Assembly: GCA_028280505.1 (NCBI GenBank)
Contig: JANQLO010000041.1
Span: 1 to 60,448 of the forward strand
Reading direction: 5' to 3'
Source of the DNA: Chromatiales bacterium
Lineage (GTDB): Bacteria > Pseudomonadota > Gammaproteobacteria > Chromatiales > Chromatiaceae
Length of the DNA: 60,448 nucleotides
Made by a program: the position numbers and the translations under genes
Shown here: in pieces, positions 1-60,448 of the stretch
Layout: every line of letters starts with the position of its first letter
Position numbering within the stretch: position 1 is the first letter of the stretch
Notes under the pieces: model-generated
Databases searched by the model: none
Told to the model about the DNA's origin: nothing
The model's input: the letters and a program-made list of their open reading frames with translations, nothing else

Positions 1-1
1 G

Positions 2-739
2 GTGATCGACATGCCGGACGGCGGGCAGATCAAGGTCTTGGACTGGTACGTCACCGTCGGCAACCGGCTGGAGCGTCTGGTCTTCGCCGACGGTACCGAG
101 TGGGATATCGATGCCATGCACGACGCCGGGCTCACGGTACACGGCACCGCGGGGGACGACACCCTCAACGGTATCGACAGCACGCGCTCGGACCGGCTGT
201 ACGGGGGCGACGGACACGACACCCTCATCGGCAGCCGGGGCGGTGACGTCCTCGACGGCGGCGCGGGCAACGACACCCTGACGGCCGATCGTCACGCGCG
301 CGGTACCCGGCTACGGGGCGGCGCGGGCGACGATCATCTCGTCGGTGCCGAGTACGCCGACCGTTATGTCTACGCCCGCGGCGACGGCCGCGACGTCATC
401 GACGAGCGCGGCGGCAACACCGGCCATGTCGACACCTTGGTGCTGGAACAGCTCGATCACGACCAACTCTGGTTCGAGCGTGCGGGTGACGATCTGGTGA
501 TGTCGGTGATCGGCACGGACGACCGGGTGACCGTGGACGACTGGTATCGGAGCGGCGCCAATCGGATCGAGCGATTCGAGACGTCGGATGCGATGGCGTT
601 GGACAACAATGCCATCGACCAACTGGTCAATGCAATGGCGGTGTTCAACGCACCGGCGGCCGGCGAGACGGCGTTGTCGACGACCGTGCGCGAGGAACTC
701 AGTCCGGTCCTCGCGGCGAGTTGGCAGTCGACCGGCTGA
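2..739 (+). CDS. RTX / haemolysin-type calcium-binding protein, C-terminal part
   Basis: The reading frame is open from the window edge, so this is the C-terminal 245 residues or so of a longer protein; its true start lies outside. It opens with the tail of a haemolysin-type calcium-binding-related domain (DWY...NRLERLVFADGTEWD), followed by glycine/aspartate nonapeptide repeats of the GGxGxDxLx kind (YGGDGHDTL, DGGAGNDTL, RGGAGDDHL, about residues 67-112), and then a second complete related domain (LWFERAGDDLVM...VDDWY...IERFE, about 145-200). The last residues (SPVLAASWQ) resemble the uncleaved C-terminal signal region of type I secreted RTX proteins. Such repeats bind Ca2+ after export and help folding outside the cell. 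No T1SS genes are in the window. The catalytic or adhesive portion is upstream and unknown. Confidence 0.9.
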   Translation: MIDMPDGGQIKVLDWYVTVGNRLERLVFADGTEWDIDAMHDAGLTVHGTAGDDTLNGIDSTRSDRLYGGDGHDTLIGSRGGDVLDGGAGNDTLTADRHARGTRLRGGAGDDHLVGAEYADRYVYARGDGRDVIDERGGNTGHVDTLVLEQLDHDQLWFERAGDDLVMSVIGTDDRVTVDDWYRSGANRIERFETSDAMALDNNAIDQLVNAMAVFNAPAAGETALSTTVREELSPVLAASWQSTG

Positions 740-757
740 GCGGGACCTAACCGAGGG

Positions 758-785
758 TGCAGCGCCGGGTCGGGCCGGCGCTGCA
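758..785. terminator. Perfect 11-bp hairpin between convergent genes
   Basis: An 11-bp perfect inverted repeat (758-768 and 775-785) with a 6-nt loop lies between the stop of the RTX gene (739) and the stop of the convergent DUF2889 gene (796). The T-run after it is weak on both strands (ATCTGTCCTTTC on the plus strand), so it is either a poor intrinsic terminator or a bidirectional stem that protects 3' ends. Confidence 0.5.
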
Positions 786-795
786 ATCTGTCCTT

Positions 796-1356
796 TCAGC
801 TTTCCGGTTTCTTGCCGTGGTCAGGCCACAGGCGTTGCACCAGTTCGCTGCCCTCGGCAAGCGAATGGCAGCTGTTGACGAACTCGGCCGGCGGCGCGAC
901 GCTATCCTCGATGTGCTCACCGGTCTCGCCGCGCCAGGCATAGACGGTCTGCACCGCCGTGGTTGCCAGCGGGCCGAGGAGTTCGACCATATGGGTGCAG
1001 CCCCAGCGACCGCCGAGCAGCAATCTCACCTTCGCGGTCCAGCCCGGTCCGATGTGCTCGCCGGTCAGCTTGCCGAAGCGATCCGGAAAGTCCGGGCAGC
1101 CGGGGTAGGGGGCGTGAACCGTCTTGGCCTCGATCGCCCGCACGGTCAGTTCGGAATCGACGGTCATACGCAGCCACATTTCGTGTAGATGCTCGCCCGG
1201 GGCGATTTTGCCGCGCCCAAAGGTCTCCATTTCTTCGGTACGGGTGTCGATCAGGCTGCCTTCGATGTCCCAGAGGCCGTCATCCCGGCGGTAGCCGCGG
1301 CATTCCATTTGCCTTGTGTGAACCAATTGACGTTTTTCGGGGGTCGGCAGAGGCAT
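796..1356 (-). CDS. DUF2889 family protein
   Basis: A 186-residue soluble protein with the characteristic N-terminus of DUF2889 (HTRQMECRGYRRDDGLWDIEG) and the family's later Tyr/Pro/Gly-rich core (YPGCPDFPDRFGKLTGEHIGPGW). The function of DUF2889 is not established; no catalytic residues can be assigned. The frame could be opened seven codons further up, but the ATG at 1356 is preceded by AAGGTAATAAAT, a good ribosome binding site, and matches the usual N-terminus of the family. It is divergent from the phasin gene and shares a 160-bp promoter region that contains duplicated TGCGCTGCACAAA boxes, one of them only about 40 bp from this start, so shared control with polyhydroxyalkanoate genes is possible (inference). 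Confidence 0.85.
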   Translation of the reverse strand: MPLPTPEKRQLVHTRQMECRGYRRDDGLWDIEGSLIDTRTEEMETFGRGKIAPGEHLHEMWLRMTVDSELTVRAIEAKTVHAPYPGCPDFPDRFGKLTGEHIGPGWTAKVRLLLGGRWGCTHMVELLGPLATTAVQTVYAWRGETGEHIEDSVAPPAEFVNSCHSLAEGSELVQRLWPDHGKKPES

Positions 1357-1396
1357 ATTTATTACCTTATAAAACAATGAGATAGAAAAAATATGC

Positions 1397-1409
1397 TGCG
1401 CTGCACAAA
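1397..1409. promoter_or_regulatory. Upstream copy of a 13-bp direct repeat in the DUF2889/phaP promoter region
   Basis: TGCGCTGCACAAA occurs here and again exactly at 1473-1485, 76 bp downstream. The second copy overlaps the palindrome at the phasin start region. Both copies are followed by T-runs. The duplication within a short divergent promoter region suggests two binding sites of one regulator. Confidence 0.5.
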
Positions 1410-1427
1410 TTTTTTTCTAATCAGGGC

Positions 1428-1457
1428 TTGACAAATGCGGAATAAGACCGATATTGT
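1428..1457 (+). promoter_or_regulatory. Sigma-70-like promoter of the phasin gene
   Basis: A consensus -35 hexamer TTGACA (1428-1433) is followed after 18 bp by TATTGT (1452-1457) as a plausible -10. The start point would fall inside the palindrome at 1456-1482, and the leader would be about 50 nt long. Confidence 0.6.
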
Positions 1458-1482
1458 GCATTGCAACATTGTTGCGCTGCAC
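1456..1482. promoter_or_regulatory. 27-bp operator-like palindrome overlapping the phasin promoter start region
   Basis: The inverted repeat is centred on position 1469: outer arms GTGCA (1456-1460) and TGCAC (1478-1482), inner arms GCAAC (1463-1467) and GTTGC (1471-1475), with a 3-bp spacer and two non-pairing positions per side between inner and outer arms. It overlaps the 3' end of the -10 box and the expected start point, the position of a repressor site. TGC/GCA-rich sites are known for PhaR, the repressor that controls phasin genes in other proteobacteria; no phaR gene is visible in the window, so the assignment is inference. Confidence 0.6.
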
Positions 1483-1516
1483 AAAAGTTTTTTAACACGA
1501 CTTCGGAGACACTGTC

Positions 1517-1894
1517 ATGCAAAACGATATCCTGGAAATGGTAAACCAGTTCAATGAAAAGATGTTCGCTTCGGCCAAGGCCATGAGCGATCTGAACATG
1601 CGCACCTTCGAGCAGGTTGCTGCCAAGCAGGCTGCAGTCCTGAACGATTGCCTCGAGACCAGCGCCAAGCACTACGAAGTGCTGACCACCGCCAAGGACT
1701 ACAAAGACGCCCTGGCTGCGCAGAGCGAGCTGGTCAAAGGCTGCAACGAGAAGTTCCTGGCCAACGTCCGCGAGACCACCGAGATGATGACCTCGGTTCG
1801 CGAAGAGCTGACCAGCCTGGTCGAAGAGGCTGTCAAATACACCAGCGAGAGCGTTGAGAAAGCGGGTGAGTTGGCTGCCAAGAAAGCGGCATAA
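1517..1894 (+). CDS. phaP: Phasin family protein
   Basis: A 125-residue, almost wholly helical protein typical of the phasin_2 family: amphipathic helices rich in Ala/Glu/Lys (FNEKMFASAKAMSDLNMRTF..., EQVAAKQAAVLNDCLE), no signal peptide, and an Ala/Lys-rich C-terminus ending KKAA. Phasins coat polyhydroxyalkanoate granules and control their size and number. The ATG at 1517 is preceded by GGAGA at a good distance. The gene has its own strong promoter with an operator-like palindrome and is followed after 95 bp by an acetoacetyl-CoA reductase gene, which supports a role in PHA storage. The PHA synthase genes (phaC/phaE) are not in the window. The family call is firm; the name phaP is by family and context. 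Confidence 0.9.
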   Translation: MQNDILEMVNQFNEKMFASAKAMSDLNMRTFEQVAAKQAAVLNDCLETSAKHYEVLTTAKDYKDALAAQSELVKGCNEKFLANVRETTEMMTSVREELTSLVEEAVKYTSESVEKAGELAAKKAA

Positions 1895-1909
1895 TGCAGG
1901 CTAAGCAGG

Positions 1910-1938
1910 GCGGCACATCGGGTGCCGCTCTGGTTTTG
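1910..1938 (+). terminator. Stem-loop after the phasin gene
   Basis: GCGGCAC (1910-1916) pairs with GTGCCGC (1922-1928) around a 5-nt loop, then TCTGGTTTT. The T-tract is imperfect, so partial read-through into phaB is likely and would make far more phasin than reductase mRNA (inference). Confidence 0.55.
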
Positions 1939-1988
1939 GCCGTGCTTTCACGCACATAACTAATACAACGAACGGACGGAGAACTCGA

Positions 1989-2735
1989 ATGACGAAACGT
2001 GTCGCCTTCGTGACCGGAGGGAATGGGGGAATCGGATCAGCGATCTGTCGTGAGCTGGCATCTCGTGGACATCAGGTGGTAGCAGGTTACTTTCCACCGG
2101 AGAAGGAGTCCGCAGAGGCTTGGCAGAAGCAGATGCACGATCAAGGTTTTTCCATCGCGCTGGCTGCAGTAGACGTATCAAGTTTTACCGATTGTGAGCG
2201 GGCTGTCGGCGAGGTAACCGAAGAATTCGGTTCCGTCGATATCCTGGTGAATTGTGCCGGCATCACGCGTGACGGCACCTTGAAAAAAATGCCTGAAGAG
2301 AACTGGAGCGCGGTCATGGCGACCAACCTCGACAGTGCCTTCAACATGACCCGGCATGTGATCAACGGCATGCTCGACCGCGGCTGGGGCCGCATCGTGA
2401 ACATCGCGTCGGTCAATGGACAGCGCGGTCAGTTCGGTCAGGCCAACTACTCGGCTGCCAAGGCCGGCATGCATGGTTTCACCATGGCGGTCGCACTGGA
2501 GACCGCGGCCAAGGGCATCACGGTCAACACGGTGTCTCCCGGCTATATTGCCACCGCGATGACCGAGGCCATGCCGGAGAACGTGCTCGAGTCGATTGTT
2601 AACAGTGTGCCGATGCGTCGCATGGGTAAGCCCGAAGAGATCGCCGATGCGGTCGCCTGGTTGTCGAGCGAGGCAAACGCCTACACCACCGGTGCCAACA
2701 TCCCGGTGAACGGCGGCTTGTTCACCAGCCACTGA
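1989..2735 (+). CDS. phaB: Acetoacetyl-CoA reductase (NADPH-dependent)
   Basis: A 248-residue classical short-chain dehydrogenase that reduces acetoacetyl-CoA to (R)-3-hydroxybutyryl-CoA, the monomer step of polyhydroxybutyrate synthesis. Visible motifs are the nucleotide-binding TGGNGGIG (residues 9-16), NCAG (88-91) and the catalytic set S141, Y154, K158 in YSAAK. The segment VNGQRGQFGQANYSAAKAG and the C-terminus with IPVNGGLFTSH are characteristic of PhaB rather than of FabG. The start has GGAGA at -7 to -11. It lies downstream of the phasin gene and upstream of a strong terminator, so phaP-phaB form one unit. FabG-like ketoreductases are the main alternative, but sequence and context favour PhaB. 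Confidence 0.93.
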   Translation: MTKRVAFVTGGNGGIGSAICRELASRGHQVVAGYFPPEKESAEAWQKQMHDQGFSIALAAVDVSSFTDCERAVGEVTEEFGSVDILVNCAGITRDGTLKKMPEENWSAVMATNLDSAFNMTRHVINGMLDRGWGRIVNIASVNGQRGQFGQANYSAAKAGMHGFTMAVALETAAKGITVNTVSPGYIATAMTEAMPENVLESIVNSVPMRRMGKPEEIADAVAWLSSEANAYTTGANIPVNGGLFTSH

Positions 2736-2790
2736 TCGGGCGCACAAGAACCCTCCTGGCAGAGGAATCTGCCCCCTCTGCTCTTAACTT

Positions 2791-2818
2791 GGCGCCCTCA
2801 CCGGGCGCCGTTTTTTTT
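2791..2818 (+). terminator. Rho-independent terminator of the phaP-phaB unit
   Basis: GGCGCCC (2791-2797) and GGGCGCC (2803-2809) form a GC-only stem with a 5-nt loop, followed by G and eight T residues (2811-2818). A second, weaker stem (2759-2765/2775-2781) lies just before it. Confidence 0.9.
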
Positions 2819-3065
2819 CCCGGTACAAGAAAAGGAGAAGGCTGAAACGACCACTCATCGCCGTCCACGCCGGCCAACCGAGCGCCGGGGCATGGACGGC
2901 AAACTCTGTCGGGGTGAGCCTTGCGATGCCTCGACTAAACTTAAAAGGGCCCCTCAGGCTAACGCGTGGGAATGCCCTAAAAGACAGAATGACCCAAATC
3001 ACCGTCGAGGCCGAAGAGCCTGAGCTTTAAACGCGGGATGGGCGGTCAAGAGGATTGAGAGTGTT
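2819..3065. other. Non-coding gap between phaB and the LysR gene
   Basis: No gene is supported here. The stretch contains an 8-bp inverted repeat (GCCGTCCA at 2860-2867 and TGGACGGC at 2893-2900) enclosing GC-rich DNA, and ends in the ribosome binding region of the LysR gene (AGAGGATTGAGAG). The inverted repeat may be an autoregulatory site or a stem-loop. Confidence 0.4.
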
Positions 3066-4076
3066 ATGAGTATTTCACCCCCCAGCTATAAACAGAATCG
3101 CCTTAAACAACTGAGGGCCTTCTGCAAAACGGTCGAGACCAAGAACATCTCGCGTGCCGCCGAGAAGCTTTTCCTCACACAACCGACCATTTCGCTTCAG
3201 ATCAAGGCATTGGAACGTGAATTGGACGTGGTCGTGTTCGAGCGCCATGGTCCGCAGATTCGTATCACGCCGGATGGCGAGCTGTTGTACGAAATCGCCA
3301 AACCCCTGCTCGAGGGTATCGATAATCTCGCCCAGACCTTCGCCAGTAAGAGCGGCCGGCTCGACACCGGTGAACTCACTATCGTCGCCGGCGAATCGAC
3401 CATTCTTTATCTTCTGCCGGAGTTCGTATCCTGCTTCAAGGAACGTCACCCGGGTATCCATATCAAACTGCTGAACGAGACCGGGCGCGACGGTTTGGCC
3501 AAGTTGCGTTCGGATGCGGCCGACTTCGCGGTCGGTCCCATGGTCGACGGTCAGGCCGACCTCGAATACACGCCGTTGTTTTCGTTCGAGCAGGTGTTGA
3601 TCGTCCCCTTGGATCATCCGCTGGCAAGACGTACCAAAGTCACGTTGGAGGACATCACGCCCTATGGCCTGATCTTGCCGCCACGGCAGCTCAATCACTG
3701 GCGTACGGTCGATCTGGTGTTCGAGCAGCACGGCGTGCCTTACAGTGTGGTGCTCGAGGCCGGTGGTTGGGAAGTCATCAAACGTTATGTCGAGCAGGGC
3801 ATGGGTATTTCCATCGTCAACGAGATCTGTCTCACCGGTAAGGAAAAGCTTGCGGTAATCCCCTTGGAGGATTATTTCCCGCGTCGTACCTATGGTGCGG
3901 TGACGCGGCGGGGCAAGTTCCTGACGCCGCCCGCCGAGGCTTTCCTCGAAGCCATGTCGACCTTGCAGTGCAAGCTGCCGTACAAGTTGGCGGTCGCGCA
4001 CAGTCGTGGCGACGTGCAGGCCGGGCTGGAGCTGGACCAGAGGCACATGCCGACCAATATCGACGACCTCGACTGA
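3066..4076 (+). CDS. LysR-type transcriptional regulator (CysB/CbbR-like length)
   Basis: A 336-residue LysR regulator. The N-terminal winged helix-turn-helix is at about residues 14-72 (LRAFCKTVETKNISRAAEKL and the recognition helix TQPTISLQIKALE), followed by a linker helix and a two-lobed LysR substrate-binding domain (about 100-300) starting at LTIVAGESTILYLLPEF. The C-terminus carries a polar extension of about 40 residues. The effector cannot be deduced. It is separated from phaB by a strong terminator, and the next gene (DUF599) starts 14 bp after its stop and so is probably cotranscribed. Regulation of the neighbouring PHA genes is possible but not shown by the sequence. Confidence 0.92.
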   Translation: MSISPPSYKQNRLKQLRAFCKTVETKNISRAAEKLFLTQPTISLQIKALERELDVVVFERHGPQIRITPDGELLYEIAKPLLEGIDNLAQTFASKSGRLDTGELTIVAGESTILYLLPEFVSCFKERHPGIHIKLLNETGRDGLAKLRSDAADFAVGPMVDGQADLEYTPLFSFEQVLIVPLDHPLARRTKVTLEDITPYGLILPPRQLNHWRTVDLVFEQHGVPYSVVLEAGGWEVIKRYVEQGMGISIVNEICLTGKEKLAVIPLEDYFPRRTYGAVTRRGKFLTPPAEAFLEAMSTLQCKLPYKLAVAHSRGDVQAGLELDQRHMPTNIDDLD

Positions 4077-4090
4077 TTCGAGAGCGTATC

Positions 4091-4795
4091 GTGGGTTTGT
4101 TCGATCATTGGGTCGTCATCGACGCATTGGCCTTGATTTGGTTTCTGGGCTGCTGGATCGGTTATACACGTTATGCAAAACAGCGTTCGGCCAGCGAAAT
4201 CTGTCTGGCCAGCGTCATGCATATGTATCGGCGTGAATGGATGGCGCAGATGCTGTATCGCGATAACCGGATTGCCGATATTTCGGCGATCAGCACCTTG
4301 GAGCGCAGCGTGACCTTCTTTGCGTCCAGTGCCTTGATCATCCTCGCCGGTGTGCTGACCTTGCTCGGGTATATCGATCATGCGATCAGCCTGTTCCGAG
4401 ACCTGCCGTTGACCGGTGAACAAACACGTTTGCAATGGGAGATGAAAGTCTTCTTGTTGATCGTGATTTTCGTCTATGCCTTTTTCAAGTTCACCTGGAG
4501 TCTGCGCCAAGTGGGTTTCGCCGCGGTATTGATGGGTGCAGCACCGAACGCCGGTACGGAGGCGATTGGCGAAGAGGAGGTCAAGCGGACCTCGGAGCGC
4601 CTGGCGCGGGTGATTTCGATGGCGGCGCATCACTTCAATTTCGGTATCCGTTCTTATTACTTCGCCCTCGCGGTCTTGGCCTGGTTGGTGAGCGATTGGC
4701 TGTTCATCGCGGCGACCGGTCTGGTCGTTTTTGTGTTGTATCGTCGCGAGTTCCATTCATCGGCCCTGTCGACCGTGATGTCGACGCCGCGCTGA
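4091..4795 (+). CDS. DUF599 family membrane protein
   Basis: A 234-residue integral membrane protein. It shows an N-terminal membrane helix (IDALALIWFLGCWIGYTRYA), the conserved segment MHMYRREWMAQML, further helices (SSALIILAGVLTLLGY; FLLIVIFVYAFFKFTWSLRQ; SYYFALAVLAWLVSDWLFIAATGLVVFVLY) and a His-containing loop (AAHHFNFGIRSYYF) typical of DUF599. The function of this family is unknown. The GTG at 4091 is chosen because everything before it in the frame overlaps the LysR gene and looks unlike the family; GAGAG precedes it. Probable cotranscription with the LysR gene. Confidence 0.85.
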   Translation: MGLFDHWVVIDALALIWFLGCWIGYTRYAKQRSASEICLASVMHMYRREWMAQMLYRDNRIADISAISTLERSVTFFASSALIILAGVLTLLGYIDHAISLFRDLPLTGEQTRLQWEMKVFLLIVIFVYAFFKFTWSLRQVGFAAVLMGAAPNAGTEAIGEEEVKRTSERLARVISMAAHHFNFGIRSYYFALAVLAWLVSDWLFIAATGLVVFVLYRREFHSSALSTVMSTPR

Positions 4796-5044
4796 TACGG
4801 TGCTCGAGGGATTGCCAATAGCGCCGGGTCTTCGTTACGCACTTTCGCAACAGCCGGTGCGGGTGCGGTTTGCGGCGCGATCCGACATGCCGGCATCCCA
4901 ACCCGAATCGCCCGGCGTTACCGGGAACTGCCTTAAGAGGCTTTTCGCCGCTTGCGATAATGATGCACTATGGCACCTGCCGTAGCGTGCCCCGGACGGC
5001 CGGTAGGTGCGAGGCGGCTCGCTTCGTAAGGTGGTTACTCCAAG
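4796..5044. other. Short gap without a supported gene
   Basis: About 250 bases with no convincing coding frame, RNA gene or clear terminator on either strand. Confidence 0.4.
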
Positions 5045-5497
5045 GTGGGCAATGGTGTGGATTTGTTCGTCTACGGCACCTTGATGGTGCCGGCCGTGAT
5101 GGTCAGGGTATCGGGTTTCGAACGGCCGGGTGTTGCCGCCAAGCTGTACGGCTTTCGTTGCCGAACGGTGCGCGGCGAACACTACCCGGCGATCGTACCC
5201 GATTCGGATAACTGGGTTTCGGGTCTGCTCTATTCGGGCTTGTCCGCGCTTGAGCTTTCACGACTGGACGATTTCGAGGGGGAGCTCTACCGGCGTCGTT
5301 CCGTACGGGTCGATTTGTATGACAGGCAATGCGATGCACAGGCCTATGTGCTCGACCGGCGGTTTGTTTCGGTACTGAGCGACCGGCATTGGTCGCTGAC
5401 GCAGTTTCTTCGCGACGGACTGGAACGCTTCCTGGCGGATTATCCCGGATTCGATGCCGTTACAACGGTCAGTGAGGTACGCGATGACGACCGATGA
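5045..5497 (+). CDS. Gamma-glutamylcyclotransferase-like (AIG2 family) protein
   Basis: A 150-residue protein with the AIG2/GGCT signature FVYGTLM near the N-terminus (residues 8-14) and the later LDDFEGELYRRRSVRV block (74-89), in which an acidic residue (probably E78) is the expected catalytic glutamate. Members either cyclise gamma-glutamyl amines/peptides or have unknown substrates, so the exact reaction is open. Start choice is uncertain: GTG at 5045 overlaps the AAGG sequence, while GTG at 5057 has AAGGTGG at a workable distance and would remove only four residues. The next gene overlaps by 14 bp, indicating a translationally coupled pair. Confidence 0.8.
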   Translation: MGNGVDLFVYGTLMVPAVMVRVSGFERPGVAAKLYGFRCRTVRGEHYPAIVPDSDNWVSGLLYSGLSALELSRLDDFEGELYRRRSVRVDLYDRQCDAQAYVLDRRFVSVLSDRHWSLTQFLRDGLERFLADYPGFDAVTTVSEVRDDDR

Positions 5498-6179
5498 CAT
5501 CGTCGAAGGCAAGGAGGAAGATCGTCCTGCGCTGGATGTTGCTTGTCTCAGCCCGGAATGTCGTCGCGCGGCCTTGGTATCCACCACCGGCAATCATTGC
5601 CGGGTATGGCGAAGCTCGCGTAAGAACCTGGATGCCGATGGGCAAGAAACGTACACCGAATTCGTCATCAAGTATCCGCTCGATTGTTATCACGATAACG
5701 ACGTACGGATATTGGCACGTCAATATCGGATGTTGCGCGACACGCTTGGCGAAATCATACCGGAGGCATTGTTCGTGATGTCTCGCATCGATGGGCAAGC
5801 GAACCTGTTCGTTATTGCGCGCGCGGTCAACGTCTGGTTCAACATCGCCAATCCGCTCAACCGGGAAGAGGCCATCGGTCTGCTGCGCGAATATCCCATC
5901 GCCCGCGATCAATTGAAACGATTTCTCAGGCAGGCGCGCCTATGGCGACAGGGGCCGAACCCGCGGGTCATCGATTTATACGGGCTCGATAATCTGGTGA
6001 TGGACAATCAGCGGCAGATACGCTTCGTGGACAGTTTTTATGTCTTCTTTTTCGAGGACATGCTGCACCTGATCGGTGGCGAGCCCGACTATGACCTGGC
6101 GGAGAAAATCGAGGTTTCGCTGCAGCGACTGCGTTATCTCGACGAGATACTGCAAGCCTCTGCCGACACGCCCGACTGA
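5484..6179 (+). CDS. Uncharacterised protein with kinase-fold-like residues
   Basis: A 231-residue soluble protein; the start at ATG 5484 overlaps the preceding stop by 14 bp. I do not recognise it as a named family. Several spaced residues recall a protein-kinase-like or aminoglycoside-phosphotransferase-like fold: VIKYP (K63, cf. the beta-3 lysine), IDLYGLDNLV (D164 and N170, cf. D-x(4-5)-N of the catalytic loop) and IRFVDSF (D183, cf. the DFG aspartate), with an acidic residue (E90) between. The usual Gly-rich loop is not obvious (STTGNHCRVWR may replace it). This is a weak structural inference. It may phosphorylate a small molecule or protein, or be a pseudokinase. Confidence 0.6.
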   Translation: MTTDDIVEGKEEDRPALDVACLSPECRRAALVSTTGNHCRVWRSSRKNLDADGQETYTEFVIKYPLDCYHDNDVRILARQYRMLRDTLGEIIPEALFVMSRIDGQANLFVIARAVNVWFNIANPLNREEAIGLLREYPIARDQLKRFLRQARLWRQGPNPRVIDLYGLDNLVMDNQRQIRFVDSFYVFFFEDMLHLIGGEPDYDLAEKIEVSLQRLRYLDEILQASADTPD

Positions 6180-6272
6180 GCAGTATCGCGCTGTCCTGTC
6201 GCCCCTTTCTGGTGCGAGCCCGGGGCATCCAACCTTTTATGGGTCCTGAACTCCCACAAATCCGTTCATCAG

Positions 6273-6287
6273 AGGATTAGAAATCCT
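6273..6287. promoter_or_regulatory. Small palindrome upstream of the exported-protein/CsgG/giant unit
   Basis: AGGATT (6273-6278), a 3-bp spacer and AATCCT (6282-6287) form a perfect inverted repeat about 85 bp before the start at 6372. It is the only symmetric element seen in the 190-bp gap before this operon and may be an operator. Confidence 0.3.
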
Positions 6288-6371
6288 TTAATCGGCGAGA
6301 TGGCGCCTGCACCGGCCCGGGTCAGGGCATATACTTTGAAAACCAACATAAGACGCAAGGCTCGAACAACT

Positions 6372-6974
6372 ATGAAAAGCCTGCTTTGCATCGGCGTTCA
6401 GAAAACGATGACGTCCCGGCCGTTCCCCGGGCGATGCGCGTGCCTGCCGAAACTGACCCTGGCGATGCTTGCGGGTTTTGCGCTGAACACGGTTTCTCCG
6501 GCGACGATCGCCGGTGAGTCGTTGTCGCTGGACGATCAGCAAACCCGCAGCGTTATGGCCGATAACAACCGTCGGGAAAGCGTGTCGCGTGCCAGGTCGG
6601 GGCTGGGCTATCCCACGTTCTATCATGATGCCGATGACGTTCAGCGCACGCTCGATTTTCCGGGGATCAGCGAACAACTGCGCAGGATGCCGTTACCCCC
6701 GCCACAGCAAGCGGTGATCGTGCGACCGTATAACCTCGCCTATCCCGGGTGGGCAGGTGTACGCCAGCTTTATGGAACGACCGGCCCGACTATCGCGTCG
6801 GTCTCCCACGTGATGGAACAACGTTTGAACGCCGGCCATTTTTATCCTTTGCGCCTGGGTGGCGTCGAGGACGCGGGTTCGGCGATTGTCGTACGTTTAA
6901 TCAATAATCATGGCGCGGTCGGACAGGTGCTCACAGTCGATAAAAAAACGGGACTGTGGGCGGTATCGCGCTGA
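6372..6974 (+). CDS. Small exported protein of the CsgG/giant-protein unit
   Basis: A 200-residue protein with an N-terminal export signal (KLTLAMLAGFALNTVSPATIAGE after an unusually long basic region). The mature part has a Pro-rich middle (RMPLPPPQQAVIVRPY) and a C-terminal segment that reads like a small beta-rich domain (GSAIVVRLINNHGAVGQVLTVDKKTGLWAVSR). I do not recognise a family; it is not an evident CsgE or CsgF homologue. The ATG at 6372 follows AAGG; a later ATG at 6408 would shorten the signal but has no ribosome binding site. It ends 13 bp before the CsgG-like gene, so it is probably a periplasmic or outer-membrane accessory of that channel (inference from position). Confidence 0.7.
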   Translation: MKSLLCIGVQKTMTSRPFPGRCACLPKLTLAMLAGFALNTVSPATIAGESLSLDDQQTRSVMADNNRRESVSRARSGLGYPTFYHDADDVQRTLDFPGISEQLRRMPLPPPQQAVIVRPYNLAYPGWAGVRQLYGTTGPTIASVSHVMEQRLNAGHFYPLRLGGVEDAGSAIVVRLINNHGAVGQVLTVDKKTGLWAVSR

Positions 6975-6987
6975 CGGAGGAAAAAAG

Positions 6988-8067
6988 ATGTCAACCGAAC
7001 ACATCCGTGGCCGATGTTTGTCGAGCGGCCTGTTGCTGGTTCTTTGCGTGGGGCTGACCTCGCCGGCATTCGCTGACGATTACAGCTTGCTGTCGTCCGG
7101 CGGTGCCGATGAGGAATCGACGAACAAGACCGAAAAGGCGGAGACCGCCGACGAAGAGCGCATTGTCTGGGAGAAACCGAATCTGCCGCCGAGAGTGGGT
7201 CCGAAGCAGACCATTGCGGTAGGCAAGTTCGACACCATCGGATCGTTCACCGCGACCTACGGTAACTGGGATATCGGTGGCGGTCTGGCCGCCATGTTGA
7301 CGACGGCGTTGAGCGACTCCGGCTATTTCATCGTCTCCGAGCGGGCCAACATCCAGCAGATCCTCACGGAACAGGAGATGAAAGGCAGCGGAGCGGTACG
7401 TGCCACGTCGGGTCCTCAATTGGGTAATCTCACCGGCGTCAACCTGATGGTCTATGGTGCGGTGACCGAGTTCGGGGCGCAGGACTCGGGCGGCGGTATG
7501 AGCCTGGGATTTTCCGGCGGTGGTTTGGGCGGTCTGCTGAACAGTGCGATATCGCGCGAGAGTACGAGCGGCACCGTTGCGATGGATCTGCGTGTCGTCG
7601 ACACCACGACCGGCAATATCATCGACAGCTTTACCGTAAAGGAGAAGATCGAGAACACCGGCTATGACATTTCGCTTGGTTATGACGATATCAGTCTCGG
7701 CACCAACAAGTTCATGAATACGCCGCTCGGCGCGACCACGCGTAAGGCGATTGTCCGCGCGGTCGAGAAGATTGCGTTGACCAGCAACAATGCCGATTGG
7801 AGCGCGCTGGTCGTCGACCTCGACGGCGAAGAACTCTATATCAACGCCGGACGTCAGACCGGTATCGCCCCCGGGCAGAAGTTCGTCGTCGAACGTGTCA
7901 CCAAGCGTCTGATCGATCCCAGCACCGGCGAATTGCTGGGTACACGCACGGCCAAGCTGGGCATGGTGGAAGTCACCGAGGTGATGGATCGCATGAGCAT
8001 GGGCAAGTATCTGCCATTGACCTCGGACGCGCCGCAGGCCGGAGACCTCGTCAAAGCGACACGCTGA
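6988..8067 (+). CDS. CsgG/HfaB-family outer-membrane channel protein with C-terminal extension
   Basis: A 359-residue exported protein. The signal peptide ends in the type I site SPAFA-DD (about residue 29); there is no convincing lipobox, whereas E. coli CsgG is a lipoprotein. An acidic linker (30-65) leads to a CsgG domain (about 73-265): IAVGKFDTIGSF, GLAAMLTTALSDSGYFIVSER, then the Gly/Ser-rich transmembrane hairpin (GGGMSLGFSGGGLGG) and RVVDTTTGNIIDSFTV. An extra C-terminal beta domain (270-359; GIAPGQKFVVERVTKRLIDPSTGELLGTR) resembles the C-terminal domain of FlgT-like proteins. The ribosome binding site GGAGG (6976-6980) is strong. CsgG forms a nonameric secretion pore for unfolded curli subunits; here the next gene, 10 bp on, encodes a 5,549-residue exported protein, its likely substrate or partner. 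No curlin genes are present. Confidence 0.88.
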   Translation: MSTEHIRGRCLSSGLLLVLCVGLTSPAFADDYSLLSSGGADEESTNKTEKAETADEERIVWEKPNLPPRVGPKQTIAVGKFDTIGSFTATYGNWDIGGGLAAMLTTALSDSGYFIVSERANIQQILTEQEMKGSGAVRATSGPQLGNLTGVNLMVYGAVTEFGAQDSGGGMSLGFSGGGLGGLLNSAISRESTSGTVAMDLRVVDTTTGNIIDSFTVKEKIENTGYDISLGYDDISLGTNKFMNTPLGATTRKAIVRAVEKIALTSNNADWSALVVDLDGEELYINAGRQTGIAPGQKFVVERVTKRLIDPSTGELLGTRTAKLGMVEVTEVMDRMSMGKYLPLTSDAPQAGDLVKATR

Positions 8068-8077
8068 ACCGCCCGTC

Positions 8078-11000
8078 ATGATTCGGTTCAGCGTGCCCAG
8101 ACAACAGCCCAGGCCGCTACCGGTCCGGTTTCCCGGTAAGGCCGGCATTTTCGGCCTTTGTCTCAGCCTGTTCGTCGGTTTGACGGCGAACGCCTTTGCC
8201 GCGCCGTCCGAGAATCCGTTTGAGGTGCCGGTCGGCGAGGTGATGTCGACGTCACCTCAGCTTGCGAGCATTATGCGCAGCCCGACACGGCGATGCGGCA
8301 GTCGTTGCGGCAGTCAATGCGGCTCGAGCAAATGCGGCGGCAGCACGCCGGTATTCACCCGCCCCGCAGTCGTGACGCCGCCGCCACCCCCACCGAAACC
8401 CGTCGCGGCGCCGACGCCCGCGATCGAGCAAGAGGTTGAACGACCCGCTGCACCGGCCCTGGTGACCACCGAGACGACGAGCGCGCCGAAGGCCGATACG
8501 GCCAGCTCGGTTCATACGCCGTCCGGCGAGCCCAAACATTACGAATCAAGCCAGCCGAGCGTCGCCACCAAGACTGAACGCGAACACACGGGCAATGCCA
8601 GTGCAGTACGTCAGGGCTCGGTCGATCGTGCCAAGCGGCATCTGGGCTATGGCCGGGTGGGTTCCGTCGATGGCGAAACCGAAGACGACGAGACCTATGT
8701 ACGCGATCTCGACCACAATCGTATCTCGTCGCAGCTCAAGAACATCGGCGGCTACGTCAAGCAGCAAAAGGGTAACAACGTCGGCGGCACCACGACCCGC
8801 CCGAGGAAACCGAAGAAGCCGGATCAGCCTGTCGTCGTTAATCCGGGGCCGGCAATCGTTGAACAGCCCGAAGAACAACCGGGGCTTACGCCGCCGCCGA
8901 AGAAAGACCCGGTGATTCCGGACGACCCGGACAAGGAACTGATCGCGAATGACGACGGTGCAAGCACCGCCTACCGCAAGCGCGTAAGGGGCAACGTCAA
9001 GGGTAATGACGAATACGAGGGCTATGTCAGTGTCTCGCGTCTGTCGCGTACCCAGCATGGCAACATGCGTCTGTTCAGCAGTGGCAACTGGAGTTACAAG
9101 AACTCGATCCTGTTCAAGAACGGCGGTACCGACAGTTTCACCTATCTGCTGCAGGACACCGAAGGCAACAGCGATACCGCGACGGTCACGATCGATATCG
9201 CACCGAAGAAAAAGAAGAAGAAAAAGAAGAGAAACGGCGGCGGTGGGAAAGACCCGGGCGGCGGCCGCGGAGGCGGTGGCTCCGGTGGCGGCGGTGGTAT
9301 ACCGGCGAATTGCCGTGCCATGGCCGAAAAGTACAGCAAGCTGCCGCCCGATGTCATAGCGGCCAAGTTTGGTGCGGACCGGGCGGTGAAGGAGCGCTAC
9401 GAAGCAGCCGGTAAGGAGCTGGCGTCCGGTGACCCTTCTCACGAAAAGGCAGCGCGGGCACAGATGCGGGTCGAGACCATGCTCGCGCAGGGTGCGGATG
9501 ATCTGACCCTCGATATCGCGCAGACCGAGTATCGACAGGCGGTTACTCAACAACGCAATCTCGTCGATGCGGTCGCCAAGCCGCCGGTCGACACCTTCAA
9601 GAAGCTGTTGCAATCATCGGCCGCATCCGGTGGTGCGTTGCCGGTCCACCCATTGCTCGAAGCCAAGGACGGCGCCCCCGCGGCATTCCTGTATCGAAAA
9701 ATGCAGCAGCCCGGGGTGCAAAAACAGGTGGGTCGGTTCGCGGCCCGCGCCAACAAGATCGCGCTGAATACGCCGTTGCCCGACAAGCTGAAGGATCAAG
9801 CGGTCAATCTGTATCAACGTGTCACGGCAAAGACCGATGCCGTGTCGAAGATAAAAATGCAGAAGGTCGACGTCGTACGCAAACCGGCGCAAAAGCCCGC
9901 GACCGCGTTCCTGCGCGATGTCGAGCATCTTCGTCTGGCCTCGCTAAAAGTGCAGCGCGAGACCTTGGACGAGAAAGGGCTTCAGCGTGCTATTGCCAAG
10001 GTGTCGCTCGGTCAGCCGGTCAAGGGGAAAAAGCCCAAGCCGCAAATCGTAAAACTCAATGTGCCCGCATTGGGTGAGCCTCGACTCAGTCCGGACGACA
10101 GGACCCATGCCGTTCGGTTCATGCGCAAGGTTGCCAAGGCCTCGCCGTTACTCAAACAGTTGCAGACGAGTAGTAAGAAAGTCGGCAAGCAGGTCGCGAA
10201 ACAATATGTCGAACACGCGGCTGCGCAGACTTTCTACTCGGAGGTCGTCGGTAAGGAGCGCCTGCTGGCGATGCGTGAAATCGCCGAAGGCCGGGTCGGG
10301 CAGGTCGTTGGCGTCGGCCGCGACGGCTTGAAGGACGTCAAGGAAATCGCGGTCGACGAGCAGTTCCGGGTTCGACTGCTCGAAGACCTCCAAACACTCG
10401 ACAAAGATCGTCTGAAACATCATGCCAAGCGTTTGTCGGACGTACGTGCAAAGCAAGCCAATGCCACAGTCGATCTCATCAAGCACCAGTTCAGCAGCTC
10501 GGCGGATCTGATCAAGCAAGACTATCTCTCGGCGCGTGGCCAACTCGAGCGTGTATCACGGAAGATCGGCCCGGGTGTCATGAAAGCCACCGAGAATCTG
10601 CCAAAGGTCAAACGCGAGCTGGATCAAGTCCGCAAGCAGGTCGTGGGCCGTCTCGACAAGGGACAGGATCTCGGTGACCTGGAGACACGCCTGAAGACGC
10701 TGACCAAGGCCTTCAATGATGGCGACAAGGCACTTAAGAAGGCGCGCAAGAGCCAGGCCTTCAATCAGGCGCTCAAGACTTATGAGCAGCGCCGTGCCGC
10801 TTACCGTGCCGATCTCAAAAAGCAAAAGGCCGATCCGGCTTCTGCGAAGGCATTGAAAGAGAAGGCGTCGACGCAGAAGGATGCACTCGTCAACGCGTTC
10901 ACCCAGCGATTGGCACGCAAGGGCGGCCTGGAGAATCCGGTCGAGCGTGTACTGCGCGATCCGCGCGGTGCGATCGATACGGTCAAGCTCGCCGATTTCC

Positions 11001-14000
11001 AACAATTCGCGCAACGTGTACCGGCGATGCAGGCGCCCTTGAAGACCAAGGCGGTCCTGCCGTCGTCGGATCAGGTAAAGCGGGTCGACTCCCCCACACG
11101 CGCCGCGAGCCTGCGGACGTTCAACGCGGCCGATCTTTCCACGCTGGACGGTCGGATCAAATCCATCGAGGCCGTCGCCGCACCCGGACCCGTCAAGGCC
11201 GCACCACCGGCCGAGAGTCGACGTGCGGTCTACAAGACCGATGGTGACTTACCCGATAAGTTCACCAAGGCATCGCTCAGCGAACCGGCGTCGCTTGAAA
11301 AGAAACTGCGTAACAAGATCGTCGGCAGCAACGATATCCAGCGCTTCAGTCAGCCCAAGCACATGCGCGATATCGCCATGGTGCAACAGGGCAAGACAGA
11401 CGGTCTGAAAACACAACCCAAGAAGCTTGAAGGCCAGGCATTCGTCGATGCCTACAACAATGCCGTCGGCAATCTCGGTTGGGCGCATGAGTTCGAAAGC
11501 GAGGACGCGCTGCAGCGGTTCGCGCAGGAACGCATAGGCGGCCTGGGCATGGCGCATAAGAAATCCGATCTGGAGGATCCGGAGTATCGTGCGCGTTTGC
11601 TGCAGGAGCGTCTCGGCGGATTGGTCGCGGTGCATCGCTTCGACTCGATGGAAGACATGCGCGACTTCGTCAACAGCCGTCTCGGCGGACTGGGTCGTGC
11701 GTACACCTGTCTCGATCTGCTCGATGCCGGCTGGAGCGAAGATCAGGTCAACGGCATGTTCGATCGGGCGCGCGAGTTCGGCGCCAAAGATTTCGAGACC
11801 AAAAAAGACTGGGGCGAGCGCATGATGCGCGAGCACGGCGAAGAGTTTACGCGCGATCCGAACGGCGAAGTGCGCTTCAAGACCTTGACCGAAAAACGCC
11901 AGGAACACGAGGCTGAAATGCTGGCCTCGGGCAATTTCATCCGTGATCCCCAGACCGGCAACCTGGTGCACAAAGACACCAAGGCCGGTCGTCAAGTCAA
12001 GCGTAAGATCCTTGCCGCCAAGCCGAAAAAGGTAAAGATCAAGCTGGCCGGCGGGAAGGAAGCGACGCTGACCATCGACGGCTTCACCAGCCTCAACGAT
12101 GCACTGGCCGATGCATTGCGCGCGAAAGGCTATGTGCAAAATGCCGCCGGTGATTGGGTCGACGGTAACGGCAACATCGTCATCACCGGCGGTGCGGCAC
12201 GGCACTATGACGATCTCTACACCAATGCGATGGAAAAGCAGTTCGACGGCTTTTCCAGCGTGGTCACGCGGCGTCCGCCGCCACCGCCGCCCGCGGTGTC
12301 GACGACCGAGGAATCGCTACAGGCGCTGACCGACAAGGTTGCCGCGAGCGTCGGTTATACGGTCAGCAATGTCGAGATCGGCGGCAGGAAGATCGACATC
12401 GAGGTCCGTCCGGGTGAGACCTTCAGCGATGCACTGCGACGCGTGATCGGTGATTCGTCACGCTACGATTTCGATGTCGACGGTAATCTGATCGATCTGG
12501 AAAACGATCGTGTCGTCTTGAGCGATGAAGAGATCACGAAGAAGGATGAGCGTTATCGCGACAGGGTCCTTGAATCGATCTTCGGCGAGGATCAGAAGGG
12601 ACTCAACGAAAACGTGTTGTGGATGGCGCGCTTTGGCACGCCGGAGCAAAAACGCACTGCCCAGGCGATTATCGACCAGCTCGATCGTCAGGCCGCCGCG
12701 GTCACTGCCAGTGTAAAAGCGCAGGACGAAATCAAGAAGAAACTGGCCGAACTGGAGACCGACGACAAGCTCAGCGATCAGGAAAAACGCCGGCAGCGGC
12801 AAATTCTGCAGGCCCAGCTCACAACGGCCAATCAGGCAAGGCGTGATGCCGAGACGGTCTTGTTCAATCAGGCCAATACGGCAAACGCATCGGCCACTCG
12901 TGCGCAGGAACGTTCATTGACGCGCGACGAGCGTCGTGCCTTGGCCTTGTATGACGATTTGCAGGACGTGCGCGACGACATCGCGGCGCTGGATGCCGAA
13001 CTCGCCAAGAATCCGCGTCAAACCCGGCGCAAACAGCTCCTGGCCGAGCGCGCCCGAAAACTGAAGCAGCTCTATGGCATCAATCAAGACCTGATCGAGC
13101 AATCGTCTGAGCTGATTCAACCGGAACGCCTTGCCGGGCGTATCCCGGACATCGATACCCTGCGTCAGACCTTCGATCCCAGTACCGCCGCGGATTGGCG
13201 TGATGCACGCGACCGCGCCATCGGCGTGCGTTTCGAAGAACGTGATGGCAAACGCGTGGCCGTCTACATCGGCCCCGACGGCAAACCCTTCGTCGATCCG
13301 GGTGAGCTGGGGCCGGACGGTAAACCGAAGGAGATCGTCGTCTCCGCGTCGGCCGGTGAGAAATTTTTGGCGTCTCGTAAGAACCGACTCGGTAAGGAAA
13401 GAGACTATTTCAACCGCAACATCGGCTCCTTGGAGGATGCCTGGAAAGATTTGCAAAAGACCAATACCGAGGTCGAGAAGCTCGAAGCCAAGGCGGCGAA
13501 GGAAGGTCTGAAAGGTTGGGAACAGACCAAGCTGCGCAAGCTCAAGAGGAAACAGGCCGAACAACAGGCCGAGGTGCGAGAAATCAAGGATCGCATTGAT
13601 TCACGGACCCAGAGCTATCGCCAGGTGAAGGCACTGGTCGACGCCGAAAAGGCCAAAGGCGAAGGCGGCGAGAAGTCCGCCTTGGGTGAACTCTTGGCCG
13701 CAGCGGACCAAGAGGCGGCCGAGATTATGGTCGCTCGCGAAAAGGCGAAGGAGGAATGGGACAAGGGTATCCGTACCATCACTTACACGGATGAAAACGG
13801 CGTCGAACGGACCTGGATGAGCGAGAAGGGGCGTCAGTACCAAGCGGAACAGGCCAAGAAGGCTCAGGAAGCGGCCGAACGCGCGGTCGAAGAGGCCGCC
13901 AAAGCGGCGCAGAAGGCCGTCGAGGAAGCGGCGCAAGAGGCAGAACGCATCGTACGCGAAGAACGTGAGCGCCAGATTGCCTTGGCGAAACAGATCAAGG

Positions 14001-17000
14001 CGCAACGCGACGCACAGGCGAGCCGTTTCCGCGATCAGTTCCATCGCTACGAAGACGATCTCAAGAGCGCGGAACGCCAACAGGCAAGTGCACAGGCCGA
14101 ACTCGATGCGGCCGCACGCGATATCGAGCGGGCCAGGGCAGGTAAGATCGAGAACACGCCGGAACTCAAGAAGCGTTATGCCGATGCCCAGAAGGCCTTG
14201 GCCAAGGCGAACGCGGAAGTCGAGCAAAAACGCTTGTTGGCCAATCAGGCCGAGGCACTGGCCGCCAGCAACGATCCGGCATTTATCGCGTTACTTAACG
14301 ACGAACAGAAGAAGATCCGTACGCTGCATCAAAGCTATACGGATGCCCAATCGCAGACCAGTGCCAAGTTCAAGGCTTTGGCTGCACTAAAGAACGATCC
14401 AAAGGCCAGTGCTGAAGACATCCGACAGGCACGCGAGGCATTCGCGCAGGCCAGCAAGGCCGAGAGTGAGGCACGGCAAAAGGTCATCGATCAACAGACC
14501 GCGATGTCGGCCATGGTCGACAATGCGCTGTATACGAAAGCGACACCCGAATTCAATCGCGCGCGCATTGCGCAACTCGAGGAGAGGGCTGGCGATAAAG
14601 GCACGCAAAAAGGGTTGACCAAGGAAGAGAACGAAGAGTACTGGCGTCGCCGGTACCTGCAGGATTACTTCGACAAGGTTGCCGAGGCGCAGCTCAAGGC
14701 GCAGGCGATTCAGGAGATGCAAGCCGCCTACGACGCCAACCAACAGGCAGGCGGCAAATACCGCACCTTGAGCGAAACCCTGGCCGATGTGATGCGGCAG
14801 AAGGGCTATACGCTGAACGACGAAGGCAAGTGGCTGGACGGTAGCGGCCGGGTCGTTATGCGCGACAGCACATCGTTGAGTCAGGAGGAGATGGTCATCC
14901 TGGTCGGCGAGCGCCAGCGCCAGGACAAACTCAAGGAGCTGGGAGGTTACAAGGACCAGACATTGGCCGCGCAGGAAATGCAGTTGATCGGCGAGTGGAT
15001 GACGTCGATGCGCGGTGGTCGCGGCGGTAAGTCGCTATTGCACCCCGACCAGGATGGCAGCCTGCGTCGGGAACTCCTGGGATTCCTGGACGGCCGTGAA
15101 GCGGCCAAGAAAAAGCTGGACGATGCTCAGGCGCTGGTGCTTCAGCGCCAACAGGAGTTGGCACAGGCACGCGCCGCTGCAGCCGAAGATCCAAGTGCCT
15201 ACAGCAGACGTCAAATCGATTATTCGGCCGAATTGCTGAGGCTGGCAGAAGGCCGCGTGAGATATGCACGTGATCAGCTCAAGTCCGCCGAAGATGATGC
15301 GAAAGAACAAGACGAGGCCTTGTCAGGTAATGCGCTGTTAGCGCATCGCACCGGCCGGGTGCAGGGTGCGAGTACGCTGGTCGCGGAGCGGACGGTGAAA
15401 ATGCAAGAGGCCTTGGTCGCGTATCAGCTCAATCCAACGGCGGCGAATCGCCGTACCTTTGAAGGCCGTCAGGACGATCTCAATCGCGCGGTGGGCCTGC
15501 TCAACGAGGCAGAGAAAGGCGTACGTGCGCTGACCGGGCGCGATGCCACACCGGGCGGCGGCATTCCCGCGGTGAGTTATCTCGACATCTTGCGTAGCGA
15601 TCGCAAGATCGAACAACAGGCGTTGGTGGCTCGGCGTCAAGCCGAAGAGGAGCGTTACCGCGCGGCACGTCAACGCGAGTTCGAAGGTCTGCAGAAGGTT
15701 GAGCAGCTGCGACAGGCGCGTGACATGTCGCAGGAGGATCTGAACAAGGCCGTTGCGGCATCTGAGAAGCAGGGCATCGCCTTACAGGCCGAGCGCGCCA
15801 AAGCCGTGAAAGCCGGTGATCGCAACAAGATTGCCTTACTCGATCGTCAAATCGCAGATCAGCAGGTGTTTCATGAGGCCCTGGATAACACACTGCGCGA
15901 GAAATTGGCCGATCGAAACATGTCGCGCGAGCGGCTAAAACTGGCCACGCTCAGGGTCGCCAGGGACAAGGCGGACGAGGCCGGTGATTCCGACAAGGTC
16001 AAGGCGCTGGATAAGCAGATCAAGGATCAGCAGATCGTCGCGACCTATCACGAAAACTATGCCATGCGCGTGCGTCACCGGATCGGGCCGCGAAGTTTCA
16101 TTGAGGCACAAGACAAGCTGGTGCCGAAGGAATGGGAACTGAGTGCCGAGTACGCCGCGCGTGAGCGTGAGTATCGTTTTCAACAGGCGCTGGATATTCA
16201 ACGCCGGATGCATTCGCAGAATCAGCAGCGTGCGGCTTCCGAAGGTCAAATCCGCAAAGACATCAAGGTACTCGAAGATGAGCTGTTGGCCTTGCAGCTC
16301 AGCGACAAGCGCGGCAGCAACAAGGCCGACATCGCGGTCAAGGAACAGGAACTGTCCGACGCCCGTGCGGCCTTCAGCAATCGTTCGCGTCTGTTCGACA
16401 ACGGCGACCGCAACCTGCGAGAGGAATGGGAGACGCTGGTTACGCAAAACCGCCGGGACGGTATCGGGCCGACCAGCGATCACGATGTGCACAAGATCGC
16501 GCATCAGCACAACATCAATCTGAACGCCGTTTTCCTCGCCGATGCCAATGTCGTCGAACGGCAGCGTAAGGGCGGCTCGGCCCTGGTGCAGTTGTACCAG
16601 GATCAGCAGATGACCGCCGAGCGCGATACCTGGGGCGACTATTTCCTCGACGAGTTCAATCCGTTGAACGCCGACAGCACTTTGCGCAAGTCGGCTAATC
16701 TGCCGTGGCTGGGCAAGACTTTGGCCGGTAACGCGGTCGGTGTCGGCAAGGGTGCCTATAAGACGGTAGAAGGCATCGTTAAACTGGTCCCGGCCGTCGC
16801 CGATGCGACCTATGAATCGGTCGGCATACTCGCCGGTGCGGATATCGAGACGGACACGCTTGACTCGATCAACCGGGTACTTGATGTCGTCGACAAACGT
16901 GGTGTCGGTCGCATTGTCAGCGACATGAAGAACGATTTCTTCAAGAAGCTGAACAAGGGCGATGCACATTGGAATGCATCCGTAGCCGGTGGTGAAGTGG

Positions 17001-20000
17001 CCTTTGAAGTTGTGGCCGCCGTCTTGACCGGCGGTGAGAGCGTACTGGTGCGGGGTTCCAGTGCACTGGGCAGGGGCGCAGAGTTTGTCTCGCGTACGGC
17101 GCGCGTGTTGGATAAAGCAGGCGATTTGGCGCGGCGGGGCGGCCAGATCGCACAAACGGCACAGCGTTGGTCCAAAGCTTCCAATTACGTTGCCGACGGT
17201 ATGCGTACTTTGGCCGGGCGCACTGTCGCACTCGACAGCGGCATCCGTTCGGTAGCACGTCGTGGCGTCGGTGCGGTCGTTGATGTGATCGAGGCGCCGG
17301 TCGGTGCGCTGACTCGTAAGGTACCGGATGCGTTGAAGCCGGATATCCTACCGAGCCTGCAACGCGGCTTGGCACGTGCCTCGGTACAGGAGGTGCAAAA
17401 CGCCCAGCGTATGGCCGGCGCACTGGGGCGTGCCGAGAATCTGCTGGCGCGGGCCGCGCGCTCCAACGATACCGCCGAGATCGCCAAATTGGTTGATGAG
17501 GCGATGGGATTGAAAAAGACCGCTGCGGTCTTCTTTGAAAAGAATCCGGCCGCTTTCGATTTGCTTGCCGACTCGGGCAGTTTGTCGCGTTCGGTTGCCG
17601 GGCTCAACCCATCGCGTGCGTCGACGGCTTTCGTCAAAGCGGCGGACAAGGCCGAATCGGCCGGTGATGCCATTGCCGCGGCGGCATTCCGCAAATCCGC
17701 GATCACGGCTTCGTTCGCCAGTGAGTTCGGTCACGACGCCAGCCAACAGCTGCGCCGTGCCGCGCAGGATAGTATTGACCAACGCTTGCTGAACTCGCTG
17801 GACGATTTTGCTCCGGCAGTTGGTGCCGATCCGAATCAGATCGCGCGCAACCTTCGCAATGCTTTCCAGGCCGATGGCGTGAGTGACAGAGGCTTGCGCA
17901 CCAAAGCCGATGATTTGATCCAGAAGGCGACGCAAGACAGATCATTACTGCAGCAAGATATCGCCAAACTCGAGCGAAGTCTTCAGGGAGCTAATGCAGA
18001 AGCCAGGGAGGCAGGTGCACGTGCTTTGGCCGGTAAGCAGGAGCAGCTTGCCAAGCTGAACCAGTTGGAAAAGGTAATGACCAATCTGCGCGACGCGCCC
18101 GAGGTGCCGGATACGGCGTTGGCACGCGCGGTACCGGATCAACCGACCAAACCGGTGTCGTTCGACGGGCCTGATCAGCCGACGGTGACCTCGCCGAGTG
18201 GGCCCACCGTCGCAGGTCAAGCGGCGCGCGCGGCCGACAAAGTAGACGTGCCCGCTGAAAAGCTCACCGATGATCTGGTCAATCTCGACCCACCGCCGGC
18301 GGTTCCGCCGCGTAAGCCGGATGCGCCCTTACTTGCCGCAGAGCGCCAGGCCAACGAGCTAGCCGACGTGGCCGATAAGGCACCCGCGCGCGCGCCACCC
18401 GAGGCACCCGACAAACCGCCTGTCGCCTCGTCTGCCGATGAACCACACAATCTGGTGTTCACGACGACACAGGGCGACACCGTAGAACTGCCGCTCGGTG
18501 ATTACCTCGGCAAGGGTAGCTTCAGCAAGGCCCACAAGGCCGGTCACGATCCGGACAATCTGGTCGTCCGGATGACCGATATCGACAAGAACCCGGAAGC
18601 ACGCCAACTCGACGAATTCGGCCGCAAGGTCCTGGAGGAACAGGTTGACCAGGGCGTCGTGCGCATCGTCCGGCGTGAGGCACGCTTCGAAGTGGCCAGT
18701 TCACCGGATCCCGCGCTTGCCAATCGACGTGGCGTCGAACTGGTCGAACGCGCACCGCCACCGGCCAAAGAACTGTTCAAACGCAATCACGATGGCCTGA
18801 TGTCGCCCGGGCAGGCGAAGGCTTTCGATCGCGCGGTCAAGGAATTCAACGACAAGGGGCTCGTCTGGGGCGATAACAAACACGACAACTACACCTTCGA
18901 GGCCTTGGACGGTGACGACAACTGGCGTGTCGTGGTGATCGATCCGGGCGGTATCGTGCCGATCAAGCCGTCACCGGGACGCACAGCGGCACAAAACGCA
19001 CGTGACGTTCAGGCGCGCATCAATGCGCCGATGCCCGAGGAATTCGCGACCTTGTCGAAGCTGTCACGCGGCTATCGCGGCGATGTGATGAAGGCCGACA
19101 TCGTCGAGAACTTCGGCGAGCTCATCGATTACAAGGCGGTCGGGCTGAAATCGCTCGACGAGGTGCGCTTCAACCCGGCCGGTGTCTTGGATTACCCGAA
19201 GGCGCGTGAACTGTTCAATCTACCGGACGACCAAGTCGCCAAACGTGTCGCCAAGTGGCAGGCCGATCGTGAAGCGGCCGGCTTGGTCCCGGCAAAACCC
19301 GATGAGGTGCTGCAGGCCACTCAACTGGCCAAAGACAATCTCGTCCGCGCACGGCGTGCCGCCGATCAGCCGCCGGGTGGCAAGGTCGATGCAGACGCAC
19401 TGGCGGCGGCGCATAAACAGTTGGACGAACTGCAGGGCCCACGTCGTGATACGGCATCAGCGGACGACATCGCCAAAGCACGTTCCGCCTACGACGATCT
19501 AAGCAGCCGTGCGATCGAAGCAAAGGCACGTAAGGATTTCGCTGACGATATCGAACTGCGCCAGTCACTGCTCGGCAAAGTCGCAAAGGACGAACAAGCG
19601 CTGCAGCGTTTGACGCGCTCCGACCTGGATTGGCTCAGCGGCAAACGCACACGGCTCACGCCCGATGAAGAGGCTTGGGCACAAAAGATGATCGATGCGG
19701 TCGATGGCGATTGGGCCAAGCTGACCAAGAAGATCGGCGATGGCATCAGTGAGCTCGAGATGCATAAGCTGGTGAGTTACCGGCGTCAGGAAGTCGATCG
19801 CATGTTGGATGCGGCGATCGCCAAGGTTGAACGGGAAACGGGTCGCAAGCTCACACGCCAGGCTTTCGGTTCGACCAATCTGACCAGCGACTACGATCTC
19901 TCGGTCACGGGTTGGGGCGCCGAGCGTGTGGTCGCCGAATTCAATCAGGCGTTCAGAAACCGCTTCAAGAAGGAGCCCGGCAGTTTCTTCGATACCAATG

Positions 20001-23000
20001 TCTATACCGACCCGGTGTACAATCTGTATTCACGCAAAGCGCTGCGTGATCGCGGGCTCGATCTGCCGCCGACCGAAGTGGATGAGTTCCGCCAGTTCAT
20101 GTTCGACCAGATGGCCAATCGGAAGTACCTGAATGATCAGCAATGGGTGCAGCACGTCAAGATTCTGGAGAGCAGCGCGCCGGATGAATCGACCCGGCGA
20201 ATGATCCGCGAGACCTTGCAGCGGGTCGATGATGCGGAACAGACGGCCCGTAAAGGCTTGCAGCAACGCATGTCCGAAGTCTCCCGCCGCACCGGGCAGG
20301 ATATCGGTGACAAGAACGTCGAGTTCCAGGCGAAGAACGAACTCTATGAAGAGTCACTCAAGTCAATCGATGCCTTCCGCCAGGACCATGACTTTCTCAC
20401 CCGCCTGAGCGCGGAGCGGCCGGACATCGATATGCCCGCCAGCGGTGTGCGCAGCCAGTTCACCAAGGCCGACGGTACGCCGATGGAGACGGCCTACAGC
20501 CGCGCGGTCGACGAGATGCGCAAGCTCTACAAGTCCGGTGATCCCAAGAAGATCGCCAAGGCCGACAAGCTGAAGGCCGAATGGCAGGGCAGGCTGGAAA
20601 ACCAGATGCGCAACCGCCAGGGTACGGCACTGTACTACGCCAGCGAGGCCTATCAGACCCAGGGCACCATTGCGCATGTCGTGCGTGAAATCCAGGCCGG
20701 CGACAAAGATATCTCGTTTGCCAGCCTAACGGCGAAAGGCAAGAAGGCCGCGGACGATGATGCGGTCAGCGGCTATCTGAATTCGTTCAACGAGAATCGG
20801 GCGAACATGTTCAAGGAGCTGAACGAACTGCGCTCCGGTGACGGTTTCGGCAGCTATGCCGACAAGGCCGCGGGCAAGGCGGCGAAGTACTTCATCCGGC
20901 AGTTGGATGCGGCGCACGAGGCCGGTGTCGACCTGACGGCCTTCCTGCCGGATCGTTTGATCAAAGCGACGGTCGCGGCGAATGCGAATCGCAGCAGCAA
21001 GGCGGCGTTGAAGCAGGCGTTGAAAGATCTGGGCTTCGATGATCCGGCGGACTTCGTGCGTCAGGCGGAGTCGGCGTCGCACATGCTGTTGCGCGAAGGC
21101 ATGAAGCGTTCGCCGCTGAATCGTCTGGCCGGTGCGGTGGATGCGCATCAGCGCGAGGTCAATGCCCTGATGCGTTCGGTCGGTGCGGTCGATCCGGCCA
21201 ATATTCGCACGGTGTCTCGAAAGTACGCCTCGGAAGCGATACCGGATGAGAACCCCTTGTTGACTGGCAACGCCAGGACAGCGGTCGATCTGGATAGCCG
21301 TAAGAGTGAGATGTTGGCGCAACGCTTGCGTGAGCAGGCCAGCCGTCTGGAGAAGGGCGGCGAGACACCCGAACGTGTCGCAATCTATCGCGAATTGGCC
21401 AAGGAGGCCGACGAACGCGCGACCAGTCTGCGTGCCGCCGATTATCAACGCACCCTGTCGCAAGACAACAACAGCGGTATGCGTGAACGCATCGTCGGCG
21501 GTCCGGTCGACGATCGCGCGCTACGCCGACAACTCACCGAGGCGCAGCGCGACGGTGCTCCCAAAGAGCAACTCGCCGCCTTGCAGGCCGAGATCGACAG
21601 TACCGCATTGCGACGCGCCGAGGTCGCCGAACTCCTGGATCAGACACCCGATTGGGAGCTGATGGCCAAACGCATGCCGACCGATGATGCCGATCTGGCC
21701 GCGCGCATGAGCGAGTTCCGCGAATGGACCTTCGAGCAGGTGCAACGGCGCTGGCCGAATACCGTGCGTACCGGGACCAGCGGCAAGATGGGCAACGATC
21801 TGGATTTCAGTGTCTCGGGTCCGAATGCCGGCCGCGATCAACTGGCGATCGAGAAATTCCTGCGCGAGGAGATCGAGATCGCGCCGGGGATCAAAGGGCT
21901 GGGCAAGCACTGGGACCGCAAGCTGCACTCGACGGCATTCGGCGATCCCGAATTGATTCATATCTACGATCGTCTGCCGGAACCGAAGCTGCGCGCCCGG
22001 GTACGCGATTCGCTCGCGGAGATGGTCGAGGCCGCGCAGTTCGAACGCCTCAAGCACAGCATGTCGCCGGAATCCTGGGAGACCTTCAAGCGTTCGTTAC
22101 CGGATGTCGATGTCGAGGCGCGTATCGCACAACATCAACTGCCTGCCGACTTCGATCGCGCCAAACTGTTACTGGCTCGCGATCAAGCCTATCAACGTCT
22201 CGTGAAGAGCGGCTTCAAGGATGCCGATGCGGCGCGTGAGGTGAGTCGGACCCAGGTCATGTTGAATCGCAATGATCCCGAGGCCTATCTGTCGTTCGGC
22301 GGCGTCAAGCAGACCGTGACCTTCAAAGAGGGTCTGGTGAAGTTCGATCGACCGATGCGGGCGCGGATCGAAAACGGCAATGTCGTGATCGATACCGACG
22401 CAGCCGCGACCAAGCCCGGGCTGGTACTGGAACTGCCGGGACAACGCAGCGCAACGCGCGTGTTCGAAAATGTTGCAGATCTACGCAAGTACCTGAATGA
22501 ATTGAAGGCTCAGCAGCCCGGCATTCGGCGGTTGAGCGACCAATTGGTCGTGCAACGAACGTTGAATGAACTGGAAAACACCGTGCTGCGGGTGGAGCCG
22601 TCAGAGCGTTATCAGTCGGTGTTGGGCAATATGGCTTTCTTCGAGCATCAGATCGAACTGGTTGGTGGTGATCCCTTGCTGGCCCTGCGTCGTTACCAGA
22701 CGTCGAAATATCTCGACCGTATTCTGAGCGAGGCCTACGAAATGGGTATCCCGGCGCATGCGACCGGTTTCCTCGGCGAGGCCAAGTCCTTGGCGCGACG
22801 CTTCTACAAGGAACGCGATCCGACCATCGCGCGTTTCTTCGGCAGCGAGACCTCGAATCTCGATGCAGAGGCCTATGCCGCACTGCAGTCGCAGGCAAAG
22901 GACTTGCTGGGCCAACTTCGGCAGTTGAATAACAGCATCGCGGCCAGGGCGCGTGACGATGCGCTCAAGGCAATACGCTATGCCGAGGGCCCCACGATAA

Positions 23001-24727
23001 TTCCCGAGGCTGATGATCCGGCCAGGGTGGCCAGTTTGGTGCTGGGCGGTGACGGTGCCGTGGTCGCCAAGGCTTACCGGAACGCACGCGAGGCGCTGGG
23101 TGGCAAGATCGATGGGCTGGCGATCGATCTTTCGTCGCACCGTCGTGAGGGGCTGGTGCTACCGGCCCAACTCAGGTCGGTCGACGACGCGGACGAATTC
23201 GTCGGTCTACCCGCCAAGCTGGATGCCGAGACGCGTGCGAGCTTGGGCGCCAACAGCCAGCGTTTGTACGATTTGCGTTTCGACGACAGTATCCGGCCTC
23301 AGACCTTACGCATAGTCACGCGAGAAACCGATCCGAATATATTGCAGGCACTGCGTCAGCGATCGTTCGACGAGGATCGGGTGTTGCTCGAGTTCCGTAC
23401 GCCGGACGGTAAACTCATCCCGGCCGCATCGACCGGGCGGCCATTTCCGCAACCGCCGGCCGGTGGCGGTGTCGAGCGCTTCGGTAAAGACCTGCCACGC
23501 GCGCCCAAGTGGAATGCCGAGCCACCGGATGTGGCGGCGGTCGAAGGCCGGGCCGCGTTACCCGAATCGGATCGCTCGAAGCGTGGCGCGGCTTTGCAGC
23601 AGGAGTCGAGCATTCGCGCCGATGCCCGTACCCGATTGACCGACACGCTGGCGGTGGTCGAACGCGGCCAGGCTTCGGTCGCGCAGATTCGCCAGTATCG
23701 TCAGGCCTTGCGCCTGAACGACTACCAGCAGGAACTGGACGCGATGTTGGTTGCGGCGCGCAACAGCGGTGTCTCCGAGGCCGAGATCGCGGCGGCCGTC
23801 GGCACGGAAGCCGCCTATCGGCTTGCGCCGTTTACCGCACGTAAGGCGGCGATTCGTGGTCTGCAGGAGCGCCTGTTACAGCGCGCGGGGCGCCTGGTAT
23901 CGGATGACAACATCAAACAGTTGCGCCCGGTATTGTTGCGGGTGGCCAATGGGGTATCGAGCCGGGCCGATGACGGTTTGGTACGCGACTGGATAACCCG
24001 CTTTGCCCGTCAGGACCAGAACTTCATCGAAGAGCTCACGCGTCGCGGTCGCATCGATTTCGAACAGGGTTTCGAACCCATCGTCGGCGAGGAGACGGCG
24101 GCAAGGCTATTGAAGCAAGCCGAGGCGAAGAATCTCATCAGTTCCAGCGAAACACCGGTGCTTTGGCACAATCCGGTGCGCCTGGCGAAACCGACTCGGG
24201 GGCAGGGCACGCCACCGCAGTTTTTCAACGACACCTGCGGCCTCATGGCGGTCGAGGGCGCGATGCGCGATCGCAACTTGATTACCAATCTGAGGCCCGA
24301 GAGCGGCCTGCGCGATATTGCGTTGAAAAGCAAACTCTTCGAACCCGGCAGAGGCATGACCAAGGCTCAGCTGAGCCAGTGGATCGGTCGCGAGGGGGGC
24401 GATGTGAACTGGGCCGGCCGCAAGCCGACGCCGGAAGAGATGCTGCGCCAGTTGGACGACGACAAGGACCTGATCGTGATGATTCGGACTGGCAATGACG
24501 CCTATCATTGGGTGCGCGTCGAGAATTTCCGCCATAGCCCGGTCGACGGCCAGCTCTGGGTCGCGGTGGGCGATCCGGCCAATGGCAAGAGCTGGAGCAC
24601 CCCGGCACGGCTGCTGGCGGCGCAGATCCACGGCGACAACGTGCTTTCGATCGACTGGCGCAGGGCCAAAGGAAAAATTGCCGACGACGTGCCGGGCCGG
24701 GGAATCAAGATATCCAGGGCGAAGTAA
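8078..24727 (+). CDS. Giant exported multi-domain protein (5,549 residues) ending in a cysteine peptidase-like domain
   Basis: One uninterrupted 16.6-kb frame. In order: signal peptide (1-42, ANAFAA); a Cys cluster C73-C77-C81-C86; Pro-rich linker; an Ig/cadherin-like module (about 285-375, TDSFTYLLQDTEGNSDTATV); a Lys run and Gly-rich linker (377-407); long charged helices; four 24-26-residue GGLG repeats (about 1125-1225); three related KGY modules (1335-1374, 1446-1485, 2227-2266); coiled coil to about 2810; an Ala/Gly/Val-rich pretoxin-like segment (2875-2990); a kinase-like domain (about 3458-3632: GKGSF 3478-3482, D3599-x-K-x-x-N3604, D3622); two nucleotidyltransferase-like sites (G3931-S with D3938/D3940; D4574/D4576); and a C39/papain-like domain with C5387, H5477, D5499. 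It follows the CsgG-like gene by 10 bp. Domain roles are inference; a multi-effector toxin or a giant surface protein are both possible. Confidence 0.85.
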   Translation: MIRFSVPRQQPRPLPVRFPGKAGIFGLCLSLFVGLTANAFAAPSENPFEVPVGEVMSTSPQLASIMRSPTRRCGSRCGSQCGSSKCGGSTPVFTRPAVVTPPPPPPKPVAAPTPAIEQEVERPAAPALVTTETTSAPKADTASSVHTPSGEPKHYESSQPSVATKTEREHTGNASAVRQGSVDRAKRHLGYGRVGSVDGETEDDETYVRDLDHNRISSQLKNIGGYVKQQKGNNVGGTTTRPRKPKKPDQPVVVNPGPAIVEQPEEQPGLTPPPKKDPVIPDDPDKELIANDDGASTAYRKRVRGNVKGNDEYEGYVSVSRLSRTQHGNMRLFSSGNWSYKNSILFKNGGTDSFTYLLQDTEGNSDTATVTIDIAPKKKKKKKKRNGGGGKDPGGGRGGGGSGGGGGIPANCRAMAEKYSKLPPDVIAAKFGADRAVKERYEAAGKELASGDPSHEKAARAQMRVETMLAQGADDLTLDIAQTEYRQAVTQQRNLVDAVAKPPVDTFKKLLQSSAASGGALPVHPLLEAKDGAPAAFLYRKMQQPGVQKQVGRFAARANKIALNTPLPDKLKDQAVNLYQRVTAKTDAVSKIKMQKVDVVRKPAQKPATAFLRDVEHLRLASLKVQRETLDEKGLQRAIAKVSLGQPVKGKKPKPQIVKLNVPALGEPRLSPDDRTHAVRFMRKVAKASPLLKQLQTSSKKVGKQVAKQYVEHAAAQTFYSEVVGKERLLAMREIAEGRVGQVVGVGRDGLKDVKEIAVDEQFRVRLLEDLQTLDKDRLKHHAKRLSDVRAKQANATVDLIKHQFSSSADLIKQDYLSARGQLERVSRKIGPGVMKATENLPKVKRELDQVRKQVVGRLDKGQDLGDLETRLKTLTKAFNDGDKALKKARKSQAFNQALKTYEQRRAAYRADLKKQKADPASAKALKEKASTQKDALVNAFTQRLARKGGLENPVERVLRDPRGAIDTVKLADFQQFAQRVPAMQAPLKTKAVLPSSDQVKRVDSPTRAASLRTFNAADLSTLDGRIKSIEAVAAPGPVKAAPPAESRRAVYKTDGDLPDKFTKASLSEPASLEKKLRNKIVGSNDIQRFSQPKHMRDIAMVQQGKTDGLKTQPKKLEGQAFVDAYNNAVGNLGWAHEFESEDALQRFAQERIGGLGMAHKKSDLEDPEYRARLLQERLGGLVAVHRFDSMEDMRDFVNSRLGGLGRAYTCLDLLDAGWSEDQVNGMFDRAREFGAKDFETKKDWGERMMREHGEEFTRDPNGEVRFKTLTEKRQEHEAEMLASGNFIRDPQTGNLVHKDTKAGRQVKRKILAAKPKKVKIKLAGGKEATLTIDGFTSLNDALADALRAKGYVQNAAGDWVDGNGNIVITGGAARHYDDLYTNAMEKQFDGFSSVVTRRPPPPPPAVSTTEESLQALTDKVAASVGYTVSNVEIGGRKIDIEVRPGETFSDALRRVIGDSSRYDFDVDGNLIDLENDRVVLSDEEITKKDERYRDRVLESIFGEDQKGLNENVLWMARFGTPEQKRTAQAIIDQLDRQAAAVTASVKAQDEIKKKLAELETDDKLSDQEKRRQRQILQAQLTTANQARRDAETVLFNQANTANASATRAQERSLTRDERRALALYDDLQDVRDDIAALDAELAKNPRQTRRKQLLAERARKLKQLYGINQDLIEQSSELIQPERLAGRIPDIDTLRQTFDPSTAADWRDARDRAIGVRFEERDGKRVAVYIGPDGKPFVDPGELGPDGKPKEIVVSASAGEKFLASRKNRLGKERDYFNRNIGSLEDAWKDLQKTNTEVEKLEAKAAKEGLKGWEQTKLRKLKRKQAEQQAEVREIKDRIDSRTQSYRQVKALVDAEKAKGEGGEKSALGELLAAADQEAAEIMVAREKAKEEWDKGIRTITYTDENGVERTWMSEKGRQYQAEQAKKAQEAAERAVEEAAKAAQKAVEEAAQEAERIVREERERQIALAKQIKAQRDAQASRFRDQFHRYEDDLKSAERQQASAQAELDAAARDIERARAGKIENTPELKKRYADAQKALAKANAEVEQKRLLANQAEALAASNDPAFIALLNDEQKKIRTLHQSYTDAQSQTSAKFKALAALKNDPKASAEDIRQAREAFAQASKAESEARQKVIDQQTAMSAMVDNALYTKATPEFNRARIAQLEERAGDKGTQKGLTKEENEEYWRRRYLQDYFDKVAEAQLKAQAIQEMQAAYDANQQAGGKYRTLSETLADVMRQKGYTLNDEGKWLDGSGRVVMRDSTSLSQEEMVILVGERQRQDKLKELGGYKDQTLAAQEMQLIGEWMTSMRGGRGGKSLLHPDQDGSLRRELLGFLDGREAAKKKLDDAQALVLQRQQELAQARAAAAEDPSAYSRRQIDYSAELLRLAEGRVRYARDQLKSAEDDAKEQDEALSGNALLAHRTGRVQGASTLVAERTVKMQEALVAYQLNPTAANRRTFEGRQDDLNRAVGLLNEAEKGVRALTGRDATPGGGIPAVSYLDILRSDRKIEQQALVARRQAEEERYRAARQREFEGLQKVEQLRQARDMSQEDLNKAVAASEKQGIALQAERAKAVKAGDRNKIALLDRQIADQQVFHEALDNTLREKLADRNMSRERLKLATLRVARDKADEAGDSDKVKALDKQIKDQQIVATYHENYAMRVRHRIGPRSFIEAQDKLVPKEWELSAEYAAREREYRFQQALDIQRRMHSQNQQRAASEGQIRKDIKVLEDELLALQLSDKRGSNKADIAVKEQELSDARAAFSNRSRLFDNGDRNLREEWETLVTQNRRDGIGPTSDHDVHKIAHQHNINLNAVFLADANVVERQRKGGSALVQLYQDQQMTAERDTWGDYFLDEFNPLNADSTLRKSANLPWLGKTLAGNAVGVGKGAYKTVEGIVKLVPAVADATYESVGILAGADIETDTLDSINRVLDVVDKRGVGRIVSDMKNDFFKKLNKGDAHWNASVAGGEVAFEVVAAVLTGGESVLVRGSSALGRGAEFVSRTARVLDKAGDLARRGGQIAQTAQRWSKASNYVADGMRTLAGRTVALDSGIRSVARRGVGAVVDVIEAPVGALTRKVPDALKPDILPSLQRGLARASVQEVQNAQRMAGALGRAENLLARAARSNDTAEIAKLVDEAMGLKKTAAVFFEKNPAAFDLLADSGSLSRSVAGLNPSRASTAFVKAADKAESAGDAIAAAAFRKSAITASFASEFGHDASQQLRRAAQDSIDQRLLNSLDDFAPAVGADPNQIARNLRNAFQADGVSDRGLRTKADDLIQKATQDRSLLQQDIAKLERSLQGANAEAREAGARALAGKQEQLAKLNQLEKVMTNLRDAPEVPDTALARAVPDQPTKPVSFDGPDQPTVTSPSGPTVAGQAARAADKVDVPAEKLTDDLVNLDPPPAVPPRKPDAPLLAAERQANELADVADKAPARAPPEAPDKPPVASSADEPHNLVFTTTQGDTVELPLGDYLGKGSFSKAHKAGHDPDNLVVRMTDIDKNPEARQLDEFGRKVLEEQVDQGVVRIVRREARFEVASSPDPALANRRGVELVERAPPPAKELFKRNHDGLMSPGQAKAFDRAVKEFNDKGLVWGDNKHDNYTFEALDGDDNWRVVVIDPGGIVPIKPSPGRTAAQNARDVQARINAPMPEEFATLSKLSRGYRGDVMKADIVENFGELIDYKAVGLKSLDEVRFNPAGVLDYPKARELFNLPDDQVAKRVAKWQADREAAGLVPAKPDEVLQATQLAKDNLVRARRAADQPPGGKVDADALAAAHKQLDELQGPRRDTASADDIAKARSAYDDLSSRAIEAKARKDFADDIELRQSLLGKVAKDEQALQRLTRSDLDWLSGKRTRLTPDEEAWAQKMIDAVDGDWAKLTKKIGDGISELEMHKLVSYRRQEVDRMLDAAIAKVERETGRKLTRQAFGSTNLTSDYDLSVTGWGAERVVAEFNQAFRNRFKKEPGSFFDTNVYTDPVYNLYSRKALRDRGLDLPPTEVDEFRQFMFDQMANRKYLNDQQWVQHVKILESSAPDESTRRMIRETLQRVDDAEQTARKGLQQRMSEVSRRTGQDIGDKNVEFQAKNELYEESLKSIDAFRQDHDFLTRLSAERPDIDMPASGVRSQFTKADGTPMETAYSRAVDEMRKLYKSGDPKKIAKADKLKAEWQGRLENQMRNRQGTALYYASEAYQTQGTIAHVVREIQAGDKDISFASLTAKGKKAADDDAVSGYLNSFNENRANMFKELNELRSGDGFGSYADKAAGKAAKYFIRQLDAAHEAGVDLTAFLPDRLIKATVAANANRSSKAALKQALKDLGFDDPADFVRQAESASHMLLREGMKRSPLNRLAGAVDAHQREVNALMRSVGAVDPANIRTVSRKYASEAIPDENPLLTGNARTAVDLDSRKSEMLAQRLREQASRLEKGGETPERVAIYRELAKEADERATSLRAADYQRTLSQDNNSGMRERIVGGPVDDRALRRQLTEAQRDGAPKEQLAALQAEIDSTALRRAEVAELLDQTPDWELMAKRMPTDDADLAARMSEFREWTFEQVQRRWPNTVRTGTSGKMGNDLDFSVSGPNAGRDQLAIEKFLREEIEIAPGIKGLGKHWDRKLHSTAFGDPELIHIYDRLPEPKLRARVRDSLAEMVEAAQFERLKHSMSPESWETFKRSLPDVDVEARIAQHQLPADFDRAKLLLARDQAYQRLVKSGFKDADAAREVSRTQVMLNRNDPEAYLSFGGVKQTVTFKEGLVKFDRPMRARIENGNVVIDTDAAATKPGLVLELPGQRSATRVFENVADLRKYLNELKAQQPGIRRLSDQLVVQRTLNELENTVLRVEPSERYQSVLGNMAFFEHQIELVGGDPLLALRRYQTSKYLDRILSEAYEMGIPAHATGFLGEAKSLARRFYKERDPTIARFFGSETSNLDAEAYAALQSQAKDLLGQLRQLNNSIAARARDDALKAIRYAEGPTIIPEADDPARVASLVLGGDGAVVAKAYRNAREALGGKIDGLAIDLSSHRREGLVLPAQLRSVDDADEFVGLPAKLDAETRASLGANSQRLYDLRFDDSIRPQTLRIVTRETDPNILQALRQRSFDEDRVLLEFRTPDGKLIPAASTGRPFPQPPAGGGVERFGKDLPRAPKWNAEPPDVAAVEGRAALPESDRSKRGAALQQESSIRADARTRLTDTLAVVERGQASVAQIRQYRQALRLNDYQQELDAMLVAARNSGVSEAEIAAAVGTEAAYRLAPFTARKAAIRGLQERLLQRAGRLVSDDNIKQLRPVLLRVANGVSSRADDGLVRDWITRFARQDQNFIEELTRRGRIDFEQGFEPIVGEETAARLLKQAEAKNLISSSETPVLWHNPVRLAKPTRGQGTPPQFFNDTCGLMAVEGAMRDRNLITNLRPESGLRDIALKSKLFEPGRGMTKAQLSQWIGREGGDVNWAGRKPTPEEMLRQLDDDKDLIVMIRTGNDAYHWVRVENFRHSPVDGQLWVAVGDPANGKSWSTPARLLAAQIHGDNVLSIDWRRAKGKIADDVPGRGIKISRAK

Positions 24728-24846
24728 GTCCGTACGGTGCGGACTTCATGCGCCTGAGGGATATGCCGTTATATTCCCGATGTATTGCGTAACGTCATTG
24801 AGAAATGACGCAAACGGAGTACTATTCTTTTGTCCGCCGAAATCGA

Positions 24847-24877
24847 AAGCCCGCCGTTGTTGCGGGCTTCTTCGTTA
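24847..24877 (+). terminator. Terminator after the giant gene
   Basis: AAGCCCGC (24847-24854) pairs with GCGGGCTT (24862-24869) around a 7-nt loop, followed by CTTCGTT. It lies 120 bp after the stop of the giant gene. Confidence 0.75.
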
Positions 24878-24967
24878 AGGTCGGGGTTGCCCCCGTGCCT
24901 CCATGCTGTGTCCTGAGAACTGACTTGAGCATCATGGTTCACAGTTCACACTGAGTTAAGGACCGCG

Positions 24968-24980
24968 AGGTAAAATACCT
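24968..24980. promoter_or_regulatory. Short palindrome upstream of the RND efflux genes
   Basis: AGGTA (24968-24972), a 3-bp A spacer and TACCT (24976-24980) form a perfect inverted repeat about 105 bp before the adaptor gene. It could be an operator for the efflux operon; no local repressor gene is present. Confidence 0.35.
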
Positions 24981-25084
24981 TACTGCGTTGATTTTTATGG
25001 TGTTAGCCGCACTGAAGGTGCCGTCCGGCAAAACCGGTGGCCTTTCTTGTGCTCGCTGTGATTGTCTGTTTGTTTGGATGCGTC

Positions 25085-26215
25085 ATGTTTAAGAAGTTGT
25101 TTTTCACCGCGCTTGTCGTCGCGGCCGTCGTCGGGGCGATCGTTTACGCCAAACTCGGGCAGTTTGCCGTCATGGGCGAGGCGGCGGCAAACATGGTGTT
25201 GCCCCCCGAGACGGTGACCGCCGCTGCGGTCACCGACGATCAGTGGGAACAGGTGATCAGTGCCACGGCGAGCGTGTCGGCGGTGCAGGGCGTGACGGTG
25301 AGTGCCGAGGTCGGCGGCAGGGTCACGCAGATCGCGTTCGAGTCCGGTGAGGTGGTCGATGTCGGCGATGTGCTGCTCCAGTTGGACACGTCGAGCGAAG
25401 ATGCGCAGTTGGCTTCCGCTCAGGCCGCCGCGGCGTTGGCGAAGACCGAGCTCGCGCGCGTACTCAAACTCGGTAAACGCGACCTCGCCGCCGAGGATGC
25501 CGTCGACCGGGCCGATGCCCAGGTCAAGGAGACGGTCGCCCAGGTCGGTGTGATACGTGCGCTGATCGCCAAGAAAACCGTGCGCGCACCTTTTGCGGGT
25601 CGCCTGGGACTGCGCCTGGTCAATCTCGGTCAGATCCTCAGCGAGGGGGATCCGATAGTCGCGTTGCAGACGCTGGACCCGGTGTATGTGGATTTTTCCG
25701 TTCCGCAGCGGAAACTCGTCGAATTGCGCTCGGGCATGCGGGTACGGGTAACGTCGGATGTCGCACCGGATGAGGTGTTCGGTGGCGAGATCATCGCCGT
25801 GAATCCGGAGGTGGATACCGTGACGCGCAATGTGCGGGTGCGTGCCCTGGTCAACAATCCGGGTGAGAAGCTGCGCGTCGGTATGTTTGCCAATGTCGAT
25901 GTGGTGTTGCCGGAATCCCGGTCCGTATTGGCCGTTCCCGCGACGGCCGTGCTTTACGCGTCGTTCGGCGATTCGGTGTTCGTGATCGAAGAACAGCGGA
26001 ACGAGCAGTCCGGCGAGACCGAGCGGGTGCTGCGTCAGCAGTTCGTGCGCCTGGGCCAGACACGCGGCGACTTCGTCGATGTCACTGAAGGGTTAAAGCC
26101 CGGCGAGACCGTGGTGACGAGCGGCGTATTCAAGCTGCGTAGCGGTGCGAACGTGGTTATCGATAACACCTTGGCACCGACAGCCAGTCTCGACCCGAGC
26201 CCGAGCAATTCCTGA
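25085..26215 (+). CDS. RND efflux periplasmic adaptor (membrane fusion protein)
   Basis: A 376-residue adaptor that links an inner-membrane RND pump to an outer-membrane channel. It has an N-terminal membrane anchor (LFFTALVVAAVVGAIVYA), the biotinyl-lipoyl-like halves (VSAEVGGRVTQIAFESGEVV near residue 80 and VRAPFAGRLGLRLVNLGQIL near 170) around a short helical hairpin, a beta-barrel domain and the membrane-proximal domain (FVRLGQTRGDFVDVTEGLKPGETVV). The ATG at 25085 is preferred to an upstream GTG at 25037, which would add a second hydrophobic stretch. The pump gene begins 5 bp after the stop, so they form an operon. No TolC-like gene follows; the outer-membrane partner must be encoded elsewhere. 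Substrate unknown. Confidence 0.93.
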   Translation: MFKKLFFTALVVAAVVGAIVYAKLGQFAVMGEAAANMVLPPETVTAAAVTDDQWEQVISATASVSAVQGVTVSAEVGGRVTQIAFESGEVVDVGDVLLQLDTSSEDAQLASAQAAAALAKTELARVLKLGKRDLAAEDAVDRADAQVKETVAQVGVIRALIAKKTVRAPFAGRLGLRLVNLGQILSEGDPIVALQTLDPVYVDFSVPQRKLVELRSGMRVRVTSDVAPDEVFGGEIIAVNPEVDTVTRNVRVRALVNNPGEKLRVGMFANVDVVLPESRSVLAVPATAVLYASFGDSVFVIEEQRNEQSGETERVLRQQFVRLGQTRGDFVDVTEGLKPGETVVTSGVFKLRSGANVVIDNTLAPTASLDPSPSNS

Positions 26216-26220
26216 ATCAG

Positions 26221-29200
26221 ATGTACACGAACAGCTTTACCGATCTTTTCATTCGGCGCCCTGTACTTGCGATCGTCCTCAATCTGTTGATTTTGATCGC
26301 GGGCCTGAGCGCCTGGAATTCGTTGAGCGTGCGTCAATACCCGCTGAGCGAAAACGCCTCGGTACAGATCTCGACCGCGTACATCGGCGCCAGTGCCGAC
26401 CTGGTGCGCGGGTTCATCACGACGCCGTTGGAACGCGCGATCGCGGCGGCGGAGGGGATCGATTACGTCGAATCGAAAAGCCTTCAGGGGATCTCGATCA
26501 TCACGGCGCGTCTGAAGCTCAACTACGATTCGACCAAGGCGCTCGCGGATATTTCGTCCAAGGTCGATCAGGTGCGTAACGATCTGCCGGCCGAGGCGGA
26601 GGTGCCGGCGATCAGCGTGCAGTCGGCCGATTCGGAAGTCGCCGCAGCCTACCTCAGCTTCTGGTCCGAGATCCTGTCGCCCGAACAGATCACGGATTAT
26701 CTGATACGGGTGGTGCAGCCGCGTTTGTCCGCCGTGACCGGCGTGCAACGCATCGAGATCTTCGGTGCACGGACCTACGCCATGCGTATCTGGCTCAAGC
26801 CCGAGCGCATGGCGGCCCTGCATATCAGTCCGTCGCAGGTCAGGGAGGCCTTGGCGGCCAACAATTATCTGGCGGCGATCGGCAGCACCAAGGGCGCCCT
26901 GGTACAGACCTATCTGGCGGCAAACACCGATATGCACAGTCCCGAGGATTTCCGGCGGCTGGTCATCTATCAACGAGACGATACCATCGTCCGCCTGGAG
27001 GATATCGCCGATGTCGATCTGGGTGCCGAGGATTACGACACCCTGGTGCGTTACTCGGGTGATACCGCGGTATTCGCCGGCGTTTTCGCACAGCCGAACG
27101 CCAACGTCATCGAGGTCATGGACGGGATACGTGTCGAGCTCGAGAAGCTCAAACAGGAAATGCCCGGCGGACTCGATGCGAGTATCGGTTACGACGCTTC
27201 GGAGTACGTCAACGACGCCATCAACGAAGTGACCGGTACGCTGGTTGAAACCCTGACGATCGTGGTCATCGTGATCTTCCTGTTCCTGGGGTCGGTGCGT
27301 TCGGTCTTGGTGCCGGTCATGGCGATACCCTTGTCCCTGATCGGCGGTATTTTTCTCATGCAGACGTTCGGCTTTACGCTGAATCTGCTGACCCTGCTGG
27401 CCATTGTGCTTTCGGTGGGTCTCGTGGTCGACGACGCCATCGTCGTGGTCGAGAACGTCGAACGACACCTGCGCGAGGGGCGCACGCCGCGCGAGGCCGC
27501 GCTCATCGGTGCGCGCGAACTGGTGGCGCCGATCGTCGCCATGACGCTGACCCTGGTTTCCGTGTATATCCCGATCGGCCTGCAGGGCGGTTTGACCGGC
27601 GCCCTGTTCCGCGAATTCGCCTTTACGCTGGCCGGTGCCGTGGCGATATCCGGGATTGTCGCCCTGACCCTGTCGCCCACCATGTCCGCCAAGCTGTTGC
27701 GTAGCGCGCAAGACGAGGAACGGGGCCTGACCGGTTGGCTCAACCACAAGTTCGACCGTTTGCGTGAATCCTATGGTCGCGCGCTCGGGGGTACGCTCAA
27801 GGCCAGGCCCGCGGTCTATCTGGTCTGGTTCGTCGTGAGTTTGTGCACGGTGCCGATGTTCATGTTTTCGCCCAGCGAGCTGGCGCCGACCGAAGACCAG
27901 AGCGTGCTGTTCGGCATCATCAATACTTCCTCGAACGCGACCACCGATCAAAACGCGGTGTATGCCGCGGCGGCCGAGCAGGTCATGCTGGATGTGCCCG
28001 AGGCGGCCCTGACCTTCCAACTGCTGTTTCCGCCGTCGATCGGCGCAACCGTGGGTGCCGACGGTTTTAGCGGTGTTGTGGTCAAGCCGTGGGCCGAACG
28101 CAACCGAACCGTGAACGAAATGGTGCCCGAGGTACAGGCCGCCGTGTCGCAGATTTCGGGTATCCAGGTGTTCATTACGCTGCCGCCGGCATTACCCGGC
28201 GGCAGCAATTTCCCGGTCGAATTCGTCATTACGTCGACCGCCGGGGTAGAGCGTCTGCTCGAATTCGCCCAAGTGCTTCAGCAGAAGGCCGCGGAGAGCG
28301 GCTTGTTCGCCTTTCCGCCGGATATCGATCTGAAGATCGATCAGCCGCAGGCCACCGTCGTGTTCGATCGCGACAAGATCGCCGATCTCGGACTGAACCT
28401 GTCGCAGGTCGGTATCGATCTTGCCGTCGCAACCGGCGGCGATTTCGTCAACCGGTTCAACATGGACGGTCGCAGTTACAAGGTGATTCCGCTGGTGGCG
28501 CGTGCCGATCGTCTCAACACTGAGCAGCTTGGCAATATCCATGTGGCCGGACCCTCCGGCGAAATGGTTCCCTTGTCGTCGGTGGCCCATATCGAGCATT
28601 CGGTCGTGGCGCGTTCGCTCAACCGTTTTCAGCAACTCAATGCCGTGAAGCTGTCGGGGGTGAGCATCCGCACGCTCGACGATGCGCTCGAGTTTCTGGA
28701 AGATGCGGCCGAGGAAATTCTGCCGCCCGGGTACAATATCGATTACACCGGCGAATCGCGCCAGTTGCGTACCGAAGGCAACAAGTTCCTGCCGGCGTTT
28801 TCGCTGGCCATACTGATGATCTTTCTCGTGCTGGCGGTGCAGTTCAATTCGTTCCGTGATCCCTTGGTGATCCTGGCCGGTTCGGTGCCCTTGGCGATGT
28901 TCGGTTCGTTGATTTTCACCGTGTTGAAGATGCCGGACCCGAACATGCCGTATTGGACCAACGGTTGGACCACGACCATGAACATCTACGCACAGGTCGG
29001 CATGGTGACACTGGTTGGTTTGATCGCCAAAAACGGCATCCTGGTCGTCGAGTTCGCCAACAAGCTGCAGGAGCAGGGCTACAGCAAGCTGAACGCGGTG
29101 CACGATGCCGCGATGATCCGCCTGCGCCCGGTGCTGATGACCAGTGTCGCGACCATCGCCGGTCATTTCCCCTTGGTATTGGTGACCGGTGCCGGCGCGG

Positions 29201-29382
29201 CGGCCCGAAACTCTATCGGCTTGGTGTTGGTCGGCGGCATGGCGATCGGTACGGTGTTTACGCTGTTCGTTCTACCGTCGCTCTACATGCTGATGGCCAA
29301 GGATCGATCCAAGGATGTGTTGAATGATTCCACCTTGTCGGAAGAACAAGTTTCGCACGCGCAAATCGAGGCGCGGCGGTAG
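26221..29382 (+). CDS. RND efflux pump, HAE-1 (AcrB/MexB-like) family
   Basis: A 1,053-residue proton-driven inner-membrane transporter of the usual HAE-1 length. It has an N-terminal helix (RRPVLAIVLNLLILIAGL), two large periplasmic loops and two six-helix bundles. The proton relay is intact: GLVVDD with D404/D405 in helix 4 and K937 in GLIAKNGILVVEFAN of helix 10. Sequence features such as the N-terminal TDLFIRRPVLA and the SxPQYPLSE-type region (RQYPLSENASVQI) place it nearer MexI/VexF-type pumps than AcrB itself (impression, not tested). It exports hydrophobic or amphiphilic compounds together with the adaptor encoded just upstream. No regulator or outer-membrane channel gene is adjacent. 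Confidence 0.95.
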   Translation: MYTNSFTDLFIRRPVLAIVLNLLILIAGLSAWNSLSVRQYPLSENASVQISTAYIGASADLVRGFITTPLERAIAAAEGIDYVESKSLQGISIITARLKLNYDSTKALADISSKVDQVRNDLPAEAEVPAISVQSADSEVAAAYLSFWSEILSPEQITDYLIRVVQPRLSAVTGVQRIEIFGARTYAMRIWLKPERMAALHISPSQVREALAANNYLAAIGSTKGALVQTYLAANTDMHSPEDFRRLVIYQRDDTIVRLEDIADVDLGAEDYDTLVRYSGDTAVFAGVFAQPNANVIEVMDGIRVELEKLKQEMPGGLDASIGYDASEYVNDAINEVTGTLVETLTIVVIVIFLFLGSVRSVLVPVMAIPLSLIGGIFLMQTFGFTLNLLTLLAIVLSVGLVVDDAIVVVENVERHLREGRTPREAALIGARELVAPIVAMTLTLVSVYIPIGLQGGLTGALFREFAFTLAGAVAISGIVALTLSPTMSAKLLRSAQDEERGLTGWLNHKFDRLRESYGRALGGTLKARPAVYLVWFVVSLCTVPMFMFSPSELAPTEDQSVLFGIINTSSNATTDQNAVYAAAAEQVMLDVPEAALTFQLLFPPSIGATVGADGFSGVVVKPWAERNRTVNEMVPEVQAAVSQISGIQVFITLPPALPGGSNFPVEFVITSTAGVERLLEFAQVLQQKAAESGLFAFPPDIDLKIDQPQATVVFDRDKIADLGLNLSQVGIDLAVATGGDFVNRFNMDGRSYKVIPLVARADRLNTEQLGNIHVAGPSGEMVPLSSVAHIEHSVVARSLNRFQQLNAVKLSGVSIRTLDDALEFLEDAAEEILPPGYNIDYTGESRQLRTEGNKFLPAFSLAILMIFLVLAVQFNSFRDPLVILAGSVPLAMFGSLIFTVLKMPDPNMPYWTNGWTTTMNIYAQVGMVTLVGLIAKNGILVVEFANKLQEQGYSKLNAVHDAAMIRLRPVLMTSVATIAGHFPLVLVTGAGAAARNSIGLVLVGGMAIGTVFTLFVLPSLYMLMAKDRSKDVLNDSTLSEEQVSHAQIEARR

Positions 29383-29393
29383 GCGGGGTGTTC

Positions 29394-29411
29394 TCAGGCA
29401 GAAACGCCTGA
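29394..29411 (+). terminator. Weak stem-loop after the RND pump gene
   Basis: TCAGGC (29394-29399) pairs with GCCTGA (29406-29411) around a 6-nt loop, 12 bp after the stop; the following CACTCCTTT is a poor T-tract. Confidence 0.45.
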
Positions 29412-29432
29412 CACTCCTTTACGAGAAGAGGG

Positions 29433-29696
29433 TTACGAAGGCTCTTTTTCTTTTCTGCTGTTTGCCACGCGAAAAATTACCGCAGCGACAAGCGCTTCGA
29501 CGATGAGGAAGGGTACGGGGGCGTCGGCACCGATAAACCCTGCCACTTGCCAGGTGACAACGAAGGTACCGATGGCAAGAAACAGCGCGAAGAACTTGTT
29601 ACCGATAATGATCTCCCATGCCACCCACATGAAAAATCCGACGATGAACATGCCGAGCATGGCGATTACATCGAAAAAACCGACATCGGGTTCCAT
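29433..29696 (-). CDS. Small membrane protein of unknown function
   Basis: An 87-residue protein with three hydrophobic segments (DVIAMLGMFIVGFFMWVAWEIII; FFALFLAIGTFVVTWQVAGFI; PVPFLIVEALVAAVIFRVA) and a basic tail RKEKEPS, so it is probably an inner-membrane protein with its C-terminus in the cytoplasm. The ATG at 29696 is chosen over an upstream start because GAAAGG lies just before it and the upstream codons are not hydrophobic or conserved-looking. I do not recognise a family. It is convergent with the RND pump gene. A fragment similar to its last 20 or so codons lies at 31631-31710, beyond sbtAB. Confidence 0.65.
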   Translation of the reverse strand: MEPDVGFFDVIAMLGMFIVGFFMWVAWEIIIGNKFFALFLAIGTFVVTWQVAGFIGADAPVPFLIVEALVAAVIFRVANSRKEKEPS

Positions 29697-29915
29697 AGCC
29701 TTTCTCTGATCATCTATTCGCTTGAACGGGTGGCGGTCTGCATCGCCCGCAACGCAGTGGGTTTCAGCGGGCATAGCGTTTAGCGAGCATATTAGTCGGG
29801 GCGGGCTGGGGTTGCCATAGCCCGCGCGATGGCCTGTCCCGCGTTGTGTTTGATAATCCCGCTAACGCCGAGCCCCGGGGCATACCGGCTGATCTGCCGA
29901 CGGCACCCGCCCACG

Positions 29916-29944
29916 CCGGCAAACAGTTTTGCCGGTTTGTTTAT
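29916..29944 (+). terminator. Orphan terminator-like hairpin
   Basis: CCGGCAAA (29916-29923) and TTTGCCGG (29928-29935) form an 8-bp stem with a 4-nt loop, followed by TTTGTTTAT. It has the form of a plus-strand intrinsic terminator, but the nearest plus-strand gene ends 530 bp upstream beyond a convergent gene, so it may end a small untranslated RNA starting near 29775. Confidence 0.5.
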
Positions 29945-30092
29945 ACAAGCCAAATGCCTTGTTTGGCGTAAGGCTACGCATGCTTCGTATTTATTTTTCC
30001 ATAGCTCGTTTTTTGTATTGCCATGTTTTCGGCCCTATGGCTCAAGCTGCTTCGAAAATGCGACTAAGTCTTTGATATATATTAAATAATAG

Positions 30093-30112
30093 ATGTATTT
30101 TTCAAAATACAT
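30093..30112. promoter_or_regulatory. Perfect 20-bp palindrome in the sbtA promoter region
   Basis: ATGTATTTT (30093-30101), TC, AAAATACAT (30104-30112): 9-bp arms with no mismatch and a 2-bp centre, in an AT-rich block 140 bp before sbtA. The form is that of a dimeric regulator site. A link to carbon limitation control (for example a LysR-type regulator) is inference. Confidence 0.6.
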
Positions 30113-30251
30113 AGATTAAATAGGGTGTCTGGGATCGAGCTCACTCGATTGGTCAGCGCCGGTTCGACAAGATAGTTTTGCGATAACTTCCTGTGTCCCA
30201 CCAACCGGTGAGAGCACAGATGCCGCAATAAGCGAATAGAGGTGCACCGGT

Positions 30252-31259
30252 GTGGATACGAGTCTTTTAGCCAATTTCATCGACCCCGCAATTCTGTTTT
30301 TCTTTTTCGGCGTGTTCGCCGCATCCGTCCGGTCCAACCTGGATATTCCCGCATCGATTGCGAAGTTTTTCTCGCTTTATTTGCTGGTTGCGATTGGCTT
30401 CAAAGGCGGTGTCGCATTGGCGGGTAGCGGCTTCACCTCGACGGCATTGATCGGCATCGCGGCCGCCATGTTCATGGCACTGTTGGTACCGACCTACAGT
30501 TTCATGATTCTGCGCAAACGTGCAGACCCGTTCGATGCGGCGGCGATCGCGGCCACCTATGGTTCGATCAGCGCGGTGACGTTTATCGCGGCACAGGAGT
30601 TTCTGACCCGTAACGGTGTCGACTTCGGTGGCCATATGACGGTCGCGATGGTTTTAATGGAGTCACCGGCCATTATCATGGCGGTATTGCTTGCGAGTTG
30701 GGTACGTAGCCGTAACCTGGCCGGTCTCTCGCCGTCGGTAGGGGCTGCTGCGGTATCGCCGAAGCCGGTGTCGCTGAAGGCCGTTTTGCACGAGGCATTT
30801 ACCGACGGAGCGCATCTGTTGTTGATCGGTAGCCTGATTATCGGCTTTATTACCGGGGAGAACGGTAAATCGATGATGGCGCCTTTCACCGCAGAGATCT
30901 TCAAAGGCATTCTCGCATTCTTCCTGCTTGAGATGGGGCTGTTGGTTGCCCGGCAATTGCGGGAAGCACGCGGGATGCCGCCTTTTCTGATCGGCTTTGC
31001 ATTGGTGATGCCATCGCTCAACGCATCGGTCGCGATTGGTCTTGCGTTGCTGCTCGGTATGGACCAGGGGGACGCGTTGTTATTGGCCGTGCTATCGGCC
31101 AGTGGCTCTTACATCGTCGTTCCGGCAATCTGTCGTTATGCCATTCCCGAGGCCAGCCCGGGACGATACTTCACCATGTCGTTGGGTTTTACCTTCCCGT
31201 TTAATATCATTGTCGGTATTCCACTCTATTACGCAATGATTCAGATACTTTGGCATTGA
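30252..31259 (+). CDS. sbtA: Sodium-dependent bicarbonate transporter, SbtA family
   Basis: A 335-residue membrane protein of the SbtA (DUF897) family with about ten hydrophobic segments. It begins LANFIDPAILFFFFGVFAAS, has the conserved half-repeat DFAAAIAATYGSISAVTF-like segment (DAAAIAATYGSISAVTFIAA) and a cytoplasmic loop (VRSRNLAGLSPS...KPVSLKAV) between the halves. In cyanobacteria SbtA imports HCO3- with Na+ to feed the CO2-concentrating mechanism; homologues occur in autotrophic proteobacteria. The GTG at 30252 has AGAGGTG upstream. The next gene encodes its PII-like partner SbtB, 34 bp later, which strongly supports the call. Carbon-fixation genes themselves are not in the window. 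Confidence 0.93.
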   Translation: MDTSLLANFIDPAILFFFFGVFAASVRSNLDIPASIAKFFSLYLLVAIGFKGGVALAGSGFTSTALIGIAAAMFMALLVPTYSFMILRKRADPFDAAAIAATYGSISAVTFIAAQEFLTRNGVDFGGHMTVAMVLMESPAIIMAVLLASWVRSRNLAGLSPSVGAAAVSPKPVSLKAVLHEAFTDGAHLLLIGSLIIGFITGENGKSMMAPFTAEIFKGILAFFLLEMGLLVARQLREARGMPPFLIGFALVMPSLNASVAIGLALLLGMDQGDALLLAVLSASGSYIVVPAICRYAIPEASPGRYFTMSLGFTFPFNIIVGIPLYYAMIQILWH

Positions 31260-31293
31260 GTCGGGCGGCAAGCAGAACAACGGGAGCGCAGAT

Positions 31294-31584
31294 ATGAAGG
31301 CCATGAAACGTATCGAGATCATTCTTCCGGAAGGTGAGACCGACGATCTGATCGATGCTTTGGGAAAGGAGACACAGATCAGTGGTTACACGCTGATCCC
31401 ATCGGTATCCGGCCGTGGTGACCGCGGCGCGACAGTGCATGGACTGGGGCAACTCGACAACAGCTATTTGCTGATCGCTACGGAACCCGAAAACCTTTCG
31501 TCTGTCGTCGAAGCGATCCGCCCCTTTTTGAAGCAGTTCGGTGGCATCTGCATCGTGTCGGATGCGCAAAGGGTGTTGGATTGA
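31294..31584 (+). CDS. sbtB: PII-like signalling protein SbtB
   Basis: A 96-residue PII-fold protein (beta-alpha-beta twice): KRIEIILPEGETDDLIDALGK, the T-loop region around SGYTLIPSVSGRGDRG, and the second half SYLLIATEPENLSSVVEAIRPFLKQFGGICIVSDAQRV. SbtB trimers bind adenyl nucleotides and gate the SbtA transporter. GGGAG (31282-31286) precedes the ATG. It lies 34 bp after sbtA and is certainly in the same unit. It ends without the C-terminal CxxxxxC redox hairpin (R-loop) known in some cyanobacterial SbtB proteins, so redox control of that kind is not expected. Confidence 0.9.
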   Translation: MKAMKRIEIILPEGETDDLIDALGKETQISGYTLIPSVSGRGDRGATVHGLGQLDNSYLLIATEPENLSSVVEAIRPFLKQFGGICIVSDAQRVLD

Positions 31585-31912
31585 TCTACCGTCGTTGGCG
31601 CACGGATAACGCTGTAAGCGGGTGCTCGTATTTCTCCTGCGAAGATTTTCCCTTCCTGTCGCCCGCCACGCGAAACATCACGGCAGCGATAACCGCCTCA
31701 CGAGCGTTCATAGCCTGAGCGAGTCGTTGCGAGACCATTTGGCGGGGTGTGCGTCAACCGACACGGTGCAGGCGTGCCTTGTCGGATCCTGTTGCGCACG
31801 GAAGCCTGATCGTTTTCAAGCCGCACATTTCACACAGTGCGTGGGTTGATGTAAAAGCGCCTGTCCCGCCTATACTTGACTTTCCCAATAAACGACTTGC
31901 CGGGAATATTGC
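31585..31912. other. Gap between sbtB and the Rieske-GltB gene
   Basis: 328 bases; apart from the gene remnant at 31631-31710, no gene is supported. No clear terminator follows sbtB. Confidence 0.4.
31631..31710 (-). pseudogene. Fragment related to the 3' end of the small membrane-protein gene at 29433-29696
   Basis: Read on the minus strand this stretch gives EAVIAAVMFRVAGDRKGK, against EALVAAVIFRVANSRKEK at the C-terminus of the protein at 29433-29696: about 12 of 18 identical by eye. At the DNA level GCCACGCGAAA and GCAGCGA are shared in the same relative places. The similarity stops on the upstream side after about 20 codons and no start or ribosome binding site is evident, so this is a gene remnant. 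Intact gene and remnant have the same orientation and bracket sbtAB. Confidence 0.55.
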
Positions 31913-33532
31913 ATGAATAAGACAGCCGTTGCCGATTGGACTGCGCTCGAAACGGCCAAACCCGAATATGCCCTGGTTGCCGATGTCGATCTGGTCGTCG
32001 TGCGCTGGCCCGATGAAGATCAGGTTTCGGTGTTGTATGGGCGGTGCGCACACCGCGGCGCCCTGATGTCCGACGGGCGCATCGACGGCGGGAACATCGT
32101 CTGCGGCCTTCACGACTGGGACTATTGTTACAGAACAGGGATCAGTTCCTACAATCCGGCGGAGAAGCTGCACCGGTTCAATGCCTGGATCGAAGACGGT
32201 CAGGTCTGGGTGGACGAAGACGAAATCCGGACGTGGTCGCAGCGAAATCCGCAGGCCTATGACCGCGACGCCTACCAGGGTCTGTACAAGGATCTGCACG
32301 GTGGCCCGGAAGAGCCGCACTTTCAGTACATCCAGCATTTGGCCGAACAGGGTCTGTCGAAAGTCGGTCACCACGGTCGCGTCAGCGCCATGGGCGTTCC
32401 CCGGGACGAATTACCCAAATGGGAGCGAATTCAGATACTGACCGCTCAATTGTATAAAGTACCGCTGCTCGATGACGCACCGGTCGGCACCGAGGTGGTC
32501 ATCGGCCCGAATGCCGAAAAGCCATTGGTTCTGGATCGTCCGCTGTTCGTCTCCGACATGAGCTTCGGGGCGCTGTCGGAAGAGGCGAAGATCGCCTTGG
32601 CAAAGGGTGCGGAGTTATCGGGCACCGGCATATGCTCCGGCGAAGGCGGCATGCTGCCGGACGAACAGGCCGCGAACTCACACTACTTCTATGAACTGGC
32701 ATCGGCCCGTTTCGGTTTTTCCATGGACAAGGTGAAACGGTGTCAGGCCTTTCACTTCAAATGCGGCCAGGGGGCCAAGACGGGTACCGGCGGTCATCTG
32801 CCCGGCAGAAAGGTGAAGGGTCGGATCGCCGAGGTGCGCGGGCTCGCGGAAGGCCAGGACGCGATATCGCCGTCGCGGTTCCCGGACTGGGAACATGTCG
32901 ATGACTATCGCCGCTTTGCCGACGAGGTACGCCGGGCGACCGGCGGTATTCCGATCGGGGTCAAGCTGTCGGCCCAGCATATCGAGCGTGATATCGAGGC
33001 CGCCTTGCAGATCGGTGTCGACTACATCATTCTCGACGGTCGCGGTGGCGGTACCGGTGCGGCACCCTTGATATTCCGTGACAACATCTCCGTGCCGACC
33101 ATCCCGGCCCTAGCCCGCGCGCGACGTTATCTGGATCGAAAGGGGCGTGGCGACGTTACCCTGGTGATCACCGGGGGGCTGCGTCTGCCGGCCGATTTCA
33201 TCAAGGCCCTGGCGCTGGGCGCCGATGCCATCGCCGTTTCCAATGCCGCGCTGCAGGCCATAGGTTGTCTGGGCATGCGTGCCTGTCATACCAACAACTG
33301 TCCGGTGGGTATCGCCACCCAGCAGCCGCATTTGCGTGCCGGACTCAAGATCGATGTCGGTGCACGGCAACTCGACCGCTTCTTCCGTGCGTCGACCGAG
33401 TTGATGCAAGTGATGGCCCGCGCGTGTGGCCATGATCATCTAAGCGGGTTCTGTGTCGACGATTTGACGACCTTCGATCGGGAGATGGCCCATCTGACCG
33501 GTATCGCCTACGCGGGTGTCGCGCCGGACTGA
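31913..33532 (+). CDS. Rieske [2Fe-2S] domain fused to glutamate synthase FMN domain
   Basis: A 539-residue protein in two parts. Residues 1-90 form a Rieske domain with both ligand pairs, C45-x-H47 (CAHRGALM) and C64-x-x-H67 (CGLHDWDY). From about residue 150 on it is a GltB-like FMN-binding TIM barrel: LFVSDMSFGALSEEAKIAL, GICSGEGGM, KCGQGAKTGTGGHLPG, GVKLSAQHIERD, LDGRGGGTGAAP and the [3Fe-4S]-type cysteines in CLGMRACHTNNCPVGIATQ. No glutaminase (class II amidotransferase) domain is present, so this is a stand-alone oxidoreductase related to archaeal-type glutamate synthase, with an attached electron-transfer module. The substrate is unknown. The start at 31913 places the Rieske domain correctly. 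Confidence 0.9.
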   Translation: MNKTAVADWTALETAKPEYALVADVDLVVVRWPDEDQVSVLYGRCAHRGALMSDGRIDGGNIVCGLHDWDYCYRTGISSYNPAEKLHRFNAWIEDGQVWVDEDEIRTWSQRNPQAYDRDAYQGLYKDLHGGPEEPHFQYIQHLAEQGLSKVGHHGRVSAMGVPRDELPKWERIQILTAQLYKVPLLDDAPVGTEVVIGPNAEKPLVLDRPLFVSDMSFGALSEEAKIALAKGAELSGTGICSGEGGMLPDEQAANSHYFYELASARFGFSMDKVKRCQAFHFKCGQGAKTGTGGHLPGRKVKGRIAEVRGLAEGQDAISPSRFPDWEHVDDYRRFADEVRRATGGIPIGVKLSAQHIERDIEAALQIGVDYIILDGRGGGTGAAPLIFRDNISVPTIPALARARRYLDRKGRGDVTLVITGGLRLPADFIKALALGADAIAVSNAALQAIGCLGMRACHTNNCPVGIATQQPHLRAGLKIDVGARQLDRFFRASTELMQVMARACGHDHLSGFCVDDLTTFDREMAHLTGIAYAGVAPD

Positions 33533-33723
33533 ACGCGCATGAATCCGCCGATTCCGACTGATTCATCATCCGGGGCATCCGGCCTGGCCGTCTCCCCGGT
33601 CTCGCTTCGGCCTGTTCGACGTCGTGTCGGCCATGCCTTCAGCGTCCTCCAAGGCGTGCACCCCGTCACCGCGGCGCGTCGAACCGTTCGCGACGAAAAA
33701 CGGGGAAACAAGTGGGCTAGCCG

Positions 33724-35040
33724 ATGACGGAGACCAGCCTGCTTTTCGTCTTGCTCGGCATCGCGCTCTTTGCGTTGTTCTCCGGGCCCATAGGGCGGGG
33801 CAATCTGACGCCACCGATGGTCTTTACGCTGCTCGGTCTGGCGATGAGCCCCGTGGGCGTCGGCTGGATAGATCTCTCGCTCGACAACCGGGTGGTTCAT
33901 CTCGTCGCGGAGATCACGCTGATCCTGGTCTTGTTCACGGATGCGTCGCGGATCAATGTCCGTGATTTGATGCGGCATCACGATGCGCCGGTGAGAATGT
34001 TGGTGATCGGCATGCCGTTGACCATCGCCGTCGGCGCCGTCGCGGCGGTGGTGTTGTTGCCGGAGTTGTCGTTGCTCGGAGCGCTGGTCCTCGCGGTCAT
34101 TCTCGCGCCCACCGATGCGGCCCTGGGACAGGCGGTGGTCAGCAGTCCCGACGTGCCCGGCCGTATCCGCCAGGCCTTGAACGTGGAGAGCGGCCTCAAC
34201 GACGGTATCGCCTTGCCGGCCCTGCTTTTCGTGATTTCGTTCGCCGGTGCCCACGGAGTCGCTGACGACACCAACTGGCTGACGTTCGTGTTGCAGCAGA
34301 TCACGCTCGGTCCCGTGGTCGGCGTCGCGACCGGTTGGCTCGGTGCAAAGGCGATCAACGCCGCGATCGATCGCCGTTTCCTGAGCCATCAGTTCTGCAA
34401 CATCTATCTCTTGAGTCTCGCCTTCATCGCTTTCCTCGCGGCGGAATTGATCGGCGGTAACGGTTTCATCGCGGCGTTCGTCGGTGGGATCGCGGTGGGA
34501 AACACCTTGCGTCGGGCGAACGAGGAAATCTATGAATTCGCCGAGTCCGAGGGGCAGCTGCTGAATCTTGTGATCTTTTTCGTGTTCGGCGCGGTGATGC
34601 TGCCACAGGTGTGGGACCGTATCGATGCGGCCGTATTGGCCTATGCCTTGTGCAGCCTGACCCTGGTACGCATGCTGCCGGTATACCTGTCGTTGATCGG
34701 CAAGCGGCTACGATGGGAGACGATGACGTTCCTGGGCTGGTTCGGTCCCCGAGGGCTGGCCTCGATCCTGTTCGTGTTGTTGGTCCTGGAACAGGCTGAA
34801 CTGCCTCATCAGCCGCTGATTTTCGATACGGTGATGCTGACCGTTGCTTTGAGTGTGTTTTTGCACGGTCTGTCGGCGTTGCCCGGCGTGCGCCTCTACA
34901 AGGCGGCCTTGCGGACTTGTGAGCGCCGCGGTGACGACCTGTCGTCCGAAATGAAGCCGGTTGTCGCGATGCCGCTGAGGTTGTCGATGGGTAAGGCTTC
35001 ACCTTCCGATTCACGACAATCGGACTCGGAGAGTCTGTGA
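33724..35040 (+). CDS. Cation:proton antiporter, CPA1 (NhaP-like) family
   Basis: A 438-residue integral membrane protein with 12-13 predicted helices, starting TSLLFVLLGIALFALFSG. The CPA1 core is visible: LVLFTDASRIN, the ion-binding region APTDAALGQAVV and NVESGLNDGIALP with the ND pair, plus WFGPRGLASILF in the later helices. It exchanges Na+ or K+ for H+ across the inner membrane. The last 50 residues form a polar cytoplasmic tail. It stands 190 bp after the Rieske-GltB gene and 21 bp before a DUF5996 gene. Ion selectivity cannot be told from sequence alone. Together with SbtA it points to use of a sodium gradient (inference). Confidence 0.9.
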   Translation: MTETSLLFVLLGIALFALFSGPIGRGNLTPPMVFTLLGLAMSPVGVGWIDLSLDNRVVHLVAEITLILVLFTDASRINVRDLMRHHDAPVRMLVIGMPLTIAVGAVAAVVLLPELSLLGALVLAVILAPTDAALGQAVVSSPDVPGRIRQALNVESGLNDGIALPALLFVISFAGAHGVADDTNWLTFVLQQITLGPVVGVATGWLGAKAINAAIDRRFLSHQFCNIYLLSLAFIAFLAAELIGGNGFIAAFVGGIAVGNTLRRANEEIYEFAESEGQLLNLVIFFVFGAVMLPQVWDRIDAAVLAYALCSLTLVRMLPVYLSLIGKRLRWETMTFLGWFGPRGLASILFVLLVLEQAELPHQPLIFDTVMLTVALSVFLHGLSALPGVRLYKAALRTCERRGDDLSSEMKPVVAMPLRLSMGKASPSDSRQSDSESL

Positions 35041-35061
35041 TTCCACCATGAGGCATTCGCT

Positions 35062-35889
35062 ATGACACAAGGACTACCGGAACTGAATCTGAACGATTGG
35101 CGTCCGACCCGCGACAGCTTGCACCGACTTGCCCGTATCGTCGGCAAGGTCCGTGCCGCGCATATGCCGCACGCCAAACACTGGTGGCATATCACCTTGT
35201 ACGTCACGACGCGTGGTCTGACGACGAGCAGTTTCCCGGCAAACGGGCAGAATCTCGCATTGACTCTCGATCTGAGGTCGCATGTGCTGTCGGTCGACAG
35301 CAGCGCGGGCTGGACGGCATCGCTCACCCTCATCGGTCAAGACGACCAGGTGATCTGCGCTTGGTTGGCGTCGGTATTCTCCGCGCAAGGACTGAATTGG
35401 GACCCGCAATGGCTGGATGGGCTCGAACGACAGCCCGATACGACCTACGATGCCAACGCGGCGATGCGTTTCATCGAGGTGCTCAACCGGCTCGATATGG
35501 GATTCAAGACCTTCAAGGCGGGTTTGCGGGAAGAGAGCAGTCCGGTCCAACTGTTTCCGCATCACATGGACCTGGCGGTCAACTGGTTTTCGGGGCGAAA
35601 GGTGCCGGGTGTCGATCCCGATGACGAGGAATCCGCCGACGAGCAAATGAATTTCGGATTCGTCACCGGTGACGGCTCGATCGGTGAGGCCTATGTTTAC
35701 GTCACGGCCTATCCGGCGCCGGAGGGCTGGTCCGATTTGGCGTTGATCGACGGTGCCTATTGGTTTACTGAAGGTTGGACCGGGGCCATTCTTCCCTATG
35801 CCGAATTGGCCGTATCCGATGCACCCGAGCGCCTATTGCAGAGTTTTTTGCAGGGACTGCACGCGCACGGTCGTGCCCTGATGAGGTGA
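35062..35889 (+). CDS. DUF5996 family protein
   Basis: A 275-residue soluble protein. The N-terminus (WRPTRDSLHRLARIVGKVRAAHMPHAKHWWHITLYVTTRGLTT) and the middle (LFPHHMDLAVNWFSGRKVPG) match the DUF5996 pattern, with repeated His/Trp residues (HAKHWWH; FPHHMD) that could bind metal. The function is not known. GAGG lies 10 bp before the ATG. It follows the antiporter by 21 bp and is convergent with the next gene, with only 5 bp between the stops. Confidence 0.8.
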   Translation: MTQGLPELNLNDWRPTRDSLHRLARIVGKVRAAHMPHAKHWWHITLYVTTRGLTTSSFPANGQNLALTLDLRSHVLSVDSSAGWTASLTLIGQDDQVICAWLASVFSAQGLNWDPQWLDGLERQPDTTYDANAAMRFIEVLNRLDMGFKTFKAGLREESSPVQLFPHHMDLAVNWFSGRKVPGVDPDDEESADEQMNFGFVTGDGSIGEAYVYVTAYPAPEGWSDLALIDGAYWFTEGWTGAILPYAELAVSDAPERLLQSFLQGLHAHGRALMR

Positions 35890-35894
35890 CGGGT

Positions 35895-36860
35895 CTAGAC
35901 ACTGTCGGCGCACAGATAACGCTGAAAACGCTCTTCCGGCATCCTGGCGACGATATAGGCGAGCAGGGCGATGACGACAATGGTGAAAATCAGGCGTGCG
36001 AACAATACGCCGGAGACATGACCGCCGAGCGCCATGATGAACAGCGTGTCTTCGATGATGCTGTGGCACAGGCACAGAAACGAGATCGACAGGAAGACAT
36101 CACGGCGCGATAGTCGTCCTGAGCGGGCCTCTTTGATAACCAGTGCGCCGCCATAGCTCAAGCCGAGCAGGAGACCGGACAGCGTCAGCGGCACGGCGGT
36201 CTCACCGATGCCGATCAATCTTAGAAAGGGCGCCAGCATTCGGCCGAGAAAGGCCGTGATCCCGGTTTTCTCCAAAACCTTCAGTACGACAATCAATGCG
36301 AGCAGGATGAGAAAGATCGTCGCCAGGGTCTGAAGGCTGTCGACGGTCCAAGGTATCCAGCCTGCGTCTTTATCGCTGGCGGGCAGCCAGGCGATATCGA
36401 CGGGCGCTTGCAGCATGTCCAGCGCAGCATAGCTATGGTGCAGGATGAAACCCAGTAGGATGGCCGAGATGATCCGTAGCGCCGAGGTAAACCAGAAGCT
36501 CGGCCCGGCCAGTTGTGCAATGCGTTGTTCGACCGGGATGGCATGCGCCATTAGCATCATGGTACCCAACACGGTGGCGTCGGCTACCGTGAGCGGCGAG
36601 TTCGGCAGCAAGGTGACCAGCGCGGCCGCCCCGGCATAGATGTTGATCAACAGCGCCGTTACCCAGACGATACCCATCTCGCCGGGAAGGCCTACCAGGG
36701 TCATGACCGGCGCGAATCCGCTGGCGATGCTCTCGACCGCCCCGAGATCGGCAGCGATTTTTACCGCGATCATCACCGGGACCATGACCTTGACGAGGGT
36801 CCAATAGAGTTCCCAGGTTTCGCTCAACAGGGCTTTGCCGGACTTCGCCAGGCGGGTCAT
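35895..36860 (-). CDS. Nucleoside-recognition (Gate) domain membrane protein
   Basis: A 321-residue membrane protein of the Gate/nucleoside recognition family (SpmA/SpmB, FeoB and NupC gate-like). It has two related halves: VKVMVPVMIAVKIAADLGAVESIASGFAPVMTLVGLP near the N-terminus and LKVLEKTGITAFLGRMLAPFLRLIGI after residue 200, then SGLLLGLSYGGALVIKEAR and LSISFLCLCHSIIEDTLFIMALGG. Substrate and direction are not known. It is transcribed alone on the minus strand, convergent with DUF5996; about 200 bp without a gene separate it from the cytochrome gene. Confidence 0.82.
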   Translation of the reverse strand: MTRLAKSGKALLSETWELYWTLVKVMVPVMIAVKIAADLGAVESIASGFAPVMTLVGLPGEMGIVWVTALLINIYAGAAALVTLLPNSPLTVADATVLGTMMLMAHAIPVEQRIAQLAGPSFWFTSALRIISAILLGFILHHSYAALDMLQAPVDIAWLPASDKDAGWIPWTVDSLQTLATIFLILLALIVVLKVLEKTGITAFLGRMLAPFLRLIGIGETAVPLTLSGLLLGLSYGGALVIKEARSGRLSRRDVFLSISFLCLCHSIIEDTLFIMALGGHVSGVLFARLIFTIVVIALLAYIVARMPEERFQRYLCADSV

Positions 36861-37063
36861 TCGGATGCTCCGGCTTTACCTTTTGGCCTGTTGCTTACTG
36901 CGCCGAAGGTTCATGGGGATGCGCTTTCGATCGTTCTGGATTAAGGCGGAAATTTGGACCGGTATTGTTTACACCGGCGCGAATCTGATGCTCGGCGGCA
37001 GGTATCTGGCCGGGCAACTGGAATATGCCGTTGGATGACCTACCGCCAAGCGACTCGAGCGAT

Positions 37064-37381
37064 TTACATCGCCATGATCCAGGCGACGAGCTTACCGATT
37101 TCGTCGTCGCTCAGGGTCGGTTGAGGTGGCATGGGAATCTGGCCCCAATCGCCTACACCGCCATTACGAACCTTGCCGGCGAGTATGGTTGCGGCATCGG
37201 CATTGTCCTTGTATTTCGCGGCAACCTCTTTGTATGCCGGACCAACTACTTTGACCTCCAGTTGGTGACAAGCCATGCAGCCTTTGCTCTGGGCGAGCGC
37301 CTGATCCGCGTGTGCGGCGGATCCTGCAAACATACTCAGGGTAACCAGTGCAAGACCAATCCGGCTTTTGTTACTTTTCAT
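37064..37381 (-). CDS. Class I cytochrome c (c5/c551-552-like)
   Basis: A 105-residue periplasmic monohaem cytochrome. Signal peptide: MKSNKSRIGLALVTLSMFAGSAAHA. The haem site is CMACH (C35, C38, H39) and the distal methionine lies in QIPMPPQP near residue 84; VVGPAYKEVAAKYKDN is the usual loop after the haem site, and LVAWIMAM the C-terminal helix. It carries electrons in the periplasm, for example to a terminal oxidase. The frame stays open upstream, but the ATG at 37381 is fixed by GAGGAG and the signal peptide. Monocistronic by position; 350 bp without genes lie upstream. Confidence 0.93.
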   Translation of the reverse strand: MKSNKSRIGLALVTLSMFAGSAAHADQALAQSKGCMACHQLEVKVVGPAYKEVAAKYKDNADAATILAGKVRNGGVGDWGQIPMPPQPTLSDDEIGKLVAWIMAM

Positions 37382-37735
37382 CGACGATATCTCCTCAAAT
37401 AGCGAGTCGGTTGGAAGAACCGGCAATAGTATATGGAAATTGCTGAATTGGCGCTGAACCGAATAAAACTTTTGATCTCGTGAGGCAAAAATGGCCTCCG
37501 GGCACGTCATTTTTCGATTTTTTCGATGGAAAAACGGGGTTTATTGAGAATTTCGACGGGTAAGTCGTGTGACTGTTCAATACAAGCACCGAGTTGGTTT
37601 GGCGCCTGATATCGCTTTTGGGAAAAGCTATCGCATCACAACGGTCGTCCCGTACGTCCCGTCGACCAGACCGGTGATGAGACCATGAGGGCGTTGCACT
37701 GCGGCTTTGTCGTCGAAAACGGGTTATCGTATAAC
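37382..37735. other. Gap upstream of the cytochrome gene
   Basis: 354 bases without a supported gene. It should contain the cytochrome promoter on the minus strand and the 3' region of the helical-protein gene; I see no clean terminator or operator. Confidence 0.4.
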
Positions 37736-38434
37736 TCAGGTCTCGGCAAGGGGCAGCGACTGAGTCGTCAGTCGTTGAAAGGATGAATCGACACCTTTCA
37801 GCCACTCGATCAAGGCCTCTTCGGTTTGTTCCGGTTTATCCCAACGCCGAAGTCCCTCCCTGGCGGTGGTGTGGGTGAGAAACACCATTTCCTTAGTGAG
37901 CATATCGAGTTCGGACAATGCGTGTGCGTCATTGCCGGTGAATTCCAGGAATTTTGTCGGTGCGGCGAGATCGATGCCCGAACGTTTGATCATCGCGCCG
38001 ATGCGTCCCATCCGGCCGGATAAGAAGGTGCCGGCGTCTTGTTTGTTTACGGTGTCGATGGTTTGAACACCGAGTAAGGTTTCGGCCAGCAGATTGAGAC
38101 GTTGCTCAAGCACGCCTTTGTTTGTCGTTGCTTCTATCGGTGCGACAGTTTCGCCTTTTTCGATACGGTTTGCCGCTTCCAACAGGGGCATAATGAATTC
38201 GTTACCGAAACGTTCGGTATTGAAATTCAGGATATCGGATACCGAAGACGTGCCCGCTATGCCCTTGTGTTGCTCCAGACGAATGACGCTGAGTAATTCA
38301 GCAGTGCCGAGAAGGCGTGCGGCAGGCAGAATCGCATTACCCGAAAGACCTTTTTCGAGACGGTTTCGGACGGCGCGAGTGCAACCGGTTCGTTTTATGC
38401 GTTCTCGGCCGCCAGACCATCGGTGCTCATCCAA
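37736..38434 (-). CDS. Helical protein related to NIT-type sensor bundles, overlapping the GGDEF/EAL gene
   Basis: Up to 232 residues, all helical in character. The segment ARLLGTAELLSVIRLEQHKGIAGTSS recalls the L-x-x-L-Q-x-(H/E)RG-motif helices of nitrate/nitrite-sensing (NIT) domains and related small bundle proteins; this is a weak similarity seen by eye. There is no membrane segment. The start is uncertain: the frame opens with TTG at 38434 inside the end of the GGDEF/EAL gene, and no ATG or GTG occurs before the conserved part begins, so the true start may be a rare codon soon after 38395. Cotranscription with the sensor gene is nearly certain, and a partner role in its signalling is likely (inference). 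Confidence 0.6.
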   Translation of the reverse strand: MDEHRWSGGRERIKRTGCTRAVRNRLEKGLSGNAILPAARLLGTAELLSVIRLEQHKGIAGTSSVSDILNFNTERFGNEFIMPLLEAANRIEKGETVAPIEATTNKGVLEQRLNLLAETLLGVQTIDTVNKQDAGTFLSGRMGRIGAMIKRSGIDLAAPTKFLEFTGNDAHALSELDMLTKEMVFLTHTTAREGLRRWDKPEQTEEALIEWLKGVDSSFQRLTTQSLPLAET

Positions 38435-41367
38435 GCCTCGAATTCGGCAGCGGGCATGGGCGAGTTGAACAGATAGCCTTGGTAGAAATGGCAGCCTCGT
38501 TCTTTCAGAAAGCCGAATTCGTCTTTGCTTTCGACGCCTTCGGCAATGACTTCCACATCCATGATTTGCGCCATGGACAATATGGTCTCGACCACCGCTG
38601 CATCTTGAGGGTCTTGGTTGACGTCACGGACGAAGGACTGATCGATTTTGAGTACGTCCAGCGGTAACTGTTTTAAATAGGCCAGCGATGAATAGCCGGT
38701 GCCGAAGTCATCCAACGCGATACCTACCCCGAGATCTTTCAGCGCACTCATCTTACGAATGACGTCGTCAATATTGTCTATCGCGATGCCTTCGGTCAGT
38801 TCGAGTTCCAGTCGTAAGGGAAGGGGGTGATCGGTACCGATGAGTTCACGCACCAAGTCTACGAAGTCGGGCTGGTGGAATTGCTTCGGGCTAACGTTGA
38901 TGGCGAGCCGAGACAGGTCGTTTAACTTGCCTGTGGCTGCCCAGCGCCTGGCTTGTGCACAGGCCTCTCTGAATACCCATTCGCCGAGTTCGATGATGAG
39001 ACCGGTATCTTCGGCAACCGGGATGAATTCGGCGGGACTGATGATGCCTCTTTCGGGATGTTTCCACCGAGCGAGTACTTCAGCGCCAATCGGGCGCCCG
39101 CCCATGTCGACCTGTGCCTGATACGCTAATGATAGCTCGTTGCGCTTGGTAATATCGCGTAGCTCGCGTTGTAGAAACAGTCGTGTGTCAGCCGCGGCCT
39201 GGAGGTTTGGCTGGTAGAAGCACACACGATTTCGCCCTTGGGTCTTGGCGGCATACATGGCCGTATCGGCGTGCTTCATGATTTCGTCGCAGTCGGCAAT
39301 GTCGTGCTTGAGCAACGCGATGCCGATGCTGGCCGTTAGCTGGTAGGTCAGACCGTTGAGTTCGTATGGCTGGTTGATACAAAGCCTCAGTTTTTCGGCG
39401 ACGGTACTGGCGTGCTGGCTGATATCGTCTTCGTCGTTGCCGATTGCGGGCAGCAGAACCACAAACTCGTCACCGCCGATGCGGGTCACCGTATCCCCTT
39501 CACGCAATGTGTCGAGCAATCGGGTGGCGACTTGCATCAACAGTTCATCTCCGACCGAATGTCCGAGACCGTCGTTTATCGTTTTGAAATGATCCAGGTC
39601 GATGAACAACACCGCGCCATGCAAATGGCGTCGTTTGACGATGGCGAGCTCTTGTCTTACCAGATCCTGCAGCAATCGGCGGTTGGCGAGGCCTGTCAGG
39701 GCATCACGATAGGCTTGGTCTTCCAGGGCTATTTCGATCTTACGACGGAAAATGCCGGCGCCAAGTACATCGGCGATTTTTTGCGCGAATAGCCGGCATG
39801 ATGCGCTGACACAATACTCATGCGTGACGTGTAGTGAGAGGGTGCCGAGGCGGGTACCTCCTCCGTATATGTGCGCCTGGCAAACATCGATTGCGTGTGT
39901 GCCGTTTGTGGTGTATCCACCTTCTTCGATCAGGATTTCCGAAGGGCCGTACCTCGCGGTCAGTATATTTTCACCGGGTAGGCCCGATGCGTTCTCCCGT
40001 CGTATCTCCGCTCGCCCGTCGAAATCCATCCAGTCCATGGATGCGAGCAGGGTGTGTAACGATTTCCTAATGTATTCGTCCAAACCTAATGGCGACACGG
40101 CCAGGCGCAACAGTTCGGCGACAGCCTGATCTTCGGCGGTTTTGCGCTGCCGGTCGGTAACGTCTCGTATACTCGCTACGAAAACTTTGCTTTCCTCTTT
40201 CGAGCCCATGCCGAGACTTAATTCGATCGGAAACGTTTCGCCGCCGCGCCGCCGAGCGATCAAATCGATAGGGCCGTGGTCTATCATTCGACTGTCGCCA
40301 TCTTGCATGTAGCGATTGAATCCCGTTAAGTGAGCGGCCCGCATGTTGTCGGGTATCAATATCGAAACGGGCAGTCCTTTAACTTCTTTCTCCGAGTAGC
40401 CGAACATTTGTTGTGCAACCGGATTGAATAGACGAATGCGGCCTTCGTGATCACCCATGACGATTGCGTCCTGGGCGCATTGCACAACGGTGCGTTGAAG
40501 TTCTTCCCGCTCACGTAGCTGGTGCTCGCGTTGCTGGACCGTATCGGCCATGGTATTGAAGCTGTCGGCAAGCTGCGCCATTTCGTCTTTGCCGGTTACT
40601 TTCACGGATTGCCCGTATTCTCCACGGCCCACTAGAGCAGCGGCGCGTTGCAGTCGCTCCAGACGGCCGGTAAATCCGAGATGCAGCCCCGCGCCGATGA
40701 GCAGGAAGATGATCACGAACAGTACGCTGTGGTGTAGTAGTGCATCTCGACGATGCGCAGCGATACGTGCATCGATTTGAGATGCGGGCATCTTGATGCT
40801 CATCAAGCCGCGAAGTTCACCGACTCGGTAGTCGAAGCCATCGTCGTATCTTGCTCTTACACTGGGCGGTGCATCGGCCGAAGGACCATGGCAGCTGAGA
40901 CAATGGGTTTTTATCCAAAGCGGTGCGGCGAGATGATAATAAAGAATGCCATTGTCATCGCGATAGGGAACAAATCGTTCCTTGACTTCGGGGTTCTTTC
41001 GAAAGTACCGGATCGCCTCTAGTTCGACACGGTCTGCCCGATTGGCATCGTTGCGGGCACGATCGCTGACGGTTCTGAATATCGTGCCGTTGTTGGACAG
41101 TTCTCGGAATTTGTCGGCGATATCCGACATGGCATGGGCCGGAAGCAGGCCGATGGTGTCATCGTCGACCGGTAGTCCACTCGCCAGGAATTCCTTTTGA
41201 TAGACGTCGCGTAACGCGATGATCAGTGTTTGCAGGTCACTGGCGTTTGCGCGCAGCTCCTGTTCGAATTCAGCGCGTACCCGTAAGGTGTCGTTGTACA
41301 ACACCACGGCCAATGAACCAGCTAGTACGAGCCCGATCCCCAGGTAGATTTTGGCGGAAAGTCTCAC
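38395..41367 (-). CDS. Haem-type DUF3365-HAMP-PAS-GAF-GGDEF-EAL cyclic-di-GMP protein
   Basis: A 990-residue inner-membrane sensor. Order: membrane helix (about 7-24); periplasmic DUF3365 domain (30-205) with a c-type haem motif CLSCH (C156, C159, H160); second helix (213-231); HAMP (235-285); PAS (290-405, FGYSEKEVKG); GAF-like region (425-545); GGDEF domain (550-715) with an intact GGDEF at 631-635 and an inhibitory-site RxxD not obvious; EAL domain (725-985) with EVL at 763-765 in place of EAL, a common active variant, and DDFGTGYSSLAYL. It probably senses a redox or gas ligand through haem and sets c-di-GMP. Either or both enzymatic halves could be active. The next gene overlaps its end by 40 bp. 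Confidence 0.93.
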   Translation of the reverse strand: MRLSAKIYLGIGLVLAGSLAVVLYNDTLRVRAEFEQELRANASDLQTLIIALRDVYQKEFLASGLPVDDDTIGLLPAHAMSDIADKFRELSNNGTIFRTVSDRARNDANRADRVELEAIRYFRKNPEVKERFVPYRDDNGILYYHLAAPLWIKTHCLSCHGPSADAPPSVRARYDDGFDYRVGELRGLMSIKMPASQIDARIAAHRRDALLHHSVLFVIIFLLIGAGLHLGFTGRLERLQRAAALVGRGEYGQSVKVTGKDEMAQLADSFNTMADTVQQREHQLREREELQRTVVQCAQDAIVMGDHEGRIRLFNPVAQQMFGYSEKEVKGLPVSILIPDNMRAAHLTGFNRYMQDGDSRMIDHGPIDLIARRRGGETFPIELSLGMGSKEESKVFVASIRDVTDRQRKTAEDQAVAELLRLAVSPLGLDEYIRKSLHTLLASMDWMDFDGRAEIRRENASGLPGENILTARYGPSEILIEEGGYTTNGTHAIDVCQAHIYGGGTRLGTLSLHVTHEYCVSASCRLFAQKIADVLGAGIFRRKIEIALEDQAYRDALTGLANRRLLQDLVRQELAIVKRRHLHGAVLFIDLDHFKTINDGLGHSVGDELLMQVATRLLDTLREGDTVTRIGGDEFVVLLPAIGNDEDDISQHASTVAEKLRLCINQPYELNGLTYQLTASIGIALLKHDIADCDEIMKHADTAMYAAKTQGRNRVCFYQPNLQAAADTRLFLQRELRDITKRNELSLAYQAQVDMGGRPIGAEVLARWKHPERGIISPAEFIPVAEDTGLIIELGEWVFREACAQARRWAATGKLNDLSRLAINVSPKQFHQPDFVDLVRELIGTDHPLPLRLELELTEGIAIDNIDDVIRKMSALKDLGVGIALDDFGTGYSSLAYLKQLPLDVLKIDQSFVRDVNQDPQDAAVVETILSMAQIMDVEVIAEGVESKDEFGFLKERGCHFYQGYLFNSPMPAAEFEAWMSTDGLAAENA

Positions 41368-41518
41368 ACGACTGTCCCTGGTTTTGACAAAAACCTGTTC
41401 AGCTCCAGCTCTCCTTGCTGTTTGCCGGCATTGGGGCAGCCGAACTCATCCGATCCGCCCGAGTGCTGTAAGCGTGTATCGGCTGGGAATCAGGTGACTT
41501 TATTAAGTTTATATAAAC

Positions 41519-41593
41519 TGGTGGGCGCGGCTGGGTTCGAATCAGCGGTCTCTGCCGCGTGAAGGCAGTGCTTTCCCGCTCGGCTACGTGTCT
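41519..41593 (-). pseudogene. Decayed tRNA-Val(CAC) copy
   Basis: It aligns over all 75 nt with the intact tRNA-Val at 57019-57093 with 12 differences counted by eye, 11 of them transitions. The T-arm, 3' acceptor strand and CCA are preserved apart from one stem pair; the 5' acceptor strand (AGACACG against GGGCGCG) loses three pairs and the D stem two, while the anticodon CAC remains. It is unlikely to fold into a working tRNA and is best read as a pseudogene or an attachment-site copy. Confidence 0.75.
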
Positions 41594-42308
41594 CATGCGT
41601 TATAAGTCAAGAACTTATCTGCTCGGCTAATACATTTTTTGTGCGCAAAGAATCCATACACTCATCAATGCATGCATTATGTTGGCAAGCTACCAAAAGA
41701 AACTCAAGTCCGGGATCGGGACTACGGCCGGATTTGTCGTATCGACGAGACGACAGCCCATTTGGCAGACAGAAATCAGAATTCGACGCCATATTGGAAC
41801 CACCCGCAAAAGCACAGGCACGCCAATAAGTTTCAGGCGGGGCAGTGCGCCGCATTGAATCGCTGTTTTAACAAAATGCTCGTGTTCTGTTGTCGTTTGG
41901 GCGTTAGCGGAATCGTTCGAGTATTGCTCTATTATGTAGAGAAATTGCATGAATTAATTAACGTAAAAAAGATGCGTAATCCGGGTGAGTTGATTGTGCC
42001 GAGGGCGATCCATGACAAGAATCCGGAATTCCAGATCGGTGCGCTTCGAGAAGCTGGCGGCAAACCAGTGTTTCACATCTTCGGTGTCTTGGCGGAGTTT
42101 GGATACACGTTGATTTGAGAAAGTGGGAAGGCAGGGCTGGCTGTAGCGAGGGCCGCGAGACGAAGGGGGCGAAAACCAAAAAGGCGGTGGCGGAGCATTT
42201 TGAAGTGCCTTGTGTCATTACGAACGAGTCACTTACGGACCACCGTGGATGGCGTGACGAGCATTGATAACAGGTTCGCCCATCAGGAAATCGCCAACGT
42301 GGCGGCCC
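41594..42308. other. Gene-poor left flank of the island
   Basis: About 700 bases with no credible gene on either strand: frames are short, lack ribosome binding sites and match no family I recognise. The base composition is mixed, and the stretch probably consists of decayed mobile DNA. Confidence 0.45.
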
Positions 42309-43052
42309 CTAGGGACGAGTCGGAAATCTTCCCAGATGCCTGGCGAAAAATTTCGTGGCACTCTTAAGATGCCAGTAAAGAAACTTCAAATTTCTATGGC
42401 TTTCTCTCTGTGCATCGTGAATGGCGTGCGCATTCGCGCACTGAATAACACCATGAGCGTTTTTCCAGGATCTTAATGACAGATCTACATCTTCGTAATA
42501 GAGGTAATACGACTCATCAAATCCGTGGAGAGATCGATAATCGTCCGCCGTGATGAGAAGAAACATGCCGGCAGCCCAATCAGGATATATGTGATCGTTA
42601 CCAGAATCAGGGTATTCGTTTTTAAATCCAAAAAGAGTTTTCTTTATAAGCGCATATGGCGTGGGGAAGTACCGTACGGTATCCTGTTTGATCCCTTTTG
42701 AATCAAACACTCTCGGTGCCGCGATTGTAGCGCGTGAGTTCCGCAGGCATTCGACTAGTTTGGGAAATGGATTGTTTGTTAGACGAATATCTGGATTCAG
42801 TACGCAATAATAATCCGTATCACAATGCTTGAAAGCCTGGTTGTGATTTGCACCAAATCCTTTGGGGTGACTATTGTTAATGTTGACGATATTGATGTCC
42901 AAGTCGCTATCAACCGCAAAACCCCTGTTTTGGATGTTATGCGTGAGCACTACTTTTTCGATCATGCCGGAGAATTTTGAAATATCTTCCAGCAGGCCTG
43001 GCAACATCTCATCGTGATTATGGTTTATTATCGAGATAGTGATAGGTTTCAA
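42309..43052 (-). CDS. Glycosyltransferase family 2 (rhamnosyltransferase-like)
   Basis: A 247-residue GT-A enzyme: ITISIINHNHDEMLPGLLEDI at the N-terminus, a short beta strand with VNINNSHPKGFGANHNQAFKH, the nucleotide-sugar/metal motif LNPDIRL (NPD in the DxD place), then WAAGMFLLITADDYRSLHGFDESYYLYYEDVDLSLR, the acceptor-side block of WbbL-type rhamnosyltransferases. It would add a sugar to a lipid-linked glycan at the inner membrane. It is separated from the main glycan operon by an IS remnant and the methyltransferase gene, and its C-terminus (ARHLGRFPTRP) seems short, so slight truncation is possible. Confidence 0.85.
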   Translation of the reverse strand: MKPITISIINHNHDEMLPGLLEDISKFSGMIEKVVLTHNIQNRGFAVDSDLDINIVNINNSHPKGFGANHNQAFKHCDTDYYCVLNPDIRLTNNPFPKLVECLRNSRATIAAPRVFDSKGIKQDTVRYFPTPYALIKKTLFGFKNEYPDSGNDHIYPDWAAGMFLLITADDYRSLHGFDESYYLYYEDVDLSLRSWKNAHGVIQCANAHAIHDAQRESHRNLKFLYWHLKSATKFFARHLGRFPTRP

Positions 43053-43220
43053 AGCTACTTTCTTCGAGATATATTTTAGTCGATATTAGTCGCCCGTATA
43101 AAGGCCGGTCCGTACCGGTTGCCTGTTACCATAAAACCCGCGCGGTACCGCTTAACGTATTCTACAGCCGATGACTTTTTGTTGACAGCATGCTGGCTTG
43201 GGACCAAAGAGCAGGTCTGT

Positions 43221-43945
43221 TGTGACCTTTTCCCCGCAATGAGCACCACGACTCGGATGGGATTTCCCGATAATCGACTGATCAGGCAATCTCAAAATGA
43301 AAAAGCGCGACAGCCACGTTATGGGTACTTGCTACGGCGCGGCCTGCTTAAGGCTGGGGACTTGGTGGTCAACATGAAGCGTCAACCGGGGAAGGGCTGC
43401 AAGTGCGCACCGAGAAGCTGCAGCGTCCGCGTCTGCCGATGGAAGTGCCATCAGCGGCCAATCAGTATTGGTCAATGGAGGTTGTTGCCGATCAACTGAG
43501 CAATGGGCGTCGCTTCAGTGTGCTGCACGTCGTGGATGACTATTTGCGTGAAATGGTTGGCCAACTTGTCTTAACATTCATCTCGGGGCAGCCGGTTGCC
43601 CGCTTTCTCGATAACTGGCCGGCAGTTGCAGCTTGCCACCGATGATTGTCCGCGACGATGGCCCGGCGTTTACCGGCAAGGCAATGTTTTTCTGGGCGGA
43701 AGTACGTAACACCAGGCTTGGGTTCATCCGGCTTGGCAGGCCGACGCAAAACGCCTTTGTGGAAAGTCTCAATGGTAAGTTCCGGAACGCATGTCTGAAT
43801 CGGCACTCGTTCCGGTCATTCGATGCAGCACGCTGGGAAATCGAACAATAGCGAAAGCACAACAATACGTCAGACCGCACAGTGTCTTGGGCTGTCTGCG
43901 CCAGTGGAATGTGTAAAATGAGCGGCTTAAAGTAACCGACATCAC
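43221..43945 (+). mobile_element. Degraded IS3-family element, left copy (internal deletion)
   Basis: It begins with the same leader as the right copy (26 nt identical at 43261-43286 and 55782-55807 reversed) and the first codons of orfA (ATGAAAAAGCGCGACAGC at about 43297), then jumps at about 43314 into the middle of orfB. From there broken frames give YGYLLRRGLLKAGDLVVNMKR, then WSMEVVADQLSNGRRFSVLHVVDDY, then MIVRDDGPAFT and PTQNAFVESLNGKFRN, which are DDE integrase-core pieces of IS3 OrfB with several frameshifts. The 3' boundary near 43945 is judged from a weak inverted match to the left end. Transposition-incompetent. Confidence 0.8.
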
Positions 43946-44007
43946 ATCACCGAGATAAATCGTGTGAAAGATAATTTGCACTATCACGAATAAGAGTAGA
44001 AGTCACG

Positions 44008-44655
44008 ATGATTATATTAAAACGAATACTTAATAAGCTGAGATCGACACTCAATGCCATCAGGGGACCGGTTTTTGGCGAACAGAGATTTCCAACAGCG
44101 TACCAAAAGTATGTAGGCATGGAGGCGGCTGAATTTTTGCATGATAACTCCAAGGAGTTGGTGGAGATTCTAAAAGACAATCAGGTACTGTCTGGCGATG
44201 CCAAAGTATTCGAATTGGGTTCTGGTCCTGGTCGAAACCTCCACTATATTTTAAATGCATTTCCGAAAGTCAAATTATTTTGCAGCGATTTGAATAAAGA
44301 AGCATCTTTAGCCCATATGTCTTCACACGTCAGGGAAAATGTGGAATTTTTTGAGGGCGACTCTGAAGATATAGTCAAAAATAATGTGATCAAAGATATA
44401 GATCTTTTTCTTATTTCCGATCACTTGATGCATCTGCAATACGAAAAGGCCGATGAGGTCATAAAGTCCATCATTAGTCTATGGAGTCCACGCTACATAC
44501 TATTGAGAGAAATCAAGAGAGAATTTGAGGATATTAACCATCCAAGACTATATCATAACTATGATCAGCTCTTTGATGCTTATGAAAAGATCTTTCTGGG
44601 AAATAGCATGCAAGACCAAAGTTACTTTATTTGGCTGATCAAGAGGGTTGGCTGA
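44008..44655 (+). CDS. Class I SAM-dependent methyltransferase
   Basis: A 215-residue methyltransferase with motif I VFELGSGPGRNLHYIL (about residues 68-83), an acidic residue at the end of strand 2 (FCSDLNKEA) and later motif-like DIDLFLISDHLMHL. It has no signal peptide. AT-rich codon use agrees with the glycan cluster rather than the core chromosome. It lies on the plus strand just after the left IS copy, convergent with the 2-hydroxyacid dehydrogenase gene. In this context the acceptor is probably a sugar hydroxyl of the surface glycan (inference). No ribosome binding site is strong at the chosen ATG. Confidence 0.82.
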   Translation: MIILKRILNKLRSTLNAIRGPVFGEQRFPTAYQKYVGMEAAEFLHDNSKELVEILKDNQVLSGDAKVFELGSGPGRNLHYILNAFPKVKLFCSDLNKEASLAHMSSHVRENVEFFEGDSEDIVKNNVIKDIDLFLISDHLMHLQYEKADEVIKSIISLWSPRYILLREIKREFEDINHPRLYHNYDQLFDAYEKIFLGNSMQDQSYFIWLIKRVG

Positions 44656-44729
44656 GCATCTTTCCAGATTACGCAAACCGGTGGTCAGCAGTCGTTTTTC
44701 AGCACCAATATCGAATGCATGAGAATGCG

Positions 44730-45695
44730 TCACTCATCGAATTTCGAAAAATAGTTCTTTAGCAATTGAGCGGCATGGCCATAGGCAATCTCTTGCGCCT
44801 CTCTGGTCATTCCTCCGATATGTGGCGTAATAATTACCTGCTTGGATGAATTTGCGTAGAGTAGAAGCGGGCTGCCGCTTCTGTTCTTGACTTCATCGGC
44901 CAGAACGTCGGTGGCGATTTTTGCATCCGGATTTTGTGCCAGGAACTCTACGAGATCTGGCTCATTAACAATATCGCCGCGCGATGTATTGACGAGGCAG
45001 ACGTCACTCTTCATCTTTGCGAAGCAAGATTTGTCGATCATGCCGAGTGTTTCGTCGGTAACATGAACATGAATCGCGATTACATCTGATTTTGAAAGTA
45101 GCTCGTCAAGGTCGTCCACTTGTTCCACGCCGTCGTGGTGTACTTTTTTGTATGGATCGTAGACGACGACATTGGCATCAAAAGCTTTGCAATAAGTTAC
45201 GAATTTCGTTCCAAGACGGCCGTATCCGATACTGCCGACAGTCAGAGAATTCAGTTGTCTGCCGATATGTTTGGTGTAATCCCACTCACCTTGAAGAACC
45301 GCGTGATAGCCATGGGTGACATCACGGAGAGAATCCATCATCAGGGCAAACGCCAATTCTGCAGTAGAACTGATCCTCTCAATAACCTGTCGCTCCTCTG
45401 TCAGCGACAGGATCGGAATACCTGCTTGTTTAGCATAAACCTTGTCAATATGGTTCGTTCCTGTGGATGCCGTGCAAATGACTTTCAGGTTTCGTGCGGG
45501 GCCGAGTATATTTTCGCCAATAAAAACCTTCGATTTGTTTGGATTGGTGAATATTGCATCATAATTCGCAATGATCTCGGATACCTCATCGGGCGATGGG
45601 TCGTCGATGTAATCGACGCTTCCGATGCTTTCAAGTTTACCGGTAACACCTTTGATGTGTTTGACCGGTGTGATGACAAGAATCTTTTTTTCCAT
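44730..45695 (-). CDS. D-2-hydroxyacid dehydrogenase (phosphoglycerate-dehydrogenase-like)
   Basis: A 321-residue NAD-dependent D-isomer hydroxyacid dehydrogenase: N-terminal catalytic lobe with TASTGTNHIDKVYAKQAGIPI, Rossmann fold SIGYGRLGTKFVTYCKAFDANVVVYDPY (about 150-180), the NTSRGDIVNEPDLVEFL segment and the catalytic His in ITPHIGGMTREAQ. It lacks an ACT regulatory domain, so it is not a housekeeping SerA. It is the last gene of the minus-strand glycan operon, 81 bp after the NeuA-like gene. Such enzymes recur beside NeuB/NeuA genes; here it may oxidise or reduce a precursor or a derivative of the nonulosonic acid (inference). Confidence 0.85.
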   Translation of the reverse strand: MEKKILVITPVKHIKGVTGKLESIGSVDYIDDPSPDEVSEIIANYDAIFTNPNKSKVFIGENILGPARNLKVICTASTGTNHIDKVYAKQAGIPILSLTEERQVIERISSTAELAFALMMDSLRDVTHGYHAVLQGEWDYTKHIGRQLNSLTVGSIGYGRLGTKFVTYCKAFDANVVVYDPYKKVHHDGVEQVDDLDELLSKSDVIAIHVHVTDETLGMIDKSCFAKMKSDVCLVNTSRGDIVNEPDLVEFLAQNPDAKIATDVLADEVKNRSGSPLLLYANSSKQVIITPHIGGMTREAQEIAYGHAAQLLKNYFSKFDE

Positions 45696-45776
45696 GGTTA
45701 CATGGCCTGAAGAGTGTTGCTGGCAATAATGTGATGGGTGTGTAAACTAATATTTCCTGATAACAGGTATAGCGTG

Positions 45777-46493
45777 TCACTTCTTTTGCTGTAGGTTTAT
45801 CATTGCTTCCGCGGTATAGAAATCTATTTCGGTGTCTACATTGATCGCCCTTTCGGGGGGCAATATATAAGGCCTGCTTTCCCGAGTGCCGTACCTTAGT
45901 CCGTCAATCATCAGATGATCCCTCTTGAGGGCATAGATGGAGCCGCTGCGGATATAGGCGGGGGGCTGTAGGTCCTGGCGCCTGGTTTCCGGTTTTTCCG
46001 GCAGGCAAAAATCAACAATTCTGTCATCAACTATTTTTTTGATACGAATAGGGTGGTGATCTTCCAGCCTGTGTACGGCAATAACGGAATCCGCATTGGT
46101 TTCTATAAGCTTTTCTATACAGGAGTCAATGTCGAAGACAGTTTTCATCGGGTTGGTGCACATCAGTTCTACGATGAAATCATATTTTTGTCCTTCTTGG
46201 TCCTCAATCCACTTGACAGCATGCTGCATGGCGGAGACCGAGGAGGCAGTGTCGGTGCTGAATTCGTCCGGGCGCAAAAAAGGGCACTCTGCACCTTGAT
46301 CTCCGGCAACTTTCTGTATCTCGGGATCATCAGTGGAAATAATATAACGTGTAAGCCATTTGCTCTTTAAAGCCTCTTTGATTGTATAAGCAATCAGAGG
46401 CATGTTGCACAATGGCCTTATATTCTTTTTATGAACTGATTTGGATCCGCCGCGCGCAAGGGTCAGTCCGAGTATCTTGTATTCACTTTCCAT
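45777..46493 (-). CDS. Acylneuraminate cytidylyltransferase family protein (CMP-nonulosonate synthetase)
   Basis: A 238-residue NeuA/LegF/PseF-type enzyme that activates a nonulosonic acid with CTP. Motifs: LTLARGGSKSVHKKNIRPL (nucleotide-binding P-loop-like region at about 10-28), YIISTDDPEI, FIVELMCTNPMKT and ETRRQDLQPPAYIRSGSIYA, and INVDTEIDF at the end. It overlaps the upstream glycosyltransferase gene by 11 bp. The NeuB-like synthase two genes upstream should supply the substrate. Sequence alone does not decide between sialic, legionaminic, pseudaminic or another nonulosonic acid. Confidence 0.9.
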   Translation of the reverse strand: MESEYKILGLTLARGGSKSVHKKNIRPLCNMPLIAYTIKEALKSKWLTRYIISTDDPEIQKVAGDQGAECPFLRPDEFSTDTASSVSAMQHAVKWIEDQEGQKYDFIVELMCTNPMKTVFDIDSCIEKLIETNADSVIAVHRLEDHHPIRIKKIVDDRIVDFCLPEKPETRRQDLQPPAYIRSGSIYALKRDHLMIDGLRYGTRESRPYILPPERAINVDTEIDFYTAEAMINLQQKK

Positions 46494-47850
46494 CAGGAGT
46501 AGTTCCGGAATCTATGATAGACAAGGCTTTATAGATTGTCTCAGTGCCATGATCTTTCAGATTCAATGTAGTGCGTATGTCATCCAGTTCGAGAATGCCG
46601 ATTTTCCCACCGACAATTTTCCTTGTTCTGAGGATGGCTACAGATACCAGACAGCCCAATCCATACAATGCCTTGACGATGGGCTGGCGATTTTGGCGTG
46701 ACGCCATCGAAGAGTCGATTTCGATGAATTCCATATTGTCGTTCTGATGCCAGTAATGACCGAAATCCAAATAGCCAGGAAAAACGGTGTCGTAGCCTTT
46801 GTATTGCGCATCTACAATCAGTTCGTCATAAAGGCCGTCGGGGCGTATGGGATACTGATAGTTCACGTATAGGACTGCAACTGGATAGTCCTCTCTGGAT
46901 TCGACAATTTCAAGGCTGAAGCCAAGTACCTCGTCAATTGATAGATTATCGACATCAGGCAGAAGCTCGCGATCGATCCAGCGGATCTTGAATTTTTCCG
47001 CTAGTGAAGCGTCCGTACTTATCAGGTATATATTGTCGACATATTTGGCGGACTTCAGCCCTTCGATAGCGCGCACAATCAGTTGGTGTTCTATAGAGTC
47101 AGCGTCGACTTTGCCTTGTATCGGTACAAATGCGGCGATGTTTGCTGTTTCCGGCCTTAAAGACTCGGGTAATTGGTTGACTATATCTGAATCGACCTGT
47201 TCGATAATCGACACAACCCCGTTGGCCCGTTTAGGGTTATTTCCCTGGTGGAGACCGTGATGGTGAAATACAGAGGCCAGTGGATCATATATAAGGTGAT
47301 AACCTGCGTTTGTGACCACTTTTCCCCAAACCCGGTCCTCAATATTGGTGACTTCCTCGTCGAACTCAAACTTTTCCCAGATATCTCTTCTGAAAATACT
47401 ATTGGCATTGTGGAAGAAGTAGTCTTTGACTTGAACTCGCCGGTCTTGTCCAAAGACAATCAAAAGATCTCTTTTATCCACGGCGTCGGTGAAAGAGACG
47501 GGTAATTGCCGTCCATAGGCGCCAGCTACCTTTTCATCGGAAAGGTTGGAAACCAATTGCTCAAGCCAATCAGTCTGTTTCGGTATGCAGTGTGCCGAGA
47601 GGCAAACAATATACTGGCCTTTAGATGCTCGAATTCCTTCATTGATAGCAAGACCGGGACGAAAATTGGATATGGAAACAAACGATGCAATAGGGAACCT
47701 CCTGGCCACCGCTACTGTATGGTCGTCGCTCTCGTTGTCTACAAGTATTACTTCGAAGTTTCGGTAGGTCTGCTTGAATACCATATCCAAACAATGTGCA
47801 ATCCACCGTTCCTCATTTTTTGTTCTTATGATGATCGAAACAAGTTCCAT
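46483..47850 (-). CDS. GT2 glycosyltransferase fused to a cytidylyltransferase-like domain
   Basis: A 455-residue protein. Residues 1-235 are a GT2 glycosyltransferase: VSIIIRTKNEERWIAHCLDMV, VDNESDDHT, LSAHCIPKQTDWL (His in the usual DxD place) and the acceptor region NIEDRVWGKVVTNAGYHL. Residues 240-455 resemble a NeuA-type cytidylyltransferase: IAAFVPIQGK..., YLISTD, YVNYQYPIRPDGLYDELIVDA, GYDTVFPGYLDFGHYW, ASRQNRQPIVKALYGLGC and RTTLNLKDHG. The P-loop-like RGGSK motif is lost (VPIQGKVDAD), so the second domain may bind a CMP-sugar without making it. It ends 11 bp into the start of the genuine NeuA-type gene. Confidence 0.8.
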   Translation of the reverse strand: MELVSIIIRTKNEERWIAHCLDMVFKQTYRNFEVILVDNESDDHTVAVARRFPIASFVSISNFRPGLAINEGIRASKGQYIVCLSAHCIPKQTDWLEQLVSNLSDEKVAGAYGRQLPVSFTDAVDKRDLLIVFGQDRRVQVKDYFFHNANSIFRRDIWEKFEFDEEVTNIEDRVWGKVVTNAGYHLIYDPLASVFHHHGLHQGNNPKRANGVVSIIEQVDSDIVNQLPESLRPETANIAAFVPIQGKVDADSIEHQLIVRAIEGLKSAKYVDNIYLISTDASLAEKFKIRWIDRELLPDVDNLSIDEVLGFSLEIVESREDYPVAVLYVNYQYPIRPDGLYDELIVDAQYKGYDTVFPGYLDFGHYWHQNDNMEFIEIDSSMASRQNRQPIVKALYGLGCLVSVAILRTRKIVGGKIGILELDDIRTTLNLKDHGTETIYKALSIIDSGTTPDGK

Positions 47851-47856
47851 GGCTAA

Positions 47857-48894
47857 TTACTCGAACATATCCATGGATATGAGCACATCGGCGGGAATTT
47901 CGGCTTTTGTTACTCTGCCCAGTACCGAATCGGCATTTTTCGGCGGAATTCCGGTACCTGGGTTTCTATAGGTGATCATAGATTCATCAAGCTTGACTCC
48001 GGCCGGTACATCAATCGCAGAGGCCATGGAGACATGGTATTTATTCCTGGTTATCCATTCTGTTTCGGATACCTTTTTCTCTCCACTTCCCATGATACCG
48101 GGTATGCTTCTTATGTCTCTGACCATGCTTATCAGTTGGTCGCCTTCCAGTGAAAGCTTGTGGTCGAAGCCAGTCATTGTGTTGTCGAGTGTGAAGTGAC
48201 GTTCGACAATGGATCCGCCCGAGGTGACCGCTGAGAGAGTGGGTAGATAACCGAGTTCGTGCCCGGAGTAACCGACCACGCAATTGTAGCGCTCACGCAG
48301 GACATCCATCATTTTCAGGTTGCATTGGTCAAGCGGGGTTGGGTACGCAGATACACAATGCAGGAGCGCAAGGCCGGCTCCATTCTCCTTGAGAATGTTC
48401 ACCGCTCTGTCGATTTCGTCAATATCGGCCATGCCGGTTGATAAAATAACGGGCTTATTGACCTGGGCAATATACTTCAGAAGGTCGATATTAGTCAGGC
48501 TGTGGCTGGCAAGTTTATATGCATCAACCCCTACTTTTTCCAGAAAATCCACGGCATCCTTGTCGAAAGCCGTGACGATAAAGTCCAGTCCCTTGGAATG
48601 TGTATATGTCTTGAGTTCGAGATATTCCTCGAAATCAAACTCAAGATGTTCCCTGATTTCCCGGTAGGTACCGCCAAACTCCGGAAATCTGTCGTCCTTT
48701 GCATCCAATACCTCCTTGACTGCAAGCCGGTCGACAGTTCTCTTCTGGAACTTCACAGAATCGGCGCCGGCCAGTGCGGCCAGATCAATTAATGATTTTG
48801 CAATGGCCAGGGAACCATTGTGATTCAGCCCGGCTTCTGCGATCACATAGCAGTGACCGCTGGTGTTGTCAGGAAAAAAATCGTTCCAATGCAT
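47857..48894 (-). CDS. NeuB-type nonulosonic acid synthase
   Basis: A 345-residue enzyme that condenses phosphoenolpyruvate with a hexose-derived aldose to form a nine-carbon alpha-keto acid. The TIM barrel shows VIAEAGLNHNGSLAIAKSLID, ADSVKFQKRTVDRL, the metal/PEP residues in YKLASHSLTNIDLL, LSTGMADIDEID, LLHCVSAYPTPLDQCNL, GYSGHELGY and ERHFTLDNTMTGFDHKLSL. The C-terminal SAF (antifreeze-like) domain runs from about residue 285 (AIDVPAGVKLDESMITYRNPG). The ATG at 48894 has GGAG upstream and matches the family better than the longer frame to 48936. No UDP-GlcNAc epimerase/hydrolase or aminotransferase gene accompanies it, so its sugar substrate is unknown. Confidence 0.92.
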   Translation of the reverse strand: MHWNDFFPDNTSGHCYVIAEAGLNHNGSLAIAKSLIDLAALAGADSVKFQKRTVDRLAVKEVLDAKDDRFPEFGGTYREIREHLEFDFEEYLELKTYTHSKGLDFIVTAFDKDAVDFLEKVGVDAYKLASHSLTNIDLLKYIAQVNKPVILSTGMADIDEIDRAVNILKENGAGLALLHCVSAYPTPLDQCNLKMMDVLRERYNCVVGYSGHELGYLPTLSAVTSGGSIVERHFTLDNTMTGFDHKLSLEGDQLISMVRDIRSIPGIMGSGEKKVSETEWITRNKYHVSMASAIDVPAGVKLDESMITYRNPGTGIPPKNADSVLGRVTKAEIPADVLISMDMFE

Positions 48895-48988
48895 GTTCGT
48901 CTCCGACTTGAATTCACGCAATACTGTTATCTGCATTTGGCTTCAGAGCCACTCCGGAAAATATGCAGACTGGTTCAGGTTCCGCCCA

Positions 48989-50059
48989 TTATTCTAATAT
49001 CTTTTTAATTTTCCCAAAAAATGTATCAACATCGAACCGTTTTGCCGTGTTTATGGCGAGTTGGGATGCTTTCTTATAGGTATTTTCGCACGTCAAGGCT
49101 GAAATGGCGTGATCAAAGTCAGATACCCCATCTATCAGTAGAATGTTGTTTCCGGAGTGATACTCCTCCAGACCTTCGTGTTTGACGGATATGGGAACCA
49201 GGCCGAAAGCCATGCCCTCCAGCAAGGGTAATCCGAAGCCTTCGAAACGGGACGTGTTGAGAATGATGCTGCAAGAGTTCAGACATTGGACATATTCGCC
49301 GTCGTCGCGTGGCTTTGCGTATGAAATCGCAGGGTGTGTGTAGTCGAACGTATCCTGGCTGACGACCAGAAAACGGGCATTTTTGTGCGTTGTCTGCTCA
49401 ATAATCTGTGTCAGATAATCAAAACCTTTTCGAATGTGCGCGCTGGTAACTACGCAGATTCTGGGTCCGTTTTTCGGTGGCGGTGCAGCGCGGGCCGCGT
49501 TGCAGTGTGCCGTAAATACCGGTGGGTGAATGATGTACTTCTCATCCTTGTGCTTGCAGCCACGGTGGGTCCTCAGGTAGGAGCGTTGAGAAAACCGGGA
49601 ATTGAAAATAACCGAGTGGTATTTATATCTTTGGCTGATTAAAAAAAGAAGCCGATAGCCCCTTTTTGCCAGCGGTCCTGCTTTTGGATTGCAGTCGAAC
49701 AACATGTAATCATCGGACTGAACGTACCTGACGACTCTTTTATTCCGATAGATAAATGAGAAAATCGAAAGAATGGGGTCGGAAACGATAACGGTTGTCA
49801 CCGACTTATTCATGCGAATGGCTTTGGAAAGAGATATCGCTGCAAGGATGAAAGCGGAAAGGCTTTCGTTCCTGGACCTTATTTTCGTGTTCTGTGTGTC
49901 TGTGAGCTGCAGGAGTCCATTTTCGTGCTCAATGTAGAAGATGCTTGCTTTGCCGCCATTGAGCGAGGTTTGCTCGGCTATGCAAACCAATACCCTGTTG
50001 CCGCCACCTATTTTGTTCGATGGCAGAACCACTGTGCAATTGAGATCATGTTTGCTCAC
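48989..50059 (-). CDS. Glycosyltransferase family 4 (GT-B)
   Basis: A 356-residue GT-B enzyme. N-terminal acceptor half: VVLPSNKIGGGNRVLVCIAEQ; C-terminal donor half: ICVVTSAHIRKGFDYLTQII, CSIILNTSRFEGFGLPLLEGMAFGLVPI with the E-x7-E motif of GT4. The GTG start overlaps the stop of the upstream gene (GTGA), which indicates translational coupling. It transfers a sugar during glycan assembly on the cytoplasmic side; donor and acceptor cannot be told. About 95 bp separate it from the NeuB-type gene. Confidence 0.87.
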   Translation of the reverse strand: MSKHDLNCTVVLPSNKIGGGNRVLVCIAEQTSLNGGKASIFYIEHENGLLQLTDTQNTKIRSRNESLSAFILAAISLSKAIRMNKSVTTVIVSDPILSIFSFIYRNKRVVRYVQSDDYMLFDCNPKAGPLAKRGYRLLFLISQRYKYHSVIFNSRFSQRSYLRTHRGCKHKDEKYIIHPPVFTAHCNAARAAPPPKNGPRICVVTSAHIRKGFDYLTQIIEQTTHKNARFLVVSQDTFDYTHPAISYAKPRDDGEYVQCLNSCSIILNTSRFEGFGLPLLEGMAFGLVPISVKHEGLEEYHSGNNILLIDGVSDFDHAISALTCENTYKKASQLAINTAKRFDVDTFFGKIKKILE

Positions 50060-51099
50060 AGTGTGATATGTTCGATGCGGTGCTGATTAGTGATTCTGTT
50101 TATTAAATCTATTCTATCAGCAATGAATGGCGATGATGTGACGAGGTATGAGATCACGTAATCCAACTCGCCGAGCAGGGAAAGGTTGTCAGCCACAGGC
50201 AATAACGAATTGTACGGCTGCGCAACCAGCCTGATTTTTTTTCCACAGAGCATGACTTCCGCTGGCAAGTCGCTGTTGTAGCTTATCAAGTCGAGCGAGT
50301 CGTAAAATTCGTCATTGATTCCAGTTTCCGTGTGGTGCTTGGACAGGTATATGCTTTGTATGCCGAGTCGCTTTGTGTGATTGACGGCTTGGGTAATTAG
50401 AGACCGGTAATCATTGGCTGACATGCGGCCGCTTTCGACTGCGTGATGGCCGAGGATCAGTGCGGCGTTATCATGAATATCATTGTCGATGTATTGATAG
50501 TACAGTCGGGTATAGTATTTTTTGATTTTATCTGAAATGTTTGTAACTTCAATTCCGCCGGCTGGGTCGCGCTTCTGATTGTCACTGAACAGTGTGTACG
50601 CGTGTTTCAAGCGACTGTCATGCATCAATCGGTATTTTGGTTGAATTCCGAAAATACCATGAAATATATACATAAACGTCTTGAGAATATATCTGTTTTT
50701 GATTTTTAGCAGGTTGGCAAGCCCATCGTCAAAAAGATAAATGTCTTGATCGGCCACTTTGAGGTGCTTGCGCAGTATTTCAAAATACAGCCCGTGATTA
50801 TATGAAGTGAATAATCTGATCTTTTTGGACTTGCTTACTATTTCTGATAAATAACCCTTTATCCTTGAGATGGTTTTGGTGTCAAAGAAAAGCTGATCAT
50901 CTGTGATCTTGGCGTCAACGAAATAGCGTTGATTCGGCAGAGTAACCAGGTGTTTGACGTTTTTAATCTGTCTGGGCTCGTTTTGCCATACGAGGATGCA
51001 GTTGTTCGCGATGGTTTCCGTTTCCAGTACCGATAGCATGTAGAGCAATTGAGGTAGTGAGCGGGCGTCAAGAACTGTAGTGATATCTGGTGAACGCAT
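50056..51099 (-). CDS. Sialyltransferase-like protein (GT52/polysialyltransferase-like)
   Basis: A 347-residue protein with weak similarity by eye to bacterial sialyl- and polysialyltransferases of GT-B fold: an N-terminal segment with IRLFTSYNHGLYFEILRKHL, the acidic IYLFDDGLANLLKI (cf. the E/D-D-G motif), and a C-terminal half with IYLSKHHTETGINDEFYDSL (cf. K-x-H-P) and YVISYLVTSSPFIADR (cf. the conserved Ser pair). No signal peptide. Its place among NeuB- and NeuA-type genes makes transfer of the activated nonulosonic acid its likely job (inference). The neighbouring GT4 gene overlaps its stop by 4 bp. Confidence 0.65.
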   Translation of the reverse strand: MRSPDITTVLDARSLPQLLYMLSVLETETIANNCILVWQNEPRQIKNVKHLVTLPNQRYFVDAKITDDQLFFDTKTISRIKGYLSEIVSKSKKIRLFTSYNHGLYFEILRKHLKVADQDIYLFDDGLANLLKIKNRYILKTFMYIFHGIFGIQPKYRLMHDSRLKHAYTLFSDNQKRDPAGGIEVTNISDKIKKYYTRLYYQYIDNDIHDNAALILGHHAVESGRMSANDYRSLITQAVNHTKRLGIQSIYLSKHHTETGINDEFYDSLDLISYNSDLPAEVMLCGKKIRLVAQPYNSLLPVADNLSLLGELDYVISYLVTSSPFIADRIDLINRITNQHRIEHITL

Positions 51100-51143
51100 A
51101 CGGAGTTGATTTTGCGCCTGGTGGTCTTGCCCGCGTAAACGGG

Positions 51144-52955
51144 TTACTGCGCTTTGTCGATATCCCTTATGAGGTCGTTATAATCGTGTGTCCTGGCTAT
51201 GGTTCCGTTCTCGATCTCGATTATGTAATCACAGGACTCGAGAGTCCTTAGTCTGTGCGCAACCATGATTCTGCTATTGCCTGTCTGTTCAGCATTAATG
51301 AGATCAAGCATTTCCCTTTCGGTTTTTTCATCGAGCGAACTCGTCGCCTCATCAAGCACCAGAAGTTTTGAGTGTTTGTAGAAGGCGCGCGCTAATCCGA
51401 TGCGTTGTCGCTGCCCGCCTGACAAACGTACGCCGCGCTCACCCACAACGGTTTCATATTGGTCCGGCCAGGATGATATCGTCGCATCCAGGTTGGAGAG
51501 TCTGGCGGCATGGACAATCTTTTGTTCGTCGCGATCATCGGTTTCCGCTCCAAACGCGATATTGTTTGCGATGGTGTCGTCAGTCAGGAAAATGGATTGC
51601 GGTACGTGCGCGATGCATTTGTACCAGGCTCGCGCATTTTCTCTTGTGATCTCTATGTCATCAACGAAAAGGCTGCCTTCAGTTGGTTCCAACAGACCCA
51701 TTAAAATGTCCAGGAAGGTGCTTTTACCGCATCCGGATTTCCCGATGACACCAACGCACTCTCCCTTGCGCAAGGTAAAATCCACATTCTTCAAAACGTA
51801 GTCATCTGATTCGCCGTACTTGTAGGACACGCCCGAAAGCCTTATTGAGCGATCGAACGTTATGCGATGGCTGTCCGCGGAGGATTCCGGGAGCTGTTGG
51901 TCCAGCAGGGTGAGTACATCGATCAGTGATTGCCTGCCGCCTACCAGATTGCTCCAGCCGAAGTAGATCTGTTGTGCAGAGGGCATCAGGCGTTGTGCGC
52001 CTAGAGCCATTACCGTCAGGGTCGGAATGACTGTGCCGATGTTCTCGCCGGAAAAATTCATGGTGTAGGCGACTATCGCGATCAATGAGATGCCAAATGT
52101 CTCCAGCAGGAAACGAGGGCTCTGGCTGAGCACCAAGTTGCTGCCCTCGGCCGTTCTGAGGCGTGTATCCGACATATGGTAGTTGTCGATGTAGGCCTTC
52201 TGGGCGCCGTCGAGGATGACGTCGCGCACACCGCCCAAGCCTTCCTGTAACTGTTTGATCAGGTAAGTGGAGTATTTGGCGATAACCGTGCTGTTGTTCT
52301 TCAGTTTGCGTTTCGAAAAGAAAATTATCAGGTAATACAGGAGTGAAAAGGACGACAGCAGGCCGAGCGAGATGATGGGATCGGTTGCAATGAGAACGAT
52401 AAGAATAGCGACAAGGATGAAGGCGGAGCTGGTTATTGAAAGTACGGGATAAATCGTATTGGAAATGAATATGTTGGATTTGGTTGAGATCGCATTGATG
52501 ATCTCACTGCTGTTGCGTTGTACGTGAGTCTCATATGGCTGGAACAATGTTCTCTGGTAGATATCAACGCTGATGTCTGTGCCCGTGGCGTACGAAAGAC
52601 GCGTGATGGAGTAGAGCAGTAACAGTCTGATCGCCCCGGTCAATATGATCGCGCTGACGAACATCACCGTCATGGGTGCAATCAGTTCTTCGGGAGTACT
52701 GATCTCCAAGTGCTCGATGATTGGCCTGGCAAGGCTATTGGAAAATACCATCTCCGGCGCGGTAATCGCGCCTATGAAGGGAAGCACTGCGCTTATGCTT
52801 ATCATTTCCGCGACAGAGCCGGCGAGAATCAAGGGAATCAAATAGATGTAGTTTCTTTTTCGGCTGGGCGACAGTTTACGCCATGTCTCGACAAGCAAAC
52901 AGGCCAGCGGTTTGTTTTCATAAGTGGCGGACACGGTATCTGCTCGTACACTCAA
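51144..52955 (-). CDS. ABC exporter, permease fused to ATPase (PglK/MsbA-like flippase)
   Basis: A 603-residue half-transporter. Six membrane helices lie in residues 30-310 (IYLIPLILAGSVAEMISISAVLPFIGAI; SSAFILVAILIVLIATDP; ISLIAIVAYTMNF), and the ATPase follows: Walker A GVIGKSGCGKSTFLD (about 400-414), Q-loop HVPQSIFLTDDT, signature RLSGGQRQRIGLARAF and Walker B LLVLDEATSSLDE. It most resembles exporters that flip lipid-linked oligosaccharides. The frame opens with TTG overlapping the upstream stop (TTGA); an in-frame GTG at 52934 is an alternative start. It is the export step of the glycan cluster. Confidence 0.9.
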   Translation of the reverse strand: MSVRADTVSATYENKPLACLLVETWRKLSPSRKRNYIYLIPLILAGSVAEMISISAVLPFIGAITAPEMVFSNSLARPIIEHLEISTPEELIAPMTVMFVSAIILTGAIRLLLLYSITRLSYATGTDISVDIYQRTLFQPYETHVQRNSSEIINAISTKSNIFISNTIYPVLSITSSAFILVAILIVLIATDPIISLGLLSSFSLLYYLIIFFSKRKLKNNSTVIAKYSTYLIKQLQEGLGGVRDVILDGAQKAYIDNYHMSDTRLRTAEGSNLVLSQSPRFLLETFGISLIAIVAYTMNFSGENIGTVIPTLTVMALGAQRLMPSAQQIYFGWSNLVGGRQSLIDVLTLLDQQLPESSADSHRITFDRSIRLSGVSYKYGESDDYVLKNVDFTLRKGECVGVIGKSGCGKSTFLDILMGLLEPTEGSLFVDDIEITRENARAWYKCIAHVPQSIFLTDDTIANNIAFGAETDDRDEQKIVHAARLSNLDATISSWPDQYETVVGERGVRLSGGQRQRIGLARAFYKHSKLLVLDEATSSLDEKTEREMLDLINAEQTGNSRIMVAHRLRTLESCDYIIEIENGTIARTHDYNDLIRDIDKAQ

Positions 52956-54094
52956 TTTGGATGGTCATTATCGGATGATTGCATGCGGAGTTCGGCGAAA
53001 GCCTTGACTGGACCATTGTTGTTGTCATGCATGTAAAACTGATCGATCAAGGTGCCTTTGTATTTCTCGCGAACTGCGAGATACGAGTCTTTAACCTCTC
53101 TATCCCAGCCCCATTTCTCCTTCCAGTAAGCGAGATGGTCGCCATAGCCGCTGAAATGGATGTTGTCGCTTTTTTTTGCAGCCGCCGCCGAGTTGGGAAC
53201 GATGGCGTACTTGTACTTCAGGTCTTGACAATTGAATAAATAGACGTCGGGCATAGCGATATTGAAAATATTGTTTTGTAGAAACTGCATTCCGATATCA
53301 TCCGCCCACAAATGAAGTCGGTAACGGTCTGAAACGGATACAAACCGGGAAAACAGATCTCTGTTGATCATGAAACCCATGTCTGACACACATTCGACGC
53401 TAAATGGCGAGCCGTCGATGGCGTCCATGAATGACTGGGGGAGGTCGTCGTCGTACCAATTTCGATTGAACGGAAGTTTGGCCAAGGCTGCCCTCCCCAT
53501 CAATCCTTGCGAATGGCCTGTCTGTTTCCATCTTGCTATTGCAGTTCGCGTCAGTCGGTAGTCAAGATGATTGAACCCAATCATGCCAAACTGTGAGTAA
53601 CCCGGATTCGAGGCAATTTTATTGATGATGCCGGTAAAGTCGTTGGATACAGGATAATTGTCGTGTGTGATATGCAGAATCATAGAGGCTGCATAGTTGT
53701 TGGAGTCGAGATAATCGACGAGTGTCTTCAGGCCCCATTGCAGTCCGGCTTTGGTGTTTTTCAGGAATACTATATTGTTCTGTCGGCATATCTCTTTGCC
53801 GAGCTTCAGTTGTTCCGGTGAAGAGTTGTCGTCGATGTTGAACGTCAGGAATTTACTGAGTTCATTGTTGTTCAGTAATTCGCCTGCAAGCATCTCGTAG
53901 TTGTTTCTGCTGGAGATGTACAGGACCACATTGTCTTTGTGTATGGCGTCCTCACTGTGGGGTCTGCACCCGGCGGTCGCGGGTTTACATGCAGGAGCGA
54001 TGAAGTATTGGTCGAAACGGGTGAACTTCAGTGGGTTGATGGATCGCAAAAAGCTTCTGATTGCACGCAAATTATTGGCGATTGCGTTTTTCAT
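52952..54094 (-). CDS. GT-A-fold glycosyltransferase-like protein
   Basis: About 380 residues (from the ATG at 54094; the frame could begin at a TTG overlapping the upstream stop at 54109). The strand-rich segments VVLYISSRNNYEMLAGELL, FLTFNIDDNSSPEQLKLGKEIC, NTKAGLQWGLKTLVDYL and SMILHITHDNYPVSN give the usual GT2 topology, with HDN where a DxD would be. The second half has SVECVSDMGFMINRDLFSRF and LHLWADDIGMQFLQNNIFNIAMP, an acceptor block like that of GT2 enzymes. No family is certain. It sits between the epimerase and the ABC flippase genes and is surely part of the glycan operon. Confidence 0.65.
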   Translation of the reverse strand: MKNAIANNLRAIRSFLRSINPLKFTRFDQYFIAPACKPATAGCRPHSEDAIHKDNVVLYISSRNNYEMLAGELLNNNELSKFLTFNIDDNSSPEQLKLGKEICRQNNIVFLKNTKAGLQWGLKTLVDYLDSNNYAASMILHITHDNYPVSNDFTGIINKIASNPGYSQFGMIGFNHLDYRLTRTAIARWKQTGHSQGLMGRAALAKLPFNRNWYDDDLPQSFMDAIDGSPFSVECVSDMGFMINRDLFSRFVSVSDRYRLHLWADDIGMQFLQNNIFNIAMPDVYLFNCQDLKYKYAIVPNSAAAAKKSDNIHFSGYGDHLAYWKEKWGWDREVKDSYLAVREKYKGTLIDQFYMHDNNNGPVKAFAELRMQSSDNDHPN

Positions 54095-54105
54095 TATTCC
54101 GTTTC

Positions 54106-55065
54106 TCAAAGAATATGCTCATTATACCAATCCTTGTAAATGCGCAATCCTTCATCTATTTCCACTTGCGGCCGCCAATTCAGTTCCGTGCTCATTTTCT
54201 CTAGGTTCGGCAGGCGGGAATAAACCTTGTCCCAGCTCCGTTGCGGGGTGTGCTCAATACCTGCAGGGTTCCCGGTGATCCGGTTGATTTTCTGGGCAAG
54301 TTCAATGCTGGATACCGGCGTGTCGTTGCCAATGTTGATCACGCAGCTCTTGTGAGTTTCCAGTCGGAGGTTGTACATGGACTTAATGAGTCCTCTGACG
54401 GTATCGCTGACAAATGTGTAACTTCTGATGGACTTCCCGTTGCCGTGTACCGTGAGAGGCCGTTTATCCATGGCGAGCCTGAAGAAGTTGGGGACCACGC
54501 TTCTGTACTCGCCCGGAAAATCAAAGGGACCGTATGTGTTGAATAGCCGTGCAGAGACCGTTTCCAATCCATAGTGCTCGCTGAAGAACTCCATGTACTG
54601 TTCACCCAGCAGTTTGGTTATGGCGTATGGCGTGTCCAGGTTGCCGGTTCTGGGTTCGGTCATGTCGGCAAGGTTGCCGTAGACGCAGGAACTCGATGTG
54701 TAAACGATGCGGTCGACATTGGCTTTGACGCAATGCTCGAGAACCTTAATTGTCCCTTCGCCGTTGGTTCTCAGATCTTTAACCGGAAAGTCGACGGAGT
54801 TCTGGTTTGCAAAAAGGGCGGCCAGGTGGAAAACCTTTCGGGGCTTGTAGGAAAACGCCTCCTCGAGACTGGTGCTGTCGCCGATATCGCCTTCAATAAG
54901 AATTGTGTTGGCGAGGCCTGATAGGTTGTTCCGGAAGCCGGAACTGAAGTCGTCGAGTATGACGATTGTCGACTGATTATCGAGTTTCGCCAGTTCCCTT
55001 ACCAGGTTGGAGCCTATGACTCCCGCACCACCGGTGACCAGGACATTTTCGCTGCCGTCTGTCAT
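54106..55065 (-). CDS. NAD-dependent sugar epimerase/dehydratase (extended SDR)
   Basis: A 319-residue extended short-chain dehydrogenase: TGGAGVIGS (11-19), Asp pair ILDDFSSG, DIGD near 60, HLAALFANQ, S124-S126, and the catalytic Y147/K151 (YAITK), then RLFNTYGPFDFPGEYRSVVPNFF typical of UDP-glucose 4-epimerase/WbpP-type enzymes. It interconverts nucleotide sugars in the cytoplasm; the exact substrate is open. It is the first gene of the minus-strand glycan operon and lies 64 bp after the truncated gene. Confidence 0.9.
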   Translation of the reverse strand: MTDGSENVLVTGGAGVIGSNLVRELAKLDNQSTIVILDDFSSGFRNNLSGLANTILIEGDIGDSTSLEEAFSYKPRKVFHLAALFANQNSVDFPVKDLRTNGEGTIKVLEHCVKANVDRIVYTSSSCVYGNLADMTEPRTGNLDTPYAITKLLGEQYMEFFSEHYGLETVSARLFNTYGPFDFPGEYRSVVPNFFRLAMDKRPLTVHGNGKSIRSYTFVSDTVRGLIKSMYNLRLETHKSCVINIGNDTPVSSIELAQKINRITGNPAGIEHTPQRSWDKVYSRLPNLEKMSTELNWRPQVEIDEGLRIYKDWYNEHIL

Positions 55066-55128
55066 AGCCCGCTCCCGAATTTGATGTATTCGTCAACAAT
55101 GGTCGTTTTGTACGGCGGCAAGAACAGA

Positions 55129-55436
55129 TCACCTCCTATGAGATGAAAATGGAACGAATCTTCCCAAATCGAAAGATGTTTCATAGTCACCCATGTGCGT
55201 GGCATAGAGTTGAAATACATCGGCCGGTTCCGTGAATAGACTTTTCAATCGGTATCCCAACAATCGCGCCCGGTTGATAAGTTCGGGTTCGATGGGTTTG
55301 GTGACCCAGGGCATCTGGTTGTTCTTTACCGGCCATTCCACAAACAAGAACTCGGGTATGCTGTACAGTGTGTTGCCCCGGATCGTGAATATCCAGCGGT
55401 GGTGTGGGTAGCCGATATGGAAATCCGCTCGGCCCG
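55129..55436 (-). pseudogene. 5'-truncated gene cut by the IS remnant
   Basis: On the minus strand a frame open from the IS junction at about 55436 to a stop at 55129 reads ADFHIGYPHHRWIFTIRG, LYSIPEFLFVEWP, VTKPIEPELINRARLLGYRL and FQLYATHMGDYETSFDLGRF, a protein-like composition with no start codon context. The first part of the gene has been lost where the IS copy ends. I do not recognise the family. The fragment is in a different frame from the apparent C-terminal part of the transposase frame that crosses it. Confidence 0.65.
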
Positions 55437-55843
55437 ACCAGATGGCAGGCCGGTCGTTCGCTCAACTGGAAGTGTTCCACCAGCCGTGCCGTGATCGGCT
55501 TCTTCCGTGCGGGCTTCACCACTTTTTTAACAATGCGTCCTTCATGACTTAGACTTCGGGTAACTTGTCGGCCAGCAGTTTCTTCGGCTTGGTGTTCTCG
55601 CTCTCCGGCTCGCGTGGCATCGTTGGCTTCCGGCCCCGCGTAACTGCTGCGCCAGTTGCAAAAGGTGCCATTCGAGATACCAAGCTCTCGGCAGATGTCA
55701 TCCGCCTTGGTACCGGCCTCATGCTGCTTGATGGCCTTGATGATTTGTTTTTTGCTGTAGCGCTTCTTCATTATGAGATCTCCTGATCAGTCGATTATCG
55801 GGAAATCTCATCCAAGTGGTGATGCTCATTGCGGGGAAAGGTT
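55437..55843 (-). mobile_element. Degraded IS3-family element, right copy (5' half)
   Basis: Reading from 55843 leftward: the same leader as in the left copy, then orfA from the ATG at 55771 (KKRYSKKQIIKAIKQHEAG, ICRELGISNGTFCNWRSSYAG), a clear IS3 OrfA helix-turn-helix. A frameshift follows (the continuation ENTKPKKLLADKLPEV is in another frame and hits a stop), then the start of OrfB (KKVVKPARKK, LVEHFQLSERPACHLVG) before homology ends at about 55437. The long frame 55187-55771 therefore joins transposase with unrelated sequence and is not a real gene. Confidence 0.82.
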
Positions 55844-57018
55844 AATCGGCAACTTCGTCTTCACAGAGCGCGGATCGGGATGACCTTCCTGAATCACTCC
55901 CCGACATATCAATCCTTATCGAGCTTTCGCCGTAATTACCGTCGGGCTACCGGCAGATTCTGCGGAATCGCCGAATAGGCTCACCGACTGAACCAGCGGG
56001 GTCATAAGCCGGGAGCGGTTTCCTGGTTCGGGGGCAAATCCCATGTCATGGCCGGTTATGCGATTCTCCCCTTATCACCAAATCATGGGTCGTAAAGCAC
56101 CATTTTTCACCCGATTTCAGGCTAACCAAAGTTAGCTGCAGCCCGTTATGTCCAGCTCCAGCCGAACAATCGAGGCATTATATCATTTCGAACAGGCTTC
56201 AGAAGCCGTGGCGAATGTTTTTCCGCTTGAGTGGTTGGACTTTGCGGGTAGAACAGGCACGGGCCTTGGTGAAAGGACTATGATCGTTTTACAGAATAGT
56301 GAGCCCGTCTAGCCTGTTTATGATTGCCCTGTGCATTTCCCGTCGTTTTTTCTCTCCGTCTCTGCCGGAAAAGTTTGCATGCGGCGGGTTATAGGTCCCA
56401 TCGATCCGTGAGATTTGGATGCTCACCTTTCTACATCCCGAAGAAATGCGTATGGATTCCATGTGCCTTCACCCAGTATCCGTGGGTCGGGCACGAACGA
56501 CGGAGCCTCTGGTGCGCCGCCTGATGAGGTGTTATCCCGATCTGCCGAATGTCATAACAGGCACAATCCCTGCCGGATCGGCATGAGGCTCTGTGTCAGG
56601 GAAGTGTTGCATTGCCATTTCCCGCCGGATCTGTCGTTTGCAATCAATCGTTTACCGGAGAGGACCCATCCCCGGATTGTGATCATTATGGAATCGGAGA
56701 TCCGGCTCAAGCCGCCAGCCGCCGTCGCGGGGTCGGCACATCATCAGGCGCAGACGGCTTGCCTCGGGCTCCGAACCTTCGATGACCTCTTCGAGATGGC
56801 GTTGGAGGAGTTCCTTGAGCGTGGTCGACTCAGCCTCGGCACGGGTCGCCCTTCTTTCGGATCTGTGCCTGCCGCTGATAGGGGCCGCGTTTTCTGAAGG
56901 GGGCATCGCCACACTCCGTTCGTTCGTGAGTGGGTGTGACGACGCTACGACAAATAATCGTTTGGGAACCGGGTCGAGGAACGAGGAGTATCGTGGTTTC
57001 TCGACGATCGATTTGATT
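55844..57018. other. Gene-poor right flank of the island
   Basis: Apart from a doubtful small frame at 56652-56906, I see no gene. A 6-bp inverted repeat with a 4-nt loop lies at 56121-56136 (GCTAAC/GTTAGC). No integrase or recombinase remnant could be recognised. Confidence 0.4.
56652..56906 (-). CDS. Doubtful small protein
   Basis: An 84-residue frame from ATG 56906, preceded by GGAG at a reasonable distance (CGGAGTGTGGCG). The composition is charged, with one amphipathic helix (TTLKELLQRHLEEVIEGSE) and a C-terminal RPRDGGWRLEPDLRF. Third positions are only moderately GC-rich. I recognise no family and it may not be expressed; it is listed because it is the only frame in the right flank with a credible start. 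Confidence 0.35.
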   Translation of the reverse strand: MPPSENAAPISGRHRSERRATRAEAESTTLKELLQRHLEEVIEGSEPEASRLRLMMCRPRDGGWRLEPDLRFHNDHNPGMGPLR

Positions 57019-57093
57019 TGGTGGGCGCGGCTGGGTTCGAACCAGCGACCCCTGCCGTGTGAAGGCAGTGCTCTCCCACTGAGCTACGCGCCC
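57019..57093 (-). tRNA. tRNA-Val (anticodon CAC)
   Basis: On the minus strand: acceptor GGGCGCG/CGCGCCC fully paired, D arm GCTC...GAGC, anticodon stem CTGCC/GGCAG with loop TTCACAC (anticodon CAC, reads GUG), T arm GCTGG-TTCGAAC-CCAGC and encoded CCA. It is divergent from gltX, as the val tRNA genes are at the E. coli gltX locus. It is the likely attachment target of the island to its left. Confidence 0.95.
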
Positions 57094-57191
57094 CTCTCGA
57101 ACGAGAAGCGGAAATGTTAGATGGACTATGGTAACTGGTCAATCTCAAGCAGGCTGATAAAATCCGACGTTTGGCCATTCGTAGCTGCTTT

Positions 57192-58589
57192 ATGACCATC
57201 AAGACCCGTTTTGCCCCCAGCCCTACCGGTTATTTGCATGTCGGTGGTGCGCGCACCGCGTTGTTTTCTTGGTTGTACGCCCGTAAGCACGGTGGCAAGT
57301 TTGTGCTGCGTATCGAGGATACCGACCTAGAACGCTCGACGCAGGATTCGGTCAACGCCATCCTCGAAGGCATGACTTGGCTGGGGTTGGAATATGACGA
57401 AGGGCCTTTCTACCAGACTCATCGTTTCGAGCGCTACAACGAGGTCATCGGCTTGTTGCTCGACAAGGGGTTGGCGTACCGCTGCAGCTGCAGCAAGGAA
57501 CGCTTGACCGGTCTGCGCGAGCAGCAGATGGCAAACAAGGAAAAGCCACGCTACGATGGCCATTGTCGCGATCGTGATATCAACCCCGATGAGCCGCATG
57601 TCATTCGCTTTCGTAATCCGCTGGACGGCGATGTCGAGATCGGTGATCTGATCCGTGGTCGTGTGGTGGTTGCCAACAGCGAGTTGGATGATCTGGTGAT
57701 CCGTCGGACGGACGGCTCGCCGACTTACAATCTGACGGTGGTTGTCGACGACCACGACATGGGTATCACCCATGTGATCCGGGGTGATGACCATCTCAAC
57801 AACACTCCGCGTCAGATCAATATGCTGAACGCGCTCGATTGGGATGTGCCGCATTATGCGCATGTGCCGATGATTCTGGGCGACGATGGAGCACGGCTTT
57901 CCAAACGACATGGCGCGGTCAGCGTGATGCAGTATTTGAAAGACGGCTTTTTACCCGAGGCATTGCTGAACTATCTGGTAAGGCTGGGTTGGTCGCATGG
58001 TGACCAAGAATTGTTCTCGTTGGACGAGATGATCCGTTTATTCGATCTCGATGCGGTCAATCGCGCGCCTTCGACCTTCAATACGGAAAAACTACGTTGG
58101 TTGAATCAGCAGTATCTCAAGAGTGCCGATCCAGATCGGGTTGCGCACCTGCTATCATCGCACTTGGGCGATTTGGGTATCGATCCGACAGAAGGTCCCG
58201 AGCTGACTGCCGTGATTGAAGCACAACGTGAGCGTGCGACCACCTTGATCGAATTAGCCGAGATCTCAGCCTTCTATTATCGCGAGTTCGATCGATTCGA
58301 TGAAAAAGCGGCTAAAAAGGCCTTTAAGGCCGGGGCAGCCGAGGCTCTGCAAGTGGTGAGTGAGAAGCTCGCCGCACTTGCGATTTGGGACCGCGAAACG
58401 ATTCATGCGGTGATCGAAACTACGGTCAAAGAATTGGGCGTGGGATTCGGCAAGGTCGCTATGCCGTTGCGCACTGCGGTAACCGGGGGCGCGCCATCGC
58501 CGGATCTCGATCTGACGGTATTTCTGGTTGGTAAAGAGGCGACCTTGCGTCGAATCGGCCGTGCTATTGCCCATATCGGCGGTAATTGA
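57192..58589 (+). CDS. gltX: Glutamyl-tRNA synthetase
   Basis: A 465-residue class I aminoacyl-tRNA synthetase, the usual bacterial length. The HIGH-type motif is in [21 protein letters not shown] (residues 6-26), IEDTD follows, the four-Cys zinc site of E. coli-type enzymes is partly visible (CSCSKERL ... HCRD), and the KMSKS-type motif is LSKRHG. It charges tRNA-Glu with glutamate. The ATG at 57192 gives the standard N-terminus [13 protein letters not shown]; the seven codons upstream in the frame do not fit. It is followed by glnS with an overlap or gap of under 30 bp, so the two related synthetases are probably cotranscribed. Confidence 0.97.
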
Positions 58590-58618
58590 GTGGCAGATTA
58601 TTTTTGGGAAAAGCAGCC

Positions 58619-60289
58619 ATGAGTGGTGTCGGCAACAAGCCAACGAATTTCATCCGCCAAATCATCGATCAGGATCTGGCCAGTGGGAAGCACGCCGAGG
58701 TCCATACAAGGTTTCCGCCTGAGCCCAACGGTTATTTGCATATTGGTCATGCAAAATCGATTGTGCTCAATTTCGGGCTGATCGAAGATTATCCGGGCAC
58801 TTGCAATTTACGATTCGACGACACCAATCCGGCGAAAGAGGAAGAGGAGTTCGTCGAGGCGATCAAGGCCGATGTCAACTGGCTCGGCTACCAGTGGAAG
58901 GAACTCCGTTTCGCGTCCGACTACTTCGAACAACTTTATGATTATGCCGTTGAGCTCATTCGAACCGGCAAGGCCTTCATTTGCGATCTGACGCCGGAGC
59001 AGGTGCGTGACTACCGTGGCACATTGACTGAACCGGGCCGGGAAAGTCCTTATCGGGAACGCCCGGTCGATGAGAATCTCGACTTGTTCGCGCGCATGCG
59101 TGCCGGTGAGTTTGAAGACGGTGCCCGCACGCTACGGGCGCGCATCGATATGGCTTCGCCGAACATCAATATGCGCGATCCGACGCTGTACCGTATTCGT
59201 CATGGCTTGATTCATCACCAGACCGGCGATGAGTGGTGCATCTACCCGATGTACGATTACACGCATCCGATCTCGGATGCGATCGAGGGGATTACCCATT
59301 CGCTTTGCACGCTCGAATTCGAAGATCATCGACCATTGTACGATTGGGTGCTCGACAACATCAGTATCGGTTGCCATCCGCGCCAGATCGAGTTCTCCAG
59401 GCTCAACCTCGAATACACGGTGATGAGCAAACGCAAGCTGACTCAATTGGTGCAAGAGAATCGGGTGAACGGTTGGGACGACCCCAGGATGCCAACCATT
59501 GCCGGGCTGCGTCGACGCGGCTATACGCCGGAATCGATCCGTGCTTTTTGTGATGCCATCGGGATTACCAAATCCGAGGGCACGGTTGAGATGGGCGTGC
59601 TCGAAAACAGCATTCGCAGCCATCTCGATGCCGTGGCGCCGCGTCGTATGGCGGTCCTGGATCCGCTCAAGCTGGTGATCACGAACTTCCCGGAAGATAC
59701 CGACGAGATCTTGTCGGCAAATAATCATCCTAAAGACGAATCGCTCGGCAGCCGCGAGTTGAGTCTGTCCCGTGAGGTCTATATCGACCGTGCGGACTTT
59801 CGTGAAACGGCAAACAAAAAATACAAACGTCTGGTGCTGAACGGTGAGGTACGGCTGCGCAATGCGTATGTGATCCGTTGTGACGAAGCGATCAAAGACG
59901 AAGCCGGAAACATCGTGGAACTGCACTGTACCTACGATCCCGACACCCTGGGCAAGAATCCCGAAGGGCGCAAAGTGCGTGGCGTCATCCACTGGGTGTC
60001 CGCTAAACATGGCCAATCTGTCGAGGTGAGATTGTACGACCGTTTGTTCCGGTCGCCCGAGCCCGGCAGAGAAGGCGATTTTCACGACGACATCAATCCC
60101 GATTCGCTCAAGATTCTGACAGGGTGCATGGTCGAACCCGGTTTAGCGCAGGCCGCTGACGGCGAGCGCTTCCAGTTTGAACGCGAAGGTTACTTTTGTC
60201 TCGACAGTGTCGATAGCACGCCTGACAAACCGGTGTTCAACCGGGTCGTCTCGTTACGCGATTCCTGGGGCGGCAGTAACGAGAATTGA
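58619..60289 (+). CDS. glnS: Glutaminyl-tRNA synthetase
   Basis: A 556-residue enzyme (E. coli GlnS is about 554) that charges tRNA-Gln directly. The HIGH motif lies in [17 protein letters not shown], followed by [44 protein letters not shown] and the KMSKS-type VMSKRKL; the C-terminal anticodon-binding beta barrels follow ([20 protein letters not shown]). The ATG at 58619 gives the family N-terminus; the frame also opens with a TTG overlapping the gltX stop at 58586. The presence of GlnS means that this organism need not rely on the GatCAB route for Gln-tRNA. Confidence 0.97.
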
Positions 60290-60370
60290 ACGCCTTGGCG
60301 GTGAACGAAAAAAATGGGGTCGGCACTGGACAAGGTACGGAGGCTGGCATACCATACGCGCCTCGTTTGA

Positions 60371-60446
60371 GGGGCCATAGCTCAGCTGGGAGAGCGCAAC
60401 ACTGGCAGTGTTGAGGTCGGCGGTTCGATCCCGCCTGGCTCCACCA
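60371..60446 (+). tRNA. tRNA-Ala (anticodon GGC)
   Basis: 76 nt: acceptor GGGGCCA/TGGCTCC (one G-T pair), D arm GCTC...GAGC, anticodon stem CAACA/TGTTG with loop CTGGCAG (anticodon GGC, reads GCC/GCU), T arm GGCGG-TTCGATC-CCGCC and encoded CCA. It lies 81 bp after glnS on the same strand. E. coli alaW/alaX, with the same anticodon, also lie by gltX. Confidence 0.95.
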
Positions 60447-60448
60447 AA

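Follow-up and report, generated by a model that had tools for sequence, protein, structure and literature searches.

Gene content of the locus

The window, by which we mean the whole stretch of 60,448 nucleotides that was analysed, contains three co-directional genes separated by gaps of 13 bp (small protein to CsgG-like protein) and 10 bp (CsgG-like protein to giant):

6372..6974, plus strand: small exported protein of 200 aa (open reading frame; a longer frame opens at 6300)
6988..8067, plus strand: CsgG-family protein of 359 aa (open reading frame; GGAGG upstream; Pfam PF03783)
8078..24727, plus strand: giant exported protein of 5,549 aa (single unbroken open reading frame)

Read by eye, all three N-termini are signal-peptide-like. 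The first-pass annotation had described this same arrangement of a small exported protein, a CsgG-family protein and a giant, and the reading frames together with the Pfam CsgG match of the second gene (E = 1.5e-34; 119.6 bits against a cut-off of 20.8) bear it out. The small protein consists of a signal-peptide-like start, a segment that we call the LGY module, and a conserved C-terminal domain without a recognized fold; it matched no Pfam family, and a PDB sequence search was also empty. A promoter scan gave no promoter-like site 5' of the unit and one between the giant and the following HlyD gene, the counts of such sites, like those of terminators in a separate scan, being close to the counts in shuffles. 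Rfam found only tRNAs in the window.

A module common to the small protein and the giant

The LGY module comprises about 65 residues and is common to the small protein and the giant. Its motif is A....LGY or a near form, followed by a helix-like stretch (N-termini read by eye):

6543..6737, plus strand: LGY module of the small protein (E = 3.4e-20 against alignment A4, in which this sequence is included)
8582..8788, plus strand: LGY module in the giant (residues about 169-237, 3' of the signal peptide and a Pro-rich linker)

In all five giants first examined, the motif lies 3' of a signal peptide and a Pro/Thr- or acid-rich linker. A hidden Markov model (HMM) built from eight small proteins only scored the giants of the window at 1.4e-7, L023 at 1.9e-5, L046 at 1.4e-4, L044 at 0.01 and L045 at 0.092; with the best of 1,000 shuffled N-termini at 0.026, four of the five exceeded the control and L045 did not. 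In the reverse direction, an HMM built from the giants only (best shuffle 0.085) found six of the eight small proteins at 1e-8 to 2e-5, that of the window at 0.039 and that of L030 at 0.27.

Applied to 16 chosen genomes, the A4 module profile gave 19 places below 1e-7 in 11 of them, the next best place scoring 0.0106; a weak match elsewhere in the window's own genome (C15, E = 0.0106) was dismissed as chance. Sixteen of the 19 matches are training sequences and three are new: a small protein in G152 and larger proteins of 631 aa in G146 (E = 1.2e-11) and 412 aa in G145 (E = 6.7e-8). The other five genomes showed no module at E ≤ 0.01; two of these, G045 and G150, have a CsgG relative that is 33-37% identical and falls outside the module-bearing clade in the tree.

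Distribution and co-occurrence

When the genome collection (84,980 species) was pattern-scanned with an alignment of three CsgG sequences, 14 loci emerged, ten of which (L023-L030, L033 and L034) are 46-54% identical in the CsgG-like protein. Nine of these are labelled Rhodospirillales, Rhodospirillaceae, Thalassospiraceae or Dongia, and the remaining one, L028 (G147), is from the order of Dongia mobilis; within the window's own class, the closest CsgG relatives are at most 41% identical. The small protein adjoins the CsgG gene in all ten loci, and a very large exported frame is often there too: L023 has the gene order of the window with a giant of at least 2,178 aa (the contig ends inside it), and divergent giants are found at L028, L029 and L033 (3,911, 3,800 and 3,748 aa).

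The A4 profile search covered about 700 of 97,973 genomes. In the alphaproteobacterial order of G144, the module was found in 9 of 317 genomes at E ≤ 1e-4 and the CsgG subfamily (E ≤ 1.6e-60; up to six best candidates scored per genome) in exactly the same nine, while 11 further genomes had only a weaker CsgG (E of 5e-22 to 1.6e-24) and no module. As seven of the nine were first found through CsgG, six of them being rows of the module profile, the independent evidence consists of the absence of the module from the other 308 genomes and of the two module-only finds. Elsewhere, the module occurs in 3 of 17 genomes of the order of G148 (the Dongia order) and in 1 of 369 genomes of the window's class, the window's own.

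As a forward test, G172 and G247 were picked up through the module, ahead of any CsgG search, and the CsgG gene lay directly downstream in both. The next gene in G172 encodes a giant of 4,739 aa that shares 30% identity with that of the window across 1,362 columns (E = 4e-120), with further similar pieces up to about window residue 5353; its module is weak (5e-5) and lacks the LGY letters. The corresponding gene of G247 encodes an exported protein of 478 aa in which the module was not detected.

Altogether, the small LGY protein and the CsgG subfamily occur together in 13 genomes, the small-protein gene lying directly upstream of the CsgG gene in 13 of 13. A larger module-bearing protein is found in nine of the 13: 5,549 aa in the window, at least 2,178 at L023, 4,739 in G172 (weak module), 3,911 in G147, 3,800 in G148, 3,748 in G151, 631 in G146, 464 in G144 and 412 in G145. 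It lies beside the channel gene in seven of the nine and on a contig other than that of the CsgG gene in G145 and G146. No larger LGY protein was found in G143, G149, G152 and G247, and the contigs of the first three end within the CsgG gene or 245 bp past it. Giants stand beside the CsgG subfamily in six genomes (window, L023, L028, L029, L033 and G172), and the giant homologues found elsewhere (in 4 of 12 genomes searched, plus G172) are all at the CsgG locus.

We regard this as strong genomic evidence that the small protein, the CsgG-like gene and the giant belong together functionally, and the unit appears to be a real and conserved variant of CsgG-type export. The initial proposal was a secretion unit dedicated to the giant. 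The linkage that it implied holds, given the common module and the giants beside CsgG in 6 of 13 genomes; the exclusive dedication does not, with the small LGY protein present in all 13 and only smaller cargo of 412-631 aa found in three (G144, G145 and G146). Because the CsgG-like gene is conserved without a giant, the strict giant-dedicated reading fails, and the version that survives is of a unit apparently dedicated to LGY-tagged cargo.

Domains and variable ends of the giant

Beyond the module, the following features were recognized in the giant:

8942..9193, plus strand: Ig/cadherin-like Big_9 domain (residues 289-372; Pfam E = 1.7e-8)
16970..17050, plus strand: most hydrophobic segment after the signal peptide (residues about 2965-2991; from hydropathy; pretoxin-like by eye)
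18440..19012, plus strand: region common to the L023 giant (residues 3458-3645; 42% identity, E = 2e-26; kinase-like motifs by eye)
19679..20377, plus strand: region common to three Dongia-order giants (nucleotidyltransferase-like GS..DYD motif by eye)
21632..22237, plus strand: second region, with an NDLDFS motif (conserved in G172; 39% identity over 634 columns, E = 2e-88)
24134..24724, plus strand: C-terminal tip (residues 5353-5549; by eye, Cys, His and Asp in a papain/C39-like arrangement)

The first-pass annotation had listed an Ig/cadherin module and several enzyme-like domains. The Big_9 match, found also in the G172 giant (E = 5.5e-24), confirms the former. The latter found no such backing: past the Ig domain nothing convincing was matched in Pfam, NCBIfam or PHROGs, PDB sequence searches with the enzyme-like region and the tips were empty, the kinase-like region matched no family, and the kinase-like, nucleotidyltransferase-like and Cys-His-Asp motifs were recognized purely by visual inspection. 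AlphaFold gave a poor model for residues 3442-4488 (mean pLDDT 54.7), which together with the composition suggests long helices, where the first-pass annotation had named very long coiled coils; self-comparison of the giant found no internal repeats. Conservation extends over several parts of the chain. The hydrophobic region is kept in G172 (residues 2523-2916 against window residues 2641-3002, E = 1e-19), window residues 3868-4486 match the Dongia-order giants at 29-32% identity (E of 3e-20 to 4e-37, over the listed region or a longer stretch), and the N-terminal part of the L023 giant resembles those same giants.

We also considered the giant as a phage or plasmid gene and rejected this, as residues 3455-5549 had no match in the phage or plasmid collections and PHROGs gave nothing convincing. 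The CsgG-like protein had a single match in plasmids, 23% identical, and viral contigs yielded 214 pattern stretches, not one of them coding for a CsgG relative.

The C-termini vary between related cargo proteins. The window and G172 giants are alike to about window residue 5353 and end without similarity; the 464-aa protein of L025 and the 412-aa protein of G145 share 56% identity across 312 columns, beyond which they are unrelated. Both pairs thus show the pattern of polymorphic toxins, a conserved N-terminal body with an exchanged C-terminal domain. By eye, the window tip contains C5387, AYHWVRVENF at 5475 and GDP at 5498, and the G172 tip QGHHR at 4669. To the eye these resemble the papain-like and ParB (DGHHR) domains that Zhang et al. 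(PMC3482391) give among polymorphic-toxin tips. The tips matched no convincing toxin family in Pfam or NCBIfam and none in PDB. No clear immunity gene was found directly 3' of the window or G172 giants, nor, among open reading frames of at least 110 aa, after the three Dongia-order giants. Two LGY cargo genes, at L025 and in G145, are each followed immediately by a gene of the OmpH family (L025 6794-7366, minus strand, E = 2e-17, and L072 3-533, minus strand, E = 7.5e-21, respectively); one of the two cargo genes is on a contig other than that of its CsgG gene. The OmpH family includes the chaperone Skp, and such neighbours would suit a periplasmic transit of the cargo or could be unrelated.

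Origin and flanks of the unit

In the CsgG tree, the window protein falls within the alphaproteobacterial set (seven-row clade, 96/93) on a long end branch of 0.83. Considering this position and the absence of the module from the 368 other class members that were searched, the window lineage probably gained the unit by horizontal transfer. The HlyD/RND operon just 3' of the giant is 79-80% identical in the sister species G002 and G008; it is native to the genus, and for this reason we think contamination of the assembly unlikely. No empty site could be shown, since the approximately 11 kb upstream of the operon in G002 contain neither the window's upstream flank nor the unit and the contig of G008 ends 1.4 kb upstream of the operon.

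Other features of the window and its lineage deserve mention. Positions 2-739 encode an RTX/haemolysin-type calcium-binding protein, perhaps a fragment (HCBP_related, E = 1.8e-19). A stretch of low GC at 41519-57093 (0.44-0.52 at 42-56 kb, the first 30 kb having 0.57-0.62) contains glycosyltransferase and ABC-transporter genes and is flanked by two tRNA-Val(cac) genes, the one at 41519-41593 being weaker (39 against 70 bits in Rfam); it resembles a genomic island whose tRNA end has been duplicated. The window's own genome has a second, weaker CsgG-family match on another contig (G000:C64 3653-3829, E = 1.3e-10). A genome of the same family, G032, has a curli-type CsgG beside a curlin-repeat protein (L012 1339-3480, E = 1.1e-35), and ordinary curli therefore exists in the window lineage too.

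A proposed export route and its relation to known systems

Curli-type channels are known for small amyloid subunits. Since the same module is present on the small protein and the giant, the unit can probably handle very large proteins, beyond curli fibre subunits. The reading that we lean toward is of a CsgG-family outer-membrane export unit for LGY-tagged cargo, with the giant as a long, surface-displayed effector carrying an exchangeable tip. The small protein and the giant would each enter the periplasm by way of Sec, directed by their signal peptides, and there the LGY module of each would dock on the CsgG-family ring, as the common module and the strict co-occurrence suggest. The chain would then be threaded unfolded through the CsgG-type barrel and fold outside, by analogy with curli and MafA/MafB. 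Displayed in this way, the giant would have its Ig domain near the base, followed by a long body, the hydrophobic segment and the exchangeable C-terminal tip, a plan like that of CdiA. The smaller LGY proteins of the relatives would be alternative cargo, and the small protein a constant accessory acting as a gate, plug, priming cargo or surface anchor.

Among the papers listed from the open-licence PMC literature, we found no description of the CsgG/LGY unit. In contact-dependent inhibition (CDI), CdiA is a giant, stick-like exoprotein with an exchangeable tip encoded beside the gene of its exporter CdiB, and the window giant with its neighbouring exporter candidate is analogous. Unlike CDI, the giant and the channel candidate have no TPS domain, haemagglutinin repeats, POTRA or Omp85 at E ≤ 1 in Pfam, and the exporter belongs to another family. 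The Maf system of Neisseria is similar in that the gene of an outer-membrane partner adjoins exported proteins alike in their N-terminal domain and different at the C-terminus (PMC7738311; PMC3482391; PMC4524018). MafA is required for the secretion of MafB and thought to be an oligomeric channel reminiscent of CsgG (PMC7738311), and MafB proteins have a conserved N-terminal domain 3' of the signal peptide (PMC3482391). The differences are that the three window proteins show no DUF1020/MafB-N or MafA match at E ≤ 1 in Pfam, that MafA is described as a lipoprotein whereas the window CsgG-like protein has no lipobox, and that the unit has cargo of up to 5,549 aa, an extra small LGY protein and no clear immunity genes. 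By analogy the unit may work like MafA/MafB; by the features tested it is not a member of that system.

With curli (type VIII secretion), the unit has in common the CsgG domain PF03783 of the channel candidate. In line with what had been claimed for the locus from the outset, Pfam found no curlin, CsgE or CsgF among 20 chosen window ORFs, nor a curlin repeat in the small protein or the giant. The channel candidate has in addition a FlgT_C-like domain, and the cargo consists of large proteins with several domains and no repeats. Dueholm et al. (PMC3521004) point out that several curli genes are missing from many Alphaproteobacteria. As a separate observation, a Methylomirabilota locus (L032 315-7652) has two tandem CsgG-family genes directly 3' of the gene for an exported-looking protein of 1,682 aa with RHS/YD repeats (RHS repeat E = 4.7e-135), which has no LGY module and is perhaps another CsgG-linked large exoprotein.

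The HfaABD system, from an alphaproteobacterium, offers a different view of the cargo. There, HfaA and HfaD depend on the CsgG-like HfaB for their placement at the outer membrane (PMC6707917), and CsgG-like proteins can therefore serve other partners, here surface proteins besides a curlin-like one. By this model the giant would be an adhesin of the holdfast or biofilm type and would have no part in antagonism as an effector, an explanation that we find unlikely overall and that overlaps the export part of our own, the protein still leaving through the CsgG-like channel. The window protein matches the HfaB model weakly (E = 7e-4; 18.9 bits against a cut-off of 300), the Ig domain has a Bap/LapF-type match (E = 2.9e-7, far below the cut-off), and the want of a clear immunity gene points the same way. 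The divergence of the C-terminal tips between related cargo would nevertheless be unusual for adhesins, and both the catalytic-looking motifs seen by eye and the lack of internal repeats argue against an adhesin.

Pore or periplasmic ring

The CsgG-like protein begins with a signal-peptidase-I-type start without a lipobox, followed by the CsgG domain and a FlgT_C-like C-terminal domain (E = 9.1e-5; 23.3 bits against a cut-off of 27). FlgT_M is matched more weakly (E = 0.0019; 18.8 against 31.2 bits), no flagellar family was found among the window ORFs scanned nearby, and the NCBIfam curli CsgG equivalog NF011731 gave 37 bits against a cut-off of 505. The lipobox pattern is present in 2 of the 11 rows of alignment A2 (L024 and L026) and absent from the window protein, the row of L027 being without its start. 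The frame of the CsgG-family gene is interrupted in 2 of the 13 genomes, at L033 9827-10881 (G151, frameshift-like) and at L080 1985-3013 (G172, in-frame TAA), from sequencing error or decay.

In a whole-chain structural comparison of the predicted model (m506ad27bf366), FlgT-like chains were the best matches, ahead of CsgG. This, together with the FlgT_C-like domain and the missing lipobox, would fit a ring without a pore, a periplasmic scaffold of the FlgT/PelC/LpoB type that binds LGY modules, the giant then being a periplasmic or envelope-spanning structural protein and not cargo. We consider this, too, improbable. By sequence, the E values for CsgG and FlgT_M lie about 31 orders of magnitude apart, in favour of CsgG. 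At the positions of the two transmembrane hairpins, which we presume from the CsgG structure, the subfamily has segments of 29-33 and 28 aa; the corresponding lengths are 24 and 33 aa for CsgG of the curli type and 18 and 23 aa for five weaker relatives, which may have a pore themselves. The model leaves these segments unresolved, its confidence being 45-63 for the first segment and 62-71 for the second, which leaves room for the ring. The Ig domain and variable tips of the giants fit surface display better. A test for amphipathic hairpins was discarded as pore evidence for want of power, as curli-type CsgG failed it too.

Less probable again is a reading in which the channel serves to export the small LGY protein, as a curlin-like or anchor subunit, and the giant exits by another route or binds the small protein through the paralogous module. 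The small protein is the constant partner in all 13 genomes, and no giant was seen beside the channel in seven of them, although the contig stops at the channel gene in four of these seven. Where at least 1.3 kb of contig is available on both sides, a larger exported protein (at least 464 aa) is adjacent in eight of nine loci, and the genome of the sole exception, L027, has an unlinked LGY protein of 631 aa. As another exit, the HlyD/RND pair 3' of the window giant is an ill fit, being present also in the sister species and, in G002, clearly without the unit upstream. A chance neighbourhood of unrelated genes can hardly be upheld. In its favour, the small protein and the C-terminal half of the giant were not found in related genomes, a negative that is weak for the giant because at most the two best candidates per genome were scored. 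The conserved linkage refutes the idea, with the same gene families together in two classes, the module in common and two of two finds in the forward test.

Implications

Export of LGY-tagged cargo through a CsgG-family channel thus remains our preferred reading. In its broadest form, which we offer tentatively and as a possibility, the unit would be a distinct Gram-negative secretion system in which a CsgG-family pore and a portable N-terminal LGY targeting module serve Sec-delivered effectors of any size, including giants longer than 5,000 residues whose tips are exchangeable. It would amount to a CDI-like weapon on a curli-type channel. Dongia mobilis CGMCC 1.7660, apparently a culture-collection strain, carries the unit with a giant of 3,800 aa, and the proposal is probably testable there. 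If a CsgG-family unit has a defined cargo module, export by many non-curli CsgG proteins becomes directly testable; the LGY module would serve as a tag by which cargo can be recognized from sequence, and giants may be within the capacity of a simple outer-membrane pore.
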